DNA of 64,000 nt from Streptomyces sp. TG1A-8 (GTDB lineage Bacteria > Actinomycetota > Actinomycetes > Streptomycetales > Streptomycetaceae). Location: positions 6,510,001 through 6,574,000 of the forward strand of contig NZ_JASTLB010000001.1 of the NCBI RefSeq assembly GCF_030499535.1, read 5' to 3'. How positions within the stretch are numbered: position 1 is the first letter of the stretch; the number at the start of each line of letters is the position of its first letter. The notes under the pieces are model-generated. The model saw nothing but the letters and a program-made list of their open reading frames with translations, had not been told where the DNA came from and ran no database searches. Both the position numbers and the translations under genes were made by a program. Of the stretch, positions 1-64,000 are shown one piece after another.

Positions 1-2
1 TG

Positions 3-317
3 TCCAAAGCGGTGATCGCGGCCCTCAACCCGCGCTGGGAACCCGCCGACGTCGAGGTGGAGCTGGCCGCCCTCGCCGCCTGGGACCCGGACACGGCCCA
101 GGTCCTGCCCGCCGCCTACGCGGTGAGCCGGATGCCCGCGCGCCCCGTCGTGCCCTCCCTGGTGGTCCTGGCCGACCCCAGCGGCCTGGTGCCCCCGCAC
201 CGGGCGGCCGAGCTGGCCCGGCGCGGTTTCGAGGTGCGCACGGTCGCGCGCACCGGGCACACCGTCTACCGGGACGACCACGACGGTTTCATGGCGGCGC
301 TGGACGGCTGGATCTGA
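3..317 (+). CDS. alpha/beta hydrolase, C-terminal part (5' end outside window)
   Basis: The reading frame is open from the first bases of the window, so only the last ~105 residues are seen. They fit the end of an alpha/beta hydrolase: a strand carrying the acid (VVLADPSGLVPPHRA), then a helix and a late GHTVYRD segment supplying the catalytic His. The nucleophile elbow would lie upstream, so the substrate class cannot be named. The GTG at 12 is internal and should not be taken as the start. Confidence 0.7.
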   Translation, partial: SKAVIAALNPRWEPADVEVELAALAAWDPDTAQVLPAAYAVSRMPARPVVPSLVVLADPSGLVPPHRAAELARRGFEVRTVARTGHTVYRDDHDGFMAALDGWI

Positions 318-385
318 GGATCGGACCCGCGGGGGTCGAGGGCCGGGAATCGGGGTAGACGGGTACGCCCGAGGAAAGGACCGTC

Positions 386-706
386 ATGACGACCTACGTC
401 ATCACCGTGCCCGGCACCTTCACCGCGGGAGCCGGGGCCGACACCCGGGCCCGGCTGAGCCGGTCGCTGCGGCCGGCCGATCCGCACGGCACCCGGATGG
501 GCAGCAGCGAGGACCTCGACGTGCTCAACGTGAACGAGGACAACACCTTCACCCTCCGCCTCAGCGTCGAGGCCGACACCGCCCCGCACGCCGAGCGGGA
601 GGCCCGCCGGCTCGCCGACTCCGCGCTGCGGGAGGCGGGCCTGGACGAGCGGACGGCACCGCTGGGACCCGCGGTCGTCACCGGCATCGATTCCGACATC
701 CGCTGA
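386..706 (+). CDS. small conserved hypothetical protein (106 aa)
   Basis: A 106-residue soluble protein with no signal peptide or membrane segment. A GAGGAAAGG ribosome binding site lies 7 bases before the ATG and third-position GC is high, so coding is likely. The N-terminal half looks like a beta strand pair (TTYVITVPGTF, NTFTLRLSVEAD) and the second half like an amphipathic helix rich in Ala and Arg (HAEREARRLADSALREAG). I do not recognise the family. It lies between a hydrolase and a PP2C phosphatase, but 129 bases from the latter and probably in its own transcript. Confidence 0.6.
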   Translation: MTTYVITVPGTFTAGAGADTRARLSRSLRPADPHGTRMGSSEDLDVLNVNEDNTFTLRLSVEADTAPHAEREARRLADSALREAGLDERTAPLGPAVVTGIDSDIR

Positions 707-835
707 CGCGGGGCGGCGCGAGCCGGCTCCCGGGGACGGAGCCGGCGGAACGCCGCATCCCGGGGCAGGATCACCCTGAAAAGGTAAAATGGTGGAGTGC
801 GTCCCGAAAGGTCACCGTCCAGCCGGAAGTGATCG

Positions 836-1690
836 ATGCCCCGCAAGCGCTCCACGGACGACGGCGACGAGCTGCTGGCCAGACTCGGGTCGCTGACCGC
901 CCAGGCGCGCGAGCGCGCGGAGCTGCAGCGCAGCCAGGTCGAGCTGGCCGTCGCCCTCCAGCGCGGCATGCTGCCCCGGGACCTGCCCGCCGCCGACGGG
1001 CTGCACCTGGCCGTGCGGTACGCGCCCGCCTGCCACGGCCTCAACGTGGGCGGCGACTGGTACGACGCCTTCGCCCTGCCCGACGGCCGCATCGGACTGT
1101 GCATCGGCGACGTGCAGGGCCACAACATCGAGGCCGCCGCCCTCATGGGCCAGGTCCGCGCCGGGCTGCGGGCCCTGGCCTCCGTCACCGGCGAGCCGGG
1201 CGAACTGCTCGGCCGGACCAACGACCTGCTCCTCGCCCTGGGCAGCGACCTGTTCGCCACCTGCACCTTCATGCGGCTCGACCCGGCCACGGGCGTGCTG
1301 GAGAGCGCGCGGGCCGGGCACATCCCCTTCGTCTGGGCCACGGCCGACGGCAGGTCCGGCGTCGTCGACGACGAGGGAGGGCCCCCGCTCGGCGTCCAGG
1401 AGGGCACGGACTACCCCGTCGCCCGGCACCGGCTCACCACCGGCGGGGTGTTCGTGCTGCTCACCGACGGCGTGGTGGAGGGCCCCTCGCTGAGCGTCGA
1501 GGAAGGCCTGCGGCAGGTGGTGCGGCTCGCCGGCATCGCGGCCGTCGCGGGTCTGGAGGTGCACGCGCTGGCCGCGGCCGTGATCGGGGGCGCCGAGAAC
1601 GTGGGTCACGAGGACGACGCCGCCGTCCTCGTCGTCGGCCTCGACGGCCTCCGCGCGGCGCACGCCGCGGGGTCCGGCGTTCAGCCATAG
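836..1690 (+). CDS. PP2C-type (SpoIIE) serine/threonine phosphatase
   Basis: A 284-residue stand-alone SpoIIE-type phosphatase. A short N-terminal helix (residues ~10-45, ending in LQRGMLP, the linker typical of these proteins) leads into the catalytic domain with GGDWYDAF, the metal-binding IGDVQGHN, LLTDGVVE and the final DDAAVLVV. No PAS, GAF or response-regulator input is present, so the stimulus is unknown. Such enzymes usually dephosphorylate anti-anti-sigma (STAS) proteins in partner-switching circuits, here an inference. The start has GGAAG 7 bases upstream, and a TAAAAT box at 785-790 could be its -10 element. It is one of four PP2C genes in the window. Confidence 0.9.
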   Translation: MPRKRSTDDGDELLARLGSLTAQARERAELQRSQVELAVALQRGMLPRDLPAADGLHLAVRYAPACHGLNVGGDWYDAFALPDGRIGLCIGDVQGHNIEAAALMGQVRAGLRALASVTGEPGELLGRTNDLLLALGSDLFATCTFMRLDPATGVLESARAGHIPFVWATADGRSGVVDDEGGPPLGVQEGTDYPVARHRLTTGGVFVLLTDGVVEGPSLSVEEGLRQVVRLAGIAAVAGLEVHALAAAVIGGAENVGHEDDAAVLVVGLDGLRAAHAAGSGVQP

Positions 1691-1740
1691 GGCGGGACGG
1701 AACCGCTCCCGCCTCGCCGTCCGGACGCCGACGGTGTCAG

Positions 1741-2754
1741 ATGACTGCTGTGGTGGGTACACGGGATCTGCGCCGGCCGGCCGGTCACGCCGTCCGGGTC
1801 CTGGCCGTCGCGGCCTGCTACTACGGGGCCGGCCGGCTGGGACTGCTGCGCCGGCTCGTGGTCGAGGGCGCCGTGGTCACCCCCGTCTGGCCGCCCACCG
1901 GCGTCGCCGTCGCCGCCCTGCTGGTCCTCGGACTGCGCTGCTGGCCCGGCATCACCCTCGGGGCCTTCTTCTCGGTCCTGTCCCTGTCCGCCCCCGCCCC
2001 CGGCCTGGTCGTCGTCCTCTTCGGGCAGACGGCCGCCCCCGTGTGCGCGGTGCTGCTGCTGCGCCGGGCCCGCTTCCGCACCGACCTGAGCCGGTTGCGC
2101 GACGGCCTCGCCCTGGTGTTCCTCGGCGCCCTGACCTCCATGCTCATCGGCGCCACCTTCGGGGTGGGCCTGCCGCTGCTCATGGACGAGCTGCCCCCGC
2201 ACGCCTTCTGGGCCGCCTGGCTGGCCTGGTGGGTGGGCGACGCCATGGGCGTCCTGATCGTCACCCCGCTCCTGCTCCTGCTGCACCGGGCGCGGTGGCC
2301 CCCGCGCCCGGTGCGCTGGAAGGAGGCGACCGCGCTGACCGTCGTCGCCTGCTGCCTCGTGCCCCTGGCCACCTACAGCCCGGCCAGCGTGCTCTTCCTG
2401 GTCTACCCGCTGCTCATCTGGGCCGCGTTGCGCTTCGAGCTGGCGGGCAGCGCCCTGTGCGCGCTGCTGATGTCCGTGCTGGCCACCGTCGCCGCGACGG
2501 ACGGGGCGGGCTCCTTCGCGGGCCTGAGCCGGGTCCAGGTCCTGGTCAAGCTCCAGGCGTTCAACGGCGCGACGGCCCTGACCGCGCTGCTGCTGTCCGC
2601 CGTGATCACCGAGCAGCGCAACACCCGGCGCTCCGTCGAACGCGCCTGCCAGGAACTGGTGGAGGTACTGGAGCACCTCACCGCGGGAGAGGCCCCGCCG
2701 CCCCGCCCGGCCCCGGACACCGACGCCCGGCCGGGGCCGGGCGGCACCCCGTGA
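1741..2754 (+). CDS. stand-alone MASE1-domain integral membrane protein
   Basis: A 337-residue polytopic protein of about 8-9 membrane segments with the MASE1 signature: an early WPPTGVAVAALLVLGLR loop and a later AWWVGDAMGVLIVTPLLLLL segment. MASE1 is normally an N-terminal sensory module of diguanylate cyclases or histidine kinases, but here only a short hydrophilic tail follows residue ~300, ending in a Pro-rich stretch. The ATG begins 50 bases after the PP2C gene on the same strand, so co-transcription is possible and it may report to that phosphatase (inference). No strong ribosome binding site is seen. Confidence 0.85.
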   Translation: MTAVVGTRDLRRPAGHAVRVLAVAACYYGAGRLGLLRRLVVEGAVVTPVWPPTGVAVAALLVLGLRCWPGITLGAFFSVLSLSAPAPGLVVVLFGQTAAPVCAVLLLRRARFRTDLSRLRDGLALVFLGALTSMLIGATFGVGLPLLMDELPPHAFWAAWLAWWVGDAMGVLIVTPLLLLLHRARWPPRPVRWKEATALTVVACCLVPLATYSPASVLFLVYPLLIWAALRFELAGSALCALLMSVLATVAATDGAGSFAGLSRVQVLVKLQAFNGATALTALLLSAVITEQRNTRRSVERACQELVEVLEHLTAGEAPPPRPAPDTDARPGPGGTP

Positions 2755-3305
2755 CCCGGCCGGCCGCCGGAGACCGGCCGGGTCCGCAGCCCGCGCGGTG
2801 GCCGGAGCCGGCCCGGGACCGGTTCACCGGCCCTGTTCGTCGCCGTCCGGCTCCGGCGGGGCCGCGCGCCCGGCGTCGTCGCGCCCGCCCGCCGGCCGAC
2901 GGGCGGGCGGGCCGTGCCCGTGCCGCCCGGCTGTCCGCCGCCGGTCGTGCCGTATCCGCCGGGACGCCCGACGGCATGTCGGCGTCGGCCTGCTCCTCAC
3001 TGACGTGCCGCCTGGCCCGTACGCTCGCCCGGCGCTCGGGGTAGGGGTAGTCGAACGGGCGGGAGGCGGCGCGTCCGTCCTCCGCCCCGCGCTGCCGCCG
3101 GGCGGCGTCCGACGCGGCGGTGCCGGCCTCGTCCTGGTGCGTGCGGTCGTCCCGGTGCGTGCGGTCCCCGTCGTCCAGCCGGTGCCGAGTACCCGCCCAC
3201 CGGCACCCGGCAACGTCGGTCACGGCGTGTCGAACGGCCGCCCGGGGGCACTGGGAGACGATGGGCGGTGCCCGGCACGGAGCCGGGCGGAGGGACAAGG
3301 ACGGC
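2755..3305. other. 551-base gap without a convincing gene
   Basis: This stretch between the MASE1 gene and selA carries open frames on both strands, but none combines a start codon, a ribosome binding site and consistent codon bias. A minus-strand frame around 2950-3230 has moderately good third-position GC and a hydrophilic product, yet degenerates into an Arg/Pro/Gly-rich tail. The selA promoter is presumably near 3200-3300. I see no tRNA or strong hairpin. Confidence 0.4.
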
Positions 3306-4691
3306 ATGGGACAGCGGGTGGCACCGGGAAGGGCGGCCGGGCCGGGCGCGGCGGCCGGGCCCGGCGGCCCGGCACCGTACCCGGACGGCACCGACGCACG
3401 GCGCCGCATCCCGCGCACCGACGCCCTGCTGCGCGACCCGCGGCTGGCCGCCGCGGTGGACCGGCTGGGGGAGCGGGTCGTGAAGGGGGCGGTGCGGCAG
3501 GCACAGCAGCGGGCCCGCGCCGGCGGCATCGCGCCCGAGCACGTGCCCGAAACCGCCCTCGCCCTGCTGCCCGGCACGGCCGGCGGGCTGCGCCCCGTGA
3601 TCAACGCCACCGGCGTGCTGCTGCACACCAACCTGGGCCGCGCCCCGCTGTCGACGGCGGCCCGCGAGGCCGTGGCGGCCGCAGCCGGACCCACGGACGT
3701 CGAACTGGACCTGGCCACCGGGGTACGGGCCCGCCGCGGCCGCTCCGCCCTGGCCGCGCTACGCGAGCGCGTGCCGTCCGCCGGCGCGGCGCACGTCGTC
3801 AACAACGGCGCCGCCGCGCTGGTCCTGGCCGCCACCGCGCTCGCGGCCGGCAAGGAGATCGTCATCAGCCGCGGGGAGATGGTGGAGATCGGCGACGGCT
3901 TCCGCCTGCCCGACCTGCTGGTCTCCACCGGGGCCCGGCTGCGCGAGGTCGGCACGACCAACCGGACCGGCACCGCCGACTACGCCGCCGCGATCGGCCC
4001 CCGGACCGGCTTCGTCCTCAAGGTCCACCCCTCCAACTTCCGCATCACCGGGTTCACCCGCGCCGCCGGAACCGGCGAACTGGCCGAGCTGGGCGTCCCG
4101 GTGGTCGTCGACATCGGCTCCGGGCTGCTCGCCCCGCACCCCGCGCTGCCCGAGGAGCCCGACGCCGACACCCAGTTGCGTGCCGGAGCCGCCCTCGTCA
4201 CCGCCAGCGGGGACAAACTGCTCGGCGGCCCCCAGTGCGGTCTGCTGCTGGGCCGGGACGACGTCGTGCGCGCGCTCGCCCGGCACCCGCTGGCCCGCGC
4301 CCTGCGCGTCGACAAGCTGACCCTGGCCGCGCTGGAGGCCACCCTCACCGGCCCGCCCACCCCGACCGCCACCGCCCTCACCACCGACCCGGCCCGGCTC
4401 AGGGCCCGTGCCGACCGGCTCGCCGCCGCGCTCGGCGCCGACGGCATCGACGCACGGGCCGTCGGCAGCACCGCCACGGTGGGCGGGGGAGGCGCGCCCG
4501 GCGTCACCCTGCCCAGCGCCGCGCTGTCCCTGCCCGAGCCCTACGCCCCCGCGCTGCGCACCGGTCCGCTCCCCGTGGCCGGACGCCTGGAGGCGGGCCG
4601 CTGCCTGCTGGACCTGCGGGCGGTGCCGGCCGAGGACGACGAACGGCTGGCCGAGGCCGTGCGGCAGGCGCGGCCCCCCGCGGAAAGGTGA
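3306..4691 (+). CDS. selA: L-seryl-tRNA(Sec) selenium transferase SelA
   Basis: SelA is a PLP enzyme that converts Ser-tRNA(Sec) to Sec-tRNA(Sec) using selenophosphate. The 461-residue product has the N-terminal RIPRTDALLRDPRLAAAV helix, the signature INATGVLLHTNLGRAPLS and the PLP-lysine motif SGDKLLGGPQCGLLLG with Lys304. I chose the ATG at 3306 because it follows GGGACAAGG and gives a normal family length. The frame is open further upstream, but that sequence lacks family features. The stop lies 5 bases before selB, so selA and selB are one transcript. Confidence 0.95.
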   Translation: MGQRVAPGRAAGPGAAAGPGGPAPYPDGTDARRRIPRTDALLRDPRLAAAVDRLGERVVKGAVRQAQQRARAGGIAPEHVPETALALLPGTAGGLRPVINATGVLLHTNLGRAPLSTAAREAVAAAAGPTDVELDLATGVRARRGRSALAALRERVPSAGAAHVVNNGAAALVLAATALAAGKEIVISRGEMVEIGDGFRLPDLLVSTGARLREVGTTNRTGTADYAAAIGPRTGFVLKVHPSNFRITGFTRAAGTGELAELGVPVVVDIGSGLLAPHPALPEEPDADTQLRAGAALVTASGDKLLGGPQCGLLLGRDDVVRALARHPLARALRVDKLTLAALEATLTGPPTPTATALTTDPARLRARADRLAAALGADGIDARAVGSTATVGGGGAPGVTLPSAALSLPEPYAPALRTGPLPVAGRLEAGRCLLDLRAVPAEDDERLAEAVRQARPPAER

Positions 4692-4696
4692 CCGCG

Positions 4697-6532
4697 ATGC
4701 GGGTCCTCGCCACCGCCGGTCACGTCGACCACGGCAAGTCCGCCCTGGTCCGGGCGCTCACCGGAATGGAGCCCGACCGGTACGCCGAGGAGCACCGCCG
4801 GGGCCTCACCCTCGATCTCGGCTTCGTGTGGACCAGGCTCGGCCCGGACGGCGAGCACCTGGCCTTCGTGGACGTACCCGGGCACGAGCGGTTCGTCGCC
4901 ACCATGCTGGCCGGCGTCGGACCCGTGCCCGCCGTGCTGTTCGTGGTCGCCGCCGACCGGGGCTGGCAGCCGCAGTCCGAGGAGCACCTCGCCCTGCTGG
5001 ACGCGCTCGGCGTGCGGCACGCCGTCCTCGCGGTGACCCGCAGCGACCTCGCCGACCCCGGGCCCGCGCGCGCGGACGCCGTGGAGCGGCTGGCCGCGAC
5101 CTCGCTGGGCGAGGTGCCCTCCGTCGCGGTGAGCTCCGTCACCGGCGCCGGACTCGGCGAACTGCGCGGGGAGCTGGCCCGGCTGGCCGCCGCGCTGCCG
5201 GACCCCGACCCCGGTGCCGACGTACGGCTGTGGCTGGACCGGGCGTTCGGCGTGCGCGGCCGCGGCACCGTCGTCACCGGCACGCTCGCCGCGGGCACCC
5301 TGCGGGTCGGCGACCGGCTCGTCACGGGGGACGGCTCGGCCGTGCTGCGCGTGCGCGGGCTGCAGAGCCTGCAGCAGGAGCGGACGGCGGTCGCCGGGGT
5401 GGCCCGCGTGGCCGTCAACGTGCACGGGCCGGGCGACGCGGACCTGCGGCGCGGGCACGTGCTGCTGACCCCGGACCGCTGGCTGTCCACCGGGGTGACC
5501 GACGTGCGCGTCACCGGCGGGCCGGCCGCCGGCCTGCCCCGCTCGCTCACCCTGCACATCGGCACCGCCGCCGTCCCGGCGACCGTCCGCCCGCTGGGCG
5601 AGGACACCGCCCGGCTCACCCTGCACCGGGCCCTGCCCCTGCGCGTCGGCGACCGCGCGGTGCTGCGCGAACCCGGCGGCAGCCGGCCGCCGTGCGCCGC
5701 CACCGTCCTCGACGTACGGCCGCCGCGGCTGACCCGGCGCGGCGCCGGCCGGGCCCGCGCGGCCGAACTCGCCCTCCTGACCGGCCGCCCCGACGGCGCC
5801 GCCGAACTGCGCCGCCGCCGGCTCGTGCGCCGCACCGACCTGCTGGCCATGGGCGTCCGGCCCCCGGCCGCACCCGTCGCCGGGGACTGGCTGGCCGACG
5901 GCGCGCACTGGGCGGCCCTGCGGGACCGGCTGGCCGCCGAGGTCGACCGCCACGCCCGCACGCACCCGCTGGAGCCCGGCCTGCCCACCGAGGCGGCCCG
6001 CCGCGTGCTCGGCCTGCCCGACCGCGCCCTGGTCGACGCCCTTGCCCGCACCGCGCCCGGCCTCCTCGGCCGCGACGGCCGGCTGTACCCCGCCGGCCGC
6101 TCGCGGCCCACCCTGCCCCCGCCCGTCCGGGCCGCCGCGGACGCCGTGCGCCGGGACCTGGCCCGTACGCCGTTCCGCGCGCCCGAGGCCGGCCGGCTGG
6201 CCGAACTGGGACTGACGGGGAAGGCGCTGGCCGCGGCCGTGGCCGCGGGCGCCCTGCTGCGCATCGCCGACGGGATCGTGCTGCTGCCCGGCGCCGACGC
6301 CGAGGCCGCCGCCGTACTGCGCCGGCTGCCGCAGCCGTTCACCCTGACCGAGGCGCGGCGCGCGCTGGGCACCACGCGCCGGGTGGCCGTACCGCTGCTG
6401 GAGTTCCTGGACGCCCAGGGCCGCACCGAACGCGTCGACGACCAGCGCCGGCGCTGCCGGCCGGACGCGGGGAGCGGAGGCGGACGGGAATCGAACCCGC
6501 CTGCCCGAGATCCTCGGACACCTCGGTTTTGA
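4697..6532 (+). CDS. selB: selenocysteine-specific elongation factor SelB
   Basis: SelB is the GTPase that carries Sec-tRNA(Sec) to the ribosome and binds the mRNA SECIS element through C-terminal winged helices. The 611-residue product shows G1 GHVDHGKS (residues 8-15), G3 DVPGHE, a TRSDL G4-type motif, two beta-barrel domains, and C-terminal winged-helix modules ending around TLTEARRALGTTRRVAVPLLEFL. The last ~20 codons run into the tRNA-Sec gene, which is antisense here, giving the tRNA-derived tail GRESNPPARDP. The UGA stop at 6530-6532 is the exact complement of the tRNA UCA anticodon. The start overlaps an AAAGGTGA site at the selA end. Confidence 0.95.
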   Translation: MRVLATAGHVDHGKSALVRALTGMEPDRYAEEHRRGLTLDLGFVWTRLGPDGEHLAFVDVPGHERFVATMLAGVGPVPAVLFVVAADRGWQPQSEEHLALLDALGVRHAVLAVTRSDLADPGPARADAVERLAATSLGEVPSVAVSSVTGAGLGELRGELARLAAALPDPDPGADVRLWLDRAFGVRGRGTVVTGTLAAGTLRVGDRLVTGDGSAVLRVRGLQSLQQERTAVAGVARVAVNVHGPGDADLRRGHVLLTPDRWLSTGVTDVRVTGGPAAGLPRSLTLHIGTAAVPATVRPLGEDTARLTLHRALPLRVGDRAVLREPGGSRPPCAATVLDVRPPRLTRRGAGRARAAELALLTGRPDGAAELRRRRLVRRTDLLAMGVRPPAAPVAGDWLADGAHWAALRDRLAAEVDRHARTHPLEPGLPTEAARRVLGLPDRALVDALARTAPGLLGRDGRLYPAGRSRPTLPPPVRAAADAVRRDLARTPFRAPEAGRLAELGLTGKALAAAVAAGALLRIADGIVLLPGADAEAAAVLRRLPQPFTLTEARRALGTTRRVAVPLLEFLDAQGRTERVDDQRRRCRPDAGSGGGRESNPPARDPRTPRF

Positions 6533-6567
6533 AGACCGGGAGGGCCACCAGGCACCCACACGCCTCC
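6475..6567 (-). tRNA. selC: tRNA-Sec (UCA anticodon)
   Basis: Read on the minus strand, the gene starts GGAGGCG and ends CGCCTCC plus discriminator G, forming the acceptor stem. It has the anticodon loop CTTCAAA with UCA, a long variable arm with a CCGAG/CTCGG stem and a T arm GCGGG-TTCGATT-CCCGT. The 93 bases, long variable arm and UCA anticodon identify selenocysteine tRNA. CCA is not encoded. It lies antisense between selB and selD and overlaps the last codons of selB. Confidence 0.95.
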
Positions 6568-6601
6568 ACCGCCCGTCAGGCTAACGCCCCAGGAGACCGG
6601 C

Positions 6602-7615
6602 ATGAAACCGACCCGCCAAGCACCCGTACGCCTCACGCAGTTCGCCCACGGCGGCGGCTGCGCCTGCAAGATCCCGCCCGGTGAGCTGGAGGAGGTGGTC
6701 AGCGGTCTGGGCGCCCCGCTGACCGGGGGCGAGACGTCGCTCCTGGTCGGACTGGACACCGGCGACGACGCGGCCGTCGTCACGCTCCCCGGCCGCCGGG
6801 ACACCGCCGTGGTGTGCACCGCCGACTTCTTCACGCCCGTCGTGGACGACCCCTACGACTGGGGCCGCATCGCCGCCGCCAACGCCCTGTCCGACGTGTA
6901 CGCGATGGGCGGCCGGCCCGTCCTCGCCGTCAACCTGCTCGCCTGGCCCCGCGACCGGCTGCCCTTCGACCTGGCCCGCGAGGTGCTGCGCGGCGGCCTG
7001 GACATCGCCGCCGAGGCGGGCTGCCACGTCGGCGGGGGGCACAGCGTCGACGACCCCGAACCCAAGTACGGCATGGCGGTCACCGGCCTGGCCGACCCCT
7101 CCCGGCTGCTGCGCAACGACACCGGCCGGCCGGGCCTGCCCCTGTCGCTGACCAAACCGCTCGGACTGGGCGTGCTGAACAACCGCCACAAGGCCACGGG
7201 GGAGCGCTTCGAGCAGGCGGTCGCCACGATGGCGGCCCTCAACCGGGACGCCTCCGCCGCCGCCCTGGCCGCCGGCGCCGACTGCGCCACCGACGTCACC
7301 GGCTTCGGACTGCTCGGCCACCTGCACAAGCTGGCCCGGGCCTCCGGGGTGACCGCGGTGCTCGACACCGCCGCCGTGCCCTACCTGGACGGCGCCCGGG
7401 AGGCCGTCCGGGACGGGTACGTCAGCGGCGGCACCCGGCGCAACCTGGAGTGGGTCGCCCCCCGCACCGACTTCGGCACCACGGACGAGGACACGCGGCT
7501 GCTCCTCGCCGACGCCCAGACGTCCGGCGGCCTCCTCGTGGCGGGGGAGGTGCCCGGGGCGCCCGTGGTGGGCGAGCTGGTGCCGCGCGGTGCCCACTCG
7601 ATCGTGCTCGGGTAA
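6602..7615 (+). CDS. selD: selenide, water dikinase (selenophosphate synthase) SelD
   Basis: SelD makes selenophosphate, the Se donor for SelA, from selenide and ATP. The 337-residue product has the N-terminal catalytic loop GGGCACK with Cys20 and Lys23 (equivalents of E. coli Cys17 and Lys20), so the active-site residue is Cys rather than Sec. GDDAAV, TADFFTPVVDDPYDWG, the GGGHSVDDPEP loop, TDVTGFGLLGHL and DAQTSGGLL follow in the family order. An AGGAGA site precedes the ATG. It is separated from selB only by the antisense tRNA-Sec gene and completes the cluster. Confidence 0.95.
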   Translation: MKPTRQAPVRLTQFAHGGGCACKIPPGELEEVVSGLGAPLTGGETSLLVGLDTGDDAAVVTLPGRRDTAVVCTADFFTPVVDDPYDWGRIAAANALSDVYAMGGRPVLAVNLLAWPRDRLPFDLAREVLRGGLDIAAEAGCHVGGGHSVDDPEPKYGMAVTGLADPSRLLRNDTGRPGLPLSLTKPLGLGVLNNRHKATGERFEQAVATMAALNRDASAAALAAGADCATDVTGFGLLGHLHKLARASGVTAVLDTAAVPYLDGAREAVRDGYVSGGTRRNLEWVAPRTDFGTTDEDTRLLLADAQTSGGLLVAGEVPGAPVVGELVPRGAHSIVLG

Positions 7616-7720
7616 CCGCCCCCACCGGAGGTGCGAACCCCCTCGCATACCCCGCTTCGCCGCCCTCACACCCGGTGGCCGGTGTGAATTCCCCCTGGGG
7701 CAAAAAGGCCGACGAGCGCT

Positions 7721-7750
7721 TTGTACGGAGCCGGGAACATGGGTTAGCCT
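7721..7750 (+). promoter_or_regulatory. candidate vegetative-type promoter for the poly-HAMP kinase
   Basis: TTGTAC (7721-7726) and TAGCCT (7745-7750) are separated by 18 bases, close to the principal-sigma consensus in Streptomyces. Transcription would start near 7757 and leave a leader of about 127 bases. The assignment rests on sequence match and position only. Confidence 0.4.
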
Positions 7751-7883
7751 GCGGCGTATTTTCTCATCATGCACCTCCGTGAACAGCGGAAATGCGTGCA
7801 CCAGGGCCGGGCCGCGCTGTGCTCCCGGCAGGGGTTCCGAGCCCTTCGCGCGAGGGCTCCAGGGGAGCGGAACGAGGGTACCC

Positions 7884-10800
7884 ATGGGCGGCAAGGCGAC
7901 CGGGACGACCGACACGGTCCCGGGCGATCAGGAACTGAGAAGACTCCTCGCGGGTCTGACCGCCGTGCGTGACGGAGACTTCGGCACACGGCTGCCCGAC
8001 GACTCCAGCGGACTGATGGGCGACATCGCCACCGTCTTCAACGGCATGGTCGACCAGCTGTCCGTGTTCACCTCCGAGGTCACCCGCGTGGCCCGCGAGG
8101 TCGGCACGGAGGGCACCCTCGGCGGCCAGGCCGAGGTGCCGGGCGTCTCCGGCACCTGGGCCGACCTCACCGACTCCGTCAACGCCATGGCGGGCAACCT
8201 CACGACCCAGGTCCGCGACATCGCCCAGGTGGCCACCGCCGTGGCCAAGGGCGACCTGTCCCAGAAGATCGACGTACCCGCGCGTGGCGAGGTCCTCCAG
8301 CTGAAGGAGACCGTCAACACGATGGTGGACCAGCTGTCGGCCTTCGCCGACGAGGTCACCCGCGTGGCGCGCGAGGTGGGCACCGAGGGCCGCCTCGGCG
8401 GCCAGGCGCAGGTGCCCGGCGTCGCCGGTGTGTGGCGGGACCTGACGGACTCGGTCAACTTCATGGCCGGGAACCTGACCGCCCAGGTGCGCAACGTCGC
8501 CCAGGTGACGACGGCGGTGGCCCAGGGCGACCTGTCGCAGAAGATCACGGTGGACGCGCGAGGCGAGATCCTGGAGCTGAAGAGCACCATCAACACGATG
8601 GTGGACCAGCTGTCCGCGTTCGCCGACGAGGTCACCCGCGTGGCGCGCGAGGTGGGCACCGAGGGCCGCCTCGGCGGCCAGGCGGACGTCAAGGGCGTCA
8701 AGGGAACCTGGCGGGACCTGACGGACTCGGTCAACTTCATGGCCGGGAACCTCACCGCCCAGGTGCGCAACGTCGCCCAGGTGGCCACGGCGGTGGCCCA
8801 GGGCGACCTGTCGCAGAAGATCACGGTGGACGCGCGAGGCGAGATCCTGGAGCTGAAGAACACCATCAACACGATGGTGGACCAGCTGTCCGCGTTCGCC
8901 GACGAGGTCACCCGCGTGGCCCGCGAGGTCGGCACCGCCGGCAACCTCGGCGGCCAGGCGACCGTGCGCGGCGTCTCGGGCACCTGGAAGGACCTTACGG
9001 ACAACGTCAACGTGATGGCCTCCAACCTCACGCACCAGGTCCGCTCCATCGCCCAGGTCGCCACCGCCGTGGCCAAGGGCGACCTCTCGCAGAAGATCAC
9101 CGTCGAGGCCAAGGGCGAGGTCGCCGCGCTCGCCGACGTGATCAACACCATGGTCGACACGCTCTCCGCGTTCGCCGACGAGGTCACCCGCGTGGCGCGC
9201 GAGGTGGGCACCGAGGGCCGCCTGGGCGGCCAGGCGCACGTGCCCAACGTGGCCGGCACCTGGAAGGACCTCACCGACAACGTCAACTCCATGGCCAACA
9301 ACCTCACCGGCCAGGTGCGCAACATCGCGCTGGTGACCACCGCCGTGGCCAAGGGCGACCTGTCGAAGAAGATCGACGTCGACGCCCGGGGCGAGATCCT
9401 CGAACTGAAGACGACCATCAACACGATGGTGGACCAGCTGTCCGCGTTCGCCGACGAGGTCACCCGCGTGGCGCGCGAGGTGGGCACCGAGGGCCGCCTG
9501 GGCGGCCAGGCCGAGGTCGAGGGCGTCTCCGGCACCTGGAAGCGCCTGACGGAGAACGTCAACGAGCTCGCCGGCAACCTCACCCGGCAGGTCCGTGCCA
9601 TCGCCGACGTGACCAGCGCCGTCGCCGAGGGCGACCTGACCCGCTCCATCACCGTCGACGCCTCCGGCGAGGTCGCCGACCTCAAGGACAACATCAACTC
9701 CATGGTGGAGTCCCTGCGCGAGACCACCCGGGCCAACCAGGAACAGGACTGGCTCAAGACCAACCTGGCCCGGATCTCCGGCCTCATGCAGGGCCACCGC
9801 GACCTGCCCGTCGTCGCCGAACTGATCATGGACGAGCTGGTGCCGCAGGTCTCCGCGCAGTACGGAGCCTTCTACCTCGCCGAGGAGAGCGCGTCCGGGC
9901 CCGAGCTGCGGCTCGTCGGCTCCTACGGAAGACCGGAGGCGGACTTCCGGCCCACGCGGATCCCGTTCGGCCGCTCCCTGGTCGGGCAGGCCGCGCGCAG
10001 CCGCCGCACGATCGCCGTCGAGCAGCTGCCGCCGGGCTACGTCACCATCTCCTCCGGGCTCGGGCAGGTCGAGCCCAGCACCCTGCTGCTGCTGCCCATC
10101 GTCTTCGAGGACCAGGTCCTCGGCGTCATCGAACTGGCCTCCGTCACCACCTTCACCGAGATCCAGCGGGACTTCCTGGAACAGCTGGTGGAGACGATCG
10201 GGGTCAACGTCAACACGATCGTCGCCAACGCCCGCACCGACGAACTGCTGGAGGAGTCCCAGCGCCTGACCAGCGAACTGCAGTCCCGCTCCGCCGAGCT
10301 GCAGGCGCGGCAGGAGGAACTGCAGCGGTCCAACGCGGAACTGGAGGAGAAGGCCTCGCTGCTGGCCGAGCAGAACCGGGACATCGAGGCGAAGAACCTG
10401 CAGATCGAGCAGGCCCGGCAGGAACTGGAGGCGCGCGCCCAGCAGCTGTCGCTCGCCTCGAAGTACAAGTCCGAGTTCCTCGCGAACATGAGCCACGAGC
10501 TGCGCACCCCGCTCAACAGCCTGCTCATCCTCGCCCAGCTGCTGGCCCAGAACCCCTCCCGCAACCTCACGCCGAAGCAGGTGGAGTACGCGGGCATCAT
10601 CCACTCCGCCGGCTCGGACCTGCTCCAGCTCATCAACGACATCCTCGACCTGTCCAAGGTCGAGGCCGGCAAGATGGACGTCACGCCCGAACGGGTCCCG
10701 CTGCGGCAGCTCATCGAGTACGTCGAGGCCACCTTCCGGCCGATGACCTCGCAGAAGAGCCTGGAGTTCACCGTCAGCACGGCGGCCGGCGCCCCCGCAG

Positions 10801-12152
10801 ACCTGTTGACCGACGACTCCCGGCTGCGGCAGATCCTGCGCAACCTGCTGTCCAACGCCGTCAAGTTCACCGAACAGGGCAGCGTCGAACTGCGCATCGA
10901 GCCCGCCTCCGACAGCGAGGTGCCCGAGGGCGTGGTGCGCGGCGGCACCATCGTGGCCTTCCGCGTGAAGGACACCGGCATCGGCATCCCGGAACAGCAG
11001 CGGGAGGCGATCTTCGGCGCCTTCCAGCAGGCGGACGGCACCACGAGCCGCAAGTACGGCGGCACCGGTCTCGGCCTGTCCATCACCCGGGAGATCGCCC
11101 ACCTGCTCGGCGGCGCCGTCACCGTGAACAGCACGCCCGGCAAGGGCAGCACGTTCACCCTCTTCCTGCCCGTCGCCCGGACCGACTTCGAAGAGCTCCT
11201 GGCGGGCGGCAGGCCCGTGCCCAGGGCGGTCGAGCCGTCCCCGGCCGGCGAGCCGCCCGCGCCGGTGCCCGCGGCGGGGGCCCGGCCGGGCACCGCGAGG
11301 AGGCAGCGCCCGCGCCGCCTGCTCGTCGTGGAGGAGCGCCCCCGCGGACTGCTCACGCTCGTCGCCGAGAGCGTGGTCGGCGACCTCGCGCACCACCGGG
11401 CCGACGGGTCGGACGACACCTCCGTGGACATCATCACCGCGGTCGGCGCCCAGGAGGCGGCCGGCGCCCTCGCCGCGGAGCCCTGCCACTGCGTCGTCGT
11501 GGAACTCGGCGCGCCGGACGGGGAGTCCGCGCGCTTCCTGGAGGCCCTGCACGGCGACTCGGCGCTGGCGAGCGTCCCGGTGCTGGTGCACAGCTCGCAC
11601 CGCGCCGAGGGCGTTCCCGAGGAGCCGATGACCGGCTCCCTGGAGTACCTGTTCAGCCTGGACGAGCTGCGCGAGCGGATCGCCCTGCACCTGTCGACCG
11701 AGGAGCCCGGCGAGGTGCTCACCCTGGTCCGCGGCGACGACCCCCAGTTGACGGCGCCGCACCTGGTCGACGAGCAGACCCGGGGCCGTACCGTCCTGGT
11801 CGTGGACGACGACGCCCGCAACCTCTTCGCGCTGAGCGGCATCCTGGAACTGCACGGCTTCCGGGTCCTGCACGCGGAGAACGGCCGCAAGGGCATCGAG
11901 ACGCTGGTGCACAACCCGGACGTGGAACTCGTCCTGATGGACGTGATGATGCCCGAGATGGACGGCTACACGGCCACGGCCGAGATCCGCAAGATCCCGC
12001 GGTACGCGGACCTCCCGGTGATCGCCGTGACCGCCAAGGCCATGCAGGGCGACCGGGAGAAGAGCCTCGCCTCCGGAGCCAGCGACTACGTCACGAAGCC
12101 CGTGGACACGCACGACCTCATCGCGTGCGTCCGGCGCTGGCTCCCCGCATGA
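7884..12152 (+). CDS. poly-HAMP hybrid sensor histidine kinase/response regulator
   Basis: A 1422-residue cytoplasmic hybrid kinase. Residues ~1-71 are a half HAMP unit, ~72-623 are six tandem 92-residue HAMP units, ~630-778 a GAF domain, ~785-860 a coiled coil, then HisKA with SHELRTPLN (phospho-His871). HATPase_c follows with [10 protein letters not shown] and GGTGLGLSI (~970-1092), then a degenerate receiver (~1145-1280, with ELGAP where the phospho-Asp is expected), and a canonical receiver with [10 protein letters not shown] (Asp1353) and a TKPVD end. No membrane segment is present. The layout resembles fungal group III (Nik1/Os-1) kinases. The ATG follows GGGAGCGG/GAGGG. The ANTAR/PP2C gene starts 49 bases downstream, so the two are likely co-transcribed. 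Confidence 0.93.
8097..9752 (+). repeat. six tandem 276-base repeats encoding HAMP units
   Basis: Six head-to-tail units of exactly 276 bases (92 codons) start at 8097, 8373, 8649, 8925, 9201 and 9477, each with EVGTxGxLGGQA at its N-terminus. Units 2 and 3 are nearly identical over long stretches, and unit 4 deviates most at its start ([14 protein letters not shown]). The high identity suggests recent duplication or gene conversion. This is also a place where assemblies can collapse. Confidence 0.95.
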
Positions 12153-12201
12153 GGACACCCCCGCCCGTCCCGCCGCCCGCCGGCCTAGGAGCACGCACAC
12201 G

Positions 12202-14799
12202 GTGAACGTCCACGACCCGTCGCAGCAGCCCGCGGCAGCCGCCGCGGGCCCCGGCACCCCCGATGCCCCGGAGCCCGTCCGGGCCCGGGTCCCCGCGATC
12301 GCGGGCACGTACGGGACCGCGGTGCGCGCGCCGCAGGCGCCGGACCTGCCGGACCCGGCGGCCCCGGGGACGCCGGGTCCGGCAGGTCCGGAGACGGCCG
12401 TGCCCGGACCGGCGGGGCCGGAGGGGACCGAACCGGACACGGCCGCACTCGACCTGCCCAAGGTGCCCGCCACCTCGCCGGTCGGCCGGCTCGCCGCCAC
12501 CGTGGAGCGGCTGCGCCAGGAGGTGCGGGCCGCGCAGGCGGAGGCCGAGGGCCGGGCACTGATCGAACTGGCGAAGGGCATCCTCGTGGAGCGGCTCGGC
12601 TGCGGCCCCGCCCAGGCCGCACGCCAGCTCGCCGAGCTGACCGAACGGGCCCGGACGACGACGCTGGAACTGGCGGTGGACGTCATCAACCAGGCCGCCC
12701 GGGACCGCGTCTCCGAGGTCACCGACGCCTTCCTGGCCACCACCGCGGAGCCGGACCGGACGGCCGAGGAGTCCGCCGCCGTGCGGCTGCGCGCCGCCGA
12801 GAGCGGGGCGCTGGCCGCGGACGACACCCAGGCGGTGGCCGACTCGCTGCTCCAGCACGCCCTGCGCCCGCTCGGCGCGGTGGCCGTCGCGATCTGGGCC
12901 GCGGGCTCCGACGGTTCACTGACCCTCGCCGGCAGCGCCGGCTTCCCGCCCGCCGAGGCGGCCCGCTGGCGCTACGTCCCGCCGGACGTGGCGACCGTCG
13001 CCCGGCGCGGCCTGACCGAACCCGAGGGGCAGTGGCTGCCCTCGCTCGCCGAGTCCGGGCTGCCCACCATCGGCCGGCACGACTTCCCGGACGGTGCGCG
13101 CGCGGCCGTGCCCGCCGGTGCGGGCGGCCGGATCCACGGCGTGCTGGAGATCGCCTGGCCCGGGCCGGAGGGAGCGCGGCCGCCCCAGGTGGTCCGCCAG
13201 ATGGAAGCGCTCGCCGAGCTGTGCGCGCACACCCTGGAGGCCTACGCGCTCCCGTCCGGTGCCGCGCAGGAGCCCCGGATGCTGCCCGACGTGGTGGAGC
13301 TGATGGACCTCGCGGACGGACTGCACGACCCGGCGCTGGTGCTCGTCCCGCACCTGGACGACTCGGGGCAGCTGGTCGACTTCCGCATCCAGCACGTCAA
13401 CAGCCACTTCCTCGACCCGGCGGGCCGGTCCCGGGCCGTCGTCAACGGCGCCCTGCTGCTGGAGGCCTACCCGATGGCCGCCGGGGCCAGCGAGCTGTTC
13501 CAGCGGGTCGAGCGGGTCTACGCCACCGGCGAGCCGTTCAGGGCCCACCGCATGCGGCTCACCGCGCTCGTCGACCAGGTGCCGCTGTCGGCCGTCGCCG
13601 ACATCAGCGTCAGCCGGCACGGCTCCAGCGTGCTGCTGATCTGGCGCATCGAGGACGAGGCGGCCCGTCTGGCCAGCCTGCTCCAGCACGCCCAGCGGCT
13701 CGGCCGCATCGGCGGCTTCGAGGAGAACCTGCTCACCGGCGAGATCACCTGGAACGGCCAGCTGTTCAGCCTGTACGGCCGTCCGCCCACCAGCCTGCCG
13801 GTGCCGCTGGAGGACCTGCCCGCGCACGCCCACCCCGACGACGCCGTCACCATCCGCCGCTTCCTGCGCACCCTGCTGCACCACCGCCGGCCGGCCTCCG
13901 CCGCGTTCCGGCTGCTGCGGCCCGACCAGGTGACCCGGCACATCCGCGTGGTGGCCGAACCGGTCCTGGACACCGGCGGCCAGCTGTTCGTCGTCCGCGG
14001 CGCCTACCAGGACATCTCGGCCCAGCACTGGACCGAGGTCGCCCTCGCCGCCACCCGCGACCAGCTCGCCCACACCGAGCAGCAGGCCGACGAGCGCAAC
14101 CGGCTGGCGCTCCAGCTCCAGCACGCCATCATGCCGCCGGCGCAGGCGCCGCTGAAGATGCCCGACCTCCAGGTCGCGGTGCGCTACCGGCCCGCCGAGA
14201 CCGAGCAGCTGGTCGGCGGCGACTGGTACGACGCCGTCGTCCTGCCCTCCGGCATGGTGCTGCTGTGCGTCGGGGACGTCGCCGGACACGGCATCGAGGC
14301 GGCGACCAGCATGGTCGTGCTGCGCAACGCGCTGCGCGGACTGGCCGTCACCGGTGCCGGCCCGGGCCAGCTGCTGTCCTGGCTGAACATCGTCGCCCAC
14401 CACCTGACCGGCGCGGTCACCGCGACCGCCGTGTGCGGTCTGTACGACGCCGAGCGGCGCACCCTGCGCTGGGCCCGCGCCGGCCACCTCCCGCCGGTCC
14501 TGGTGCGGGACGCCGAGGCGACCGCGCTACCCACCCTCAGGGGCCTGCTGCTGGGCGCGCTGCCGGAAGCCGTGTACGAGGAGACGGAGCTGCAGCTCGC
14601 CGAGGGCGACACCCTGCTGATGTACACCGACGGCCTGATCGAGCGCCGGGACCGCTCCGTCGAGGAGTCCCTGTCGCACCTGCTGGACACGGCGCGCTCG
14701 GCGCCCCGCACCCTGGACCAGCAGCTGGACCGGCTCCTCACCTACAGCAGGTCGGACACCGACGACGACACCTGCATCGTCGGCATCAGGGTCCTCTGA
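12202..14799 (+). CDS. ANTAR-GAF-PAS-PP2C multidomain phosphatase
   Basis: An 865-residue soluble protein. A Pro/Ala/Gly-rich disordered N-terminus (~1-90) leads to an ANTAR-like helical segment (~105-160, with ALIELAKGILVERLGCGPAQAARQL), a GAF-like region, PAS-type domains (VAEPV...GAYQDISAQ around 590-610) and a C-terminal SpoIIE phosphatase with LQHAIMPP, GGDWYDAVVL, VGDVAGHG, MYTDGLIE and DDDTCIVG. ANTAR domains usually bind RNA hairpins for antitermination; combined with a phosphatase the role may be protein contact instead (inference). The GTG start follows TAGGAG. It lies directly after the hybrid kinase and converges with an RsbW-like ATPase gene 26 bases away. Confidence 0.9.
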   Translation: MNVHDPSQQPAAAAAGPGTPDAPEPVRARVPAIAGTYGTAVRAPQAPDLPDPAAPGTPGPAGPETAVPGPAGPEGTEPDTAALDLPKVPATSPVGRLAATVERLRQEVRAAQAEAEGRALIELAKGILVERLGCGPAQAARQLAELTERARTTTLELAVDVINQAARDRVSEVTDAFLATTAEPDRTAEESAAVRLRAAESGALAADDTQAVADSLLQHALRPLGAVAVAIWAAGSDGSLTLAGSAGFPPAEAARWRYVPPDVATVARRGLTEPEGQWLPSLAESGLPTIGRHDFPDGARAAVPAGAGGRIHGVLEIAWPGPEGARPPQVVRQMEALAELCAHTLEAYALPSGAAQEPRMLPDVVELMDLADGLHDPALVLVPHLDDSGQLVDFRIQHVNSHFLDPAGRSRAVVNGALLLEAYPMAAGASELFQRVERVYATGEPFRAHRMRLTALVDQVPLSAVADISVSRHGSSVLLIWRIEDEAARLASLLQHAQRLGRIGGFEENLLTGEITWNGQLFSLYGRPPTSLPVPLEDLPAHAHPDDAVTIRRFLRTLLHHRRPASAAFRLLRPDQVTRHIRVVAEPVLDTGGQLFVVRGAYQDISAQHWTEVALAATRDQLAHTEQQADERNRLALQLQHAIMPPAQAPLKMPDLQVAVRYRPAETEQLVGGDWYDAVVLPSGMVLLCVGDVAGHGIEAATSMVVLRNALRGLAVTGAGPGQLLSWLNIVAHHLTGAVTATAVCGLYDAERRTLRWARAGHLPPVLVRDAEATALPTLRGLLLGALPEAVYEETELQLAEGDTLLMYTDGLIERRDRSVEESLSHLLDTARSAPRTLDQQLDRLLTYSRSDTDDDTCIVGIRVL

Positions 14800-14825
14800 G
14801 CCCCGGGGCGGGGGAGCCGCCCGGG

Positions 14826-15260
14826 TCAGCCGAGGGCGACGGTGGCCGTCACCCGCTTGCCGTGGGGCAGCGGCGTGACCTCCAAGCCGTCGCAGAGCAG
14901 GTTCACCAGGTGCAGTCCGTGCCCCCCGACCCGCCGGGGATCGGGCGGACGCTGCCGGGGCGCCTGCGTGGAGGTGTCCGTGACGGTGATCCGCAGTGCG
15001 ACGGCGTCGGGGGACACCTCCAGGCGCAGTCCGAGCGGACCGGGAGCGTGTTTGACGGCGTTGGTGACGAGTTCGCTGACCACGAGCTGGGCGTCCTGCA
15101 GCGCCCGCCGGCCCGGAGCGGGCCGGGCCCGGGCCAGGAGGGCGCCGACCGCCTCCCTGGAGTCGGCGATGCAGCTCGCCGCGGTGTCCCAGGTGCGGCT
15201 GTAGTGCAGGGGCGCCGGGCGGGTACGCGTCGTCGCGTGTGTCCTGAGGTGGGTGTCCAT
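14826..15260 (-). CDS. RsbW-like ATP-binding protein (anti-sigma factor family)
   Basis: A 144-residue GHKL-type ATPase with N box SELVTNAVKHAPG (~64-76) and G box GGHGLHLVNLL (~117-127), the fold of RsbW/SpoIIAB anti-sigma kinases and of the many Streptomyces HATPase_c_2 proteins. In partner switching such proteins bind a sigma factor or phosphorylate a STAS protein. It is transcribed divergently from the sigma factor gene 266 bases away and convergently with a PP2C gene, so a functional link is likely but not shown. Confidence 0.88.
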   Translation of the reverse strand: MDTHLRTHATTRTRPAPLHYSRTWDTAASCIADSREAVGALLARARPAPGRRALQDAQLVVSELVTNAVKHAPGPLGLRLEVSPDAVALRITVTDTSTQAPRQRPPDPRRVGGHGLHLVNLLCDGLEVTPLPHGKRVTATVALG

Positions 15261-15526
15261 GCTTCGTCGCCCTTTGCGTCTGGGGTCAAGGGCCCTTCCT
15301 GTGGTCGCGGAGGATCCTGCCGTTCTTGTCCCGGTTACCCACTGGGCCGTCGGTCAAGGGGACGCGCGCGGGGAATCCTCCGGTTGCCCCCACCGGCCCG
15401 GTGCGCACCCGGCCGCCCGCCGCCGCACGGCGTGCCGCATCCGGCCCGGACATGAGCGGCGGGTTCCGGGGTAGGCGCAGGCAAGCCGGCCGAACCGCGG
15501 CCGGCGACCCCGGGAGGCAATGGACC

Positions 15527-16366
15527 ATGACGGCCATGACGACGCAGCAGGCGAACGCGGTGCGACTGCCGGAGGTCGCCGACCCCGGACAGGTCGCCCC
15601 GCAGGACGCCCGTGCGCTGACCCGGATCTTCCTCGCCCGGCTCGCCGTCCTGGAGGAGGGGACGTCCGAGTACCAGTACGCGCGCAACACACTCATCGAG
15701 ATGAACATCTCCCTGGTGCGTTTCGCCGCGGCCCGCTTCCGCAACCGGGGCCCCGAGGAGATGGAGGACATCGTCCAGGTCGGGGTGATCGGTCTGATCA
15801 AGGCCATCGACCGGTTCGAGGTGTCCCGGGAGGTGGAGTTCACCTCCTTCTCGATCCCCTACATCGTGGGCGAGATCAAGCGGTTCTTCCGGGACACCTC
15901 CTGGGCCGTGCACGTGCCCCGGCGGTTGCAGGAGGCCCGCGTGCAGCTCGCCCGCGCGACCGAGGAGCTCTCCGGCCGCCTGGGCCGGACGCCGACCGTG
16001 GCGGAGCTGGCGCAGCTGATGTGCCTGCCCGAGGAGGAGGTCATCGAGGCGCGGCTCGCCTGCAACGGCTACACCTCCTCCTCCCTGGACGCCACCTTGA
16101 GCACCGGCGCGGACGGGGAGAGCGTGCTGGCCGACTTCATAGGCAGCGAGGACGCCGCGCTGGACCTCGTCGAGGACTTCCACGCCCTGGCCCCGCTCAT
16201 CGCCGAGCTGGGCGAGCGGGACCGGTTGATCCTGCACCTGCGGTTCGTGGAGGAGCGCACCCAGGCCGAGATCGGCGAGCGGCTCGGCGTGTCCCAGATG
16301 CACGTCTCCCGGCTCCTGTCGCGCCTGCTGGGCCGGCTGCGGTGCTCCATGCTGACCGAAGGCTGA
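15527..16366 (+). CDS. RNA polymerase sigma factor, SigB/SigF/SpoIIAC family
   Basis: A 279-residue group 3 sigma factor. Region 2 (DIVQVGVIGLIKAIDRFEV and VEFTSFSIPYIVGEIKRFFRD), region 3 (VPRRLQEARVQLARATEEL) and region 4 with the helix-turn-helix (RTQAEIGERLGVSQMHVSRLLSRLLGRL) are intact. I chose the ATG at 15527 because GGGAGG lies 9 bases upstream and upstream codons have no family features. It probably responds to osmotic or oxidative stress or development, as its relatives do. A perfect 24-bp hairpin terminates it. No STAS antagonist gene is in the window. Confidence 0.93.
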   Translation: MTAMTTQQANAVRLPEVADPGQVAPQDARALTRIFLARLAVLEEGTSEYQYARNTLIEMNISLVRFAAARFRNRGPEEMEDIVQVGVIGLIKAIDRFEVSREVEFTSFSIPYIVGEIKRFFRDTSWAVHVPRRLQEARVQLARATEELSGRLGRTPTVAELAQLMCLPEEEVIEARLACNGYTSSSLDATLSTGADGESVLADFIGSEDAALDLVEDFHALAPLIAELGERDRLILHLRFVEERTQAEIGERLGVSQMHVSRLLSRLLGRLRCSMLTEG

Positions 16367-16423
16367 CCGAAGGCCGAGCGGGAGGACCGGGCGCACCGAG
16401 AGCGTGCGCGGCGGGGACGAAAT

Positions 16424-16475
16424 CGTGGAGCGGGCCCGGAAAACCCTCGAAAGGGTTTTCCGGGCCCGCTCCACG
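16424..16475. terminator. bidirectional rho-independent type terminator (24-bp perfect stem)
   Basis: A perfect inverted repeat with two 24-base arms (16424-16447 and 16452-16475) and a CGAA tetraloop lies between the convergent sigma factor and csbD-like genes. The arms include AAAACCCT/AGGGTTTT at the tip, so each strand presents a short T run inside the stem rather than a long U tail. Confidence 0.85.
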
Positions 16476-16512
16476 CGTATTCCGCGTACATTTCGCGCAC
16501 CGCATTCGAATG

Positions 16513-16686
16513 TCAGTGCTTGAAGGCGTCCTTCGTCTTCTCCTTGGCCTCCCGGGCGTCCCCACGAGCGCCCTCCACGCGGCCCTCGGCCTCCATCCGC
16601 TCGTTGCCCACGGCGCGGCCCGCAGCCTCCTTGGCCTTGCCCTTGGCCTGCTCCGCCTTGGCCTTCGCCTTCTGGTCGCCTGCCAT
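16513..16686 (-). CDS. CsbD family stress-response protein
   Basis: A 57-residue, highly charged protein: MAGDQKAKAKAEQAKGKAKE, then AAGRAVGNERMEAEGR, ending TKDAFKH. The KAKGKAKEAAGRAVGNERMEAEG pattern is the CsbD signature. CsbD of Bacillus is SigB-controlled and its biochemical role is unknown. It converges on the SigB-type sigma factor gene and shares a bidirectional terminator with it. I found no clear GGGTAY-type promoter upstream. Confidence 0.85.
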   Translation of the reverse strand: MAGDQKAKAKAEQAKGKAKEAAGRAVGNERMEAEGRVEGARGDAREAKEKTKDAFKH

Positions 16687-16960
16687 CGGGTTTCACATCC
16701 CCACGTCTTCTCGGTGCGATTTCCCCATTCGGATTTCCGTTGCGCCGAGCTTCAAACCCCACTCCGTCGTCCCCCGCCTTCCGGGAATTCAAGGAGCCCT
16801 TCGCTCGGTTTCCGGGCACGGGAAAGCCGTCCTCGCCCTCCACGGCATCACATGATCGACCGGACGTCCGAGGCAAACGCCGGAGACCTGCCCGGCGGCG
16901 GACGAACCGTTCGGGACGCCCGGCGGGCCGGACCGGACGGGCCGTCCGCGCGGGCACCGG

Positions 16961-17584
16961 TCAGCGGGCGCGGCGGCGCCGCGCCAGGTGGCGTGCGACG
17001 AGGGCCGCGACCAAGGCCGCCAGACCGGCGAGGACGTAGCGCTGGTAGCGGGTGACCTCGTCGTACACGGTCGTGATGTGGCTGCCGGCGAGGTGGGCCA
17101 GGGTCGCCCAGAAACCGACCCACAGGGCCGCGCCGAGCGTGTTGAAGACGAGGAAGCGCCGCCAGGGCATGCCCGAGGCGCCGGCGACGATGCCGTTGGC
17201 CTGGCGCAGGCCCTCGATGAAGCGGGCCACGGTGACGATCTTGCCGCCGTGCCGCCCGAAGAACTCCTCGGTGGTCCGGAAGCGCTCCGGCGTCAGGAAC
17301 ACGTAGCGGCCCCAGCGGTGCACGAAGGCCCGGCCGCCGCCGCGGCCGATCAGATAGCCGATGTTGTCACCGGCCACGGCGGCGGCGAACGCGACCGCCG
17401 CCACGACGGCGATGTCCAGCCGGCCGGCCCCGGCGTAGACACCGGCGGCGATCAGGATCGTCTCGCCGGGTGCCGGAACCCCGAAGTCCTCCACGAGGAC
17501 CACGGCACCGACGGCCCAGTAGCCGTAGTGGCCGAGCAGGGGGGCCAGGTGCGCGAGCGGGCCTGGCAGGGGAGGGGCGGCCAT
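16961..17584 (-). CDS. DedA family membrane protein
   Basis: A 207-residue polytopic protein with the DedA/SNARE-associated signature: EDFGVPAPGETILIAAG (first motif), AAAVAGDNIGYLIGRGGGR and RFIEGLRQANGIVAGASGMPWRRF. DedA proteins are implicated in lipid flipping and membrane homeostasis; polyprenyl-phosphate or phosphatidylethanolamine transport is proposed for some. An in-frame GTG three codons upstream (17593) is an alternative start. Neither has an ideal ribosome binding site. A second DedA paralogue lies at 40162-40803. Confidence 0.88.
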   Translation of the reverse strand: MAAPPLPGPLAHLAPLLGHYGYWAVGAVVLVEDFGVPAPGETILIAAGVYAGAGRLDIAVVAAVAFAAAVAGDNIGYLIGRGGGRAFVHRWGRYVFLTPERFRTTEEFFGRHGGKIVTVARFIEGLRQANGIVAGASGMPWRRFLVFNTLGAALWVGFWATLAHLAGSHITTVYDEVTRYQRYVLAGLAALVAALVARHLARRRRAR

Positions 17585-17641
17585 GCCTCCCACCGTACGT
17601 GAGCACCGGTCGCCGGCCGGGGCCGCCGGGAGGAGGCACCG

Positions 17642-17830
17642 CTAGCGGACCGGAGCGGGGCCGTTCCCGCCGCCCGGGCCGGGCTGGCAGGTGTGGCACA
17701 GTTCGTGCTCCCCGTCGCGGGTCACGACCGTTCCCCAGCCGAGGCAGTGTTCGCAGCCGCGGGCCAGGTAGAGGTCGGGGTGGGGCGGGAGGTGGGGGCC
17801 GTGGGGGCTGTGGTGGGCTCCGTGCGCCAT
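17642..17830 (-). CDS. small Cys-rich hypothetical protein (62 aa)
   Basis: A 62-residue protein: a His/Pro-rich N-terminus (MAHGAHHSPHGPHLPPHP), then GCEHCLGWGTV and LCHTC, giving two CxxC pairs ~18 residues apart that look like a small zinc ribbon. AAGGAG lies about 10 bases before the ATG. The family and function are not known to me; metal binding is an inference. A candidate promoter with a direct repeat lies just upstream. Confidence 0.65.
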   Translation of the reverse strand: MAHGAHHSPHGPHLPPHPDLYLARGCEHCLGWGTVVTRDGEHELCHTCQPGPGGGNGPAPVR

Positions 17831-17879
17831 GCGGTGAGCGGCTCCTTGGAGTCGGGCGGGCGGGGTCCGGCGCTCACCA

Positions 17880-17906
17880 TTATGTCTGATTTTTTCGTTA
17901 TGTCTG
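17880..17906 (-). promoter_or_regulatory. AT-rich direct repeat and candidate promoter
   Basis: Two copies of TTATGTCTG (17880-17888 and 17898-17906) are spaced 18 bp start to start in an otherwise GC-rich gap. On the minus strand this reads CAGACA-16 bases-CATAAT, a plausible -35/-10 pair for the small Cys-rich gene. The repeats could also be an operator. Confidence 0.4.
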
Positions 17907-18168
17907 TGATGCGTGTCACTCGGTGCCGCAGTCGGTCCCGGACCCCGGCCGGGCGTCGCGCCACAGATCCGCTCCGCCGTCCGCCGCCCGCCGCGCGGTC
18001 GTCGATCGTCGGCGCGGCACGGCGGATGACCGGTCGAGCCGTGTGCACGTTGCTGGTGTGACGGATGGGAAGCCGGGCAGGAGCATGGGGCGTGCGGCGT
18101 CCGCCCGGGCGGACCGGATGGGTGCCGCGGAATGACACGGTGTGCCGGCAGTGAGGAGGGAGGCGCCC
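17907..18168. other. rest of the intergenic region before the MHS transporter
   Basis: Together with the AT-rich repeat this forms a 338-base divergent intergenic region (17831-18168). Apart from the repeat and the GGAGGGAGG site before 18169, I see no further element. Confidence 0.4.
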
Positions 18169-19722
18169 GTGAGCGGGGCGATACCCGAGGGAGAGCGGCG
18201 AACCGGGGCCGGGCCCAGGATTCCCAGGACCGTCGCGGACCTGCCGCGCCAGGTCCGCGAGGAACTGACGCGCAGGCTGCGCCGCAACCGGCGGGCCTTC
18301 CGCAGCGACGACGTCCAGGTGATCGAGCGGCCGCTGCTCAAACGCGCGGTCGGCGCCTCCGCGCTCGGCAACTGCATGGAGTGGTTCGACTTCGGCGTCT
18401 ACAGCTACCTCGCCGCCACCCTCGGCAAGGTCTTCTTCCCCGGCGCCTCCCCGGCCACGCAGGTGATCTCCTCCTTCGCGACCTTCGCCGCCGCCTTCGT
18501 CGTACGACCGCTCGGCGGCCTGGTCTTCGGGCCGCTCGGCGACCGGATCGGTCGGCAGAAGGTGCTCGCCACCACCATGATCATGATGGCCGCGGGCACC
18601 TTCGCCATCGGCCTCATCCCGGGTTACGGCACCATCGGCATCGCCGCGCCCGTGCTGCTGCTGCTGGCCCGCATGGTGCAGGGCTTCTCCACCGGCGGGG
18701 AGTACGGCGGGGCCACCACCTTCGTCGCCGAGTACTCGCCGGACCGCAGGCGGGGCTTCCTGTCCAGCTGGCTCGACTTCGGCACGTTCGCCGGCTACGC
18801 CCTCGGCTCCGTCCTCGTCACCGTGCTCAACGCGCTGCTGAGCGACGCACAGATGCTCTCCTGGGGCTGGCGCATCCCCTTCCTGATCGCCGGGCCGCTC
18901 GGCGTGATCGGCCTGTACGTGCGGCTCAAACTGGAAGAGTCACCAGCCTTCCGGCAGCAACTGGACGCCCACGAGAAGAGCCTGGCGCAGGAGTCGGCGG
19001 GCAGCGAGTTCCGCGACATCCTCCGCAACCACTGGCGCGGACTGCTGGTCTGTGCGGGGCTGGTGCTGCTCTACAACGTCACCAACTACACGGTCACCGG
19101 TTACCTGCCGACCTACCAGACCGAGACGCTGGGCCGCTCCAGCGGCTCCGCCGACGTGCTGGTGCTGATCGGCATGGCGTGGATCGTCGTCCTGATCACC
19201 TTCATCGGCCGGCTCAGCGACCGCGTCGGCCGGCGGCCCGTGTACGGCGCCGCCGCCGCGGCGATGATCGTGCTGGCCGTGCCGTCGTTCCTGCTGATCA
19301 AGGCGGAGGGGGCCTGGCCGCCCGTCCTCGGGGCGCTGCTCCTGTCCACGCTGCTGGCCTGCTTCGCCGCGCCCAGCGCGGCCACCCTGCCCGCGCTGTT
19401 CCCGACGGCCGTCCGGTACGCCGCCATGGGCATCGGTTTCAACTTCGCCGTCGCCGCCTTCGGCGGCACCACCCCGCTGGTCACCGCCGCGCTGGTCGAC
19501 ATCAGCGGGGACGACCTGATGCCCGCCTACTACCTGATGCTGGCCGGCGCCATCGGCCTCGCGACCGTGCGGTTCCTGCCCGAGAGCGCCCAGGTGCCGC
19601 TCAGCGGCTCGCAGCCGATGGTCGGTTCGCAGGAGGAACGCCGCGAACTGATCACCGCGTCCAAGGACCTGTACACCTTCGCGGAGCAAGGGGCGCGCTC
19701 CCAGCAGCCGTCCCGCGGATGA
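18169..19722 (+). CDS. MHS-family MFS transporter (ProP-like)
   Basis: A 517-residue major facilitator with 12 predicted membrane helices and a ~50-residue charged N-terminus. Signatures of the metabolite:H+ symporter family are visible: [43 protein letters not shown] between helices 2 and 3, and [13 protein letters not shown]. Homologues carry proline, betaine, citrate or alpha-ketoglutarate; the substrate here is not determined. The GTG at 18169 has GGAGGGAGG 6 bases upstream, better than the in-frame GTG at 18142. Confidence 0.9.
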
Positions 19723-20060
19723 GACGGGCCGCCGAGGGAGGCCGGCCGCCCGGGGCACCGGCCCGGCCGGGACTCCCGCGCCCCGGGCGGGACGCGGCAG
19801 GTCCACCGGGCCCGTCGCCGGGGACGTGGCCCGGCGCGGTGCCCCGGCGGGCCGTGACGCGCCGGACCGGGACGACGCGGACGGCACCCGCCGGCGGACG
19901 ACGGCGGTGGTGGCCGGTGGAGCGGATCACAGGACAGGCGGGCCCCGTCCCGCCCGGCTCGTCGGTGGCGCACTCGCCGCCCGCGTCCCCGACGAGGAAA
20001 GATGGGCGGCGAGCGAACGATCACACCATGCGATCACATCGACGCGGAGGAAACCGACAC
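19723..20060. other. 338-base intergenic region
   Basis: No gene is supported between the transporter and pgm. The last 100 bases (from about 19990) are less GC-rich (AAAGATGGGCGGCGAGCGAACGATC...) and probably hold the pgm promoter. The GCGGAGG at 20044-20050 is its ribosome binding site. Confidence 0.4.
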
Positions 20061-21701
20061 ATGCCGCACGAGCGAGCGGGCCGGCCGGCCGGTCCCGAGG
20101 ACCTTGTCGACGTGGCCCGACTGGTCACGGCCTACTACGCGCTGCACCCCGACCCGGCCGACCCGGCGCAGCGGGTGGCGTTCGGCACGTCGGGACACCG
20201 GGGATCGTCCCTGGCGAGCGCCTTCAACGAGGACCACATCGCCGCCACCAGCCAGGCCATCTGCGAGTACCGGACCGTGGGCGGCGTCGACGGCCCCCTG
20301 TTCCTGGGCGCCGACACCCACGCCCTGTCCGAGCCAGCCAAGGTCACCGCGCTGGAGGTGTTCGCCGCCAACGGCGTCACCGTGCTCATCGACGCAGCGG
20401 ACGGCTACACGCCCACCCCGGCGGTCTCGCACGCCATCCTCACCCACAACCGCGGCCGCACCTCGGGCCTCGCGGACGGGGTCGTCGTCACCCCCTCCCA
20501 CAACCCGCCGGCCGACGGCGGCTTCAAGTACAACCCGCCCAGCGGCGGCCCCGCCGCCTCCGACGCGACCTCCTGGATCCAGGACCGCGCCAACCAGATC
20601 ATCGCCGGCGGCCTGAAGGACGTGCGCCGGGTGCCGTACGCCCGTGCGCTCGCCGCCGCCACCACGCGGCGGTACGACTTCCTGGGCACCTACGTCGCCG
20701 ACCTGCCGAGCGTGCTGGACCTCGACGCCGTCCGCGCCGCCGGCCTGCGCATCGGCGCCGACCCGCTCGGTGGGGCGTCCGTCGCCTACTGGGGCCGCAT
20801 CGCCGAACAGCACCGCCTGGACCTGACGGTGGTCACCCCGCACACCGACCCCACCTGGCGGTTCATGACGCTGGACTGGGACGGGCAGATCCGCATGGAC
20901 TGCTCCTCGCCGTACGCGATGGCCTCCCTCATCGAGCAGCGCGACCGCTTCGACATCGCGACCGGCAACGACGCCGACGCCGACCGGCACGGCATCGTCA
21001 CCCCGGACGCGGGCCTGATGAACCCCAACCACTACCTCGCGGTCGCCATCTCCTACCTCTACCGGCACCGCGACCGGTGGCCAGCCGACGCGGGTGTCGG
21101 CAAGACCCTCGTCTCCTCCACGATGATCGACCGCGTCGCGGCCGACCTGGACCGCCGACTCGTCGAGGTGCCGGTCGGGTTCAAGTGGTTCGTGGACGGA
21201 CTGGCCGGCGGCGCCCTCGGGTTCGGCGGCGAGGAATCGGCCGGCGCGTCCTTCCTGCGCCGGGACGGCTCGGTGTGGACCACGGACAAGGACGGCATCA
21301 TCCTCGCCCTGCTCGCCTCCGAGATCACGGCGGTCACCGGCAAGACGCCGTCCCAGCACTACTCCGGCCTGACCGACCGCTTCGGCGAACCGGCCTACGC
21401 CCGCATCGACGCCCCCGCCTCCCGCGAGCAGAAGGCCCTGCTCGCCAAACTGTCCCCGGCGCAGGTCAGCGCCGACACGCTGGCGGGGGAAGCGGTCACG
21501 GCCGTCCTCACCGAGGCGCCCGGCAACGGAGCGGCCCTCGGCGGCATCAAGGTCACCACCGCCAACGCCTGGTTCGCGGCCCGCCCCTCGGGCACCGAGG
21601 ACGTCTACAAGGTCTACGCCGAGTCGTTCCTCGGCGCCGACCACCTCGCCCGGGTGCAGGAGGAGGCCAAGGCCGTGGTGCTGGGCGCACTCGGCGGCTG
21701 A
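20061..21701 (+). CDS. pgm: phosphoglucomutase (alpha-D-glucose phosphate-specific)
   Basis: The enzyme interconverts glucose-1-phosphate and glucose-6-phosphate, feeding sugar nucleotides and glycogen. The 546-residue product has the full four-domain layout: [11 protein letters not shown] near residue 40, phosphoserine loop [11 protein letters not shown], metal-binding [10 protein letters not shown], sugar-binding GEESAGASF and the C-terminal [12 protein letters not shown] phosphate loop. GCGGAGG lies 10 bases before the ATG. Two strong inverted repeats follow the stop. It could supply precursor for the exopolysaccharide genes 2 kb away (inference). Confidence 0.96.
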
Positions 21702-21716
21702 CCCGGACCCGTCGTA

Positions 21717-21753
21717 CGGACGGCCTCCGCGCCGCGGGCGCGGAGGCCGTCCG
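21717..21753 (+). terminator. terminator hairpin downstream of pgm
   Basis: Perfect 17-bp arms (21717-21733 and 21737-21753) with a 3-base GCG loop start 15 bases after the pgm stop. There is no U tail, typical of Streptomyces hairpin terminators. Confidence 0.75.
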
Positions 21754-21754
21754 C

Positions 21755-21840
21755 GTGCGCCCGTCGCCGGCCGGGCGGGCCCGCCGGGGACGCGTGACCG
21801 GGCGGGCCCGCGGGAGACGTCCGGCCGGCGACGGGCGCAC
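21755..21840. repeat. 20-bp perfect inverted repeat with palindromic spacer
   Basis: GTGCGCCCGTCGCCGGCCGG at 21755-21774 is exactly mirrored at 21821-21840. The 46-base spacer carries two copies of the self-complementary GCGGGCCCGC. It begins one base after the pgm terminator arm, so the two hairpins are stacked. It may be a second terminator or a recombination/regulatory structure. Confidence 0.7.
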
Positions 21841-22106
21841 GCGTGCACCGCGCGCAGCGCCCGGCCGGCCCTCGGCGCGGTCCGCACCACGGCGAGCGCG
21901 AGCCCGTGGCCCCGGCCGCACCACCCGCACGCCCGTCGTTCGTGACGAAGCCCTCCCCCGGGTCCGGGGGAGGGCGGGGTCCCCGTCCGGCAGCGGTCCG
22001 CGCGGCCGGCCGGCTCCGTGGGCCGTCCGGTGGTGCGCGGACCGGGCTCGGCACCGGACGTTCGTGCCCGGCGGAGAGGAGAGGGGGGAAGGGGTGGGGC
22101 GTGCCG
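21841..22106. other. rest of the gap between pgm and the DUF5133 gene
   Basis: With the two hairpins above, this completes a 405-base convergent intergenic region. It is GC-rich and no open frame has coding character. Confidence 0.4.
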
Positions 22107-22364
22107 TCAGGCGGCGGACGGCGCCTGTGCCGGCTCCGCGGCCTGGAGCAGGGAGTCGTCCTCCGGGCGGGCCCCGGACAGTTGGTGGCGGGCCGCGATC
22201 AGGGCCATGTCCACGTCCTTGGTCCCCGTGGCCACGCACAGCGTGTACGAGATGTCCGCGAGCCGCTGCCGTGCCTGCGGAGTGCTCTCCTCCGCCCCGA
22301 GCAGCGTGAGGGTCTCGTACTGGGCGATCAGGTCCTTCAGTACCGCGGGGTGTGCCATCAGCAT
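22107..22364 (-). CDS. DUF5133-type small protein
   Basis: An 85-residue helical protein starting MLMAHPAVLKDLIAQYETL with RLADISYTLCVATGTKDVD in the middle, the pattern of the Streptomyces DUF5133 family of unknown function. I chose the ATG at 22364 because GGGAGG lies 8 bases upstream and the family starts at this Met; an in-frame ATG at 22406 has no ribosome binding site. A SigB-type promoter match lies about 75 bases upstream, consistent with stress induction. Confidence 0.8.
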   Translation of the reverse strand: MLMAHPAVLKDLIAQYETLTLLGAEESTPQARQRLADISYTLCVATGTKDVDMALIAARHQLSGARPEDDSLLQAAEPAQAPSAA

Positions 22365-22437
22365 GAGATCCGCCTCCCTGGGCTTCGCGAAGTCGACGTC
22401 GGTCATGAATCGTTGTCGATCATGAGTCGCTGCGCGG

Positions 22438-22462
22438 ATACCCGCGTCCGCGATCGGTATGC
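22438..22462 (-). promoter_or_regulatory. candidate SigB-type promoter for the DUF5133 gene
   Basis: On the minus strand GCAT, 15 bases, GGGTAT matches the S. coelicolor SigB-class consensus GNNT-N14-16-GGGTAY exactly. Transcription would start near 22430, giving a leader of about 65 bases. Confidence 0.5.
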
Positions 22463-22972
22463 CCCCGGTTTCTCCGGACGGGGGACGGGTGGGACGTGGG
22501 ACCCGCACGGGCCGCCGGGCCCCGCCGTGAGCCGTGAGCCGTGCCCGCGGTCCCCGGCCGGCCGCTCGCGGGAACGCCCCCCTGACCGGCCGCCGTGCCC
22601 CGGGCCGTTCACGGGCACCACGGTGCCGGGCCCCGCTGACGGCGCGCTGATCCGGGGGAACCGGCGCGCCGGCCCGCCCCGGCGTACCGGAGCGGCCGGA
22701 AACCGGCGTCTGGCTGGAAAACTCCCGCGCGCACAACCGGCCTCCCCGGTTCCGGCCCTCGGCGGAGGGCGTGTACCCGCCAACGCCGCCCGGTCGCATC
22801 ACCGGTCCGCCGCGCCCCGCGCACCACCCCCGCCACCCCCCGTACGATGCACGTACACGTTCGGTGACGCCCCCTCGCGAAACCGCCGCACGATCTTCAC
22901 GCGGCGAACGCTTTCAGCCGGTCGGCGTACGGGCCCCCGCGGCGGGGGCAGACGGCGCGCTCACCGCGTGCC
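22463..22972. other. long divergent intergenic region
   Basis: Roughly 500 bases between the DUF5133 promoter and the secreted-protein gene. Open frames on both strands read into Arg/Pro/Gly-rich products without starts or ribosome binding sites. A short imperfect palindrome, CGTACGATGCACGTACACG, lies near 22846-22861. Nothing else is supported. Confidence 0.4.
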
Positions 22973-22978
22973 TAGCCT
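22973..22978 (+). promoter_or_regulatory. -10 box of a probable leaderless transcript
   Basis: TAGCCT ends 8 bases before the ATG at 22987 and no ribosome binding site lies between, so transcription would start at or just before the A of ATG. The -35 match is weak (around 22949-22955). Confidence 0.4.
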
Positions 22979-22986
22979 CCCGGGCC

Positions 22987-23514
22987 ATGCGATCATCTCT
23001 GCTGAGACGCCTCGGTCTCACCGCCGCCCTCGCCTTCGTCCTCACCGTCTTCGGCCTCGCTCCGAGTGCCGGCGCCGCCGATCCCGCGCCGGCCGCGCTG
23101 ACCTTCAGCGCCGACAGTGCCACCGTCACGCCCGGCGGCACGGTGAACCTGTCGATGACCCTCACCAACAACAGGACGTACGACATCTGGTTCGTCCACC
23201 AGACCATCGACCCGACCTGGCTCACCACCCAGCGTCCCGACCTGAAGTACGGCTTCACCGGCTGCGGCCTGGCCACGGCCGCCGGCAGCACCCCCTGCAG
23301 CGGCACCGGACCCGCCAACCTCGGCGGCAACTACGGCGCCACCATCCCGCCCGGGCAGAGCCGCACCGTCACGCTGACCCTCCAGGTCGCCGCCGACTCC
23401 GGCTGCAACGGCAACATCGGCTTCTACTCGTACTACTACGCCGAGTTCAGCGACAGCGGCAACAGCAGCGGCGGACCCGTCTACACGCCGGAGACGCGCG
23501 TGGTCTGCGCCTGA
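22987..23514 (+). CDS. secreted hypothetical protein
   Basis: A 175-residue protein with a signal peptide (RRLGLTAALAFVLTVFGLAPSAGAA, cleavage near residue 32) and a mature ~143-residue all-beta, Ig-like region. NLSMTLTNNRTYDIWF resembles the start of DUF11/Ig-like surface modules. Four cysteines (GCG, PCSG, SGCNG, VVCA) suggest two disulfides. The function is unknown. It lies immediately upstream of the polysaccharide locus but has its own probable leaderless promoter and is 394 bases away. Confidence 0.75.
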   Translation: MRSSLLRRLGLTAALAFVLTVFGLAPSAGAADPAPAALTFSADSATVTPGGTVNLSMTLTNNRTYDIWFVHQTIDPTWLTTQRPDLKYGFTGCGLATAAGSTPCSGTGPANLGGNYGATIPPGQSRTVTLTLQVAADSGCNGNIGFYSYYYAEFSDSGNSSGGPVYTPETRVVCA

Positions 23515-23908
23515 CGGACTCCGGCCCCGGCGCGGCTGACCTGAAACGGACCCTTCGGGCAGGTCCCCGCCCGGTCCGGGTCACCGGCACTTCGCCCGGC
23601 GGGCCGCAGTGGCCCGCCGGTGCGGCGTCCGGGGCCGCGACCAGCGGCCCCCTCCGTCCGCGTGTCGCCACCCCTTGGGCGACGGCGACGGGGAAAGGGG
23701 CCCGCGGGTCCCCCGAGCGGGATCGGACACCTGCGTTTTTCCGTCAAATTTCGCAACCCGCCCACAAAAGCTCCACACATGCATCACCATGTGACGCGAC
23801 GGATGCGTCGACGACTGGTTTCTGAGGGGGACACCGGCGTCGCGCAAGGGGGTGCATCCGCTCCATGGGAGCCGTGCTCACCCCTGCCCGGGGAGGGGAC
23901 TTCACCGC
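23515..23908. other. promoter region of the polysaccharide locus
   Basis: This 394-base gap holds no supported gene. An AT-rich island at about 23734-23800 (GCGTTTTTCCGTCAAATTTCG, CACAAAAGC, CATGCATCACCATG) stands out in the GC-rich context and is the likely promoter and regulator-binding zone. GGGGAGGGG at 23890-23898 is the ribosome binding site of the next gene. Confidence 0.45.
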
Positions 23909-26038
23909 ATGAAGCGGACCATCCGCACCACCGCACTGACGGTCGGCGCGCTCATCGCCGCGCTCGGCCTGCAGGCCGGACCGGCCCAGGCCGACACCAC
24001 CACACCCCGCATCGACCTGCGGGTCCTGCTGGTGAGCGACGGCGGACCGGCCACCGCCGCCGTGGCCGCGGAACTCGACGCGGCCGGAACGCCGTACACC
24101 AGGGTCGACCTCACCCGGTCCGACCGGCCCGTCATCGGTCCCGGCTTCCTCGCCGACACCGTCGGTGGCCGGCCCCGTGCCAAGTACCAGGCCGTGGTGC
24201 TGCCCAACGACAACCCCTTCGCCGCCGGCTCCGCCGAGATGGCCGCGCTGGCCTCCTACGAGCAGACGTACGCGATCCCGCAGGTCGACGCCTACACCTA
24301 CGCCCGCCCCGAAGCGGGCCTGCAGTACCCGGTCGCCGGCGGCTACTCGGGCAGCATCGACGGCGTGCAGGCCGAGGTGACCGCGGCCGGCCGGACCGGC
24401 CCCTTCGGCTACCTCGACGGCACGGTGCCCTTCGAGGACGACTCGCCCACCGTCGGCGAGAGCTACGCCTACCTCTCGACGCCCGCGGCCGGCGCCGACT
24501 TCACCCCCTACGTGCAGGCGCCCATCCCGGGCACCTCCCGGCAGGGGTCGCTGGTCGGCGAGTACCGGCACGACGGGCGGCGGGAGCTGGTCGTCACCTT
24601 CGTCTACAACCGGTACCAGGAGCAGTTCCGGCTGCTCGCCCGGGGCATCGTGGAGTGGATGACCGGCGGTGTGCACCTCGGCGCCTCCCGCAACTACTTC
24701 GCCGTGCACGTCGACGACGTCTTCGCCGCCGACGACCGCTGGGACACCCAGCTCAACTGCACCCCCGGCGACGTCGACTGCACCAACGGCGCGGGCACGC
24801 CGAGCCCCATCCGCATGACCGCGGCCGACGTCGACCACGCCACCGCCTGGCAGGACAGCCACCACTTCACCCTCGACATGGTCTACAACGGTGCCGGCAG
24901 CGTCGACCAGCGCGAGGACGACAACGGCGTCGACCAGCTCGCCGACAAGCTCATCGCCGACCGCGCCCGGTTCCGCTGGGTGAACCACACCTACACCCAC
25001 GCCTTCCTCGGCTGCGAGCAGAACACCACCGTGGTGCCCTGGACGTGCCGGACCAACGCCGACGGCAGCACCAAGTGGGTCGACCCGGGCACCATCAACA
25101 ACGAGATCGCCACCAACCGCGCCTGGGGTCAGGCCGCCGGACTCCCGCTGCAGAACGACGAGTTGGTCACCGGCGAGCACTCGGGCCTGAGGATCCTGCC
25201 GCAGCAGCCCGCCGACAACCCCAACCTGGCACCCGTCCTCGCCCTCAACGGCGTCGCCTGGCTCGCCTCGGACAACTCCCGCGACCCGGAGCAGCGCAAG
25301 GTCGGCGCCGCCACCACCGTCTCCCGCTACCCGATGAACGTCTTCTACAACGCGGGCCGGGCCGCCGAGCAGGTCGACGAGTACAACTGGCTCTACACCA
25401 GCCGGGCCCAGGGCGGCAGCGGCGTCTGCGAGGACGACCCCGCCACCACCACCTGCCTGCCGGCCCCGCTGGACACCGGCACCGGCTACAGCGGCCACAT
25501 CGTGCCGCTGGAGACCCGGATCGCCCTCGGTCACGTGCTCTCCAACGACCCCAAGCCGCACTTCATCCACCAGTCCAACCTCGCCGAGGACCGCATCGCC
25601 TACCCGGTGCTCGACGGCGTCATCGACGGCTACGACGGCCTGTTCGCGGACAACACCCCGCTGGTGAACCTGCGGATGAGGGACATCGGGGCCGAACTGC
25701 AGCGCCGCGCCGCCTGGAAGGCCGCCGTGAGCGCCGGACAGGTCACCGCCTACCGCATCGGCGGCGCCGTGACCGTGCAGGCGCCCGCCGGCCTCGCGGT
25801 CACCGCGACCCTGCCCACCGGCACCACCCTGCCCACCGGCGCCTTCGGCAGTCCCTACGCGGGCGAGGTCTCCGGCTGGACGGCCTCGATCGGCATCCCC
25901 CTCGTCCTCACCCTCCCGACGGCCGCCACGGCACCCTCCGCGCGCACCGCCGACGAGGCACCGGCCACCGGCCCCGCCCCGGACGCCAAGGTCCCGGCCG
26001 GCGTGACCCGGCAGGTTCCGTACACCCCGGACAGCTGA
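23909..26038 (+). CDS. secreted polysaccharide deacetylase-like protein (Agd3/CE18 type)
   Basis: A 709-residue secreted protein with signal peptide residues 1-28 (AQA/D cleavage). Residues ~35-230 form a beta-rich N-terminal region. The catalytic part carries a NodB-like metal triad: HVDD (267-270) and NHTYTH (His360, His364), with HQSN further on. This order and size resemble fungal Agd3, the galactosaminogalactan N-deacetylase (CE18), and functionally the PelA deacetylase. The C-terminus is Ala/Pro-rich with no anchor. It would partially deacetylate an exported GalNAc-type polymer (inference). It precedes a PelF-like gene by 243 bases on the same strand. The family call is from memory of motifs, not alignment. 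Confidence 0.8.
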   Translation: MKRTIRTTALTVGALIAALGLQAGPAQADTTTPRIDLRVLLVSDGGPATAAVAAELDAAGTPYTRVDLTRSDRPVIGPGFLADTVGGRPRAKYQAVVLPNDNPFAAGSAEMAALASYEQTYAIPQVDAYTYARPEAGLQYPVAGGYSGSIDGVQAEVTAAGRTGPFGYLDGTVPFEDDSPTVGESYAYLSTPAAGADFTPYVQAPIPGTSRQGSLVGEYRHDGRRELVVTFVYNRYQEQFRLLARGIVEWMTGGVHLGASRNYFAVHVDDVFAADDRWDTQLNCTPGDVDCTNGAGTPSPIRMTAADVDHATAWQDSHHFTLDMVYNGAGSVDQREDDNGVDQLADKLIADRARFRWVNHTYTHAFLGCEQNTTVVPWTCRTNADGSTKWVDPGTINNEIATNRAWGQAAGLPLQNDELVTGEHSGLRILPQQPADNPNLAPVLALNGVAWLASDNSRDPEQRKVGAATTVSRYPMNVFYNAGRAAEQVDEYNWLYTSRAQGGSGVCEDDPATTTCLPAPLDTGTGYSGHIVPLETRIALGHVLSNDPKPHFIHQSNLAEDRIAYPVLDGVIDGYDGLFADNTPLVNLRMRDIGAELQRRAAWKAAVSAGQVTAYRIGGAVTVQAPAGLAVTATLPTGTTLPTGAFGSPYAGEVSGWTASIGIPLVLTLPTAATAPSARTADEAPATGPAPDAKVPAGVTRQVPYTPDS

Positions 26039-26281
26039 GCGGCGCACCGGCCCCAAGGACCTGACCGTCCCTTTCCCGTCCGTTCCGCGGCGCCCGCCCC
26101 GCGACGCCCCGGCACACCCGTGCGCGCACCCGTGCCCGCACGCCCGCGCGGCGGCCCCGGCGGCCGCCGCGCGGGCCGGGACGCCCGGCGGGCGGACCAC
26201 GCAAGGCGGCCGGCGGGCCCGGTCCCCGTCGGCCGCCGGGACCCGCACGACCACCCCACACCTCGGACGTGGAGCACACCC

Positions 26282-27802
26282 ATGCGCGTTCACCACGGCG
26301 CGCGCCGCTCCGGCGCGACGCGCGTCACCCTGCTCACCGAAGGCACCTATCCGCACAGCCACGGCGGCGTCAGCGTCTGGTGCGACCAGCTCGTCCAGGG
26401 CATGCCCGACCTCGACTTCGACGTCATCGCCGTCACCGGCACCGGACGCGAACCCGTGGTCTGGGACCTGCCCGCCCACGTCCGCGGCGTGCGCCCGGTA
26501 CCCATGTGGGGTGCCCCGCCCGAGGGCCGCCCGCCCCGGGGCCGCGCCCGCAACCGGCTCGACGCGGCCTACGAGGGCTTCCTGACCGCCCTGCTCGACC
26601 CGCCCGCCGAGGACGGTTTCGCGCCCGCCCTCTACACGATGGCCCGGGCCGCCGCCGACGGCGCCCTCAGTCCCTTCCTGCGCGGGGACCGGGCCGTCAC
26701 CCTGCTCGCCGCGGTGTGGAACCGCCCCGGTCTCGCCGTGCGCGAGGCCCGGCCCACCCTGCACGACGCGGTCACCGCGACCACCCTGCTGGAACACGCC
26801 CTGCGGCCCCTGGCCGCACCACCGCCGGAGGACGGCGTGGCCCACGCCGTCAGCGGCGGCGTCGCCGTCCTGCCCGGCCTCGCCGCCCTGGACCGCCACG
26901 CCGTCCCGCTGCTGCTCACCGAGCACGGCGTGTACCTGCGCGAGCGCTACCTCGGCTACCGCACGGCGCCGTACCGCTGGCCCGTCAAGGCCGTCGTCCT
27001 CGGATTCTTCCGGCTCCTCGCCGAGGAGAGCTACCGGCGGGCCGCCCTGATCACCCCGGGCAACCGCTACAACCGGCTCTGGGAGGAGCAGGGCGGCGCC
27101 GACCCGCAGTCCATCCGCACCGTCTACAACGGCGTGGACCCGGCCGCCTTCCCGCCGGCCGGGCCCGAACCCGGGACGCCCACGCTCAGCTGGGCGGGCC
27201 GCGTGGACCCCATCAAGGACCTGGAGACCCTCATCAGGGCCTTCTCCCTCGTGCGGGAGCGGATACCCGGCGCCCGGCTGCGCCTGTTCGGCGGCACCCC
27301 GCGCGGCGGCGAGGCCTACCGGGAGCGGTGCGAGGCACTGGCCGCAGAGCTGGGACACGCCGACGCCGTCACGTTCGAGGGCCGCGTCGACGACATCAAG
27401 GACGCCTACGCGGCCGGCAGCGTCGTCATGCTCTCCAGCATCAGCGAGGGCTTCCCGTTCACCCTCATCGAGGCGATGTCCTGCGGCCGGGCGACCGTCT
27501 CCACCGACGTCGGCGGCGTACGGGAGGCCGTCGGCGACACCGGGCTCGTCGTCCCGCCGCGCGACCCGGCCGCCATGGCCCGGGCCGCCCTCGACCTGCT
27601 CGCCGACCCCGGCCGGCGCAGGGCGATGGGGGAGGCCGCGCGGCTGCGGGTGATCGAACAGTTCACCCTGCGCCAGACCATCGACACCTTCCGCTCCATC
27701 TACCTCGAACTGTCCACCGCGGCCCGGCCGTTCGTGCCGGCACCGGTGCCGGCGGCAGAGCCGCGGGACATGGCAGCCGGTGCGGGGAGCGTGGCCGGAT
27801 GA
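26282..27802 (+). CDS. PelF-like GT4 family glycosyltransferase
   Basis: A 506-residue cytoplasmic GT-B transferase with the PelF N-terminal signature VTLLTEGTYPHSHGGVSVWCDQL and TEHGVYLRERYLGY, then the GT4 C-terminal domain (WAGRVDPIKDLETLI, VTFEGRVDDIKDAYAAG) and the ISEGFPFTLIEAMSCGR nucleotide-sugar loop. PelF polymerises UDP-GalNAc/GlcNAc in the Pel system, and fungal Gtb3 has a related domain. The ATG follows GGAC/GTGGAGC. The stop overlaps the next start (ATGA), so the membrane protein is translationally coupled. Confidence 0.9.
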   Translation: MRVHHGARRSGATRVTLLTEGTYPHSHGGVSVWCDQLVQGMPDLDFDVIAVTGTGREPVVWDLPAHVRGVRPVPMWGAPPEGRPPRGRARNRLDAAYEGFLTALLDPPAEDGFAPALYTMARAAADGALSPFLRGDRAVTLLAAVWNRPGLAVREARPTLHDAVTATTLLEHALRPLAAPPPEDGVAHAVSGGVAVLPGLAALDRHAVPLLLTEHGVYLRERYLGYRTAPYRWPVKAVVLGFFRLLAEESYRRAALITPGNRYNRLWEEQGGADPQSIRTVYNGVDPAAFPPAGPEPGTPTLSWAGRVDPIKDLETLIRAFSLVRERIPGARLRLFGGTPRGGEAYRERCEALAAELGHADAVTFEGRVDDIKDAYAAGSVVMLSSISEGFPFTLIEAMSCGRATVSTDVGGVREAVGDTGLVVPPRDPAAMARAALDLLADPGRRRAMGEAARLRVIEQFTLRQTIDTFRSIYLELSTAARPFVPAPVPAAEPRDMAAGAGSVAG

Positions 27803-29205
27803 GCGGACCGATGGCCCTCGAACCGGGCGGAACCGAACAGGACACCCTGGCCCTGCGGCTCGCCGGCGCACCACCGCTGCCCCGCCGCCCCGACGACCGC
27901 ACCCTCGCCCTCCGGCTGCCCCGGCACGGCCCGGACGAGGAGGCGGTCAGCGGGCTCGCCGCCGAGCTCGCCGACCGCGTCGGCCCGGCCGTCCACCCCT
28001 ACGAGGTGGCCGCCCTGCTGGAGGCCGAGGGCCTGTCCGCCGATCTGATCAGGCAGCGGTACGGCCACCCCACCCTGTTCTCCCTGGCCACCGCCCTGTA
28101 CCAGCAGGTGCCCCGCACCTTTCCCGAACCCGCCCCGCCCGCCGACCCCTGGCGCCCCGACCACGTGCGCTGCCTGCTGCGAGGGGTCCTCTTCGCCCTG
28201 CCGGGGCTCGCCTACCTGCTCACCGCGCCCCTGTGGCACCCCGGCCGGCACGCCGCGGCGCCCGTCGTGGCCGGCCTCGTCTCCTGGGCCTGGGGACAGG
28301 GGCTCGGCCACCGCGCCCACGTGCGGATGGCCACCGGGCGCCGGCAGGCGGCGCGCACCCTGCTGACCGGCGCCCCGCTCGGCGCGGCGGTGGCCACCGC
28401 CGCCGCCGTACCGGCCGCCGGCGGCGGCCCGGCGCTCCTGGCGGCGGCGGGCCAGTCGCTGTACCTCGCGGCGGCCGGCGTCCTGCTGGTGCTGGCCCGG
28501 GAACGGCTGCTGCTGGCCGCGCTCACCCCGCTGATCGCGGGCGCCGCCGCACTGCCCTGGTGGGAGCCGGGCCCGCCGCTGCGCACCGGCCTCGTCCTGC
28601 TGGCCCTGGCGGCCACGCTCGCCGCCACCGGACGGGCGCTGCACGGGGCCGCCCGGACGGCCCCGGCCGCCCCGGACGGCAAGCGGCCCCGCCTGCGCCG
28701 GTCCCTGCCGTACGGGCTGTTCGGGCTCGCCGCGGGCCTGCTGGTGCTGCTGGAGGGCCGGCGGGAACCGTACGCGGTGATCGTGCTGACCGTCAGCATG
28801 GGCCCCGCCGAGTGGCTGCTCTACCGCTACCGGGGGCTGTCCGTCGCCGCGCTCCGCGCGAGCGCCACCCCCGCCGGGTTCCTGCTGCGCTCCGCCGCCG
28901 TCCTGGGCCTGTGCCTGCTCGCCTACCTCCTCCCGCTGCTGCCGGCCGCCCTGCTCACCGGCGCCGCACCCGGCCCCCTGCTGCTGCTCGCCGCCGCCCT
29001 GTGGACCGCGCTGCTCCTACAGGCGTTCGGGACGGCCTGGCCGCCGGCCGTGATCTGCCTCGCCGCCGCGGGCACGGCCTGCGCGCCCGTCCTGCTGCAC
29101 CTGCCGGGCGGTCCGGCCGCGCTGCCGCTGTGCTGCGCCGCCGCCGTGCTCTGCCTGGTGGCGTGCGCACTGGGGCTGCTCGGCCGGCCCGCCCGGCACG
29201 TCTGA
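27799..29205 (+). CDS. polytopic membrane protein of the polysaccharide locus (PelG-like role proposed)
   Basis: A 468-residue protein. Residues ~1-120 are cytoplasmic with a helical YEVAALLEAEGLSADLIRQRY segment, followed by about 12 membrane helices from GVLFALPGLAYLLTAPLW to the C-terminal VLCLVACALGLLG. It overlaps pelF-like by 4 bases. In Pel systems PelF works with the 12-TM protein PelG; this protein occupies that position and has similar topology but no motif I can match to the MOP/Wzx family. A role in export of the polymer is therefore inferred from context. Confidence 0.8.
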   Translation: MSGPMALEPGGTEQDTLALRLAGAPPLPRRPDDRTLALRLPRHGPDEEAVSGLAAELADRVGPAVHPYEVAALLEAEGLSADLIRQRYGHPTLFSLATALYQQVPRTFPEPAPPADPWRPDHVRCLLRGVLFALPGLAYLLTAPLWHPGRHAAAPVVAGLVSWAWGQGLGHRAHVRMATGRRQAARTLLTGAPLGAAVATAAAVPAAGGGPALLAAAGQSLYLAAAGVLLVLARERLLLAALTPLIAGAAALPWWEPGPPLRTGLVLLALAATLAATGRALHGAARTAPAAPDGKRPRLRRSLPYGLFGLAAGLLVLLEGRREPYAVIVLTVSMGPAEWLLYRYRGLSVAALRASATPAGFLLRSAAVLGLCLLAYLLPLLPAALLTGAAPGPLLLLAAALWTALLLQAFGTAWPPAVICLAAAGTACAPVLLHLPGGPAALPLCCAAAVLCLVACALGLLGRPARHV

Positions 29206-29264
29206 CCCGCCGTACCCGTCCCCGACCGTCCGCGACACCCCGCAACCACCGGAAGGACACACCG

Positions 29265-30266
29265 TTGACCTCCGCACCGCTCGCCGCCGTCACCGGAGCC
29301 GAGGGCTTCATCGGCTCCCACCTCACCGAGGCGCTCGTCGCCGCCGGTCACCGGGTCAGAGCCATGGCCCAGTACAACTCCTTCTCCTCCTACGGCTGGC
29401 TGGAGACCCTCGCCCCGGACGTCCTGGACCACGTGGAGATCGTCCTCGGCGACGTCCGCGACCCCGGCTCGGTCCGCGGCCTGCTCGAAGGCGCCGACGC
29501 CGCCTACCACCTGGCCGCGCTGATCGCGATCCCGTACTCCTACCGGGCACCGCACAGCTACGTGGAAACCAACGTCACCGGCACCCTCAACGTGCTGGAG
29601 GCGGTGCGCGCCCTCGGCACGCCCCGGCTGGTGCACACCTCCACCAGCGAGACCTACGGCACCGCGCGGACCGTGCCGATCACCGAGGACCACCCGATCA
29701 ACACCCAGTCGCCGTACGCCGCGTCGAAGGCCGGCGGGGACCGGCTGGCCGACAGCTACCACGCGAGCTTCGGCACCCCCGTGGTGACCCTCAGGCCGTT
29801 CAACACCTTCGGCCCGCGCCAGTCGATGCGCGCGGTCATCCCCACGGTCATCGGCCAGGTCGCCGCGGGGGAGCGCACCATCACCCTGGGCGACCTGCGC
29901 CCCACCCGGGACTTCACCTACGTCGAGGACACCGCGCAGGCCTTCCTCGCGGCCGGCACCGCGCCCGCCGAGCGGGTCGTCGGGCGCACCTTCAACGCCG
30001 GGACCGGCGGCGAGATCTCGGTCGGCGACCTCGTCGCCCTGATCGGCAAGGTGATGGACAGCGCCCTCGACGTCCGCGAGGACCCCGCGCGCATCCGGCC
30101 CGCGAACTCCGAGGTGATGCGGCTCGTCGCCGACGCCACCCGGCTCACCGCCGCGACCGGCTGGCAGCCCGCCCACACCCTCGAACAAGGTCTCGCCCGC
30201 ACCGTGGAGTTCTTCCGCGACCCGGCCCATCTGGCCCGCTACAAGACCGGCATCTACAACATCTGA
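29265..30266 (+). CDS. LegB-like NAD-dependent sugar-nucleotide 4,6-dehydratase/epimerase
   Basis: A 333-residue extended SDR: Rossmann motif TGAEGFIGSHL, YNSFSSYGWLETL, HLAALIAIPYSY, catalytic TSTSETYG and YAASK, and RPFNTFGPRQS. These match LegB-type NDP-hexosamine 4,6-dehydratases closely, more than GalE epimerases. The start appears to be a rare TTG at 29265: GGAAGG lies 8 bases upstream and no in-frame ATG or GTG is nearby. It would make an NDP-4-keto-6-deoxy sugar, or act as an epimerase analogous to Uge3 (inference). Spacing of 59 bases places it in the same operon as the glycosyltransferase. Confidence 0.88.
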   Translation: MTSAPLAAVTGAEGFIGSHLTEALVAAGHRVRAMAQYNSFSSYGWLETLAPDVLDHVEIVLGDVRDPGSVRGLLEGADAAYHLAALIAIPYSYRAPHSYVETNVTGTLNVLEAVRALGTPRLVHTSTSETYGTARTVPITEDHPINTQSPYAASKAGGDRLADSYHASFGTPVVTLRPFNTFGPRQSMRAVIPTVIGQVAAGERTITLGDLRPTRDFTYVEDTAQAFLAAGTAPAERVVGRTFNAGTGGEISVGDLVALIGKVMDSALDVREDPARIRPANSEVMRLVADATRLTAATGWQPAHTLEQGLARTVEFFRDPAHLARYKTGIYNI

Positions 30267-30318
30267 CCCGTCCGGCACGTCACGTCACCGAGGTCCCCAC
30301 ACAACGAAGGAGGAGCCC

Positions 30319-31032
30319 ATGCACGCAGTGATCCTGGCGGGAGGCAAGGGCGTCCGGCTGCGGCCCTACACCACCGCGCTGCCCAAGCCGCTCGTCCCCA
30401 TCGGCGACCAGCACGCCATCCTGGAGATCGTGCTGCGCCAGCTGTCGACGGCCGGCTTCACCCGCTGCACCATCGCCATAGGCCACCTGGGGGAGATCAT
30501 CCGCGCCTACGTCGGCGACGGCTCCCAGTGGGGCATGGCCGTCGACTACGCCACCGAGGACAGCCCCCTGGGCACCATGGGCCCGCTGCTCAACCTGCGC
30601 GACCGGCTGCCCGAGACCTTCCTGGTGATGAACGGCGACGTGCTCACCGACCTCGACTACGCCGACGTGCTGCGTCGGCACCGGGGCTCCGGGGCGCCGC
30701 TGACCATCGCCACGTACGCCCGCAAGGTGCACATCGACTTCGGCGTGCTGACCACGGACGCGAGCAGGGTCGTCGCGTTCACCGAGAAGCCCAGCATGGA
30801 CTACCGCGTCTCCATGGGCGTCTACGGCCTCAGCCGCTCGACCCTGGGCACCTACACGCCGGGCCTGCCGCTCGGCTTCGACGAACTGGTCCTCGACCTG
30901 CTGGCCGCCCAGAACCCGCCGCACGCCTACGAGTTCGACGGCTACTGGCTGGACATCGGCCGCCCCGACGACTACGACCGGGCCAACGCGGAGTTCACCA
31001 CCCGCAAGTCCCTGTTGCTCAAGGGAGCCTGA
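30319..31032 (+). CDS. sugar-1-phosphate nucleotidyltransferase
   Basis: A 237-residue nucleotidyltransferase with LAGGKGVRLRPYTTALPKPLVPIGD (nucleotide-binding signature), NGDVLTDLDY (metal-binding Asp), FTEKPSMDYRVSMGVY and DIGRPDDYDRAN. It lacks the left-handed helix domain of GlmU and is the length of RfbF/LegF-like enzymes. It charges a sugar phosphate with a nucleotide for the polymer or its modification; the sugar is not determined. AAGGAGGAG precedes the ATG. It is 52 bases after the dehydratase and 7 before the next SDR. Confidence 0.9.
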   Translation: MHAVILAGGKGVRLRPYTTALPKPLVPIGDQHAILEIVLRQLSTAGFTRCTIAIGHLGEIIRAYVGDGSQWGMAVDYATEDSPLGTMGPLLNLRDRLPETFLVMNGDVLTDLDYADVLRRHRGSGAPLTIATYARKVHIDFGVLTTDASRVVAFTEKPSMDYRVSMGVYGLSRSTLGTYTPGLPLGFDELVLDLLAAQNPPHAYEFDGYWLDIGRPDDYDRANAEFTTRKSLLLKGA

Positions 31033-31039
31033 GCACCGC

Positions 31040-31944
31040 ATGCGCATCCTCCTCCTGGGCGGCACCGGTTACCTGGGCCGCCACGTGGCCGAGCGGCTGC
31101 GCGCCCTGCAGGGCGCGCAGGTCCTCGCCGCCGGCCGCTCCGGCGCCGCCGGGATCCGCGTCGACCTCGCCGCGGACCGGCCCGAACAGCTCGCCGGGAC
31201 CCTGGCCGCGGCGGCACCCGACGCCGTGGTCAACTGCGCCGGTGCCACCGGCGGCGACCCGGTGACCCTGGCCGAGGTCAACGCGCGCGGCCCCGCCGTG
31301 CTGTGCGCCGCGCTGCGCGAGGCGGCGCCCGCCGCCCGCCTGGTCCACCTCGGCTCGGCCGCCGAGTACGGGCCGGGCGTCCCGGACGCGCCGGTGACCG
31401 AGTCGGCGCCCGCCTGCCCGGTCACCCCGTACGGCGCGACCAAGCTCGCGGGCACGATCGCGGTCACCTCCGCCGCCCTGGACGCCGTGGTGCTCCGGGT
31501 CGGCAACCCGGTGGGCCCGGGGGCGCCCCCGGCCGGCCTGCCCGGCCGGCTCACGGCACAGCTGCGCGCCGCGGGAGGGGATCCCGCGGCGGTGCTGCGG
31601 TTCGGCGACCTGTCCGCCCACCGCGACTTCGTCGACGTCCGCGACCTCGCCCGGGCGGTGGCCCTCGCGGTCACCGCCCGGGGCCCCTGCCCCCCGTCCT
31701 CAACATCGGCGGCGGACGGGCCGTGCCGGTACGGGAACTGGTGCGGGGCCTGGCCCGGCGGGCGGGCTTCCGGGGACGGCTGGAGGAGAGCACGGGCGGT
31801 TCGGACCGCTCCGCCCGCGTCTCCTGGCAGTGCTCCGACGTCACGGCCGCCGGCCGGGTGCTCGGCTGGCGGCCCGCGCACGGCCTGGACGACGCCCTCG
31901 ACACGCTGTGGGCGGCCACGGCCCCGGACGGGCGGCTGCCGTGA
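31040..31944 (+). pseudogene. NAD-dependent sugar-nucleotide SDR, frameshifted
   Basis: The first ~215 codons encode a normal SDR (LLLGGTGYLGRHV, HLGSAAEYGPG, YGATKLAGT, HRDFVDVRDLARAV). At the GGGGCCCC run (31680-31687) the frame slips by one missing base, and the expected end (PVLNIGGGRAVPVRELVRGLA...GWRPAHGLDDALDTL) continues in another frame to the TGA at 31942-31944. That stop overlaps the next GTG start, as in a coupled operon. Repairing one C gives 301 residues, the family norm. It may be an assembly indel or a recent mutation. The likely role is reduction or epimerisation of the LegB-like product. Confidence 0.8.
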
Positions 31945-32603
31945 GCCTCCTGGTACCGCTGTACGTGCACCCGGCCGAGGACCCCGGCGCCTGGCACCGG
32001 CTGATCACCGCCGCCGACCGCACCCACGCGGTCGTCCTGAACCCGGCGAACGGCCCCGGCACCGCCCCCGACCCCGCCTTCACGGCGGCGGCCCGGGCAC
32101 TGCGGGCGGCCGGCGCCCGCCTGCTGGGGTACGTCGACACCGACTACGGCGTCCGCGACCGCGCCCGGGTCGCCGAGGACATGCGCCGGCACCGGGAGTG
32201 GTACGCGACCGACGGCTGCTTCCTCGACCGCGTCACCGCCGACGTCCAGGGGCTGCCCGCCTGCCGCCGCCTGGTCCGGGACGTACGGCGGCTCGGCGCC
32301 GGCACCGTCGTCCTCAACCCGGGCGTGCACCCGGCCCCCGGCTACGCGCGCCTGGCCGATCTGACCGTCACCTTCGAGGGCCACTGGTCCACGTACGTCT
32401 CGGCGTTCACCCGGCCGGCCTGGACGGCGCGCCACCCGCCCGACCGGTTCTGCCACCTCGTCTACGGCGTGCCCGAGGTCCTGATCCCGCTCGCCGTCCG
32501 CACCGCACACGAGCGGGGAGCGGCGATCTCCGGTCCGGTCACCGGACGACCGCCCAATCCGTGGGCCGAACTGACACCGGCACTGGCCGTGACGGAGGCG
32601 TGA
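31941..32603 (+). CDS. spherulation-specific family 4 protein (Sph3/GH135-like)
   Basis: A 220-residue protein with the spherulin-4 fold signature: VPLYVHPAEDPGAWHRL, VVLNPANGPG, GYVDTDYG, DGCFLDRVT and VLNPGVHPAPGYARL. Aspergillus Sph3 of this family (GH135) cleaves galactosaminogalactan, and the PelA hydrolase domain is a functional analogue. No signal peptide is seen, unlike Sph3, so it may act inside the cell or be exported otherwise. GTGA overlap with the upstream SDR shows translational coupling. This is the last gene of the polysaccharide operon. Confidence 0.85.
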   Translation: MSLLVPLYVHPAEDPGAWHRLITAADRTHAVVLNPANGPGTAPDPAFTAAARALRAAGARLLGYVDTDYGVRDRARVAEDMRRHREWYATDGCFLDRVTADVQGLPACRRLVRDVRRLGAGTVVLNPGVHPAPGYARLADLTVTFEGHWSTYVSAFTRPAWTARHPPDRFCHLVYGVPEVLIPLAVRTAHERGAAISGPVTGRPPNPWAELTPALAVTEA

Positions 32604-32915
32604 GGGGCGCGGACGGCGCGGTGGGCGGCGGCACCGGCGACCACCGGCACCACCGGCCCCGCACCGGCCGCGTCCGCGGTTCCGCCGCCCCGGTGCGGCG
32701 CGCCGCCGGGAGCGGACACCCCGCTTTCCTGACCGTCTGGCATGCTCTGGTCAAATCTGGCAGGCTTTCGGCAGCCGCCGCCCCGACCCACGAGGCGCGG
32801 AGCACCTGACACCGCACGGATCGCACACCCCGTCCGCGACCGCCCCGGCGCACCCCAGCCGACCGGGCGGCCACCGAGCCGGCCGGAACCCCGGCCGCCG
32901 CACAAGGAGCAGCGT
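32604..32915. other. 312-base region upstream of the M1 peptidase with phased TCTGG repeats
   Basis: TCTGG occurs at 32736, 32746 and 32756, exactly one helical turn apart, within the only AT-richer part of this gap. This looks like an operator for a protein bound to one face of the DNA. AAGGAG at 32904-32909 is the ribosome binding site of the next gene. Nothing else is supported. Confidence 0.45.
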
Positions 32916-34775
32916 GTGAGACCGACCCCCCACAAGGCACTCGGCGCCGGCCTGCTGACCGTCGCCGCGCTGACCGCCCTCTCCCTCCCCGGCGCCCCCG
33001 CCGCCGCCCAGCCCGCCCCGGCGCCCGTCGCCGCCTGCACCCCGGCCCCGACGGTCGCCAACGGCGGCTTCGAAAGCGGCACCTCGTCCTGGACCCGGTC
33101 CGCCTCCACCGTGATCACCAGCCGTACCGGCCGGAGCGCGCACGGCGGTTCCGCCTACGCCCGGCTGGGCGGCGCCGGCAGCACCCGCACCGGCACCCTC
33201 GCCCAGAGCGTCACCGTCCCGGCCGGGTGCGGCGCCGCCACCCTGACCTTCTGGCTGCACGTCGACACCGCCGAGACGACCTCCGCCACCGCCCGCGACA
33301 AGCTCACGGCCAAGGCCGGCAGCACCACGCTGGCGACCTACTCGAACCTCGACAGGAACACCGGCTACACGCGCAAGACGCTCGACGTCTCCGCGTTCGC
33401 CGGACGGACCGTCAACCTGTCCTTCACCGGCACCGAGGACTCCAGCCTCCGGACGAGCTTCCTCCTGGACGACATCGCCCTCGACACCTCCGGCCCCACC
33501 GCACCGCTCCGGGCCGACTCCACCCGCACCCCGGCCGCGCCCGCCTACACCGTCGGCCTCAGCAGCAACACCGCCGGCACCGTCTGGAACGGGCACGAGA
33601 GCGTCTCCTTCACCAACGCCTCGTCCACCGCGCTCAGCGAGGTCTACCTGCGGCTGTGGGACAACTACCACGGCACCTGCGACGCGATGCCGATCAAGGT
33701 GGGCAACGTCACCGGCGGCACCGCGGGCGCCTACTCGGTCGGCTGCACGGCACTGCGCATCGCCCTGCCGACTCCGCTGAACCAGGGTCAGACCGCCACC
33801 CTCGGCTTCGACCTGGGCATCACCGTGCCCAGCGGCGTCGACCGGTTCGGCCACGACGGCGCCTTCAGCTTCATCGGCAACGCCCTGCCCGTCCTCGCCG
33901 TCCGTGACAGCGTCGGCTGGCACCTGGACCCCTACACCGACAACGGGGAGTCCTTCTACTCCCTGGCCGCCGACTTCAGGGTGACCCTGGACCACCCCAG
34001 CACCCTGCTGGTCCCGGCCACCGGCACCTCCACCGACACCCCCGGTTCCAGCGGCCGCACGGTCACCACCGCCACCGCCGCCCAGGTCCGTGACTTCGCC
34101 TGGGCCGCCGGGCCCTTCAGCAGGATCTCCGGCACCTCCTCCGCCGGCGTCCCGGTGAACGTCTACTCCGTCTCCGGGATCAGTTCCAGCAGCGCCCAGT
34201 CGATGCTGAGCACCGCCAGGAGCGCCGTCGACGCCCACGCCGCGCGCTTCGGCGCCTACCCGTACGGCGAGCTGGACGCCGTCATCGACAACAACTACTG
34301 GTTCGGCGGCATGGAGTACCCCGGCTTCGTCCTCGACCTGGTCAGCACCACGGCGCTCACCCACGAGATCGCCCACCAGTGGTGGTACGGCATCGTCGGC
34401 GACGACGAGTACACCAACCCCTGGCTGGACGAGGCGTTCACCGACTACGCCACCGACCTGGCCCTCGGCAGGACCGGGACGGGCTGCTGGAGCAGCGTCT
34501 CCTGGGCCTCCGGCACGGAGAAGATCACCAACTCGATGGCCTACTGGGACGCGCACTCCTCGCGCTACTCCACCGTGGTCTACGGCTACGGCAAGTGCGC
34601 CCTGCACGACCTGAGGCGCGTCCTCGGCGACACGGCCATGGCCAAGCTGTTGAAGGACTACGCGACCGCGCACTGGTACGGCGTCTCGACGACGGCCGGG
34701 TTCAAGGCCGCCGCCCAGGCCGCCACCGGCACGGACCTGACGTCCTTCTGGACCCAGCACCGCATCGACGGCTGA
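32916..34775 (+). CDS. secreted M1 family metallopeptidase
   Basis: A 619-residue secreted zinc peptidase. The signal peptide ends near AAAQPAPAP (~residue 33). Residues ~45-200 are a carbohydrate-binding-like jelly roll (NGGFESGTSSW), followed by the M1 N-terminal beta domain and catalytic domain: GGMEYP (GAMEN equivalent), HEIAHQWW (His483, Glu484, His487) and WLDEAF (Glu506, 19 residues on). It should act as an extracellular aminopeptidase. The GTG at 32916 has AAGGAG 6 bases upstream. A hairpin terminator follows. Confidence 0.93.
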   Translation: MRPTPHKALGAGLLTVAALTALSLPGAPAAAQPAPAPVAACTPAPTVANGGFESGTSSWTRSASTVITSRTGRSAHGGSAYARLGGAGSTRTGTLAQSVTVPAGCGAATLTFWLHVDTAETTSATARDKLTAKAGSTTLATYSNLDRNTGYTRKTLDVSAFAGRTVNLSFTGTEDSSLRTSFLLDDIALDTSGPTAPLRADSTRTPAAPAYTVGLSSNTAGTVWNGHESVSFTNASSTALSEVYLRLWDNYHGTCDAMPIKVGNVTGGTAGAYSVGCTALRIALPTPLNQGQTATLGFDLGITVPSGVDRFGHDGAFSFIGNALPVLAVRDSVGWHLDPYTDNGESFYSLAADFRVTLDHPSTLLVPATGTSTDTPGSSGRTVTTATAAQVRDFAWAAGPFSRISGTSSAGVPVNVYSVSGISSSSAQSMLSTARSAVDAHAARFGAYPYGELDAVIDNNYWFGGMEYPGFVLDLVSTTALTHEIAHQWWYGIVGDDEYTNPWLDEAFTDYATDLALGRTGTGCWSSVSWASGTEKITNSMAYWDAHSSRYSTVVYGYGKCALHDLRRVLGDTAMAKLLKDYATAHWYGVSTTAGFKAAAQAATGTDLTSFWTQHRIDG

Positions 34776-34791
34776 CCCTCCGCGGCCGCCC

Positions 34792-34819
34792 GCGGGCGGT
34801 GCCCCCGGGCACCGCCCGC
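34792..34819 (+). terminator. terminator hairpin after the M1 peptidase
   Basis: Arms GCGGGCGGTGCCC (34792-34804) and GGGCACCGCCCGC (34807-34819) are perfectly complementary and start 16 bases after the stop. No U tail is present. Confidence 0.65.
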
Positions 34820-34909
34820 ACCACCGGGCCACTCGGATGGACGTAATTCGGCCCGGTGCGGCTTCGTTGGGCGGTATCCGGAGTGCGGCACGCCCCGGCC
34901 GCGGGTCAG

Positions 34910-35758
34910 ATGGTGGGCGTGCGAACCTCCATGCGACACCACCGCGGCCGCTGGCGCCTGTACGTCACCGGCACCCTGACCGGCCTCCTCCTGTCCCTGC
35001 CGGCGCCTTCCGCCGTGCCCGCGCCGGGCAAGCCCGTACCCGTCCGCGGCAGCGCCCACATGGGGATGGGCGTGCTCGCCCACGACGGCTCCGCGGCCCC
35101 GGCGGACACCGTCCCGCCCGCCGGCCGGGTGACCCAGACCGAGGGCGTGGACGTCTCCAGCCACCAGCTCGACGTCGCCTGGACGACGCTGTGGGACAGC
35201 GGGACCAGGTGGGCCTACACCAAGGGGACGGAAGGCACCTACTACAAGAACCCCTATTTCACCCAGCAGTACAACGGCTCCTACGGCGTCGGCATGATCC
35301 GCGGCGCCTACCACTTCGCCACCCCGGACACCACGGGCGGTGCCACCCAGGCCGACTACTTCGTCGACCACGGCGGCGGCTGGTCCAAGGACGGCAGGAC
35401 GCTCCCGGGCGCCCTCGACATCGAGTGGAACCCCTACGGCGACGACTGCTACGGCAAGACCAGGAGCGCCATGGTCACCTGGATCCGTGACTTCCTCACC
35501 CGCTACAAGTCCCGCACCGGCCGCGACGCCGTCATCTACACCGCCACCAGCTGGTGGACCCAGTGCACCGGCAACTACGGGGGCTTCGCCGCGACCAACC
35601 CGCTGTGGATCGCCCGGTACGCCTCGTCGGTGGGGACGCTGCCCGCGGGCTGGTCGTTCCACACCATGTGGCAGTACACCGCGACGGGTCCGACGGTCGG
35701 CGACCACGACCGGTTCAACGGAGCCGCCGACAAGCTGCGCAACCTCGCCACGGGCTGA
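34910..35758 (+). CDS. secreted GH25 muramidase (lysozyme)
   Basis: A 282-residue secreted protein with a basic n-region (RHHRGRWRLY), hydrophobic core and cleavage near SAVPAPG. The GH25 domain spans ~85-280: GVDVSSHQLDVAW, YTKGTEGTYYKNPYF, GAYHFA, LDIEW (catalytic acid), and FHTMWQYT. It cleaves the MurNAc-GlcNAc bond of peptidoglycan. Start choice is uncertain: ATG 34910, GTG 34919 and ATG 34931 are all in frame without a clear ribosome binding site. Confidence 0.9.
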   Translation: MVGVRTSMRHHRGRWRLYVTGTLTGLLLSLPAPSAVPAPGKPVPVRGSAHMGMGVLAHDGSAAPADTVPPAGRVTQTEGVDVSSHQLDVAWTTLWDSGTRWAYTKGTEGTYYKNPYFTQQYNGSYGVGMIRGAYHFATPDTTGGATQADYFVDHGGGWSKDGRTLPGALDIEWNPYGDDCYGKTRSAMVTWIRDFLTRYKSRTGRDAVIYTATSWWTQCTGNYGGFAATNPLWIARYASSVGTLPAGWSFHTMWQYTATGPTVGDHDRFNGAADKLRNLATG

Positions 35759-36069
35759 CGCCTCCGCCGCGCGAGGGGCCGGGCCGCCGGTGCCCGCCGG
35801 GACCGCGCCGCCGGTCTCTCCCCCCGTGACGGGACGGCGGAAGGCCCGCCCCCTGCGGCATCCGGTGCGCGGAGCCGTCCAGTCGACGCCCGCCCGGCAC
35901 GCGGTGCTGTTGCCGTTGCCGAGGTGCCGCCGCCTCCGCCGGCACCCTCCTGGTCCCGGACCCCGGTGCCGCCGTGGTGTTCGGCCGCAGGGCGGCCGTG
36001 CGGCGGCCGTGCGGCGGCCGTCCGGCGCCCGGACGGGCCCGGGCGGGCCCGGGCGGGGCCGGAGCCGGG
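35759..36069. other. 311-base convergent gap with GC-rich simple repeats
   Basis: The region between GH25 and the FUSC gene carries three 11-base repeats GCGGCCGTGCG (35992-36024, last copy with one change) followed by two GGGCCCGGGC units (36035-36054). No gene is supported. The GC-rich tract may serve as a terminator for both convergent genes. Confidence 0.4.
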
Positions 36070-37248
36070 TCAGGGGGCCGGGACGGCCAGCTGGTCGGCC
36101 AGCCGGTGGGCCTGGGCGAGCAGCGCGCCGTAGGTGGCGACCTCGTCGGGGTCGTCCGTCATCGAACGCACCAGGTCCACGCGCAGCCCGCGCAGCGTCC
36201 CGCGCAACTGCGCCACGGCCTCGCGCAGCCCGTCGTCGCTCGCGTGCCCGAACCGGTTGTGGCCGTACAGCCGCAGCGCGTGGGCGGTCTGGCGCAGGAA
36301 CTGCGCGTACCGGCGCGCGGGTTGCGGCCGCGGCCGGGAGGCCGGCCGGTCCTTCGAGGCGGCTTCCAGCACCGTGCGGGTCACGCCCGCGGTGTGGACG
36401 GCCGCATAGTCCAGCACCACGACGGCGTCCTCGTACCCCTTGCCGGGCAGCGGCGCGGACCCGGTGCGGCTGCGCAGGTTGACCCGCAGGCTCTCCCGGC
36501 TCCGGTCGATCGCGGCGTGGCCCTGCTCCACGAGGCGGTGCAGCCGCAGGGCGCGCTCGTGCCAGGAACCGGCCTCCTCGGCGTCCCAGCGCCCGTCGGC
36601 CAGACCGTCGGCCACCGCCCGCAGGATGTCGTGCGCCTCCTCGGTCGCGTCCCGCAGCACGGCCCGGGTGTCGTGCAGGTACACCGGTGGACGGATCAGC
36701 GCGTTCACGGCGATGCCGACTACGGCACCGAAGAGCGTCTCGGCGAGCCGGGCGGCCGAAGTGGCGACGGAGACCGACCCGTTGGTCAGCACGAACAGAG
36801 CGCCGGTGGCCGCGTAGATGCCCTGGCTGCCCAGCCGCCGCCAGTGCCCCAGCAGCAGGACGACGGGCAGCACCACCGCCATCGCGGCCATGGTGTCGCG
36901 CAGCAGCAGCCCCACCCCGGTGGCCATGACCGTGCCGGCCGCGATCGCCCCCAGCTGCTGCAGGCCGTGTGCGATCGACCGGTACACGGTCGACTCCACC
37001 AGGACCACCGCCACCCAGGGCGCGACGAACGCCACGGGTGCGTGCAGCCACCAGCCCGACACCGCCCAGGCCAGCCAGGCTGCCAGGGCCGCCTTCAGGA
37101 TCTGGACGGCCAGATCCCGTTCCCGGCCCGGACCCGCGCACGCTCGGCGCACGTTCGTCCACGCGGCTGACAGATCACGCCCTACCGCCTTCCGGTTCCT
37201 CGCCGTCGCAAACACAACGGACCGGGTGCCACCCAGGCCGCCGTCCAT
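36070..37248 (-). CDS. FUSC/aromatic-acid-exporter-like membrane protein
   Basis: A 392-residue protein with six predicted N-terminal membrane helices (residues ~50-190, e.g. VAFVAPWVAVVLVESTVYR and LFVLTNGSVSVATSAARL) and a long cytoplasmic helical C-terminus (~200-392). This matches the FUSC/ArAE group exporting aromatic acids or other small anions. TNGSVSVATSAARLAETLFGA is the conserved FUSC stretch. The substrate is unknown. An ANTAR gene lies 27 bases upstream on the same strand, so co-transcription is likely. Confidence 0.85.
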   Translation of the reverse strand: MDGGLGGTRSVVFATARNRKAVGRDLSAAWTNVRRACAGPGRERDLAVQILKAALAAWLAWAVSGWWLHAPVAFVAPWVAVVLVESTVYRSIAHGLQQLGAIAAGTVMATGVGLLLRDTMAAMAVVLPVVLLLGHWRRLGSQGIYAATGALFVLTNGSVSVATSAARLAETLFGAVVGIAVNALIRPPVYLHDTRAVLRDATEEAHDILRAVADGLADGRWDAEEAGSWHERALRLHRLVEQGHAAIDRSRESLRVNLRSRTGSAPLPGKGYEDAVVVLDYAAVHTAGVTRTVLEAASKDRPASRPRPQPARRYAQFLRQTAHALRLYGHNRFGHASDDGLREAVAQLRGTLRGLRVDLVRSMTDDPDEVATYGALLAQAHRLADQLAVPAP

Positions 37249-37275
37249 GCCTCGGCGAGGCGGACCGGCGCCCGC

Positions 37276-37623
37276 TCACTCGGGGCGCGCGCACCCCCGG
37301 TAGCGGGCGATGGCCCGCCCCAGCTCGGTCTGCTCCGCCTCGGTGAGCGCGGCCCCCTGGGCGTAGGCGAGGATGTGCTCGGCCACGGTGCGCAGCTTGG
37401 TGTTCGTGCGCTGGGAGACGTCGCGCAGCGTCCGCCAGGCTTCCTCCGGGGGGATCTGCCCGAGGACGACGACGGCACCGATGGCCTGGTCGATCAGCGC
37501 GTGCGAGGTCACCGCGCGCTGCAGGTGGAGGTTCTCGTCGCTGAGGCGGTTGTACTCCTTGACCAGGTCGGTCGTGGACAGCAGGGCCAGTGGCCGATGC
37601 CGGGAGAGCGCGAAGAAGGCCAT
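37276..37623 (-). CDS. ANTAR-domain protein
   Basis: A 115-residue protein: a short helical N-terminus (LVKEYNRLSDENLHLQRAV) and an ANTAR domain (~38-95) with HALIDQAIGAVVVLGQIPPEEAW and RTNTKLRTVAEHIL. ANTAR domains bind paired RNA hairpins and prevent termination. There is no receiver or GAF sensor. AAAGGTG precedes the ATG. It is followed by the FUSC gene, whose leader could be a target (inference). Confidence 0.88.
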   Translation of the reverse strand: MAFFALSRHRPLALLSTTDLVKEYNRLSDENLHLQRAVTSHALIDQAIGAVVVLGQIPPEEAWRTLRDVSQRTNTKLRTVAEHILAYAQGAALTEAEQTELGRAIARYRGCARPE

Positions 37624-37784
37624 GGAGCACCTTTTCGGGTGGGGGTGTCATTCCCCGCCTGCCCTCCGTGAGCGGTTGCACACGGGAGGAACCGGGAAGA
37701 GCGATCACCGGGCAGGCCCGGTCACCGTGGTGCCGGCCCTCCCCGGTGTGTCGTCCCGGCTGCTCCTCGGGCGCGCCGCGCGGC

Positions 37785-38276
37785 TCAGTCGTCCTCCGTC
37801 TGCTGGGTCCAGGTCCACGCGTACTGCATCCAGTCCGCCACCGTCACCGCGCCGAGGCCGCCGCAGACCAGGCGGGTCAGCCGCGGAGAGGCGGCGTAGG
37901 AGCACACCAGGGACGCCGCCGTCCAGGCCGAGGTGCAGAACGGGCAGGCCAGCAGGTCACCCACCGAGCGCTGCAGGCCGGTGCCCCGCGGCTCGTCCAT
38001 GACCTCGTTCCCCTTGCCCGCACCCGCGCGGCGGGTGAACGGGGCCCGGATGAAGCTCGTGATCTTGTCCCGGGTGAGCAGCCGGGACGTCTTGTAGGTG
38101 GCGATCCCCAGCAGCACGACGTCCCACGGCGGGACCTCCTGCGGCAGCCGGACCCCCCGGCGCCGGGCCAGGAGGGCGTAGGCGCCGATGCCCGCGGCGA
38201 ACACGGAAGCGAGTGTGGCGTAACCCCGCAGGGGCACCTCGCCCTGGTCGTCGTACTCTCCGGCGTCCGTCGTCAT
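37785..38276 (-). CDS. DUF1360 domain protein
   Basis: A 163-residue membrane-associated protein: an N-terminal helix (LASVFAAGIGAYALLA), WDVVLLGIATYKTSRLLTRDK, FIRAPFT, then LACPFCTSAWTAA and a final helix GLGAVTVADWMQYAWTW. This is the DUF1360 pattern, whose spore-coat relatives (Bacillus YjcZ/YngL type) have no known activity; the CPFCTSAW motif is invariant. GGGAGG lies 7 bases before the ATG. Confidence 0.85.
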   Translation of the reverse strand: MTTDAGEYDDQGEVPLRGYATLASVFAAGIGAYALLARRRGVRLPQEVPPWDVVLLGIATYKTSRLLTRDKITSFIRAPFTRRAGAGKGNEVMDEPRGTGLQRSVGDLLACPFCTSAWTAASLVCSYAASPRLTRLVCGGLGAVTVADWMQYAWTWTQQTEDD

Positions 38277-38474
38277 GAAACCTCCCTGTGCACGCCCTGT
38301 CCGATGACGGGCGCCGCACCGGGTTCCCCGCGGCCGGGGGGCCACACGCGGCCCGGCCGTCCCGACGTGGCCGAAGCCACACATGACGTGGCTCCCCGGC
38401 CGTCCCGGACGGACCGGACCGCGGGCTACCGTTGTGCCGAGCCCCTTCCCCCACGCGACACGGACGGTCCGGCA

Positions 38475-39002
38475 GTGCCCACAGACCTGTCTCCCCTCAT
38501 CTCCGCGACGGCCCGCTGGCTGACGGGCGCCTATCCGGCCTGCGGCGGCGCCTTCGCCGCCGCCCTGTGCGAGGTGCAGGCCCGGCAGGCCGTGACGGTC
38601 GCGGCCTGGCTGCGGTATCCGACCGAGATCGACGCGGCCCTCGTCACCATGGCCGGCCCCGGGGGCACGGACCGCCTCGACTGGATCACCGGCGCGGACG
38701 CGGCCGGCGGCGTGCCGGCGGACGCCTGGGCGTGGCGGACCTGGGTGGACGAGGTCGTGGCCAGCTGGGCCGCGGCCCTGCTGACGGATTCCGGGCTGGC
38801 CGCACTGGCCGTCGACGCCCTCGCCGAGGGGGAGCACGCGCCGGGTCCGCCGACCGCGTTCCGGCGGCTGCTGGCCCCCGACGACGGCGACCGGCGCGCC
38901 GCGGCGCTCCTGCGCCACCCCGACCTCCTCGCACCCGTGGCCGGTCTCCACCACGACCAGCTCCTGGCCCGCCTGCGGCCGGGCCGCACCCTCGCCGCCT
39001 GA
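38475..39002 (+). CDS. hypothetical protein (175 aa)
   Basis: A 175-residue soluble, mostly helical, acidic protein with good codon bias. The segment CGGAFAAALCEVQARQAV and the C-terminal DLLAPVAGLHHDQLLARL are distinctive, but I do not recognise the family. The GTG start is supported only by the change in coding character; no strong ribosome binding site is seen. It is divergent from the DUF1360 gene across a 198-base promoter region containing a small GTGGC-CGAA-GCCAC hairpin (38367-38380). Confidence 0.6.
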   Translation: MPTDLSPLISATARWLTGAYPACGGAFAAALCEVQARQAVTVAAWLRYPTEIDAALVTMAGPGGTDRLDWITGADAAGGVPADAWAWRTWVDEVVASWAAALLTDSGLAALAVDALAEGEHAPGPPTAFRRLLAPDDGDRRAAALLRHPDLLAPVAGLHHDQLLARLRPGRTLAA

Positions 39003-39162
39003 CGCGCCCTCCACGTCGAAACCCTCGAAGACCTTCTTCCGGCTTCCGCTCACGTGTGCCGGATCTTCCCGGTGCCTCTTCCCGGCCGCCCCCACTGCCG
39101 GCCCGCGAACTGTGGTGGCCGAGCCCATACCGCCGTCCGGTGGGCTTCCTACCATCCGAAGC

Positions 39163-40143
39163 ATGCAGACCAGAGCCGCACGTCTGATCCCCGTCCTCGT
39201 GGCCCTCGTGGCCGCCGTGGCCACCGCGCTGGGCACACCCGGCAGGGCCACCGCCGCTCCCTCCCTCACCGAAGTCACCGGGTTCGGCACCAACCCGGGC
39301 GCACTGCGCATGTTCCGGTACGACCCGGCGGACCTGCCCTCCGGCGCGCCCGTCGTCGTCGCCCTGCACGGCTGCACCCAGAACGCCGGCTACGCCGCCG
39401 ACAGCGGCTGGACCGCGCTCGCCGACCGCTGGCACTTCTCCGTCGTCGTCCCGCAGCAGACCTCGTCCAACAACCTCAGCGGCTGCTTCGACTGGTTCCA
39501 GTCCGGGGACATCCGGCGCGGCGACGGCGAGGCCGCCTCCATCGCCCAGATGGTGGACCGCCAGCTCGCCGACGTCCACGGCGACCCCGCCCGCGTCTAC
39601 GTCACCGGACTGTCCGCCGGCGGCGGCATGACGGCGGTGATGGCGGCGACGTACCCGGAGAAGTTCCGGGCGGCCGGGATCGTCGCCGGCCTGCCCTACG
39701 ACTGCTCGGACGCGGCCGGCGGCCCGTACCCGTGCATGTACGGCTGGGCGCGGCAGACCCCCGCCCAGTGGGGCGACCGCGTCCGCGGGGCCCGCCCCGG
39801 CTACACCGGTCCCTGGCCCGCCCTGACCGTCTTCCAGGGATCGGCGGACACCACGGTGAACCCCGCGAACATGACCGACCTCGTCCGGCAGTGGACGAAC
39901 GTGCAGGGCGCCGACCAGAGCGCGGACGTCTCCGACACCGTGGCCGGCCACCCGCACCGGGTCTACCGCGACCCGGCCGGCAGGAGCGTGGTGGAGACCT
40001 ACGCCGTCACGGGCATGGGCCACGGACAGCCCGTGGACCCGGCGACCGGCTGCGGGAGGGCCGCGCCGTACGTCCTCGACGTCCACCTCTGCGCCGCCTA
40101 CCGCCTCGGCCTCGGCTGGGGCCTGGACCAGCCGCTCGGCTGA
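39163..40143 (+). CDS. secreted PHA depolymerase-family esterase
   Basis: A 326-residue secreted alpha/beta hydrolase. The signal peptide ends near GRATAAPS. It shows the oxyanion-hole HGCTQNAGYA, the nucleophile elbow GLSAGGGM, FQGSADTTVNPANM (catalytic Asp) and GMGHGQP (catalytic His), with CFDWF in between. These are the features of the type 1 short-chain-length PHB depolymerase/feruloyl esterase (LpqC) family. A TACCAT box at 39150-39155 lies 7 bases before the ATG without a ribosome binding site, suggesting a leaderless transcript. Confidence 0.9.
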   Translation: MQTRAARLIPVLVALVAAVATALGTPGRATAAPSLTEVTGFGTNPGALRMFRYDPADLPSGAPVVVALHGCTQNAGYAADSGWTALADRWHFSVVVPQQTSSNNLSGCFDWFQSGDIRRGDGEAASIAQMVDRQLADVHGDPARVYVTGLSAGGGMTAVMAATYPEKFRAAGIVAGLPYDCSDAAGGPYPCMYGWARQTPAQWGDRVRGARPGYTGPWPALTVFQGSADTTVNPANMTDLVRQWTNVQGADQSADVSDTVAGHPHRVYRDPAGRSVVETYAVTGMGHGQPVDPATGCGRAAPYVLDVHLCAAYRLGLGWGLDQPLG

Positions 40144-40161
40144 CCCGCGGCCCCGGCCCGC

Positions 40162-40803
40162 TCACGCGCCGCGACGGCCCCGGCGGTCGCGGCGCGTGCG
40201 GCGCGCCTCCGCCAGGAGCGGGAGCAGGGACAGCACGACGATCCCGGCGACCAGCGGCAGCAGGTAGCCCTCGACGTGGGCGACCGACGAGCCCAGGGTG
40301 TAGCCGGCCAGCACCATGCTCTGCGACCACAGCAGACCGCCCACGCTCTGCCACACGGTGAACGTCCGCAGGGGCACGCCGAGCGCACCGGCCGCCGGGT
40401 GCAGCACGGTCCGCACCATCGGCACGAAACGGCCGATGACCAGCGCCTTCCCGTAACCGTAACGGGCCAGGAGCCGCTCCGCCCGGGCTGTACCCTCGCG
40501 CACCCGCCGGCGGGAGGTGCGGGCCAGCAGCGCCCGTCCGCCGTGGCGTCCGAACAGGTACCCCACCTGACCGCCCGCCACCGCGCCGACGGCCGCGCAC
40601 AGCAGCACCTGCCACAACGCCAGCCGCGGTGCCTGCCCGCCCTCGCCCGCGCACAGCACACCGGCCGGGAGCAGCAGGGCGTCACCCGGCAGGAAGAAGC
40701 CGACCACGAGCAGGCCCGACTCCGCGAAGACCACCGCCAGGACCCCCAGCGCCCCGAAGGCGGCCAGCAGCGAGGGGCCGTCCGTCGGATTGACGGCGGT
40801 CAC
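40162..40803 (-). CDS. DedA family membrane protein (second copy)
   Basis: A 213-residue polytopic protein with ESGLLVVGFFLPGDALLLPAG, GGQVGYLFGRHGGRALLA, RFVPMVRTVLHPAAGALGVP and a basic C-terminus. It belongs to the DedA branch with the FLPGD motif, distinct from the APGE-type copy at 16961-17584. The GTG start follows GCGAGGAC. Confidence 0.88.
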   Translation of the reverse strand: MTAVNPTDGPSLLAAFGALGVLAVVFAESGLLVVGFFLPGDALLLPAGVLCAGEGGQAPRLALWQVLLCAAVGAVAGGQVGYLFGRHGGRALLARTSRRRVREGTARAERLLARYGYGKALVIGRFVPMVRTVLHPAAGALGVPLRTFTVWQSVGGLLWSQSMVLAGYTLGSSVAHVEGYLLPLVAGIVVLSLLPLLAEARRTRRDRRGRRGA

Positions 40804-41141
40804 CGTCCTCGCCCCCCGGTCCCGCTCATCGGCCGCATCCGTCAAGTGTCCCGTGGTCGCGGCCCGGCCGCCCGGGCCCGGGGACACGTGTACCCGGCCG
40901 GGCGCACGGCGACGGCCCCGTCCGGCGCGGTCCCGCCCGCCCCCCGCCCGCCCCCCCTCCCGCGCCCGGGCCGACGGCGTCCCGCCGCGACCCCTTTGCC
41001 GGGTGCGGACCCGGAGCCGGACACCGCCGGCCCGCGGACACGCGGCGGCCGTGGGCGGGGAGGGCCCCGCGCCGGGGACCCGTACGGCCCGGACCGGCGA
41101 TCCGCCGTGCCGCCGGCGCCCGCACCGCCGCCGCGCGGTCC
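40804..41141. other. 338-base intergenic region
   Basis: No gene is supported. A long C-rich tract (CCCGCCCGCCCCCCGCCCGCCCCCCC, about 40925-40965) gives strong strand asymmetry but no clear hairpin. A GTACCC at about 40890 (GGGTAC on the minus strand) lacks the GNNT partner of a SigB promoter. Confidence 0.35.
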
Positions 41142-41996
41142 TCAGGTGAGCCGCGCCAGCCACTCCAGTGCCGCCTCCGCGTCGCGCAGGACCGACAGGT
41201 GCCCCTCGGCCGGGCGGAGCCACAGTTCCGCGTGCGGACAGCGGTCCGCCAGCCAGCGGCCGTGCGCACTGGGCACCACCCTGTCCGCTCCGCCGTGCAG
41301 CACGAGGACCGGGGCGCGGACCGACGCGGGGTCGCAGCCCCCGTCGTGGACGTAGGCCAGGTCGTCGTCGATCAGCCCGCCCGGCCCGGCGGCCAGGGCC
41401 GGCCGGACGACCTCCTCGAACCACGACCAGTCACCGGCGAGGGCCGCGTGGTCCGCCGCGGTGAACATGCCGGGGTCGTGGACCGCCTCCGCCTCGAACC
41501 GCTCCTTGGCCTCCCGGCCCGCCGCGGCCGCCGTCAGCGAGGCCCGGCAGGACGCGGCCATGCCGGCGAACCAGTCCAGGCCCGGCGCGCCGAACGGGGC
41601 CGGACCCGACACGGCGACCGCTGCCAGCACCCGCCCGGGCAGCAGCGCGGCGCAGGCGAGGGCGTGCGCGGCACCGCCCGAGTGGCCCATGACGGCGAAG
41701 CGGTCGATCCCCAGCACATCGGCGACCCGGCCGACGTCGGCGGCGGCCGAGGCGACCCGGCGCCCGCCCGACGGGGTCGAGCCGCCGTACCCGGGGCGGT
41801 CGTAGGACACCCAGCGGATCCCCAGCCGGTCCGAGGCGGCGAAGAGCGGTCCCGGCGGCGCGCCCACGTTGGGCGTGCCGTGCTGCCAGAAGACGGTGGG
41901 GCCGTCGGTGCCGGCGCCCGCACCGGTGCCGTACACGTGCAGCCTGCGGCCGTCGGCCGCCTCCAGGTCGGACTCGGTCACCTGGGAACTCGCCAT
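41142..41996 (-). CDS. alpha/beta hydrolase
   Basis: A 284-residue hydrolase: oxyanion loop FWQHGTPNVG, SYDRPGYGGS, nucleophile elbow GHSGGAAHA, acid in HGGADRVVP and His in EGHLSVL. No signal peptide. The sequence type fits general esterases or proline iminopeptidase-like enzymes; the substrate is unknown. GGAAGGAG precedes the ATG. It lies 70 bases downstream of the crotonase gene on the same strand and could be the last gene of that transcript. Confidence 0.9.
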   Translation of the reverse strand: MASSQVTESDLEAADGRRLHVYGTGAGAGTDGPTVFWQHGTPNVGAPPGPLFAASDRLGIRWVSYDRPGYGGSTPSGGRRVASAAADVGRVADVLGIDRFAVMGHSGGAAHALACAALLPGRVLAAVAVSGPAPFGAPGLDWFAGMAASCRASLTAAAAGREAKERFEAEAVHDPGMFTAADHAALAGDWSWFEEVVRPALAAGPGGLIDDDLAYVHDGGCDPASVRAPVLVLHGGADRVVPSAHGRWLADRCPHAELWLRPAEGHLSVLRDAEAALEWLARLT

Positions 41997-42066
41997 GGAG
42001 CCGCTCCTTCCGCGGGGGTCGCGGTACAGACCCCGTCCTCGCGCGGGACTCATCGCCCGGCCGGCG

Positions 42067-42855
42067 TCAGAACGCGCGCTGTGCCCGGGGCCGGACGAGC
42101 TGGGCGGTCAGCAGGTGCGCGTCGAGCAGGGCGACGTCGGCGGTGCGGCCGGCCCGGGCGTAACCGGCGAACATGCGCTTGGTGAGGGCGAGCGCCTCCG
42201 GTGAGCGACGCAGGAGCGGACGGACCCAGGCGTCCACGGCCGCGTCCAGTTCCGCCGGGGGTGCGACCTTGTGCAGCACACCGAGCCGGTGGGCGGTGGC
42301 CGCGTCGAAGGGCTCGCAGGTGAGCATGAGCTCCCGCATCCTGGCTGCACCGGCCTCGGCGATCAGGCGGCCCATCGCGCCGCCCCAGGCGGGCGGCAGG
42401 CCGATCGCCGTCTCCGGCATGCGGAACCGGCAGTCGTCGGCCCCCACGCGCAGGTCGCAGAACGCGGCGAGCGCCAGGCCGGCCCCGATGACCTTGCCGT
42501 GGAGCCGGGCGATGGTGACGGCGTGCGTGTTCTCCAGGGCGTCGCACAGACGGTGCGCCTTGTCCGCGATGCGGAGCAGGAGGGCGCCCGTCGGGTCCTC
42601 GGCCAGCGCCGCCTGGTATTCGGTGCGGTCGGCGCCGAGGCAGAAGTCCTCGCCGTCGGACGAGAGCACCAGCACCCGCACGTCGGGCTGTTCGCGCAGG
42701 CCGTCGAGCAGGGCGACGAGGTCGTCGAGGACCGCGACGGTCAGCGTGTCGTCCTGGCCCGCCGGACTGAGCCGGATCCGCAGGACCGGTCCCTCCCGGT
42801 CGGCGCGCAGCGCCTGGTGGGGGAAGGCGGGGAAGGTGTCGAGCATGTCGGTCAT
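42067..42855 (-). CDS. enoyl-CoA hydratase/isomerase family protein
   Basis: A 262-residue crotonase. Oxyanion-hole residues are placed in SSDGEDFCLGADRTEY and LHGKVIGAGLALAAFCDLRVG; the MPETAIGLPP region holds one usual catalytic position, and a C-terminal trimerisation helix follows. It starts inside the stop of the upstream P450 (ATGA overlap), so the two are translationally coupled. Which acyl-CoA it handles is unknown. Confidence 0.9.
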   Translation of the reverse strand: MTDMLDTFPAFPHQALRADREGPVLRIRLSPAGQDDTLTVAVLDDLVALLDGLREQPDVRVLVLSSDGEDFCLGADRTEYQAALAEDPTGALLLRIADKAHRLCDALENTHAVTIARLHGKVIGAGLALAAFCDLRVGADDCRFRMPETAIGLPPAWGGAMGRLIAEAGAARMRELMLTCEPFDAATAHRLGVLHKVAPPAELDAAVDAWVRPLLRRSPEALALTKRMFAGYARAGRTADVALLDAHLLTAQLVRPRAQRAF

Positions 42856-44099
42856 GAGAGGGCGACGTCCAGGTTGAGCAGGCGCCTGAAGGCCACGCGC
42901 GGTGCCCAGGACGGCCTGCGTACGAGGGTCAGGCGCGGGAAGCGCCCGACCAGTTGGTGGAGGAGGATCTGGGCCTCCATGCGGGCCAGCGGCGCGCCGA
43001 GGCAGTAGTGGATGCCTCCGCTGAAGGCGAGGTGGGCCGGCTTGCGGTGCAGGTTGAACAGCTCGGCGTCCTCGTGCCTGGCCGGGTCGCGGTTGGCCGC
43101 GCCAACCATGAGGTGGACCATCTCGTCCCTGCGGACCTCCACGCCCCCCACGACGCGGTCGCGGGAGGCGACGCGGCTGATCACGTGCGTGGGCGCGTCG
43201 TAGCGCAACGATTCCTCGACGGCGGCGGGCACCAGGTCGGGGCGCAGGGCGAGGCAGTCCCACTGCCGGCGGTGCTCCAGCATCAGGAGCGTCGTCGTCG
43301 ACAGCAGGGTGGACGTGGTCTCCAGCGCGGCCAGCAGCACGAACAGCGCCAGGAAGTAGACCGCCCGGTCCGCCTTGTCGCGGTCGCTCTCCAGGGTGTC
43401 CCACACCGCGATCCAGCGCGACACGGGGTCGTGGCCCGGGCGGGCCCGCCGCTCGCGCACCAGATCCGTGAAGTAGGCGCGCAGTTCCGCGGTCGCCGCG
43501 TCGGACAGGGCCAGCTGACTGGCGGACGGCAGGAGTTCCTGGGTGAAGACCTGGTCGTGGGTCAGCTCCCGCAGCCGCGGGAAGTCGGCGGCCGGCAGCC
43601 CGAGCCAATGCCCGATGGTGGCGACGGGCAGTTCCTCACTCACCAAGGCGTTGAAGTCGGCCTCGCCGTCGTGCAGCCGCTCGGCGAGGGAGTCGAGGAG
43701 CCGGCCGGTGATCCGGCCCACGGTGCCCCGCAGCGCGTCCAGCGAGGCCCGGTCGAACATGCCGGCCGAGCGGCGCACCAGGGTGTGGTCCGGCGGGTTG
43801 AGCGCGGGCAGCGTCCGGCTCATCTCCCGCGAGGAGGGAGCCGTCCAGCGTGTGCCGCTGCCCTGCCGCTCCCGCCAGGCGGCGTCCGGTTCCAGCCAGT
43901 CACGACTGCGCAGTATCTGGTCGCACAGGTCGAAGCCGGTCACGAGGTGACCACCCCAGGGGGCTGCGACGACTCCACCCCTGGCCCGCAGCTCTGCGTA
44001 GATCGGAAAGGGATTGGCCTGCCCTTTCGCCGTCCGCAATCGGGAGAAGAGCGAGACGGCGAAGCGTCTGTCGGCAGGCGGGGTTATCGCAGTCTCCAC
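42852..44099 (-). CDS. cytochrome P450 coupled to a crotonase
   Basis: A 415-residue bacterial P450: I-helix LLAALETTSTLL (acid-alcohol pair ET), K-helix EESLR, and heme loop FSGGIHYCLG with Cys366, where Ser replaces the usual Gly in FGxG. I chose the GTG at 44099, which has AAGGAG 8 bases upstream, over the GTG at 44123. It follows the conservon P450 by 98 bases on the same strand and may have its own SigB-type promoter. Confidence 0.9.
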   Translation of the reverse strand: METAITPPADRRFAVSLFSRLRTAKGQANPFPIYAELRARGGVVAAPWGGHLVTGFDLCDQILRSRDWLEPDAAWRERQGSGTRWTAPSSREMSRTLPALNPPDHTLVRRSAGMFDRASLDALRGTVGRITGRLLDSLAERLHDGEADFNALVSEELPVATIGHWLGLPAADFPRLRELTHDQVFTQELLPSASQLALSDAATAELRAYFTDLVRERRARPGHDPVSRWIAVWDTLESDRDKADRAVYFLALFVLLAALETTSTLLSTTTLLMLEHRRQWDCLALRPDLVPAAVEESLRYDAPTHVISRVASRDRVVGGVEVRRDEMVHLMVGAANRDPARHEDAELFNLHRKPAHLAFSGGIHYCLGAPLARMEAQILLHQLVGRFPRLTLVRRPSWAPRVAFRRLLNLDVALS

Positions 44100-44139
44100 G
44101 GAGGGGGCTCCTTCTTGTCTCACGTATCAGCCGCCATGC

Positions 44140-44165
44140 ATACCCAACCAATGGCTGACACATAC
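44140..44165 (-). promoter_or_regulatory. candidate SigB-type promoter before the P450/crotonase pair
   Basis: On the minus strand GTAT, 16 bases, GGGTAT fits GNNT-N14-16-GGGTAY. It lies in the AT-richer 98-base gap after cvnE, and transcription would start around 44132. A vegetative reading (TTGTAT...TATGCA, 19-base spacer) is also possible. Confidence 0.4.
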
Positions 44166-44197
44166 AAGATGACTATGTGAGCCGTGAGTTGCCTAGG

Positions 44198-45562
44198 TCA
44201 CTCCCCCCTGGTCCATGCCAGGAACCGGCTGAACAGACCCGGCTTGGCCTTGGGGGCGGACGACGACGCCGACGCCGACTGCGGCGCCGGGTTCGCGGCG
44301 CGGTGCTGCGCGGCGCCGCGCGCCTCCTGCGAGTGCGCGGACGCGGGCGTCACCGTGCGCGGGGTGAACCGGACCGGCAGCGCCACGAGGGAACGGCTCC
44401 AGGGAGCCGGGACCCAGGTCAGGTCCTTGAACGGCACCCGGACCTCGATGTCCGGCAGCCGGTTCAGGAGCGACTCGACGGCGGTCACGGCGATCACGAA
44501 CGCCGGGTCCTTGGCGGGACAGGCGTGCGGACCGGCCCCGAAGGCCAGGTGCGCCTTGGCGCTGAGCTGCTCGCGGTGCTCGGCCAGGCGCGGATCGGTG
44601 TTGGCCGCCGCGAAGGAGATCACCACCGGGTCGTTGGCCCGGACCACGCGGCCGCCCAGCTCCACGTCGTGCGTGGGGTAGTGGGCCGCGTAGTTGGCGA
44701 TCGGCGCGTAGTTCCACAGCACCTGGGAGACCGCGTCCTCGACCGGCAGGCCGGCCTGCCACTCGTCGCCCAGCATCAGCGCACCGGCGGTGCCGATGGT
44801 GGCCGACAGCGGCGTGGTGCCCCCGGACAGCAGGGTCACCAACTGGTGCAGCACCTCCTCGTCCGAGAGCTGGGCGGAGTGCTCCATCAGGCGGGTCGTC
44901 AGGTCCTGCCCGGGCCGGCGCCGCTTGAGGGCGATCAGCTCGGTGAGCGCCTCGCCGAGCACCCGGTCCGCACCGGCGGTGCCGTCGAAGATGCCGCTGA
45001 TCCCGACGATGACCCGGTCACCGATCTCCGGCGGGCAGCCGAACAGGTCGCTGAAGACGAGCAGCGGCAGCGGCTGCGCGTACTCGGCCATCAGCTCGGC
45101 CTGGCCCAGCCGCTCGGAGCTGAACTGGCTGATCAGGTAGTCGGCGGACTGCTGGGTCTGGCGCACCAGCTGCAGCTCGTTGACGGTGGCCAGACTGTCG
45201 GTGACGGCCTGGCGCAGCCGGGCGTGCGCCGCCCCGTCGCTGAACAGCGCGTTGGGCCGGTAGCCCATCATGGGCAGGGCCGGGCTGTCCTCGGGGACGC
45301 GTCCCTCGTTCAGCGCGTTCCAGCGCCGCGAGTCCCTGACGAACGAAGCGGGGTTCTGCAGGATGTAGAGGGCGGCGTCGTAACTGGTGACCAGCTCGAC
45401 CTCCACCCCCGGGGCGATGTCGACGGGCGCGCTCGGCCCGAGCGTGCGCAGGTACGTGTAGTGCCCGTCGGGGTCGGAGCCGAACTGGGGCCCGTAGAGC
45501 TGGACGTTGCCGTGGGCGGGGCAGCCCGGGGGAGGCCCTGATATGCCGGGACGCTGCTGCAT
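44198..45562 (-). CDS. cvnE: conservon cytochrome P450 CvnE (CYP157-like)
   Basis: A 454-residue P450 with heme loop FGAGPHACPAK (Cys348). The K-helix position reads AVSQVLWNYAPI, so the EXXR motif is absent, as known for the CYP157 family of Streptomyces conservons. The I-helix LLSGGTTPLSA also lacks the standard AGxDT. The C-terminal ~45 residues are Ala/Ser-rich and end in FSRFLAWTRGE. AGGAG lies 9 bases before the ATG, 12 bases after cvnD. A regulatory rather than purely catalytic role is possible (inference). Confidence 0.93.
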   Translation of the reverse strand: MQQRPGISGPPPGCPAHGNVQLYGPQFGSDPDGHYTYLRTLGPSAPVDIAPGVEVELVTSYDAALYILQNPASFVRDSRRWNALNEGRVPEDSPALPMMGYRPNALFSDGAAHARLRQAVTDSLATVNELQLVRQTQQSADYLISQFSSERLGQAELMAEYAQPLPLLVFSDLFGCPPEIGDRVIVGISGIFDGTAGADRVLGEALTELIALKRRRPGQDLTTRLMEHSAQLSDEEVLHQLVTLLSGGTTPLSATIGTAGALMLGDEWQAGLPVEDAVSQVLWNYAPIANYAAHYPTHDVELGGRVVRANDPVVISFAAANTDPRLAEHREQLSAKAHLAFGAGPHACPAKDPAFVIAVTAVESLLNRLPDIEVRVPFKDLTWVPAPWSRSLVALPVRFTPRTVTPASAHSQEARGAAQHRAANPAPQSASASSSAPKAKPGLFSRFLAWTRGE

Positions 45563-45574
45563 GCGGGGTGGCTC

Positions 45575-46135
45575 CTAGTCGATAAGGGTCAGTAGATGGC
45601 GGACGAGGGTGATCAGCGCCTGCGCTGCCGACTGCTGGTCCCGTACGTCGCAGGTGATGACCGGCGTCCGGTCGGGCAGGTTCAGCGCCTCGCGGATCTC
45701 CGCGAGGGGGTAATCGGTCGTGCCCTCGAAGTGGTTGACGCCGATGGCGTAGGTCAGGCCGAAGCGTTCGACCAGGTCGAGGACCGGGAAGGACTCCGAC
45801 AGCCGCTCGGGGTCGACGAGGACGAGAGCACCCAGCGCCCCCCGGGACAGCTCCTCCCACATCTCCTTGAAGCGCTCCTGACCCGGCGTGCCGAAGAGGT
45901 ACAGCACCACCTCGTCGCTGATGGTCAGGCGGCCGAAGTCCATGGCGACCGTGGTGGTGGTCTTGTCCGGGGTCCCCGACAGGTCGTCGAACCCGACGCT
46001 GGCCTCGGTGATCTCCTCTTCGGTGCGCAGCGGCTCGATCTCGGAGATGCTTCCGATGCACGTGGTCTTCCCGACCCCGAAGTGCCCCACCACGAGGATC
46101 TTCACCGCGGTGAGGACCCCTGAATCCAGGTACAC
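45575..46135 (-). CDS. cvnD: conservon GTP-binding protein CvnD
   Basis: A 186-residue small GTPase-like protein with P-loop GHFGVGKTT (~17-25), a TEEEITEASVGFDD switch, DKTTTTVAMDFGR, and LYLFGTPGQERFKEMWEEL (G3 equivalent). VNHFEG stands where NKxD is expected. CvnD/MglA-like proteins act as nucleotide switches at the membrane with CvnA and CvnB. The GTG start has GGAG 8 bases upstream and is 3 bases after the cvnC stop. Confidence 0.94.
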   Translation of the reverse strand: MYLDSGVLTAVKILVVGHFGVGKTTCIGSISEIEPLRTEEEITEASVGFDDLSGTPDKTTTTVAMDFGRLTISDEVVLYLFGTPGQERFKEMWEELSRGALGALVLVDPERLSESFPVLDLVERFGLTYAIGVNHFEGTTDYPLAEIREALNLPDRTPVITCDVRDQQSAAQALITLVRHLLTLID

Positions 46136-46138
46136 GAA

Positions 46139-46522
46139 TCACGCTCCGAATCGGGCTTTGAGGCCGTCGAGTACGGCGTTGAGCACTTCTCGGTCGATAC
46201 GCTCGGCGCGGGGAACGGGCTTCCTCGCGATGATCAGACCGCTCTCCTCCATCTCCACCAGGAGAATCCGCACGATGCCCAGCGGCAGACGGGTGTGGGC
46301 GGCCACTTCGGCCACGGAGAGAAAGCCCTCCGTGACCAGCTCCAGAACCTGGCGCGCCTCCGGAGAAAGCGTGCGAGCCGAAGCGGAGGCACCCTCGCGC
46401 GCGGACACCAGGGTCGTGCGCTCGTAGGCATTCTCCGGGGGCAGCGCCCGCCCGTTCGTGATCACGAACAGCGGAACTAATGCGGAGGTCAGCTCCAGCT
46501 CCTCGTCCGGCTCGTCATTCAC
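46139..46522 (-). CDS. cvnC: conservon DUF742 protein CvnC
   Basis: A 127-residue DUF742 protein with an acidic N-terminus and a winged-helix-like core: YERTTLVSA, LSPEARQVLELVTEGFLSVAEVA, LPLGIVRILLVEMEESGLI. It is a standard conservon component of unknown biochemical role. The GTG start overlaps the cvnB stop (GTGA). Confidence 0.94.
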   Translation of the reverse strand: MNDEPDEELELTSALVPLFVITNGRALPPENAYERTTLVSAREGASASARTLSPEARQVLELVTEGFLSVAEVAAHTRLPLGIVRILLVEMEESGLIIARKPVPRAERIDREVLNAVLDGLKARFGA

Positions 46523-47361
46523 GTGCGGCTCGCCTCCCCGCGTGGTGCCAGATATGCGCTCAATCGCGGTACCACCTCATGCAGACGGGTCGTGAACTCC
46601 CCGATATCGGCATGGTGTTCGGCGGCCGCAGCCAGGAAGGCGCCGCGGCCGGCCGAAATCAGGAAGATCCAGCCGTGCTGGAACTCGATGACCGTCTGCC
46701 TCCAGTGCGCCTCCTGGCTCACGCCGGCGAACTGGGAGGTGGCCCGGCTGTAGGCGTGGATTCCCGTCATGGCCGCCGAGATGGTGTCCGCCAGGTCCTG
46801 GCTCATCCCGGTGGTCGCGCCCCGGGGCAGGCCGTCGGAGCCCAGCAGGACGGCGTGCCGGGCACCCTCCACCTTGCCGATCACCTCGTCCAGGTCGGCG
46901 ATCGGGATGCCCGTGCCGCCGGCGGCCGGCTGCGACCGGTGCCGGCCCGAGCGCCCGTCGGAGCCGTCCGCGTTCACCCTGGGCGGCGAGGTGAGGTTGT
47001 TGCCCAGCCGGGCGACGAGCCGGTGCATGCGGAAGGAGATCTGCTGCATGTCGACGTCGGGCGCCGCCGCCGCGGCCAGGTACGCGCCCTGGCCGGCGCC
47101 GATCAGGAAGATCCAGCCGTGGGAGAACTCGATGATGGTCTGATTCCACTGCCTGTCCTCCCCGGGCCCGGCGAAGTGGGAGGTCGCCCGGCTGAGCGAC
47201 TGCATGCCCGCCATGGCGGCGGAGATGGTCCGCACGTCCTTCTGGGCCATGCCGTCGGTCGAGCCGCGAGGAAGGCCGTCCGCGGACAGCAGGACGGCGT
47301 GCCGTGCCTTCGGCACGTTCTGCACGATGTCCTCGAGCATCCACGACAGGTCTGCGGTCAT
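46519..47361 (-). CDS. cvnB: conservon Roadblock/LC7 protein CvnB with two fused domains
   Basis: CvnB proteins are normally a single ~140-residue Roadblock domain, the MglB-like partner of CvnD. This one is 280 residues with two: domain 1 (~1-120, RHAVLLSADGLPRGS, HGWIFLIGAGQGAYLAAAA) and domain 2 (~150-270, RHAVLLGSDGLPRGA, HGWIFLISAGRGAFLAAAA), joined by a Gly/Arg/Ser-rich linker. Roadblock domains dimerise, so one chain could form the dimer itself. ATGA overlap with cvnA and GTGA overlap with cvnC. Confidence 0.94.
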   Translation of the reverse strand: MTADLSWMLEDIVQNVPKARHAVLLSADGLPRGSTDGMAQKDVRTISAAMAGMQSLSRATSHFAGPGEDRQWNQTIIEFSHGWIFLIGAGQGAYLAAAAAPDVDMQQISFRMHRLVARLGNNLTSPPRVNADGSDGRSGRHRSQPAAGGTGIPIADLDEVIGKVEGARHAVLLGSDGLPRGATTGMSQDLADTISAAMTGIHAYSRATSQFAGVSQEAHWRQTVIEFQHGWIFLISAGRGAFLAAAAEHHADIGEFTTRLHEVVPRLSAYLAPRGEASRT

Positions 47362-48542
47362 TCCTCATCGACCCCTTCGGACGGTGCCGGGGCGAGGCTG
47401 CGACCCGAGAGCGTGCCGCGCTGGAAGGCTCCCAAGCCCCGGGCCGCGGCCCGGCCGGCCTCCTCGGGCGCCGGCGCCGGCGGCATCGCGACGTCCTGCC
47501 GGTCGGGCACGCTGGCGATGGGCACCTGACGGGCGCCGCGCCGCGGCAGGCCGTGCGCGGTGCGCGTCACGGCCTCCGGCCGGCCGACCGCACCGCGGAT
47601 GCCGCTGACCTGAGAGTCCTCGGACGGCGTGATTTCCTCCTCGGTCCACAGCTCTTCCGGCAGCAGGACGACCGCCCGCACGCCGCCGTAACGGGAGACG
47701 CCGGTGACGTCCACACGGAACCCGTACTGCTGCGCGAGCAGCCCGATGACGGGGAAACCGAACTTCGGCTGATTTCCCAGGTGCGACAGCCGGGGACGGA
47801 AGTCGCCGGAGAGCAGCGCGGACGCCTTCTGCCGGTCCTCGTCGTTCATGCCGACGCCGGCGTCATCGATGATGATGCACAGATTCTTCTGGATCCGCTG
47901 GAAAGTGACCTCGATCGGGGAGCCTTGCTGGGAAAAGCTGGCAGCGTTGTCAAGAAGTTCCGCAACGGCGAGCGAGACCGGGGAAACGGCCGACGCTTTC
48001 AGTGCGAAACCGGTCTGCTGCATGATTTCGACGCGGCGGAAGTTACGAATCTGCCCCTGTGCGCTGCGCACCACGTCGTAAACACTTGCAGGCCTATTGC
48101 GGCGACCCAGCGGCGCACCACACATGACCGCGATGCCCTGCGCCTTGCGTGCCATCTGCGCATTGGCGTGGCTGACTTCCAGGAGATCGCCCAGAACGGA
48201 ATGGCCACCGTACTTCCGCTGGATGTCCTCAAGAAGTGCCAGCTGTTCCGCGGCCAGGCTCTGCAGGAAGCGCGCGGAGCCCTTGAGCACGGCCTTGGTG
48301 CTCTCCTCGGCCGCCTCTTCGGCTTCTTGGATCGTCTGGGAGTGCTCGGCCCTGTGCTGCTGCAACTCAGCGTTCAAAGCGGCCAATTGGCTGTCGGCCG
48401 CGCTCAGCTTCTGCGTGAGGGCAGCCTCGGCCTGGCGCTTCTTCGCCGCTATGGCCTTGTTGCGACGATGGAGCACCAGGGCCGCGGCGAGGGCGACCAC
48501 CGCCACCGCAACGAGGCACCAAACGAGTGCGTCTCGAGTCAT
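47358..48542 (-). CDS. cvnA: conservon sensor histidine kinase-like protein CvnA
   Basis: A 394-residue membrane protein: one N-terminal membrane helix (LVWCLVAVAVVALAAALVL), a coiled coil (~35-90), and a HATPase domain with ELLDNAASFSQQGSPI (N box) and DDAGVGMNDED (G1 box). The usual H box is not evident, as in other conservon kinases. The C-terminal ~90 residues are disordered. AGGAAAGG precedes the ATG. It begins the five-gene conservon transcript. Confidence 0.94.
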   Translation of the reverse strand: MTRDALVWCLVAVAVVALAAALVLHRRNKAIAAKKRQAEAALTQKLSAADSQLAALNAELQQHRAEHSQTIQEAEEAAEESTKAVLKGSARFLQSLAAEQLALLEDIQRKYGGHSVLGDLLEVSHANAQMARKAQGIAVMCGAPLGRRNRPASVYDVVRSAQGQIRNFRRVEIMQQTGFALKASAVSPVSLAVAELLDNAASFSQQGSPIEVTFQRIQKNLCIIIDDAGVGMNDEDRQKASALLSGDFRPRLSHLGNQPKFGFPVIGLLAQQYGFRVDVTGVSRYGGVRAVVLLPEELWTEEEITPSEDSQVSGIRGAVGRPEAVTRTAHGLPRRGARQVPIASVPDRQDVAMPPAPAPEEAGRAAARGLGAFQRGTLSGRSLAPAPSEGVDEE

Positions 48543-48913
48543 GGATACCTTTCCTATGTGTAGCCCGCAACCTTCGGGCGGGTGGGCCTCGCGGGAATCC
48601 GGGGCACAACCACGGGGACGACTCGGCCGCCGGACTGTTGAGAACGGGGCCGATCTCAAAACGGCGACTGAGCCGAGTGGACCAAGGTCGCAGACGCGGG
48701 GATGCTATCACTGACATAGCGGCACCTTCGCAACGCGGAGTCGTCCTGCCGCTCCGCTGCCCGAGCGGGTTGCTCCTGGCGTGTGGCTGTACAGGTTCTC
48801 GAGTGTCATCCGGTATCGGACGTGCGTCCGCCCGGCTATTGAATACGCGTCGGTCGTCATTTTCGCGGCATCACGTCGGACTCATTGTCCTTTGTCGGAC
48901 TTACGGAGGCGGT
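48543..48913. other. 371-base region upstream of the conservon
   Basis: This gap holds the conservon promoter and the 3' flank of the DUF4190 gene. It is less GC-rich than average between about 48650 and 48900 (GCTATCACTGACATAGCGGC, GGCTATTGAATACGCG, CATTTTCGCGG). TATCACTGACATA (48706-48718) is an imperfect dyad. GGCGG-TTCAG-CCGCC (48908-48922) overlaps the DUF4190 stop and may terminate it. I could not assign a single promoter confidently. Confidence 0.4.
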
Positions 48914-49189
48914 TCAGCCGCCCCAGACGGACCACGACGCGGTCCCGTGCGCGGACACCAGCACGGCCAGGAGCACCAGATCGGCGATGCCCAGTCCCAG
49001 GCCGAGCAGGGCGCGGAACCGGCGCGGGGTGTCGCGCCGCAGCGCGATCACGGCCAGGACGATCGCGATGGGGCCGAGCACGAGGTTGAGGACGAGCAGT
49101 CCGACGAGGCCGAGCACGAAGGAGGCCACGGCCGTGCCCTCGGTGTCCCGGCGGCCGGTGTAACGGGAGGGGGGAGCGGTCAGTCGCAC
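48914..49189 (-). CDS. DUF4190-type small membrane protein
   Basis: A 91-residue protein with two or three membrane helices: AVASFVLGLVGLLVLNLVLGPIAIVLAVIALRR is the DUF4190 pattern, followed by a second GLGLGIADLVLLAVLV. Function unknown. The GTG start has GGAGGG 9 bases upstream and is 3 bases after the stop of another small membrane protein gene, forming a two-gene operon. Confidence 0.8.
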   Translation of the reverse strand: MRLTAPPSRYTGRRDTEGTAVASFVLGLVGLLVLNLVLGPIAIVLAVIALRRDTPRRFRALLGLGLGIADLVLLAVLVSAHGTASWSVWGG

Positions 49190-49192
49190 GGC

Positions 49193-49408
49193 TCAGACCC
49201 TCCTCTCCCGGCTCCGGCGCCGTCGCTCGCGCCCCGTGAAGACCGCGAGCCAGACGGCGATGAACAGGCCGAGCACGACGGTGACGGGCCAGGGGAGGTA
49301 GGCGGCCGTACCCACGACGAGGCCCAGCAGGAGCAGGGCGACGACCAGGAAGAGCACGGTCACCACCCCCGGCCGGGGCCGGCGGTCACGGACGGCGGCT
49401 TCTGCCAC
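49193..49408 (-). CDS. small two-helix membrane protein (71 aa)
   Basis: A 71-residue protein: a basic N-terminus (RDRRPRPG), two membrane helices (VVTVLFLVVALLLLGLVVG and WPVTVVLGLFIAVWLAVFT) and a very basic tail (GRERRRRSRERR). I do not recognise it. The GTG at 49408 gives this clean topology, but its ribosome binding site is weak. Tight spacing to the DUF4190 gene supports a real gene. Confidence 0.6.
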   Translation of the reverse strand: MAEAAVRDRRPRPGVVTVLFLVVALLLLGLVVGTAAYLPWPVTVVLGLFIAVWLAVFTGRERRRRSRERRV

Positions 49409-49505
49409 TTCATCAACGCGTTCATGACATCGCGGGTTACCCGCCCCGGGGGACCTCACGCGGGCCGCTTTCCCGTCGGCGGACGGAGGGCGCGTTCCCC
49501 TCCTC

Positions 49506-49532
49506 TTCTTCACCTTCTTCACCTTCTTCACC
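49506..49532. repeat. three 9-base tandem repeats (TTCTTCACC)
   Basis: Three perfect copies of TTCTTCACC lie in the noncoding gap between two minus-strand genes, making a polypyrimidine run. It is a low-complexity tract prone to slippage with no further assignment. Confidence 0.8.
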
Positions 49533-49635
49533 GTCCGGGCCCGGCGTCCGGCGCCGTCCTGGGGAAGCGGGGCCCGCCGGCCGTGCCGGCCCGTCCTACC
49601 GTGACCGGCCCGGTCGCCGGGCACCACGACCGGCC

Positions 49636-49935
49636 TCAGCGTGGGCCGGAAGGGCCCGGTGGCCGGTCGGTGACGCCCTGGACGGCCCGGCTCAGCGCCA
49701 GCACGCCCGTGACGATCATGACGGCACCGCACACCTCGGGCAGCAGCCACCAGCCCGTACGGACGCGCTCGCCGAACAGGGTCATGCCCAGCAGCCAAGC
49801 GGGCCGGCGCACGAGTTCCGACAGGAGCCGCACCCCGCCGCGGCGACTGGCGGAGGCCGCCTTGCGCTGGAACGCGGTGCCGACGGCGTTGCTCGCCGCT
49901 CCCGCGACGGCGAAGGCCGCGGCCAGTTCGATCAC
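49636..49935 (-). pseudogene. DMT/EamA-like transporter remnant with internal deletion
   Basis: The 99-residue product joins the usual N-terminus of a DMT-family permease (ELAAAFAVAGAASNAVGTAFQRKAA, LLSELVRRPAWLLGM) directly to what looks like its last helices (TLFGERVRTGWWLLPEVCG). Relatives are ~280-300 residues, so about 180 residues appear missing, in frame. The GTG start retains a GGGAGACGAG ribosome binding site, so a short protein may still be made. Confidence 0.65.
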
Positions 49936-50178
49936 GCTCGTCTCCCGCCTGCGGGCGCGCCTCCCGGAGGAACCCCGGGTCGTTCCAGCCTGCGAAAGCC
50001 CCGCCGCGACGCCGCCGGGCGGACTGCCCGCGGGGCGGGGCGGGGCGGCGGCCCGGCCGGGCGCGGCGTCGCGGCCCGGGCGGGCAGGCCCCGGTGGGTC
50101 GGCCGGGTGCGTCGGGCCGGTGCCGGCCGGAGGACCGGCGGGCGGGGGCGTCGGCGCACCCGGTGACCGCGGCACCGA

Positions 50179-50203
50179 GGCTGGAGGCACGGGGACGGGG
50201 TAC
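50179..50203 (+). promoter_or_regulatory. candidate SigB-type promoter for the CBS-domain gene
   Basis: GGCT, 15 bases, GGGTAC matches GNNT-N14-16-GGGTAY. Transcription would start near 50211, 35 bases before the ATG. The 310-base gap 49936-50245 contains no other supported element. Confidence 0.5.
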
Positions 50204-50245
50204 CCGCGCCGTGACGTCGGCGGGACGCAACGGCAAGGAGGACAC

Positions 50246-50665
50246 ATGGCGCCCGAAGTGCGCGACATCATGACCCGCAACCCGGTGGCGGTGGCACCGC
50301 AGACCCCGGTGCCCGAGGTCGCCGCCCGGATGCGGGACGAGGACATCGGCGCGGTCCTGGTCTGCTCCGGCGGCCGGCTGCGCGGCCTGGTCACCGACCG
50401 GGACCTGGCGGTGCGGATCCTCGCCGACGGCGGAGACGTCTCCGCCCGCACCGTGGCCGAGGCGTGCAGCAGCGAGCTGATCACCGTGGCCCCGGACGAC
50501 GACGTCGACCGCGCGGTGCAGCTCATGCGGGCCAAGGCGCTGCGCCGGCTGCCGGTGGTGGACGACGGGGAGGTGGTGGGCATCGTCGCCCTGGGCGACC
50601 TGGTCCTGGAGAGCGACCCGGACTCCACCCTCGGCCGCATCAGCGCCGCGGGGCCCACCCGCTGA
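50246..50665 (+). CDS. CBS-domain pair protein
   Basis: A 139-residue protein made of two CBS motifs: DIMTRNPVAVAPQTPVPEVAARM...GAVLVCSGGRLRGLVTDRDLAVRIL and ELITVAPDDDVDRAVQLM...LRRLPVVDDGEVVGIVALGDL. Such Bateman modules bind adenine nucleotides and regulate partners; stand-alone forms are common stress proteins in Streptomyces. AAGGAGG precedes the ATG, and a SigB-type promoter match lies upstream. Confidence 0.92.
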   Translation: MAPEVRDIMTRNPVAVAPQTPVPEVAARMRDEDIGAVLVCSGGRLRGLVTDRDLAVRILADGGDVSARTVAEACSSELITVAPDDDVDRAVQLMRAKALRRLPVVDDGEVVGIVALGDLVLESDPDSTLGRISAAGPTR

Positions 50666-50800
50666 CGCCGGCCCCGGCGACGGCCGCCACCCGGAAAACC
50701 GCGTGACCGCGACCGCGCGCGCCAGGACAATGGGCAGTCCGGCGGCGGCCCCGTGAACAGGATGTCCGTACCGTGCCGGTGACGCGAAAGGCGGTCCCCG

Positions 50801-51493
50801 GTGACCGGTGCGCACGTCCTGCTGTCCGGCATCGTCGGATCCACCGCGTACGGCCTCGCCCGCGCGGGCTCCGACGTCGACCGGCTCGGCGTCTTCGCGG
50901 TTCCCACCCCGGAGCTGCACGGCCTGCACCGGCCGGGGGAGTCGTACGTGACCACCGGCCCGGACCGCACCCTGCACGAGGCCGCCAAGTGGTGCCGCCT
51001 CGCCCTGGGCGGCAACCCCACCGCCACGGAGCTGGTCTGGCTCCCGGACGAGCTGTACGAGGTGCGGACGCCGCTCGGCGACGAACTCATCGGCATCCGC
51101 GGCTCCCTGCTCTGCGCGCAACGCGTCCGGGACGCCTACCTCGGCTACGCCACCCAGCAATTCCGGCGCCTGCGGGCCCGGGGCGGCCGGTCCGCCCCGG
51201 CGGACCGGCCGCGACCGCACCGCCAAGCACGCCCGGCACCTCAAGCGCCTGTGCCGGCGGGGACTGGAGCTGTACACCACCGGCCGGCTGGCGCTCCGCG
51301 TCGACGACCCGCAGGATTACCATGACTTCGGTGAGCGCGTGGCCGCCGACCCGTCCGCCGCGCTGCCCGTGCTGAGGCAGTACGAACACGCCTTCGCCGA
51401 GGCCTCCACCGTGCTGCCGGAACAACTCGACGAGGCACCCGCCGAAGCATGCTGCGCCGCGTCCGCGCCCACCTCCACCCCATCGCCGCCTGA
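50801..51493 (+). pseudogene. nucleotidyltransferase-superfamily gene with two frame disruptions
   Basis: Codons from the GTG encode a nucleotidyltransferase N-terminus (LLSGIVGSTAYGLARAGSDVDRLGVF, the GS...DxD motif) through YLGYATQQFRRLRARG. Between about 51180 and 51216 the frame moves by +1; coding resumes as RTAKHARHLKRLCRRGLELYTTG...YEHAFAEASTVLPEQ. Near 51447-51450 a second slip restores the first frame, ending RRVRAHLHPIAA at the TGA 51491-51493. The two shifts compensate. Either the gene is decaying or the assembly has two indels. Confidence 0.7.
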
Positions 51494-51635
51494 ACCGACC
51501 GGTGCCCGGCCCGGGGTCACCGCCCGCCCCGTCACCCGGCGGGCCGTGCCCGGAGGGTTCACCCCAACGAGTCGTTTGCGCGGCCGGACACGCCTGCGGG
51601 CGCATGCCCGCGCCACAGGCGGTGAGACATCGGGC

Positions 51636-52397
51636 ATGGACGAACCGACACCGGGCGGCGCGCTCCCGGCCCCCCGCCCGCCGGCCGTGTCCGACGTGGT
51701 GTTCACGGCGGACTTCGCCTCCGTCCGCCAGTGGGTCGCGGGCCGCTCGTGGGCGTATCCGGACGGCGGCCCGGTGAATCCGGGCGACGACAAACTGGAC
51801 CACCTGGTGCCCGACGCGGACCACAGCCGCACGGGCGTCCTCCGGGCCACGCGCCGGCCGGACGGCCGGTGGGACACGGGCCTGCTGACCACCGAGGGCA
51901 GCGAGGAGGGCTTCACGGTCCGCTCGGGGGACGTGCTGGAGACCCGGGTGCGGCTGCCCCGGGAGACCGGGGCCTGGCCGGCCGTCTGGACCTGGCGGGA
52001 CGGCGACCAGGAGGTCGACGTCTTCGAGTACCACCCGGACAACCCCGACCTGCTGGAGTTCGCCAACCACGTGCACGGCGGCGGCCATCACTTCCGCGAC
52101 CCCGCCGTCCGTCCGGGCGCCTGGGTGGACCTGCGCACCGAGTTCGGCGCCCGTTCCGTCGCCTGGTGGGTGAACGGCGCGCGCGTCTTCGCGGACCGGC
52201 ACGGCGTCGGTCCGGCATGGCACGCCTTCCTCATCGTCAACCTCTCGGTCTGCGCGGGGCGTCACCACCCGCGGCCCGACCCCGGGGCGCGGGAGATGTC
52301 CTACGAGGTGAGCCGGCTGGTCGTCCGGCGTCCGCCGGCCGGCGGGACGGTGCCGGCCGCCGCGGCCGGGGAAGGGGGTGACGAACGACCGGCGTGA
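51636..52397 (+). CDS. GH16-like concanavalin-fold protein
   Basis: A 253-residue protein with a jelly-roll pattern and the GH16 catalytic signature EVDVFEYH (ExDxxE form) after WPAVWTWRDG, then FANHVHGGGHHF and WWVNGARVF. GH16 enzymes hydrolyse beta-glucans, agar and similar glycans and are usually secreted, but no signal peptide is visible. The ATG has only GGTGAGA upstream. The substrate is unknown. Confidence 0.7.
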   Translation: MDEPTPGGALPAPRPPAVSDVVFTADFASVRQWVAGRSWAYPDGGPVNPGDDKLDHLVPDADHSRTGVLRATRRPDGRWDTGLLTTEGSEEGFTVRSGDVLETRVRLPRETGAWPAVWTWRDGDQEVDVFEYHPDNPDLLEFANHVHGGGHHFRDPAVRPGAWVDLRTEFGARSVAWWVNGARVFADRHGVGPAWHAFLIVNLSVCAGRHHPRPDPGAREMSYEVSRLVVRRPPAGGTVPAAAAGEGGDERPA

Positions 52398-52459
52398 GCG
52401 GCGAAGGGCGACCCCGTGACCCGCGAAGGGTGCTGCGGGGCGGCCCGCCGGGCGGTGCC

Positions 52460-53068
52460 TCAGCGGCGCGGCCGGTCCCGGTACCGCACGCGCGCCAGCT
52501 CGCGCACCTCCCCGACCGTGCCCCACTCGTTCCCGCCCAGCCGCGACAGGGGACGCAGCAGCCCTATGTCCGGCCGGCCGTCCACCAGGACGTCCGGCCG
52601 GACCGCGACGTGCACGACCCGCCCGAACACCACCGTCGAGCCGCCCAGCCGCAGCGTCGAGTGCAGCGTGCATTCCAGCGCGACCGGGGACGCGGCCACC
52701 CGCGGCGGCCCCACCCGCAGCGAGGGCTCGCGTTCGACGCCCACCGCGTCGAACTCGCCCTCGTCCGGCGGGAAGTCGGTCGCGGTCGCGTTGATCTGCG
52801 TGAACAGCGGCTCGGGAGCGAAGTTGACGACGAACTCCCCGGTGTCCTCGGCGTTGCGCAGCGAGTCCTTCCGGCCCACGGAGGTGAACTGGACGATGGG
52901 CGGGTCGGTGCAGGCGACGGTGAAGAACGAGTGCGGAGCCAGGTTCGCCGTCTCACCGTCCGCGGTGAGCGTCGAGACCCAGGCGATCGGCCGGGGGACG
53001 ACCACGGAGGTCAGCAGACGGTAGAACGATCCCGGATCCATGGCGTCCGGTGAGTAGTCGACACGCAT
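52460..53068 (-). CDS. flavin reductase-like FMN-binding protein
   Basis: A 202-residue FMN split-barrel protein of the flavin reductase family: VVVPRPIAWVSTLTADGETANLAPHSFFT, QFTSVGRKDSLRN and EFVVNFAPEPL. These reduce or bind FMN, often supplying two-component monooxygenases. No partner oxygenase is adjacent. It converges with the GH16-like gene. Confidence 0.9.
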   Translation of the reverse strand: MRVDYSPDAMDPGSFYRLLTSVVVPRPIAWVSTLTADGETANLAPHSFFTVACTDPPIVQFTSVGRKDSLRNAEDTGEFVVNFAPEPLFTQINATATDFPPDEGEFDAVGVEREPSLRVGPPRVAASPVALECTLHSTLRLGGSTVVFGRVVHVAVRPDVLVDGRPDIGLLRPLSRLGGNEWGTVGEVRELARVRYRDRPRR

Positions 53069-53167
53069 GCCCCCACGCTAAGCCACGCCGCCCCGGCCGC
53101 CGTCCCGGCCCGGCACGGTGACCGCCGTCCCGGCCCGGCACGGTCGGCGGGACCCGCTCCCCGGCGC

Positions 53168-55231
53168 CTACAGGGCACGGGCGACCAGCAGCGCCACGTC
53201 GTCGTGGTCGTCGGGGTGGCGCAGGCCGTGCAGCAGGAGGTCGCAGGTCTCCTCCAGCGGCCGGCCGGGCTCGTCCAGATACCCGAGGAGGGCGTGCAGC
53301 CGGTCGTCGATGGCGTGGTGCCGGGTCTCCACGAGACCGTCGGTGTACAGCACCAGCAGGTCGCCGGAGTGCAGCTGGACCGTGGTGGCCTCGAACCCGA
53401 CGCCGCCGACCCCGAGCGGCGCCCCCGTGGGCAGGTCCAGCAGGGTGGGCGCCCGGCCGTGCCGCGCGAGGGCCGGCGGCAGGTGTCCGGCGTTGGCGAG
53501 GGTGCACCGCCCGGTGCGCGGGTCGTACACCGCGTACACGCAGGTGACGATGTAGTGCTCCAGGTCGCAAGTGATCTTGTCCAGGTGCTGGAGCACCGAG
53601 CCGGGGGCCAGGTCGAGGTCCGCGTAGGCACAGGTCGCGGTGCGTAGCCGGCCCATGGTGGCGGCCGCGTCGATGCCGTTGCCCATGACGTCGCCCACCA
53701 CCAGGGCGGTCTTGTCGTCGGCGAGCGGGATCACGTCGTACCAGTCGCCGCCGACCTCGCTGGTGGCCTGCGCCGGCTGGTAGCGGAACGCCAGCTCCAG
53801 GCCCGTGTGGTGGGCCGGGCGGTCGGGCAGCAGACTGCGCTGGAGGGTGAGCGCGGTGTTGCGCACGCTCTGGAACCAGCGGGCGTTGTCGATGGCCACG
53901 GCGGCGCGGCCGGCCAGTTCACCGGCCAGGACCACGTCGTCCTCGTCGAAGGGCAGCGGGTTGCGGAAACGCTTGAGGTCGAGCGCGCCGAGCACCTCGC
54001 CGTGGGCGATCAGCGGCACGGCCAGGTAGGAGTGCACGCCGGCCTGGGCCAGCAGCGCGCCGGCCTCGGCGTCCCGGGCGATGCGCGGCAGGTCCTGCGG
54101 GCCGACGTGACGGACGAGCACCGGCCGCCCGGTGTGCACGCACAGGGTGACCAGGCGGTCCCCCCCGTAGGCGGCGACGGCGCCCGGCGCGTCGGCGGCG
54201 CGCAGCGCCACGGTGGGGCGGGCGGCCTTGAGCGCCAGCGCGCGGAACAGCTCCGGGCCGTTCTCCGGCCGGCGCATCCGGCGGCAGGCCAGCGCCGAGT
54301 CCAGGACGTCCACGACCACCAGGTCCGCGAGCATGGGAGTGGCGATGTCGGCCAGTTCACGGGCGGTCTGCTCCACCTCCAGCGAGGTGCCGACCCGGGT
54401 GGAGGCCTCGGCGATCAGGGCCAGGCGCCGCCGTGCCCGGTCGGCCTCGCTGGCCGCGCGGTGCCGTTCGGTGACGTCGACGACGGAGGCCGCCGCCCCG
54501 AGGATCCGTCCGCCGGGGTCCTCCAGCCGGTAGAACGACAGCGACCACGCGTGGTCGCTGTCGGGATCGCCGGGCGGACGGCCCACGCAGTACTGGTCCA
54601 GCAGGGGCGTCCCGGTGGCCATGACCTGGCGCAGACAGGACTCGACGGTCCCGACGTCGAAGAAGGACAGCGTCTCGCTCAGATGGCGGCCGATGTGCTC
54701 CTCGGCCGGTATGCCGTCGATCCGCTCCAGCGCCGGGTTGACCAGGAGGTACCGCAGCTCGGGGTCCATGAGGGCCAGCCCGATCGGGGACTGGCTGATC
54801 AGCCGCTCGCACAGTGCCAGGTCGGTCTCGACGCGCTGGAGCAGGTTGTGGTCGGCCGCGATGCCCAGCGCGTAGACGTCACCGAGGTCGTCCAGCAGCC
54901 GCATCGTACGGAACTCCGTCAGCCGGCTGGTGCCGTCCTTGTGCCGGACGGGGAAGGCGCCGGCCCGGCTCCGGCTGGTCTCCAGCACCTCCGAGAACAG
55001 GGTGATGACGGTCTGCAGGTGCTCGGGGCGGACCAGCAGGCGCGCCGCGTACCGCCCCAGCGCGTCGTCGGCGTTGTAGCCGAACAGTTCCTCGGCCTGC
55101 GGGGTCCAGAAGACGATGCGCCCCTCGGTGTCCAGCGCCACCGCGGCCACGCTGAGCAGGTCCAGCAGCCCGGTCGGCCGCGGCTGCCCGGGGCCGTGCT
55201 CCTCGTCGGCCGGGAAGGGATCCACTGCCAT
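53168..55231 (-). CDS. PAS-PAS-GAF-PP2C phosphatase
   Basis: A 687-residue soluble protein: PAS 1 (~20-130, FWTPQAEELFGYNADDALGR), PAS 2 (~140-260, SPIGLALMDPELRYLLVNPALERI, VVDVTERHR), GAF (~285-450, with AAVAIDNARWF) and SpoIIE phosphatase (~455-687: LQRSLLPD, GGDWYDVIPL, VGDVMGNG, LYTDGLVE, DDHDDVALLV). Ligands are unknown. GGAGG precedes the ATG. It is divergent, over a 197-base gap, from a paralogue sharing the PAS-GAF-PP2C core. Confidence 0.92.
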   Translation of the reverse strand: MAVDPFPADEEHGPGQPRPTGLLDLLSVAAVALDTEGRIVFWTPQAEELFGYNADDALGRYAARLLVRPEHLQTVITLFSEVLETSRSRAGAFPVRHKDGTSRLTEFRTMRLLDDLGDVYALGIAADHNLLQRVETDLALCERLISQSPIGLALMDPELRYLLVNPALERIDGIPAEEHIGRHLSETLSFFDVGTVESCLRQVMATGTPLLDQYCVGRPPGDPDSDHAWSLSFYRLEDPGGRILGAAASVVDVTERHRAASEADRARRRLALIAEASTRVGTSLEVEQTARELADIATPMLADLVVVDVLDSALACRRMRRPENGPELFRALALKAARPTVALRAADAPGAVAAYGGDRLVTLCVHTGRPVLVRHVGPQDLPRIARDAEAGALLAQAGVHSYLAVPLIAHGEVLGALDLKRFRNPLPFDEDDVVLAGELAGRAAVAIDNARWFQSVRNTALTLQRSLLPDRPAHHTGLELAFRYQPAQATSEVGGDWYDVIPLADDKTALVVGDVMGNGIDAAATMGRLRTATCAYADLDLAPGSVLQHLDKITCDLEHYIVTCVYAVYDPRTGRCTLANAGHLPPALARHGRAPTLLDLPTGAPLGVGGVGFEATTVQLHSGDLLVLYTDGLVETRHHAIDDRLHALLGYLDEPGRPLEETCDLLLHGLRHPDDHDDVALLVARAL

Positions 55232-55428
55232 TCCAGGTCCACCTCCACCGGCTGATCGGCCGCCCGGGCCCGGCCCGCGCCGCGGCGCCGCCGACCGGCA
55301 CTACCCATGCTGCCCCCGGCCCCCGTCCGGCGCCCGACGAGGGCCGGGCCCCCGGACCCCGCCCGGCGCCGCCCCGGGCCCGCCCGCCGGACGGGCGGAA
55401 CCGTGCGGGGCGGTGGAGGATGGGAGCG

Positions 55429-57894
55429 ATGGAATCTGCGCACAAGGATCCCGACGCGTCCCGGTCCGCGGGGCCGGATGGTCCCCTCGACGCGTCCACC
55501 GACGCGGCGGCGGTGATCTCGGCGGCCGGTGTCGTGCTCGGCTGGACCCGGGGTGCGGAGGAACTGCTCGGCCGTCCGGCCGGCGAGGTCACCGGCCGTC
55601 CGGCCGCCCGCCTGCTGGCCGGGCCCGGGGACCCGGTACGCGCCGCGGCGATCGCCGAGCGGTGCCGCACCGGCATGGGCTGGAGCGGCCTGGCCGCCGT
55701 GCGGCGCGGTGACGGCCGCTCCGTCGACGTGGACCTCAGGGTCTCGGCGGCCTTCCGCATGGGCGCAGCCGAGTGCTTCCTGGTCTCGGCGCGGGAACGG
55801 GACCGGCGCTGGACGAGCGTCGGGCAGTACGTCCTCGACGGCTTCCAGACCCGTTCCCCGGTCGGCATGGCCGTCGTGGACCCGCAGCTCCGCTACGTGT
55901 GGCTGAACGACACCCTCGAACGCCTCGGCGGCGTGCCGCGCGAACAGCGGCTGGGCCGCCGGCTGAGCGAGCTGCTGCCCGGACTGGAGTCCGCGGCCCT
56001 CGAAGGGCTGATGCGCCAGGTCCTGGCCACGGGGGAGCCGGTGACCGACTACGAGCACGTCGGGTGGAGCTGGGCCGATCCGCACCGTCGGCACGCCTAC
56101 TCGACGTCGTTCTTCCCGCTCGTGGACGCCGGCGGCACCACCACCGGGGTCTGCTACATGGTCCTGGACGTCACCGAGCGGTGGAACGCCCGCCGGCTGC
56201 TGTCCCTGGTCAACGAGGCCGGTACCCGCATCGGCACGACCCTCGACGTGCTGCGCACGGCCCAGGAGCTCGCCGACTTCGCGGTGCCCCGCTTCGCGGA
56301 CTTCGTCTCCGTGGACCTGCTGGAGCACGTGCTCAGCGCGGAGGGACACGGAGCCTGGCTGAGCGACGCCGGACCGGCCCCCGCGCGACCGGGGATGCGC
56401 CGGGCCGGTCTGACGTCGGTGCGGGAGGGCTGTCCGGAGGCGGTGGCCCGCATCGGCGAGGAGACGGACTTCCTGCTGCCGCCCAACGACGTCGACCTGC
56501 TCGTCAACGGCGACCCGGTGCTGATCCCGGTGCTGGATCCGGCCGACGGCATGTGGACCGGTGAGCAGCGCGAGAGGGCGGCCCGCATCCGCGAGTACGG
56601 CCTGCACTCCCTGCTCTGCGTGCCGATGCGCGCCCGGAACACCGCCCTCGGCCTCACCACGTTCGCCCGGTCCGCCAACCCGGTGCCCTTCGTCCGCGAC
56701 GACGTGCTGCTCGCCGAGGAACTCGTCGCCCGGGCGGCCGTGTGCGTCGACAACGCCCGCCGCTACACCCGCGAGCACACCGCGGCCGTCACCCTGCAGC
56801 GCAGTCTGCTGCCCCACGTCCTGTCGGGCGGGACGGCGGTGGAGGTCGCCTCCTCCTACCTGCCGGCGGACGCGACGGGCGGGGTCGGCGGCGACTGGTT
56901 CGACGTGATCCCGCTGTCCGGCGCGCGGGTGGGCCTCGTCGTCGGCGACGTGGTCGGCCACGGCATCACCGCGGCGGCGAGCATGGGCCGCCTGCGCACG
57001 GCCGTGCAGACCCTCGCCGACATGGAGATGCCCCCCGACGAACTGCTCGCCCACCTCGACGACCTCGTCCTGCGGCTCAGCGACGAGGAGGGCGGCCGGG
57101 ACACGGCGGCCAGGAGCGAGTCGACCTTCACCGGCGCGACCTGCCTGTACGCCGTCTACGACCCGGTGACCCGGCGGTGCACGATGGCGCGGGCCGGCCA
57201 TCCGCCCCCCGTCGTCGTCGCACCGGACGGCAGCGTCCGCTTCCCGGAGATCCCGGCCGGGCCGCCGCTCGGACTGGGCGGCCTGGGCTTCGAGGCCGCC
57301 GAGATCGAGCTGGCCGAGAACAGCCTGCTGGGCCTGTACACCAACGGCCTGATCGAGGGGTGCGACCAGGACATGGAGTCGGGCATGTCCCGGCTCACCG
57401 AGGCGCTGGCCGGAACCGAGAGCGACCTGCGCACCCTGTGCGCCTCCGCCGTGCGGCAGCTCGTCCCCGTGCCCCAGCCCGACGACATCGCCCTCCTCCT
57501 GGCACGCACCCACGCCCTGGGGGCCGGCCGGGTGGCCTGCTGGGACGTGCCCGCCGACCCCGCCGCGGTCGGACGGCTCCGGGCCGAGGCCACGCGTCAG
57601 ATGGCCGACTGGGGCCTGGAGGAACTGGCGGTGGCGACCGAGCTGATCGTGAGCGAACTGGTCACCAACGCGATCCGCTACGCCGCACCCCCCTTTCGAC
57701 TGCGGCTGCTCCGCGACACCCGTCTGACCTGCGAGGTCTCCGACGGCAGCAGTACCGCTCCCCGGCTCAGGCACGCCCGCAGCACGGACGAGGGCGGCCG
57801 CGGCCTGTTCCTGGTGGCCCAGCTCGCCCACCGCTGGGGGGCGCGTTACACGGCCGACGGGAAGATCATCTGGGCGGAACAGGAGATTCCGTGA
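55429..57894 (+). CDS. PAS-GAF-PP2C-HATPase multidomain phosphatase/kinase
   Basis: An 821-residue protein: PAS (~20-130), PAS (~140-255, SPVGMAVVDPQLRYVWLNDTLERL, VLDVTERWN), GAF (~265-450), SpoIIE phosphatase (~455-680, LQRSLLPHVL, GGDWFDVIPL, VGDVVGHG; LYTNGLIE has Asn where Asp is usual) and a C-terminal RsbW-like ATPase (~690-820, SELVTNAIRYA, DEGGRGLFLVAQLA). Phosphatase and anti-sigma-kinase-like modules thus sit on one chain. I chose ATG 55429, with GGAGG 9 bases upstream, over ATG 55420. A hairpin follows the stop. Confidence 0.92.
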   Translation: MESAHKDPDASRSAGPDGPLDASTDAAAVISAAGVVLGWTRGAEELLGRPAGEVTGRPAARLLAGPGDPVRAAAIAERCRTGMGWSGLAAVRRGDGRSVDVDLRVSAAFRMGAAECFLVSARERDRRWTSVGQYVLDGFQTRSPVGMAVVDPQLRYVWLNDTLERLGGVPREQRLGRRLSELLPGLESAALEGLMRQVLATGEPVTDYEHVGWSWADPHRRHAYSTSFFPLVDAGGTTTGVCYMVLDVTERWNARRLLSLVNEAGTRIGTTLDVLRTAQELADFAVPRFADFVSVDLLEHVLSAEGHGAWLSDAGPAPARPGMRRAGLTSVREGCPEAVARIGEETDFLLPPNDVDLLVNGDPVLIPVLDPADGMWTGEQRERAARIREYGLHSLLCVPMRARNTALGLTTFARSANPVPFVRDDVLLAEELVARAAVCVDNARRYTREHTAAVTLQRSLLPHVLSGGTAVEVASSYLPADATGGVGGDWFDVIPLSGARVGLVVGDVVGHGITAAASMGRLRTAVQTLADMEMPPDELLAHLDDLVLRLSDEEGGRDTAARSESTFTGATCLYAVYDPVTRRCTMARAGHPPPVVVAPDGSVRFPEIPAGPPLGLGGLGFEAAEIELAENSLLGLYTNGLIEGCDQDMESGMSRLTEALAGTESDLRTLCASAVRQLVPVPQPDDIALLLARTHALGAGRVACWDVPADPAAVGRLRAEATRQMADWGLEELAVATELIVSELVTNAIRYAAPPFRLRLLRDTRLTCEVSDGSSTAPRLRHARSTDEGGRGLFLVAQLAHRWGARYTADGKIIWAEQEIP

Positions 57895-57919
57895 GCGGCG
57901 GCCGGCGGCCGGCCGCCGC
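57895..57919 (+). terminator. hairpin overlapping the end of the PP2C/HATPase gene
   Basis: GCGGCGGCC (57895-57903) pairs with GGCCGCCGC (57911-57919) across a 7-base loop immediately after the stop. It may serve both this gene and the convergent acyl-CoA oxidase gene. Confidence 0.45.
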
Positions 57920-57997
57920 AACGCCACGGGTTCCCCGCGGCGCGCCCGCAGCCGGCCCGGCCGGCGGCGCCCCCCCGGGTGCCGGCCAGGGAGTCCG

Positions 57998-59941
57998 TCA
58001 GCCGGCCGGGGTCGAGTAGTCCGCGAGCGAGACGCGGCCGGAGCCGGCCAGGGGGATGCCGTCCAGGTACGCGGCGGGCAGGTCGAACGCGTCGACCAGC
58101 TCCGTCATGTGCGGGGCGAGGCCGCGCAGCACGTCGTCCAGGAGCTGGGGCAGCCCGCGCACCTGCTCGGCGGACAGGTGGCCCTCGGCCAGCAGGTCAC
58201 CGGAGTGCTCGCGCAACTGCTGCAGCAGGAACAGCCGGCACAGCGCGCGCAGCAGTTCGCGCGCCTCGGTGCCCGCCGCCCGCTCGGCCGCGTCCAGGAA
58301 GGCGTCCGCCGCCCGCAGCCGGGCGTGCACCGACACCATCTCCAGGGCGGCGGAGGAGGCGCTGTTCCAGCGCTCCACCGGGTTTCCCGAAGGCCCCCGG
58401 CGCAACTGGGCGCGGGCCCGGTCCTGCCAGAGGGACTCGGCGCGGGCGAGCAGTTCCCGCAGGTGCCGGACGTCCGTCAACTGCTCCGCACCGCCGGGGG
58501 ACGCGAGCTCCCGGTCGGACGGCTGGTGCTCGAAGAGCATCTCGGCGGCGGCCTTGACCCAGATCACCAGGTTGTCGCCCTCGGCGGTGATGGTGCCCTC
58601 GATGTACTGCGGGAACTCCGACAGGCCGTTCGCCGCGAACAGGCCCTGGGCGCCGCAGCGTTCCCGGCACTCGACGGTGATGTCCCGCGCCTGCCAGGTG
58701 ATCCAGCCCTTCGCCACCGCCACCAGGCGCTCGGCCTCGGCCCGTTGCCCGGCGTCCGGGTGGGCGCGCTGGGCGGACCAGCGGGCCAGCACCGAGCGGT
58801 GCAGGAAGGTCATCGCGTAGGCCGTGGCGAGCGCCTGCAACAGCCGCCCGTGGTGGGAGCGGTGGGTGTTGACCGGGACGCGCTCGCCCGCCCGCGGCCC
58901 GCCGACCCGCCGGCGGTCGCCGTAGCGGACCGCGACGGCCAGCGCGGCCCGGGCCGCACCGACGGCGGCGCCGCTCATGCACAGCTTGCCCATGGTGACC
59001 CGGCCGATCGACTGCAGGAACCGCTTGCGCCGGTTGCCGAGGCTGCTGTGGAACCGGCCCTCGGCGTCCAGGCGGCCGTGGGCCGACTCCAGCAGGGCCG
59101 TGCGCGGCAGCAGCACCCGCTCGAAGGCGGTCAGGCAGTGGTCCAGCGGGGCGCCGGCGCGCAGCGGCAACCGCCGGACGCGCACCCCCGGCAGCAGCCC
59201 GTCGTCGTCGCTCAGCGGGGTCAGGAACAGGAAGACGCCCTCGTCGCGGCCGTCGACGAGGAGCCGGGCGGCCACCACGGCGCTCTTGGGGCCGCCGGTC
59301 GTGCTGGTGTTGGGCATGAACTTCTGGGCCCCGGGGTGCGGCGTGTGCAGCACGAACCCGCCGGTGACCGGGTCGAGTTCGGCGGTGGTCTCCAGGGCCG
59401 AGGCGTCGTTGCCGTGGTCCAGTTCGGTGCACAGGAACGTTCCGGTGCGCCGCAGGGCGGTGAAGTCGGACAAGTCCCTGCCGCCGGCGCCCCCGTGGTC
59501 GAGCAGGCTGCCGAGGAACAGGTTGTAGTGGATGCTCGCCACCGTGCACAGGCCCCCGCCCCCGTCCACGACCGCCGCCCACTCGTGCAGTCCCGCCAGC
59601 AGCTCCGGATCGTCCGCGAGCCGCTCGGCGCTGCCGGCCGTGTCGTTGACCAGGCGCAGCCAGTCGTAGGCCTGGGCGGTGCGTTCCTCCGGGCCGAGCC
59701 CGGGACGGTGGCGGAACGTCTCCTTGGCGATGAGGTCGCGCCACGGACCGTGGATACGCTCCCGGTCGTCACCGTCGAACAGGAGTTCGGCCAACTGCCC
59801 GGCGACCGTGGGGGCCGGCGGGTCGTCCCCCGGTCCGTGCCCGCCCGCCGGGGGCCCGTCGTGGCGGAACGCCCGACGCGTGCGGCGCCTGTCGGCCTCC
59901 GGCGAGGAGGGAAGGCTTGCCTGAGGCGTCAGAAGGGTCAT
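57998..59941 (-). CDS. acyl-CoA oxidase (avenolide-type butenolide biosynthesis candidate)
   Basis: A 647-residue ACOX-type flavoprotein: a helical N-terminus, FLCTELDHGNDASALETTAEL (the TELGHGS-like flavin motif), KFMPNTSTTGG, the central AQGLFAANGLSEFPQYIEGTITAEGDN, and a long C-terminal helical domain. Length fits acyl-CoA oxidases rather than ~380-residue dehydrogenases. In S. avermitilis the homologous gene aco is essential for avenolide synthesis and lies divergent to avaR1, the arrangement seen here. The ATG follows GGGAGTGGG, and its promoter carries an ARE-like operator. Confidence 0.88.
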   Translation of the reverse strand: MTLLTPQASLPSSPEADRRRTRRAFRHDGPPAGGHGPGDDPPAPTVAGQLAELLFDGDDRERIHGPWRDLIAKETFRHRPGLGPEERTAQAYDWLRLVNDTAGSAERLADDPELLAGLHEWAAVVDGGGGLCTVASIHYNLFLGSLLDHGGAGGRDLSDFTALRRTGTFLCTELDHGNDASALETTAELDPVTGGFVLHTPHPGAQKFMPNTSTTGGPKSAVVAARLLVDGRDEGVFLFLTPLSDDDGLLPGVRVRRLPLRAGAPLDHCLTAFERVLLPRTALLESAHGRLDAEGRFHSSLGNRRKRFLQSIGRVTMGKLCMSGAAVGAARAALAVAVRYGDRRRVGGPRAGERVPVNTHRSHHGRLLQALATAYAMTFLHRSVLARWSAQRAHPDAGQRAEAERLVAVAKGWITWQARDITVECRERCGAQGLFAANGLSEFPQYIEGTITAEGDNLVIWVKAAAEMLFEHQPSDRELASPGGAEQLTDVRHLRELLARAESLWQDRARAQLRRGPSGNPVERWNSASSAALEMVSVHARLRAADAFLDAAERAAGTEARELLRALCRLFLLQQLREHSGDLLAEGHLSAEQVRGLPQLLDDVLRGLAPHMTELVDAFDLPAAYLDGIPLAGSGRVSLADYSTPAG

Positions 59942-59989
59942 GACCCACTCCCGTGGTCGCAGGTCCGGAAGGGCGGGTGCGCAGGGCAG

Positions 59990-60019
59990 AAGATACGGAC
60001 CTCCCGGTTTGCTCATCAA
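59990..60019 (-). promoter_or_regulatory. acyl-CoA oxidase promoter with embedded ARE-like operator
   Basis: On the minus strand TTGATG (60019-60014) and TATCTT (59995-59990) are 18 bases apart. The spacer is filled by an autoregulator-responsive-element-like sequence; on the plus strand it reads AGATACGGACCT then CCCGGTTTGCTC (59991-60014). A bound receptor would block RNA polymerase. Confidence 0.6.
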
Positions 60020-60240
60020 GCAAAATCTATGCCACCGGCGGCCGGGGGGCGCACCTTTGGGTGTCCGCTGTGATCCACCGGCGACCGGAACGCCGAACTC
60101 CCCTTTCGTCGAGGGTATTTCACCCCGGCCAGGGGCACGCGCCCGGGCGTTGAGATACCGGGCGGCAGGTTTTATCGTGGCGGCTGCGACGGCCCGCAGG
60201 ACCCGGCACGACCAGGCGGAGAGGGGGACGCTGTGCGTGG

Positions 60241-60270
60241 TTGAAAGGGCATCTTCCGAGGTGGCAGGAT
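60241..60270 (+). promoter_or_regulatory. promoter of the receptor gene
   Basis: TTGAAA (60241-60246) and CAGGAT (60265-60270) with an 18-base spacer form a Streptomyces vegetative-type promoter, with transcription starting near 60277. The second ARE-like operator begins inside the -10 box. Confidence 0.5.
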
Positions 60271-60290
60271 ACGGACCCGTCGGTTTCCTT
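60268..60290 (+). promoter_or_regulatory. second ARE-like operator, receptor autoregulation
   Basis: GATACGGACCCGTCGGTTTC and following CTT share the halves ATACGGACC and CGGTTT with the operator before the oxidase gene; only the centre and ends differ. It covers the -10/+1 region of the receptor promoter, as expected for negative autoregulation. Confidence 0.6.
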
Positions 60291-60332
60291 TCCCTGCCGG
60301 CCGGCCGGTGAAGTCAGTGCGGAGGTTGTGCC

Positions 60333-61016
60333 GTGGCCCTGCAGGAACGAGCGATCAGGACGAGACGCACCATCCTGGTGGCGGCCGCCGCCGTGTTCGC
60401 CGAGGTCGGCTACGAAGCGGCGACCATCTCCGAAATCCTCCAGCGGGCGAACGTCACCAAGGGCGCCCTCTACTTCCACTTCGCCTCCAAGGAGCAGCTC
60501 GCCCAGGCGGTGCTGACCGACCAGTTGACATCGGTGCCGGACTCGCCGCCGCGGGAACTGGTGCTCCAGGAGGGACTGGACGGCGGATTCCTCCTCGCCC
60601 ACCTGCTCAGTGCGGGCGACCCGTTGGTGCGCGGCAGCGTCCGCCTCACCGTGGACCAGGGGTCACCGCACGACGGGCTGGACCGGCGGGTGCCGATGGC
60701 CTCCTGGATCGACCACAACGCCAAGCTGCTCCAGCGGGCGAAGGCGAACGGCGAGGTGCTGCCCCAGGTCGACGTCGAGGCCGCGGCCAAGGCGTTCGTC
60801 GCCGCGTTCACCGGCGCCCAGGTGCTGTCCAAGATAATGAACGACCACACGGACCTGATGGAACGCGTCGTCGACCTCTACCGGCACCTGATGACCAGCA
60901 TCGCGGTCCCCGCGGTGCTGGTGCGCCTGGACATGTCGCCCGACCGGGGGCTGAGGGTCTACGAGGAGGCCATGACACTGCGCCGGGACGCGGCGCAGGC
61001 CCGGGCCGCCGGCTGA
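60333..61016 (+). CDS. ScbR/AvaR-type autoregulator receptor (TetR family repressor)
   Basis: A 227-residue TetR-type regulator. The N-terminal helix-turn-helix (~10-55, RTRRTILVAAAAVFAEVGYEAATISEIL, VTKGALYFHFASKEQLA) and the core GSVRLTVDQGSPHDGLDRRVPM match gamma-butyrolactone/butenolide receptors, closest in my memory to AvaR1. It should bind ARE sites and release them on binding the signal made by the neighbouring oxidase and P450. GCGGAGG lies upstream of the GTG start. Two ARE-like sites lie in the divergent region. Confidence 0.9.
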   Translation: MALQERAIRTRRTILVAAAAVFAEVGYEAATISEILQRANVTKGALYFHFASKEQLAQAVLTDQLTSVPDSPPRELVLQEGLDGGFLLAHLLSAGDPLVRGSVRLTVDQGSPHDGLDRRVPMASWIDHNAKLLQRAKANGEVLPQVDVEAAAKAFVAAFTGAQVLSKIMNDHTDLMERVVDLYRHLMTSIAVPAVLVRLDMSPDRGLRVYEEAMTLRRDAAQARAAG

Positions 61017-61127
61017 GCGGCGCTCCCGGGCACCGCCGCCCGCCGGACGCGGGGGAGCCGGCGCCCTCCCCCCTGGGCACGTCGCACCGCACCACCGTGA
61101 TGCAGGACCGACCCAGGGAGCACATCG

Positions 61128-62363
61128 ATGGAAACGACCGCATGCCCCTACGCCTTGGACCTCACGGGCCGGGACCACACCGGGGAGGCCGCGCTGCTGC
61201 GCGCCCGGGGCCCCGCGGTCCGGGTCGAACTGCCCGGAGGGGTGATCGCCTGGGCCGTCGTCCGGCAGGCCTGTGTGGAACGGCTGCTGACCGATCCGCG
61301 GGTCTCCCGCAGCGCCCGCCTGCACTGGCCGGCGTTCATCGAGGGCAGGATCACCGAGGAGTGGCCGCTCTACCCGTGGGTGGTGAACGAGAACATGCTC
61401 TTCGCCTACGGGGAGCACCACACCCGGCTGCGCCGCCTGGTGGCCGGCGCCTTCACCGCGCGGCGCTCCGAAGCGCTGCGCCCGCGCGTCGAGGAACTGT
61501 CGGCCGAACTGCTCGGCACACTGGCGGCGCTGCCGCCCGGCACCCCGGTCGACCTGCGCACCGCCTACGCCGAAGTGCTGCCGCTGCGGGTCGTATGCGA
61601 GCTGTTCGGCGTACCGCAGGGTGCCGAGACGGACGCCCTCTCCTCGGCGCTGAGCACCGTGTTCAGCTCCACCGTCTCCGCGCAGGAGATGGAGGCCGCC
61701 CGCATGGAGGCCTTCGGGCGGCTCACCGCACTGGTGAAGGCGAAGCGGGAGCGGCCGGGTGACGACCTCACCAGCTCGCTGATCGCGGCCCGCGACCACG
61801 ACGACCGCCTCACCGAGGACGAACTGCTCGGTTCCCTGTTCATGTTCATCGCCGCCGGCCAGGACACCACCGCCACGCTCATCACCAACGCGGCCGGCGC
61901 CCTGCTGACCCACCCCGAGCAGCTGGAGCACCTGCGCGCGGGCCGCGCGACCTGGGCGGACGTCGTCGCCGAGACCATGCGGATGCACACCCCCGGGGCG
62001 TACTCGCCGCTGCGCTTCGCGGTGGAGGACATCGACCTCGACGGGGTCACGATCCGCAAGGGCGAGTGCATCCTGGTCAACTTCGCGGCCGGCGGCCACG
62101 AGACCGACCGGCACGGGCCGGACGCCTCCCGCTTCGACCTGCTGCGCCGCGACCGGGACCTCATAGGCTTCGGCCACGGCCCGCACCGCTGCCTCGGCGC
62201 ACCGCTCGGTGAGATAGAGGCGACCTCCGCCCTCGCCGAGCTCTTCGGCCTGTTCCCGGACGTTCGACTCGCCTGCGCTCCCGGGGAGCTGGCGCCCCTG
62301 CCGACGTTCATGCTCAACGGATACCGGTCGCTGCCCGTCGTGCTGCGCCCCGCGGAGTCCTGA
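61128..62363 (+). CDS. cytochrome P450 (Cyp17-like, butenolide biosynthesis candidate)
   Basis: A 411-residue P450 with all standard motifs: I-helix [13 protein letters not shown]-helix AETMRMH (EXXR form), heme loop [13 protein letters not shown] (Cys355). It lies 111 bases after the receptor gene on the same strand. In S. avermitilis cyp17, downstream of avaR1, completes avenolide by oxidising the acyl precursor; the same step is proposed here from synteny. GGGAGC precedes the ATG. Confidence 0.9.
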
Positions 62364-62546
62364 ACGGGCGGCCGGACACCGGCCGCCTCGTCCCGCTCCC
62401 GGTGGGCGGACCGGGAGCGGGAGGCCGGCGAACCCGTCGGCGGCGTGGCGGCCGGGGTGGCGGCCTCCGCCGTCGGCCTCGACGTGCTCGGCGGGCGGGC
62501 CGTCGTGGTGACGGGGACGCGGGCACGCGCCGTGCGGCCCGCGCCC

Positions 62547-63776
62547 CTACCAGGCCACGGGCAGGGACCTCGGCCCGCGGATCAGGCCCTCCCGCTGGAA
62601 CTCGACCTCCTCGGGCGCGACCGCTAGGCGCAGGCCGGGGAAGCGGTCGAGCACGGCCCGGATCATCACCTCCGCCTCCATCCGCGCCATCAGGGCGGCC
62701 AGGCAGAAGTGGGGGCCGTGCCCGAAGGCGACGTGCCCGGCCCCGTCCCGGTCGAAGTCCAGCACGTCGGGTTCGGGGAAGACCTCGGGATCACGGTTGG
62801 CGGCGACGTACGCGTTGTAGACGGCCTCGCCCTTGCGGATCAGACGGCCGCGGACCACGACGTCCTCGGTGGCGATGCGGGGGATGCCCACCCCGTTGCG
62901 GTGGGGGACGAAGCGGAAGAGCTCCTCCACGGCGCGGGGGAGCAGGTCCGGCTCGCGGCGCAGCCGCTCGGTGTGGTCCGGGTGCGTCAGCAGGGTGTAC
63001 ATCATCGAGCCGCTGTTGTTGCGGACCGCGTGCCCGCCGCTGACGTAGACGGCCATGGCCAGCGAGATGGCCTCGTCGTCGGTGATCTCGCCGGTCGCGG
63101 CGGCCCGGGCGAGCACGCCCGCGAGGTCCTCGCGGGGTTCCTCGCGCCGCCGTCGCAGGAGCTCCACGATCTGGCCGCGCGTCACCGCGCGTGCCTCCAG
63201 GAGCCGTTCCCCGCGGTCCGCGGCCTTGGACAGCAGGGCTTCGGAGTTCCCGGCCCAGCGGTGCCAGTCCTCCTCGTCGGCCCCGAGGAAGGCGCAGACG
63301 ACCGCGATGGGGAAAGGGGTGTGCAGGTGCTCCATGAGGTCGGCCGGCGGACCGGCCTGCTCCATGCCGTCGAGCATCCGCCGGGCCGTGCGCTCCGCCA
63401 CCGGCCGCAGCCGGTTCATGCTCCGGGCGGTGAACGCGCGCGCCACGACCCGGCGCAACCGGGTGTGCCGCGGCGGGTCGATGTACTGCAGCCCCGCCGT
63501 CTGCGACGCCACGGCCTGCGGCGCCATGCTGGTCACCGGGCGCCCGACGACCTCCTCGCGGGAGAAGCGCGGGTCGGAGGTGACGAAGCGGACGTCCTCG
63601 TACCGGGTGACCAGCCAGGCGCAGCCGGAGCCGTGGGGCAGCGCGATGCGGGCCACGGGCTCGTCGCGCAGCAGTTCGTCCAGGAAGGGGTCGGGGTCCA
63701 GGGCGGGCAGGTCGTTGACCGGCCAGGCCCTCACCGGCAGGTCGTCGGGCACCGAGGGCGCGGAGTCCAAGGTCAT
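62547..63776 (-). CDS. cytochrome P450 with unusual I-helix
   Basis: A 409-residue P450 with K-helix EELFR and heme loop FGHGPHFCLAAL (Cys358). The I-helix reads VSGGHAVRNNSGS, so the normal acid-alcohol pair (AGxDT/ET) is absent and oxygen activation may be substrate-assisted (inference). GGGAGTGA precedes the ATG. It converges with the Cyp17-like gene across 183 bases and may or may not belong to the same pathway. Confidence 0.9.
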   Translation of the reverse strand: MTLDSAPSVPDDLPVRAWPVNDLPALDPDPFLDELLRDEPVARIALPHGSGCAWLVTRYEDVRFVTSDPRFSREEVVGRPVTSMAPQAVASQTAGLQYIDPPRHTRLRRVVARAFTARSMNRLRPVAERTARRMLDGMEQAGPPADLMEHLHTPFPIAVVCAFLGADEEDWHRWAGNSEALLSKAADRGERLLEARAVTRGQIVELLRRRREEPREDLAGVLARAAATGEITDDEAISLAMAVYVSGGHAVRNNSGSMMYTLLTHPDHTERLRREPDLLPRAVEELFRFVPHRNGVGIPRIATEDVVVRGRLIRKGEAVYNAYVAANRDPEVFPEPDVLDFDRDGAGHVAFGHGPHFCLAALMARMEAEVMIRAVLDRFPGLRLAVAPEEVEFQREGLIRGPRSLPVAW

Positions 63777-64000
63777 GTCGCATCACTCCCGAAGGTCCCG
63801 GACGGTCCGGTAACGGAGCCGGGGACGAGCGGTGCCGGGCACCGGCTCCGGTGCCCCGCCAGTGGTCGCGGGCGGGGCCCGTCGCCGGGCGACTGCGGCA
63901 CGGGCCGTGCGGCGGGGCCGTGCGGCCCGGCCGCCGGACCGTGCGCCCGGCCACGCTCCGTCCCTTCTCGGCCTCTGTCCGTAGCCTGCCGCAGCCCGGG
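63777..64000. other. window edge, no gene supported
   Basis: The 224 bases upstream of the last P450 contain its promoter region and no frame with coding character. CGGTCCGG/CCGTGCGG repeats near 63800-63950 are GC-rich background. Confidence 0.35.

Follow-up and report, generated by a model that had tools for sequence, protein, structure and literature searches.

The Streptomyces genes described here are kin to gene sets known from fungi and bacteria, and their most likely role is to make an amino-sugar polymer and remove part of its acetyl groups. The sugar-making module of the window (i.e., the whole 64,000-nucleotide stretch of Streptomyces sp. TG1A-8 DNA analyzed) points to a 6-deoxy sugar, not to galactosamine alone, and the polymer named below is a candidate whose identity is unproven. 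The gene order is common to many species, which places the locus far beyond chance. Based on sequence comparisons, four points appear to be new: the core genes come with sugar modules that can be exchanged between loci, the window's cassette (SDR1, nucleotidyltransferase and SDR2) being separable from the core; SDR1 is LegB-like; the spherulin-4 protein has no secretion signal; and the membrane protein has no PelG match. The genes are as follows:

22987 to 23514, + strand: small secreted protein with a hydrophobic N-terminal stretch, function not assigned, a conserved neighbour
23909 to 26038, + strand: secreted Agd3-like (CE18/CBM87-type) polysaccharide deacetylase, 709 aa (model, PDB match, motifs)
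26282 to 27802, + strand: PelF-type GT4 glycosyltransferase (NF038011, PF11997)
27799 to 29205, + strand: polytopic membrane protein with a soluble N-terminal part, adjoining the glycosyltransferase; presumed polymer exporter
29265 to 30266, + strand: SDR1, LegB-like, inferred NDP-hexosamine 4,6-dehydratase, TTG start (TIGR04180, TSTSETYG motif)
30319 to 31032, + strand: sugar-1-phosphate nucleotidyltransferase (PF00483, 132 bits)
31040 to 31944, + strand: SDR2, putative 4-ketoreductase, split where the frame changes near 31,690 (PF01370 on the piece before the change; orthologue profile)
31941 to 32603, + strand: leaderless spherulin-4/GH135-type protein (PF12138, Sph3 5C5G match)

All parts listed by an earlier, sequence-only reading of this DNA are present on the + strand, as judged by coordinates and profile matches. 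Its claim of overlapping genes holds at two junctions, of 4 bases each (glycosyltransferase/membrane protein and SDR2/spherulin-4), and not at the others, which are gaps of 243, 59, 52 and 7 bases. Nor is the second SDR one intact gene in the window: its frame changes near 31,690, whereas 69 of the 71 relatives holding both ends have one continuous frame that stops where spherulin-4 starts. Because SDR2 is split, the window strain's cassette may be defective, unless the split is a read error. Directly upstream of the locus, and absent from the earlier list, lies the conserved secreted protein of 22987-23514, which tblastn matched in 65 of 80 loci from Streptomyces; these 80 rank highest among the 215 relatives that the window glycosyltransferase retrieved, and they lean towards cassette loci.

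The deacetylase is Agd3-like (CE18/CBM87-type) by sequence and model, its activity being putative. Its AF2 model (pLDDT 87.1) has Agd3 (6NWZ) as its best PDB match, with the Agd3 fold over three domains, and its profile matches 6NWZ at 8.4e-10; a search of the PDB with the single sequence, as opposed to profile and model, did not find Agd3. The architecture is that of CE18 (three domains, with a CBM87-type N-terminal domain and a deacetylase domain), and the N-terminus is signal-like as judged by eye. The motifs HVDD (D269/D270) and HTYTH (H360/H364) supply four residues that are invariant in an alignment of 32 sequences (A4), where H554 is found in at least 90%; that is, the Asp-Asp of CE18 motif CM1, the HxxxH of CM2 and the His of CM4 are all present. 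These stretches align to DD, HTFTH and FHQ of Agd3, the last two not significantly when taken alone, and R458, R463 and R473, also invariant in A4, are several candidates for the counterpart of the CM3 arginine (R613 of Agd3). In the Pfam scan for PF25115 the window deacetylase had no match and two orthologues scored 24.6 (P0105) and 24.0 bits (P0107), below the curated cut-off of 27.6, which is a working rather than a defining criterion for CE18. The sequence-only reading was to be given up if the deacetylase had neither a CE18 nor a NodB fold; the Agd3 fold and motifs were found instead.

The glycosyltransferase is PelF-type GT4, as had been proposed (NF038011, 165 bits over a cut-off of 100; PF11997, 203 bits), and a hydropathy scan reveals no membrane helix in it. 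The membrane protein adjoins the glycosyltransferase gene in each class of locus and has no Pfam or NCBIfam match and, as a profile, no meaningful match in the PDB. The roughly 12 transmembrane segments ascribed to it are plausible: the model, which is of low confidence (pLDDT 51.5) and too poor for a fold search, has 11 helices of at least 17 residues and, at 122-142, one more that is broken, and the hydropathy scan gives 7 clear segments. Its identity as PelG found no support, PF16933 having 0 matches in the whole genome of the strain and hhalign returning a probability of 0.1 with an alignment of two PelG sequences, which makes for a weak test. The view that the locus differs from Pel holds for PelG. 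The Pfam scan of the locus proteins named neither PelD nor PelE.

Gene content, conservation, and the fold and motifs of the deacetylase are the directly supported elements on which a mechanism can be built. We see about an even chance that the locus makes a cationic extracellular amino-sugar polymer, with the cassette supplying an NDP-6-deoxy-hexosamine. Under this hypothesis, the nucleotidyltransferase, SDR1 (4,6-dehydratase) and SDR2 (4-ketoreductase) would yield a FucNAc- or QuiNAc-like NDP-6-deoxy-hexosamine, which would be either the chief monomer or one used alongside GalNAc. The cytosolic glycosyltransferase would polymerize an N-acetylhexosamine chain, the coupled multi-helix membrane protein would carry it out of the cell, and the secreted Agd3-like enzyme would strip part of the acetyl groups, leaving a cationic polymer that may stick to cells or surfaces. 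Inside the cell, chains would be trimmed or cleared by the leaderless GH135-type protein, which is coupled in translation to the cassette.

The case for a 6-deoxy sugar begins with SDR1, which in the sequence-only reading would be the Uge3-like epimerase. SDR1 scored 445 bits with the LegB model TIGR04180 (cut-off 475, hence LegB-like only), 143 bits with galE (cut-off 262) and 78 bits with GDP-mannose dehydratase, and carries the dehydratase-type motif TSTSE, at a position where the two GalE-type sequences compared have SSAA. On score and motif we reject the epimerase, while the solved structures alone (6BWL, 167 bits; 7YS8, 156 bits) do not clearly set the family apart from it. We infer that SDR1 probably catalyzes a step towards an NDP-6-deoxy-hexosamine and not an epimerization.

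The distribution of the genes is consistent with exchangeable modules. Of 150 Streptomyces genomes sampled, 70 have a match to the deacetylase at E up to 0.001, in a few cases a fragment. Among the best 80 of 215 relatives, all seven genes occur in 57 of the 60 full-flank loci (i.e., stretches of more than 21,000 bases), and in these 57 the cassette sits between the membrane-protein and GH135-type genes, with SDR1 ~87-95% identical. Twenty further Streptomyces loci, hand-picked from the deacetylase matches rather than random, include 13 with the core trio (deacetylase, glycosyltransferase, membrane protein) without the cassette, 5 with it, and 2 orphan deacetylases. Outside Streptomyces, 35 loci (deacetylase matches in families of earlier matches, including near copies such as L194 and L247) comprise 12 with a GalE-type SDR, 4 with the window's cassette, 11 with nucleotidyltransferase and SDR2 without SDR1 (10 of these with a nucleotide-sugar dehydrogenase), 5 with none (including L246, which ends ~600 bases past its deacetylase), 2 orphans and 1 at a contig end. 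Modules in these 35 were called by tblastn similarity, with a profile scan only for the sugar-module proteins of L195, L198 and L228; the one GalE-type protein scanned reached 337 bits with TIGR01179 (cut-off 262), and L244, counted with the dehydrogenase loci, shows in addition a weaker GalE-like match (37%).

These loci bear on whether the polymer is instead a GAG- or Pel-like chain of GalNAc/GalN only, with UDP-GalNAc coming from housekeeping epimerases and the cassette supplying a minor decoration or another glycan's sugar, a possibility that we regard as real but rather unlikely. The GH114 family acts on galactosamine polymers, and GH114 genes occur in the stretches of 51 of the 80 Streptomyces cassette loci (best 80 of 215). 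This count fits a GalN polymer better than a pure 6-deoxy one, and with it we reject the notion that cassette loci, having a polymer other than GalN, would be free of GH114; the strain's own genome has one GH114 match, outside the window (C1:917736). Starts were taken as the most hydrophobic for separate GH114 genes and as the nearest for GH114-like proteins of the dehydrogenase class, an uneven contrast, and those of L198 and L251 have one possible start only. The GalE-type SDR of the 12 sister loci and the action of Agd3 on alpha-1,4-GalNAc oligomers (reported in the available part of PMC7229062) also favor GalNAc/GalN only. Against it stand the position of the cassette inside the locus in the 57 complete full-flank loci, with its conserved SDR1, and the GalE counts: a GalE match of at least 150 bits in 0 of the 80 Streptomyces cassette loci (best 80 of 215) and a GalE-type SDR in 0 of the 4 cassette-bearing loci outside Streptomyces. 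Together with the LegB-like SDR1, these counts leave the GalNAc monomer of the sequence-only reading as a candidate; overall, 6-deoxy-hexosamine and GalNAc seem about equally likely as monomer. More speculatively, and with doubt outweighing confidence, the exchangeable module may set the C6 chemistry of the polymer (GalE giving 6-hydroxy GalNAc, the LegB-like cassette a 6-deoxy sugar, and dehydrogenase plus SDR an oxidized or lost C6), so that the window locus would make a cationic poly-6-deoxy-hexosamine (e.g., polyfucosamine) whose chains a cytoplasmic glycosidase edits before export. The literature search, in which no query was aimed only at intracellular GH135, returned no report of such a 6-deoxy polymer or glycosidase role.

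The rest of the cassette leaves some room for a neutral sugar, such as GDP-D-rhamnose or another 6-deoxyhexose made by mannose-1-phosphate guanylyltransferase, 4,6-dehydratase and RMD and joined with HexNAc/HexN in a heteropolymer, much as Gal is the neutral partner sugar in fungal GAG. The best solved relative of the nucleotidyltransferase is a mannose-1-phosphate guanylyltransferase (a uridylyltransferase is third), and a profile of seven SDR2 orthologues, which keep RDFVDVRD, best matches the GDP-6-deoxy-4-ketohexose reductase 2PK3 (1.2e-31). This route is nonetheless improbable given the SDR1 scores with LegB and GDP-mannose dehydratase. The margin of 2PK3 (114 bits) over epimerases is modest (6X3B 99, 6WJB 96 and 7KN1 94 bits; we take 6WJ9-6WJB to be PelX, the UDP-GlcNAc 4-epimerase of a Pel locus), and SDR2 is therefore a putative 4-ketoreductase for which an epimerase reading is also possible. 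SDR2 need not partner SDR1, as shown by the 11 loci that have it without SDR1. Ten neighbourhoods of distant SDR1 relatives were compared (gene picking missed the relative in L154 and L156): the relative in L159 adjoins a nucleotidyltransferase that is extended at its N-terminus, the one in L155 (503 bits, above the LegB cut-off) lies ~3.6 kb from such a nucleotidyltransferase, and those in L157, L161 and L163 adjoin another SDR matching SDR2, the neighbours in the last two scoring higher with SDR1 than with the SDR2 piece. It is quite improbable that the locus instead serves to modify a cell-wall glycan or secondary metabolite: no relative of known family was found for the membrane protein, the locus has no known product and the glycosyltransferase no known acceptor, but the Agd3-type deacetylase and its extended substrate-binding domain, the PelF-type glycosyltransferase and galactosaminidase-family hydrolases argue for a long amino-sugar chain.

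The coupled GH135-family gene noted earlier is borne out by PF12138 (120 bits, cut-off 30.2), a match to Sph3 (5C5G, 8e-15) and its overlap with SDR2. No secretion signal was found in 104 loci, and none of the possible starts up to 60 residues upstream would bring in a hydrophobic stretch, so that the protein likely acts inside the cell, unlike Sph3; the control for this check is imperfect, as 27 of 125 deacetylases also scored below 2.0. Of the Sph3 catalytic residues named in the portion of PMC10485009 available (Asp166, Glu167 and Glu222), mapped from the 5C5G alignment, Asp166 has its equivalent in 105 of 105 rows and Glu222 in 104, while Glu167 is replaced in all 105 (Arg 55, Gln 48, Cys 2), which makes hydrolase activity uncertain.

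Finally, our literature search found no such polymer characterized in Streptomyces, and the locus bears on the aggregation and pellet growth of these industrially used bacteria. Should the monomer depend on the module, the range of loci found in nature would offer a test of chemical variation in deacetylated cationic matrix polymers and of whether Sph3-type proteins also work inside cells. With the legionaminic acid front end LegB plus PtmE (as far as described in the excerpt of PMC4481668), the window shares a LegB-like dehydratase and a nucleotidyltransferase; unlike that pathway, the window locus has no nonulosonate genes among its proteins, a nucleotidyltransferase that is not extended at its N-terminus as those of L155 and L159 are, and then a reductase-like SDR. 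The Gram-positive Pel operon pelDEADAFG, in the parts of PMC7112168 and PMC13254593 at hand, likewise has a PelF-type glycosyltransferase and a separate deacetylase with a substrate-binding domain. Bacterial Agd3 operons, and the general idea, are already in print (Bamford 2020, PMC7229062, in its available part): these too combine an Agd3 homologue, a cytoplasmic glycosyltransferase and a multi-spanning membrane protein, with a spherulin-4 gene in some actinobacteria and GH114 often near, and the text of section 13 (figure and supplements aside) describes neither exchangeable sugar modules nor a LegB-like cassette, nor a spherulin-4 protein that lacks a leader. The fungal galactosaminogalactan cluster (gtb3, agd3, ega3, sph3 and uge3 in the available portion of PMC10485009), on whose proposed bacterial origin our results bear, differs from the window locus in that the latter has no Uge3-like epimerase (SDR2 as an epimerase being possible), no GH114 and no secretion signal on its spherulin-4 protein, while both share an Agd3-type deacetylase, a glycosyltransferase and a GH135-type protein.

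The locus is real and widespread. The window, at C1:6510001-6574000 in an assembly of 7.66 Mb, belongs to a Streptomyces-type chromosome, and homologues of its deacetylase, 77-86% identical among the matches listed, come from Streptomyces wherever the organism is given. The genes, with 4-base overlaps at two junctions, run in the following order:

22987-23514, + strand: small, conserved secreted protein preceding the deacetylase; no family reached a curated cut-off in the family scan
23909-26038, + strand: secreted 709-aa deacetylase, Agd3-like
26282-27802, + strand: PelF-type GT4 glycosyltransferase (GT)
27799-29205, + strand: polytopic membrane protein
29265-30266, + strand: SDR1, LegB-like
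between the two SDR genes, + strand: nucleotidyltransferase
31040-31944, + strand: SDR2
31941-32603, + strand: spherulin-4 protein

About 2 kb upstream lies a phosphoglucomutase-like frame (20061-21701; identified by eye in the ORF list, start approximate), which could be a source of sugar phosphates. Downstream, a GH25 lysozyme-type gene (34856-35758; PF01183) adjoins an M1-peptidase-like gene (32742-34775; named by eye), and both are common to some close relatives.

Among 80 named Streptomyces loci, the best 80 of 215 relatives found via the window's GT (20 of them shorter stretches), matches above set thresholds were obtained for the deacetylase in 73, the GT in 80, the membrane protein in 79, SDR1 in 76, the nucleotidyltransferase and the first piece of SDR2 in 75 each, the spherulin-4 protein in 71 and the upstream secreted protein in 65. 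All seven genes were present in 57 of the 60 loci longer than 21 kb, the other three missing a deacetylase match only, and 70 of 150 sampled Streptomyces genomes carried a deacetylase match. SDR2 changes frame near 31,690, inside a C-rich stretch; since 69 of the 71 relatives covered at both ends have it as a single frame (the exceptions being L055 and L108), the split in the window is either a sequencing error or a real break.

The sugar genes attached to the core of deacetylase, GT and membrane protein vary between loci. Twenty additional Streptomyces loci, hand-picked from deacetylase matches, comprised 13 with the core and no cassette (SDR1, nucleotidyltransferase and SDR2), five with it and two orphan deacetylases; 14 of the 20 had a spherulin-4 match of at least 100 bits. 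The orphans (L131, at 7423-9501, and L132) showed no GT or membrane-protein match nearby, and the L131 enzyme may be inactive, judging from its sequence, because HVDG and NGTYDR replace HVDD and NHTYTH. The 35 loci from other actinomycete genera included 12 with a GalE-type SDR, four with the window's cassette (L196, L226, L228 and L249), 11 with nucleotidyltransferase-SDR2 and no SDR1 (10 of these also carrying a nucleotide-sugar dehydrogenase plus a further SDR), five with no sugar gene, two orphans and one cut by a contig end. SDR1 and the GalE-type SDR were never seen together in a locus. A dehydrogenase is present in 10 loci of this set, and L198 (16242-19263) combines the same core with a distinct sugar module, made up of a dehydrogenase, an SDR and a leaderless GH114-like protein.

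In a midpoint-rooted tree of 63 GT rows (12 from the 80 named loci), the 13 Streptomyces rows without a cassette formed one clade and the 11 rows of the nucleotidyltransferase-SDR2 type another, and the four non-Streptomyces cassette rows split between two places. Given the weak support (85/33) for joining L196 and L249 to the nucleotidyltransferase-SDR2 clade, several long branches and the midpoint rooting, this tree does not distinguish between gain, loss and exchange of the cassette.

SDR1 scored 445 bits against the LegB model (cut-off 475), 166 against dTDP-glucose 4,6-dehydratase and 143 against GalE. It carries TSTSETYG where the two GalE-type rows compared have SSAAVYG; a Ser-Glu pair marks dehydratases (and decarboxylases). 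Its profile did not discriminate between solved structures (Pal 6BWL, 167 bits; epimerase 7YS8, 156 bits). Some of its distant relatives have a nucleotidyltransferase nearby or adjoin a second SDR. Campylobacter LegB is part of a pathway starting from GDP-GlcNAc (PMC4481668). The cassette's nucleotidyltransferase is similar to guanylyltransferases and nearly as similar to uridylyltransferases. Searched as a single sequence, SDR2 matched 6WJB best, ahead of the GDP-6-deoxy-4-ketohexose reductase 2PK3. When seven orthologues were combined into a profile, a reductase was favoured (2PK3 114 bits, MoeE5 104, the 6X3B reductase 99, 6WJB 96, a UDP-glucose 4-epimerase 94), although the narrow margin weighs against the 6-deoxy-hexosamine reading. 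The cassette would convert an NDP-hexosamine, via an NDP-4-keto-6-deoxy intermediate, to an NDP-6-deoxy-hexosamine, both nucleotide and sugar being putative.

The spherulin-4 protein begins directly at its first barrel strand. Over the first 45 residues (104 loci), median peak hydropathy was 1.47 and the peak reached 2.0 in three loci, compared with 98 of 125 deacetylases; the chosen start lay within 10 residues of the window's in 101 of 104, and no alternative start up to 60 residues upstream added a stretch reaching 2.0 (0 of 104). Spherulin-4 matches were absent from the stretches examined of 10 of the 11 nucleotidyltransferase-SDR2 loci; L243 has a low-scoring match (61 bits) some 0.8 kb upstream of its deacetylase. 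Eight of the 11 contain a whole or partial GH114-like protein, and none of the six readable ones has a hydrophobic start. Where GH114 is a separate gene, in the remaining loci, the starts look lipoprotein-like in the 14 rows listed (judged by eye, the start being chosen for hydropathy). Thus, a leaderless glycosidase-type protein appears to recur across loci, perhaps trimming or clearing chains made by the cytosolic GT. For the fungal counterpart Sph3, one paper names three catalytic residues, including Glu167 (PMC10485009), and another names Asp196/Glu222 (PMC12054363); none of the spherulin-4 rows aligned retains the equivalent of Glu167, and the proteins of these loci are putative hydrolases.

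Taken together, the locus very probably specifies an extracellular polymer of amino sugars that undergoes Agd3-type deacetylation, while for the fuller account, in which that polymer contains a 6-deoxy-hexosamine, we see the case as evenly balanced. Neither the module series nor the LegB-like cassette nor the leaderless hydrolases were found in the literature searched, including section 13 of Bamford 2020 (PMC7229062). The core of the finding is already known, since that section describes operons in which bacterial homologues of Agd3 occur together with a glycosyltransferase, a membrane protein and GH114, and, in some actinobacteria, with spherulin-4 as well.
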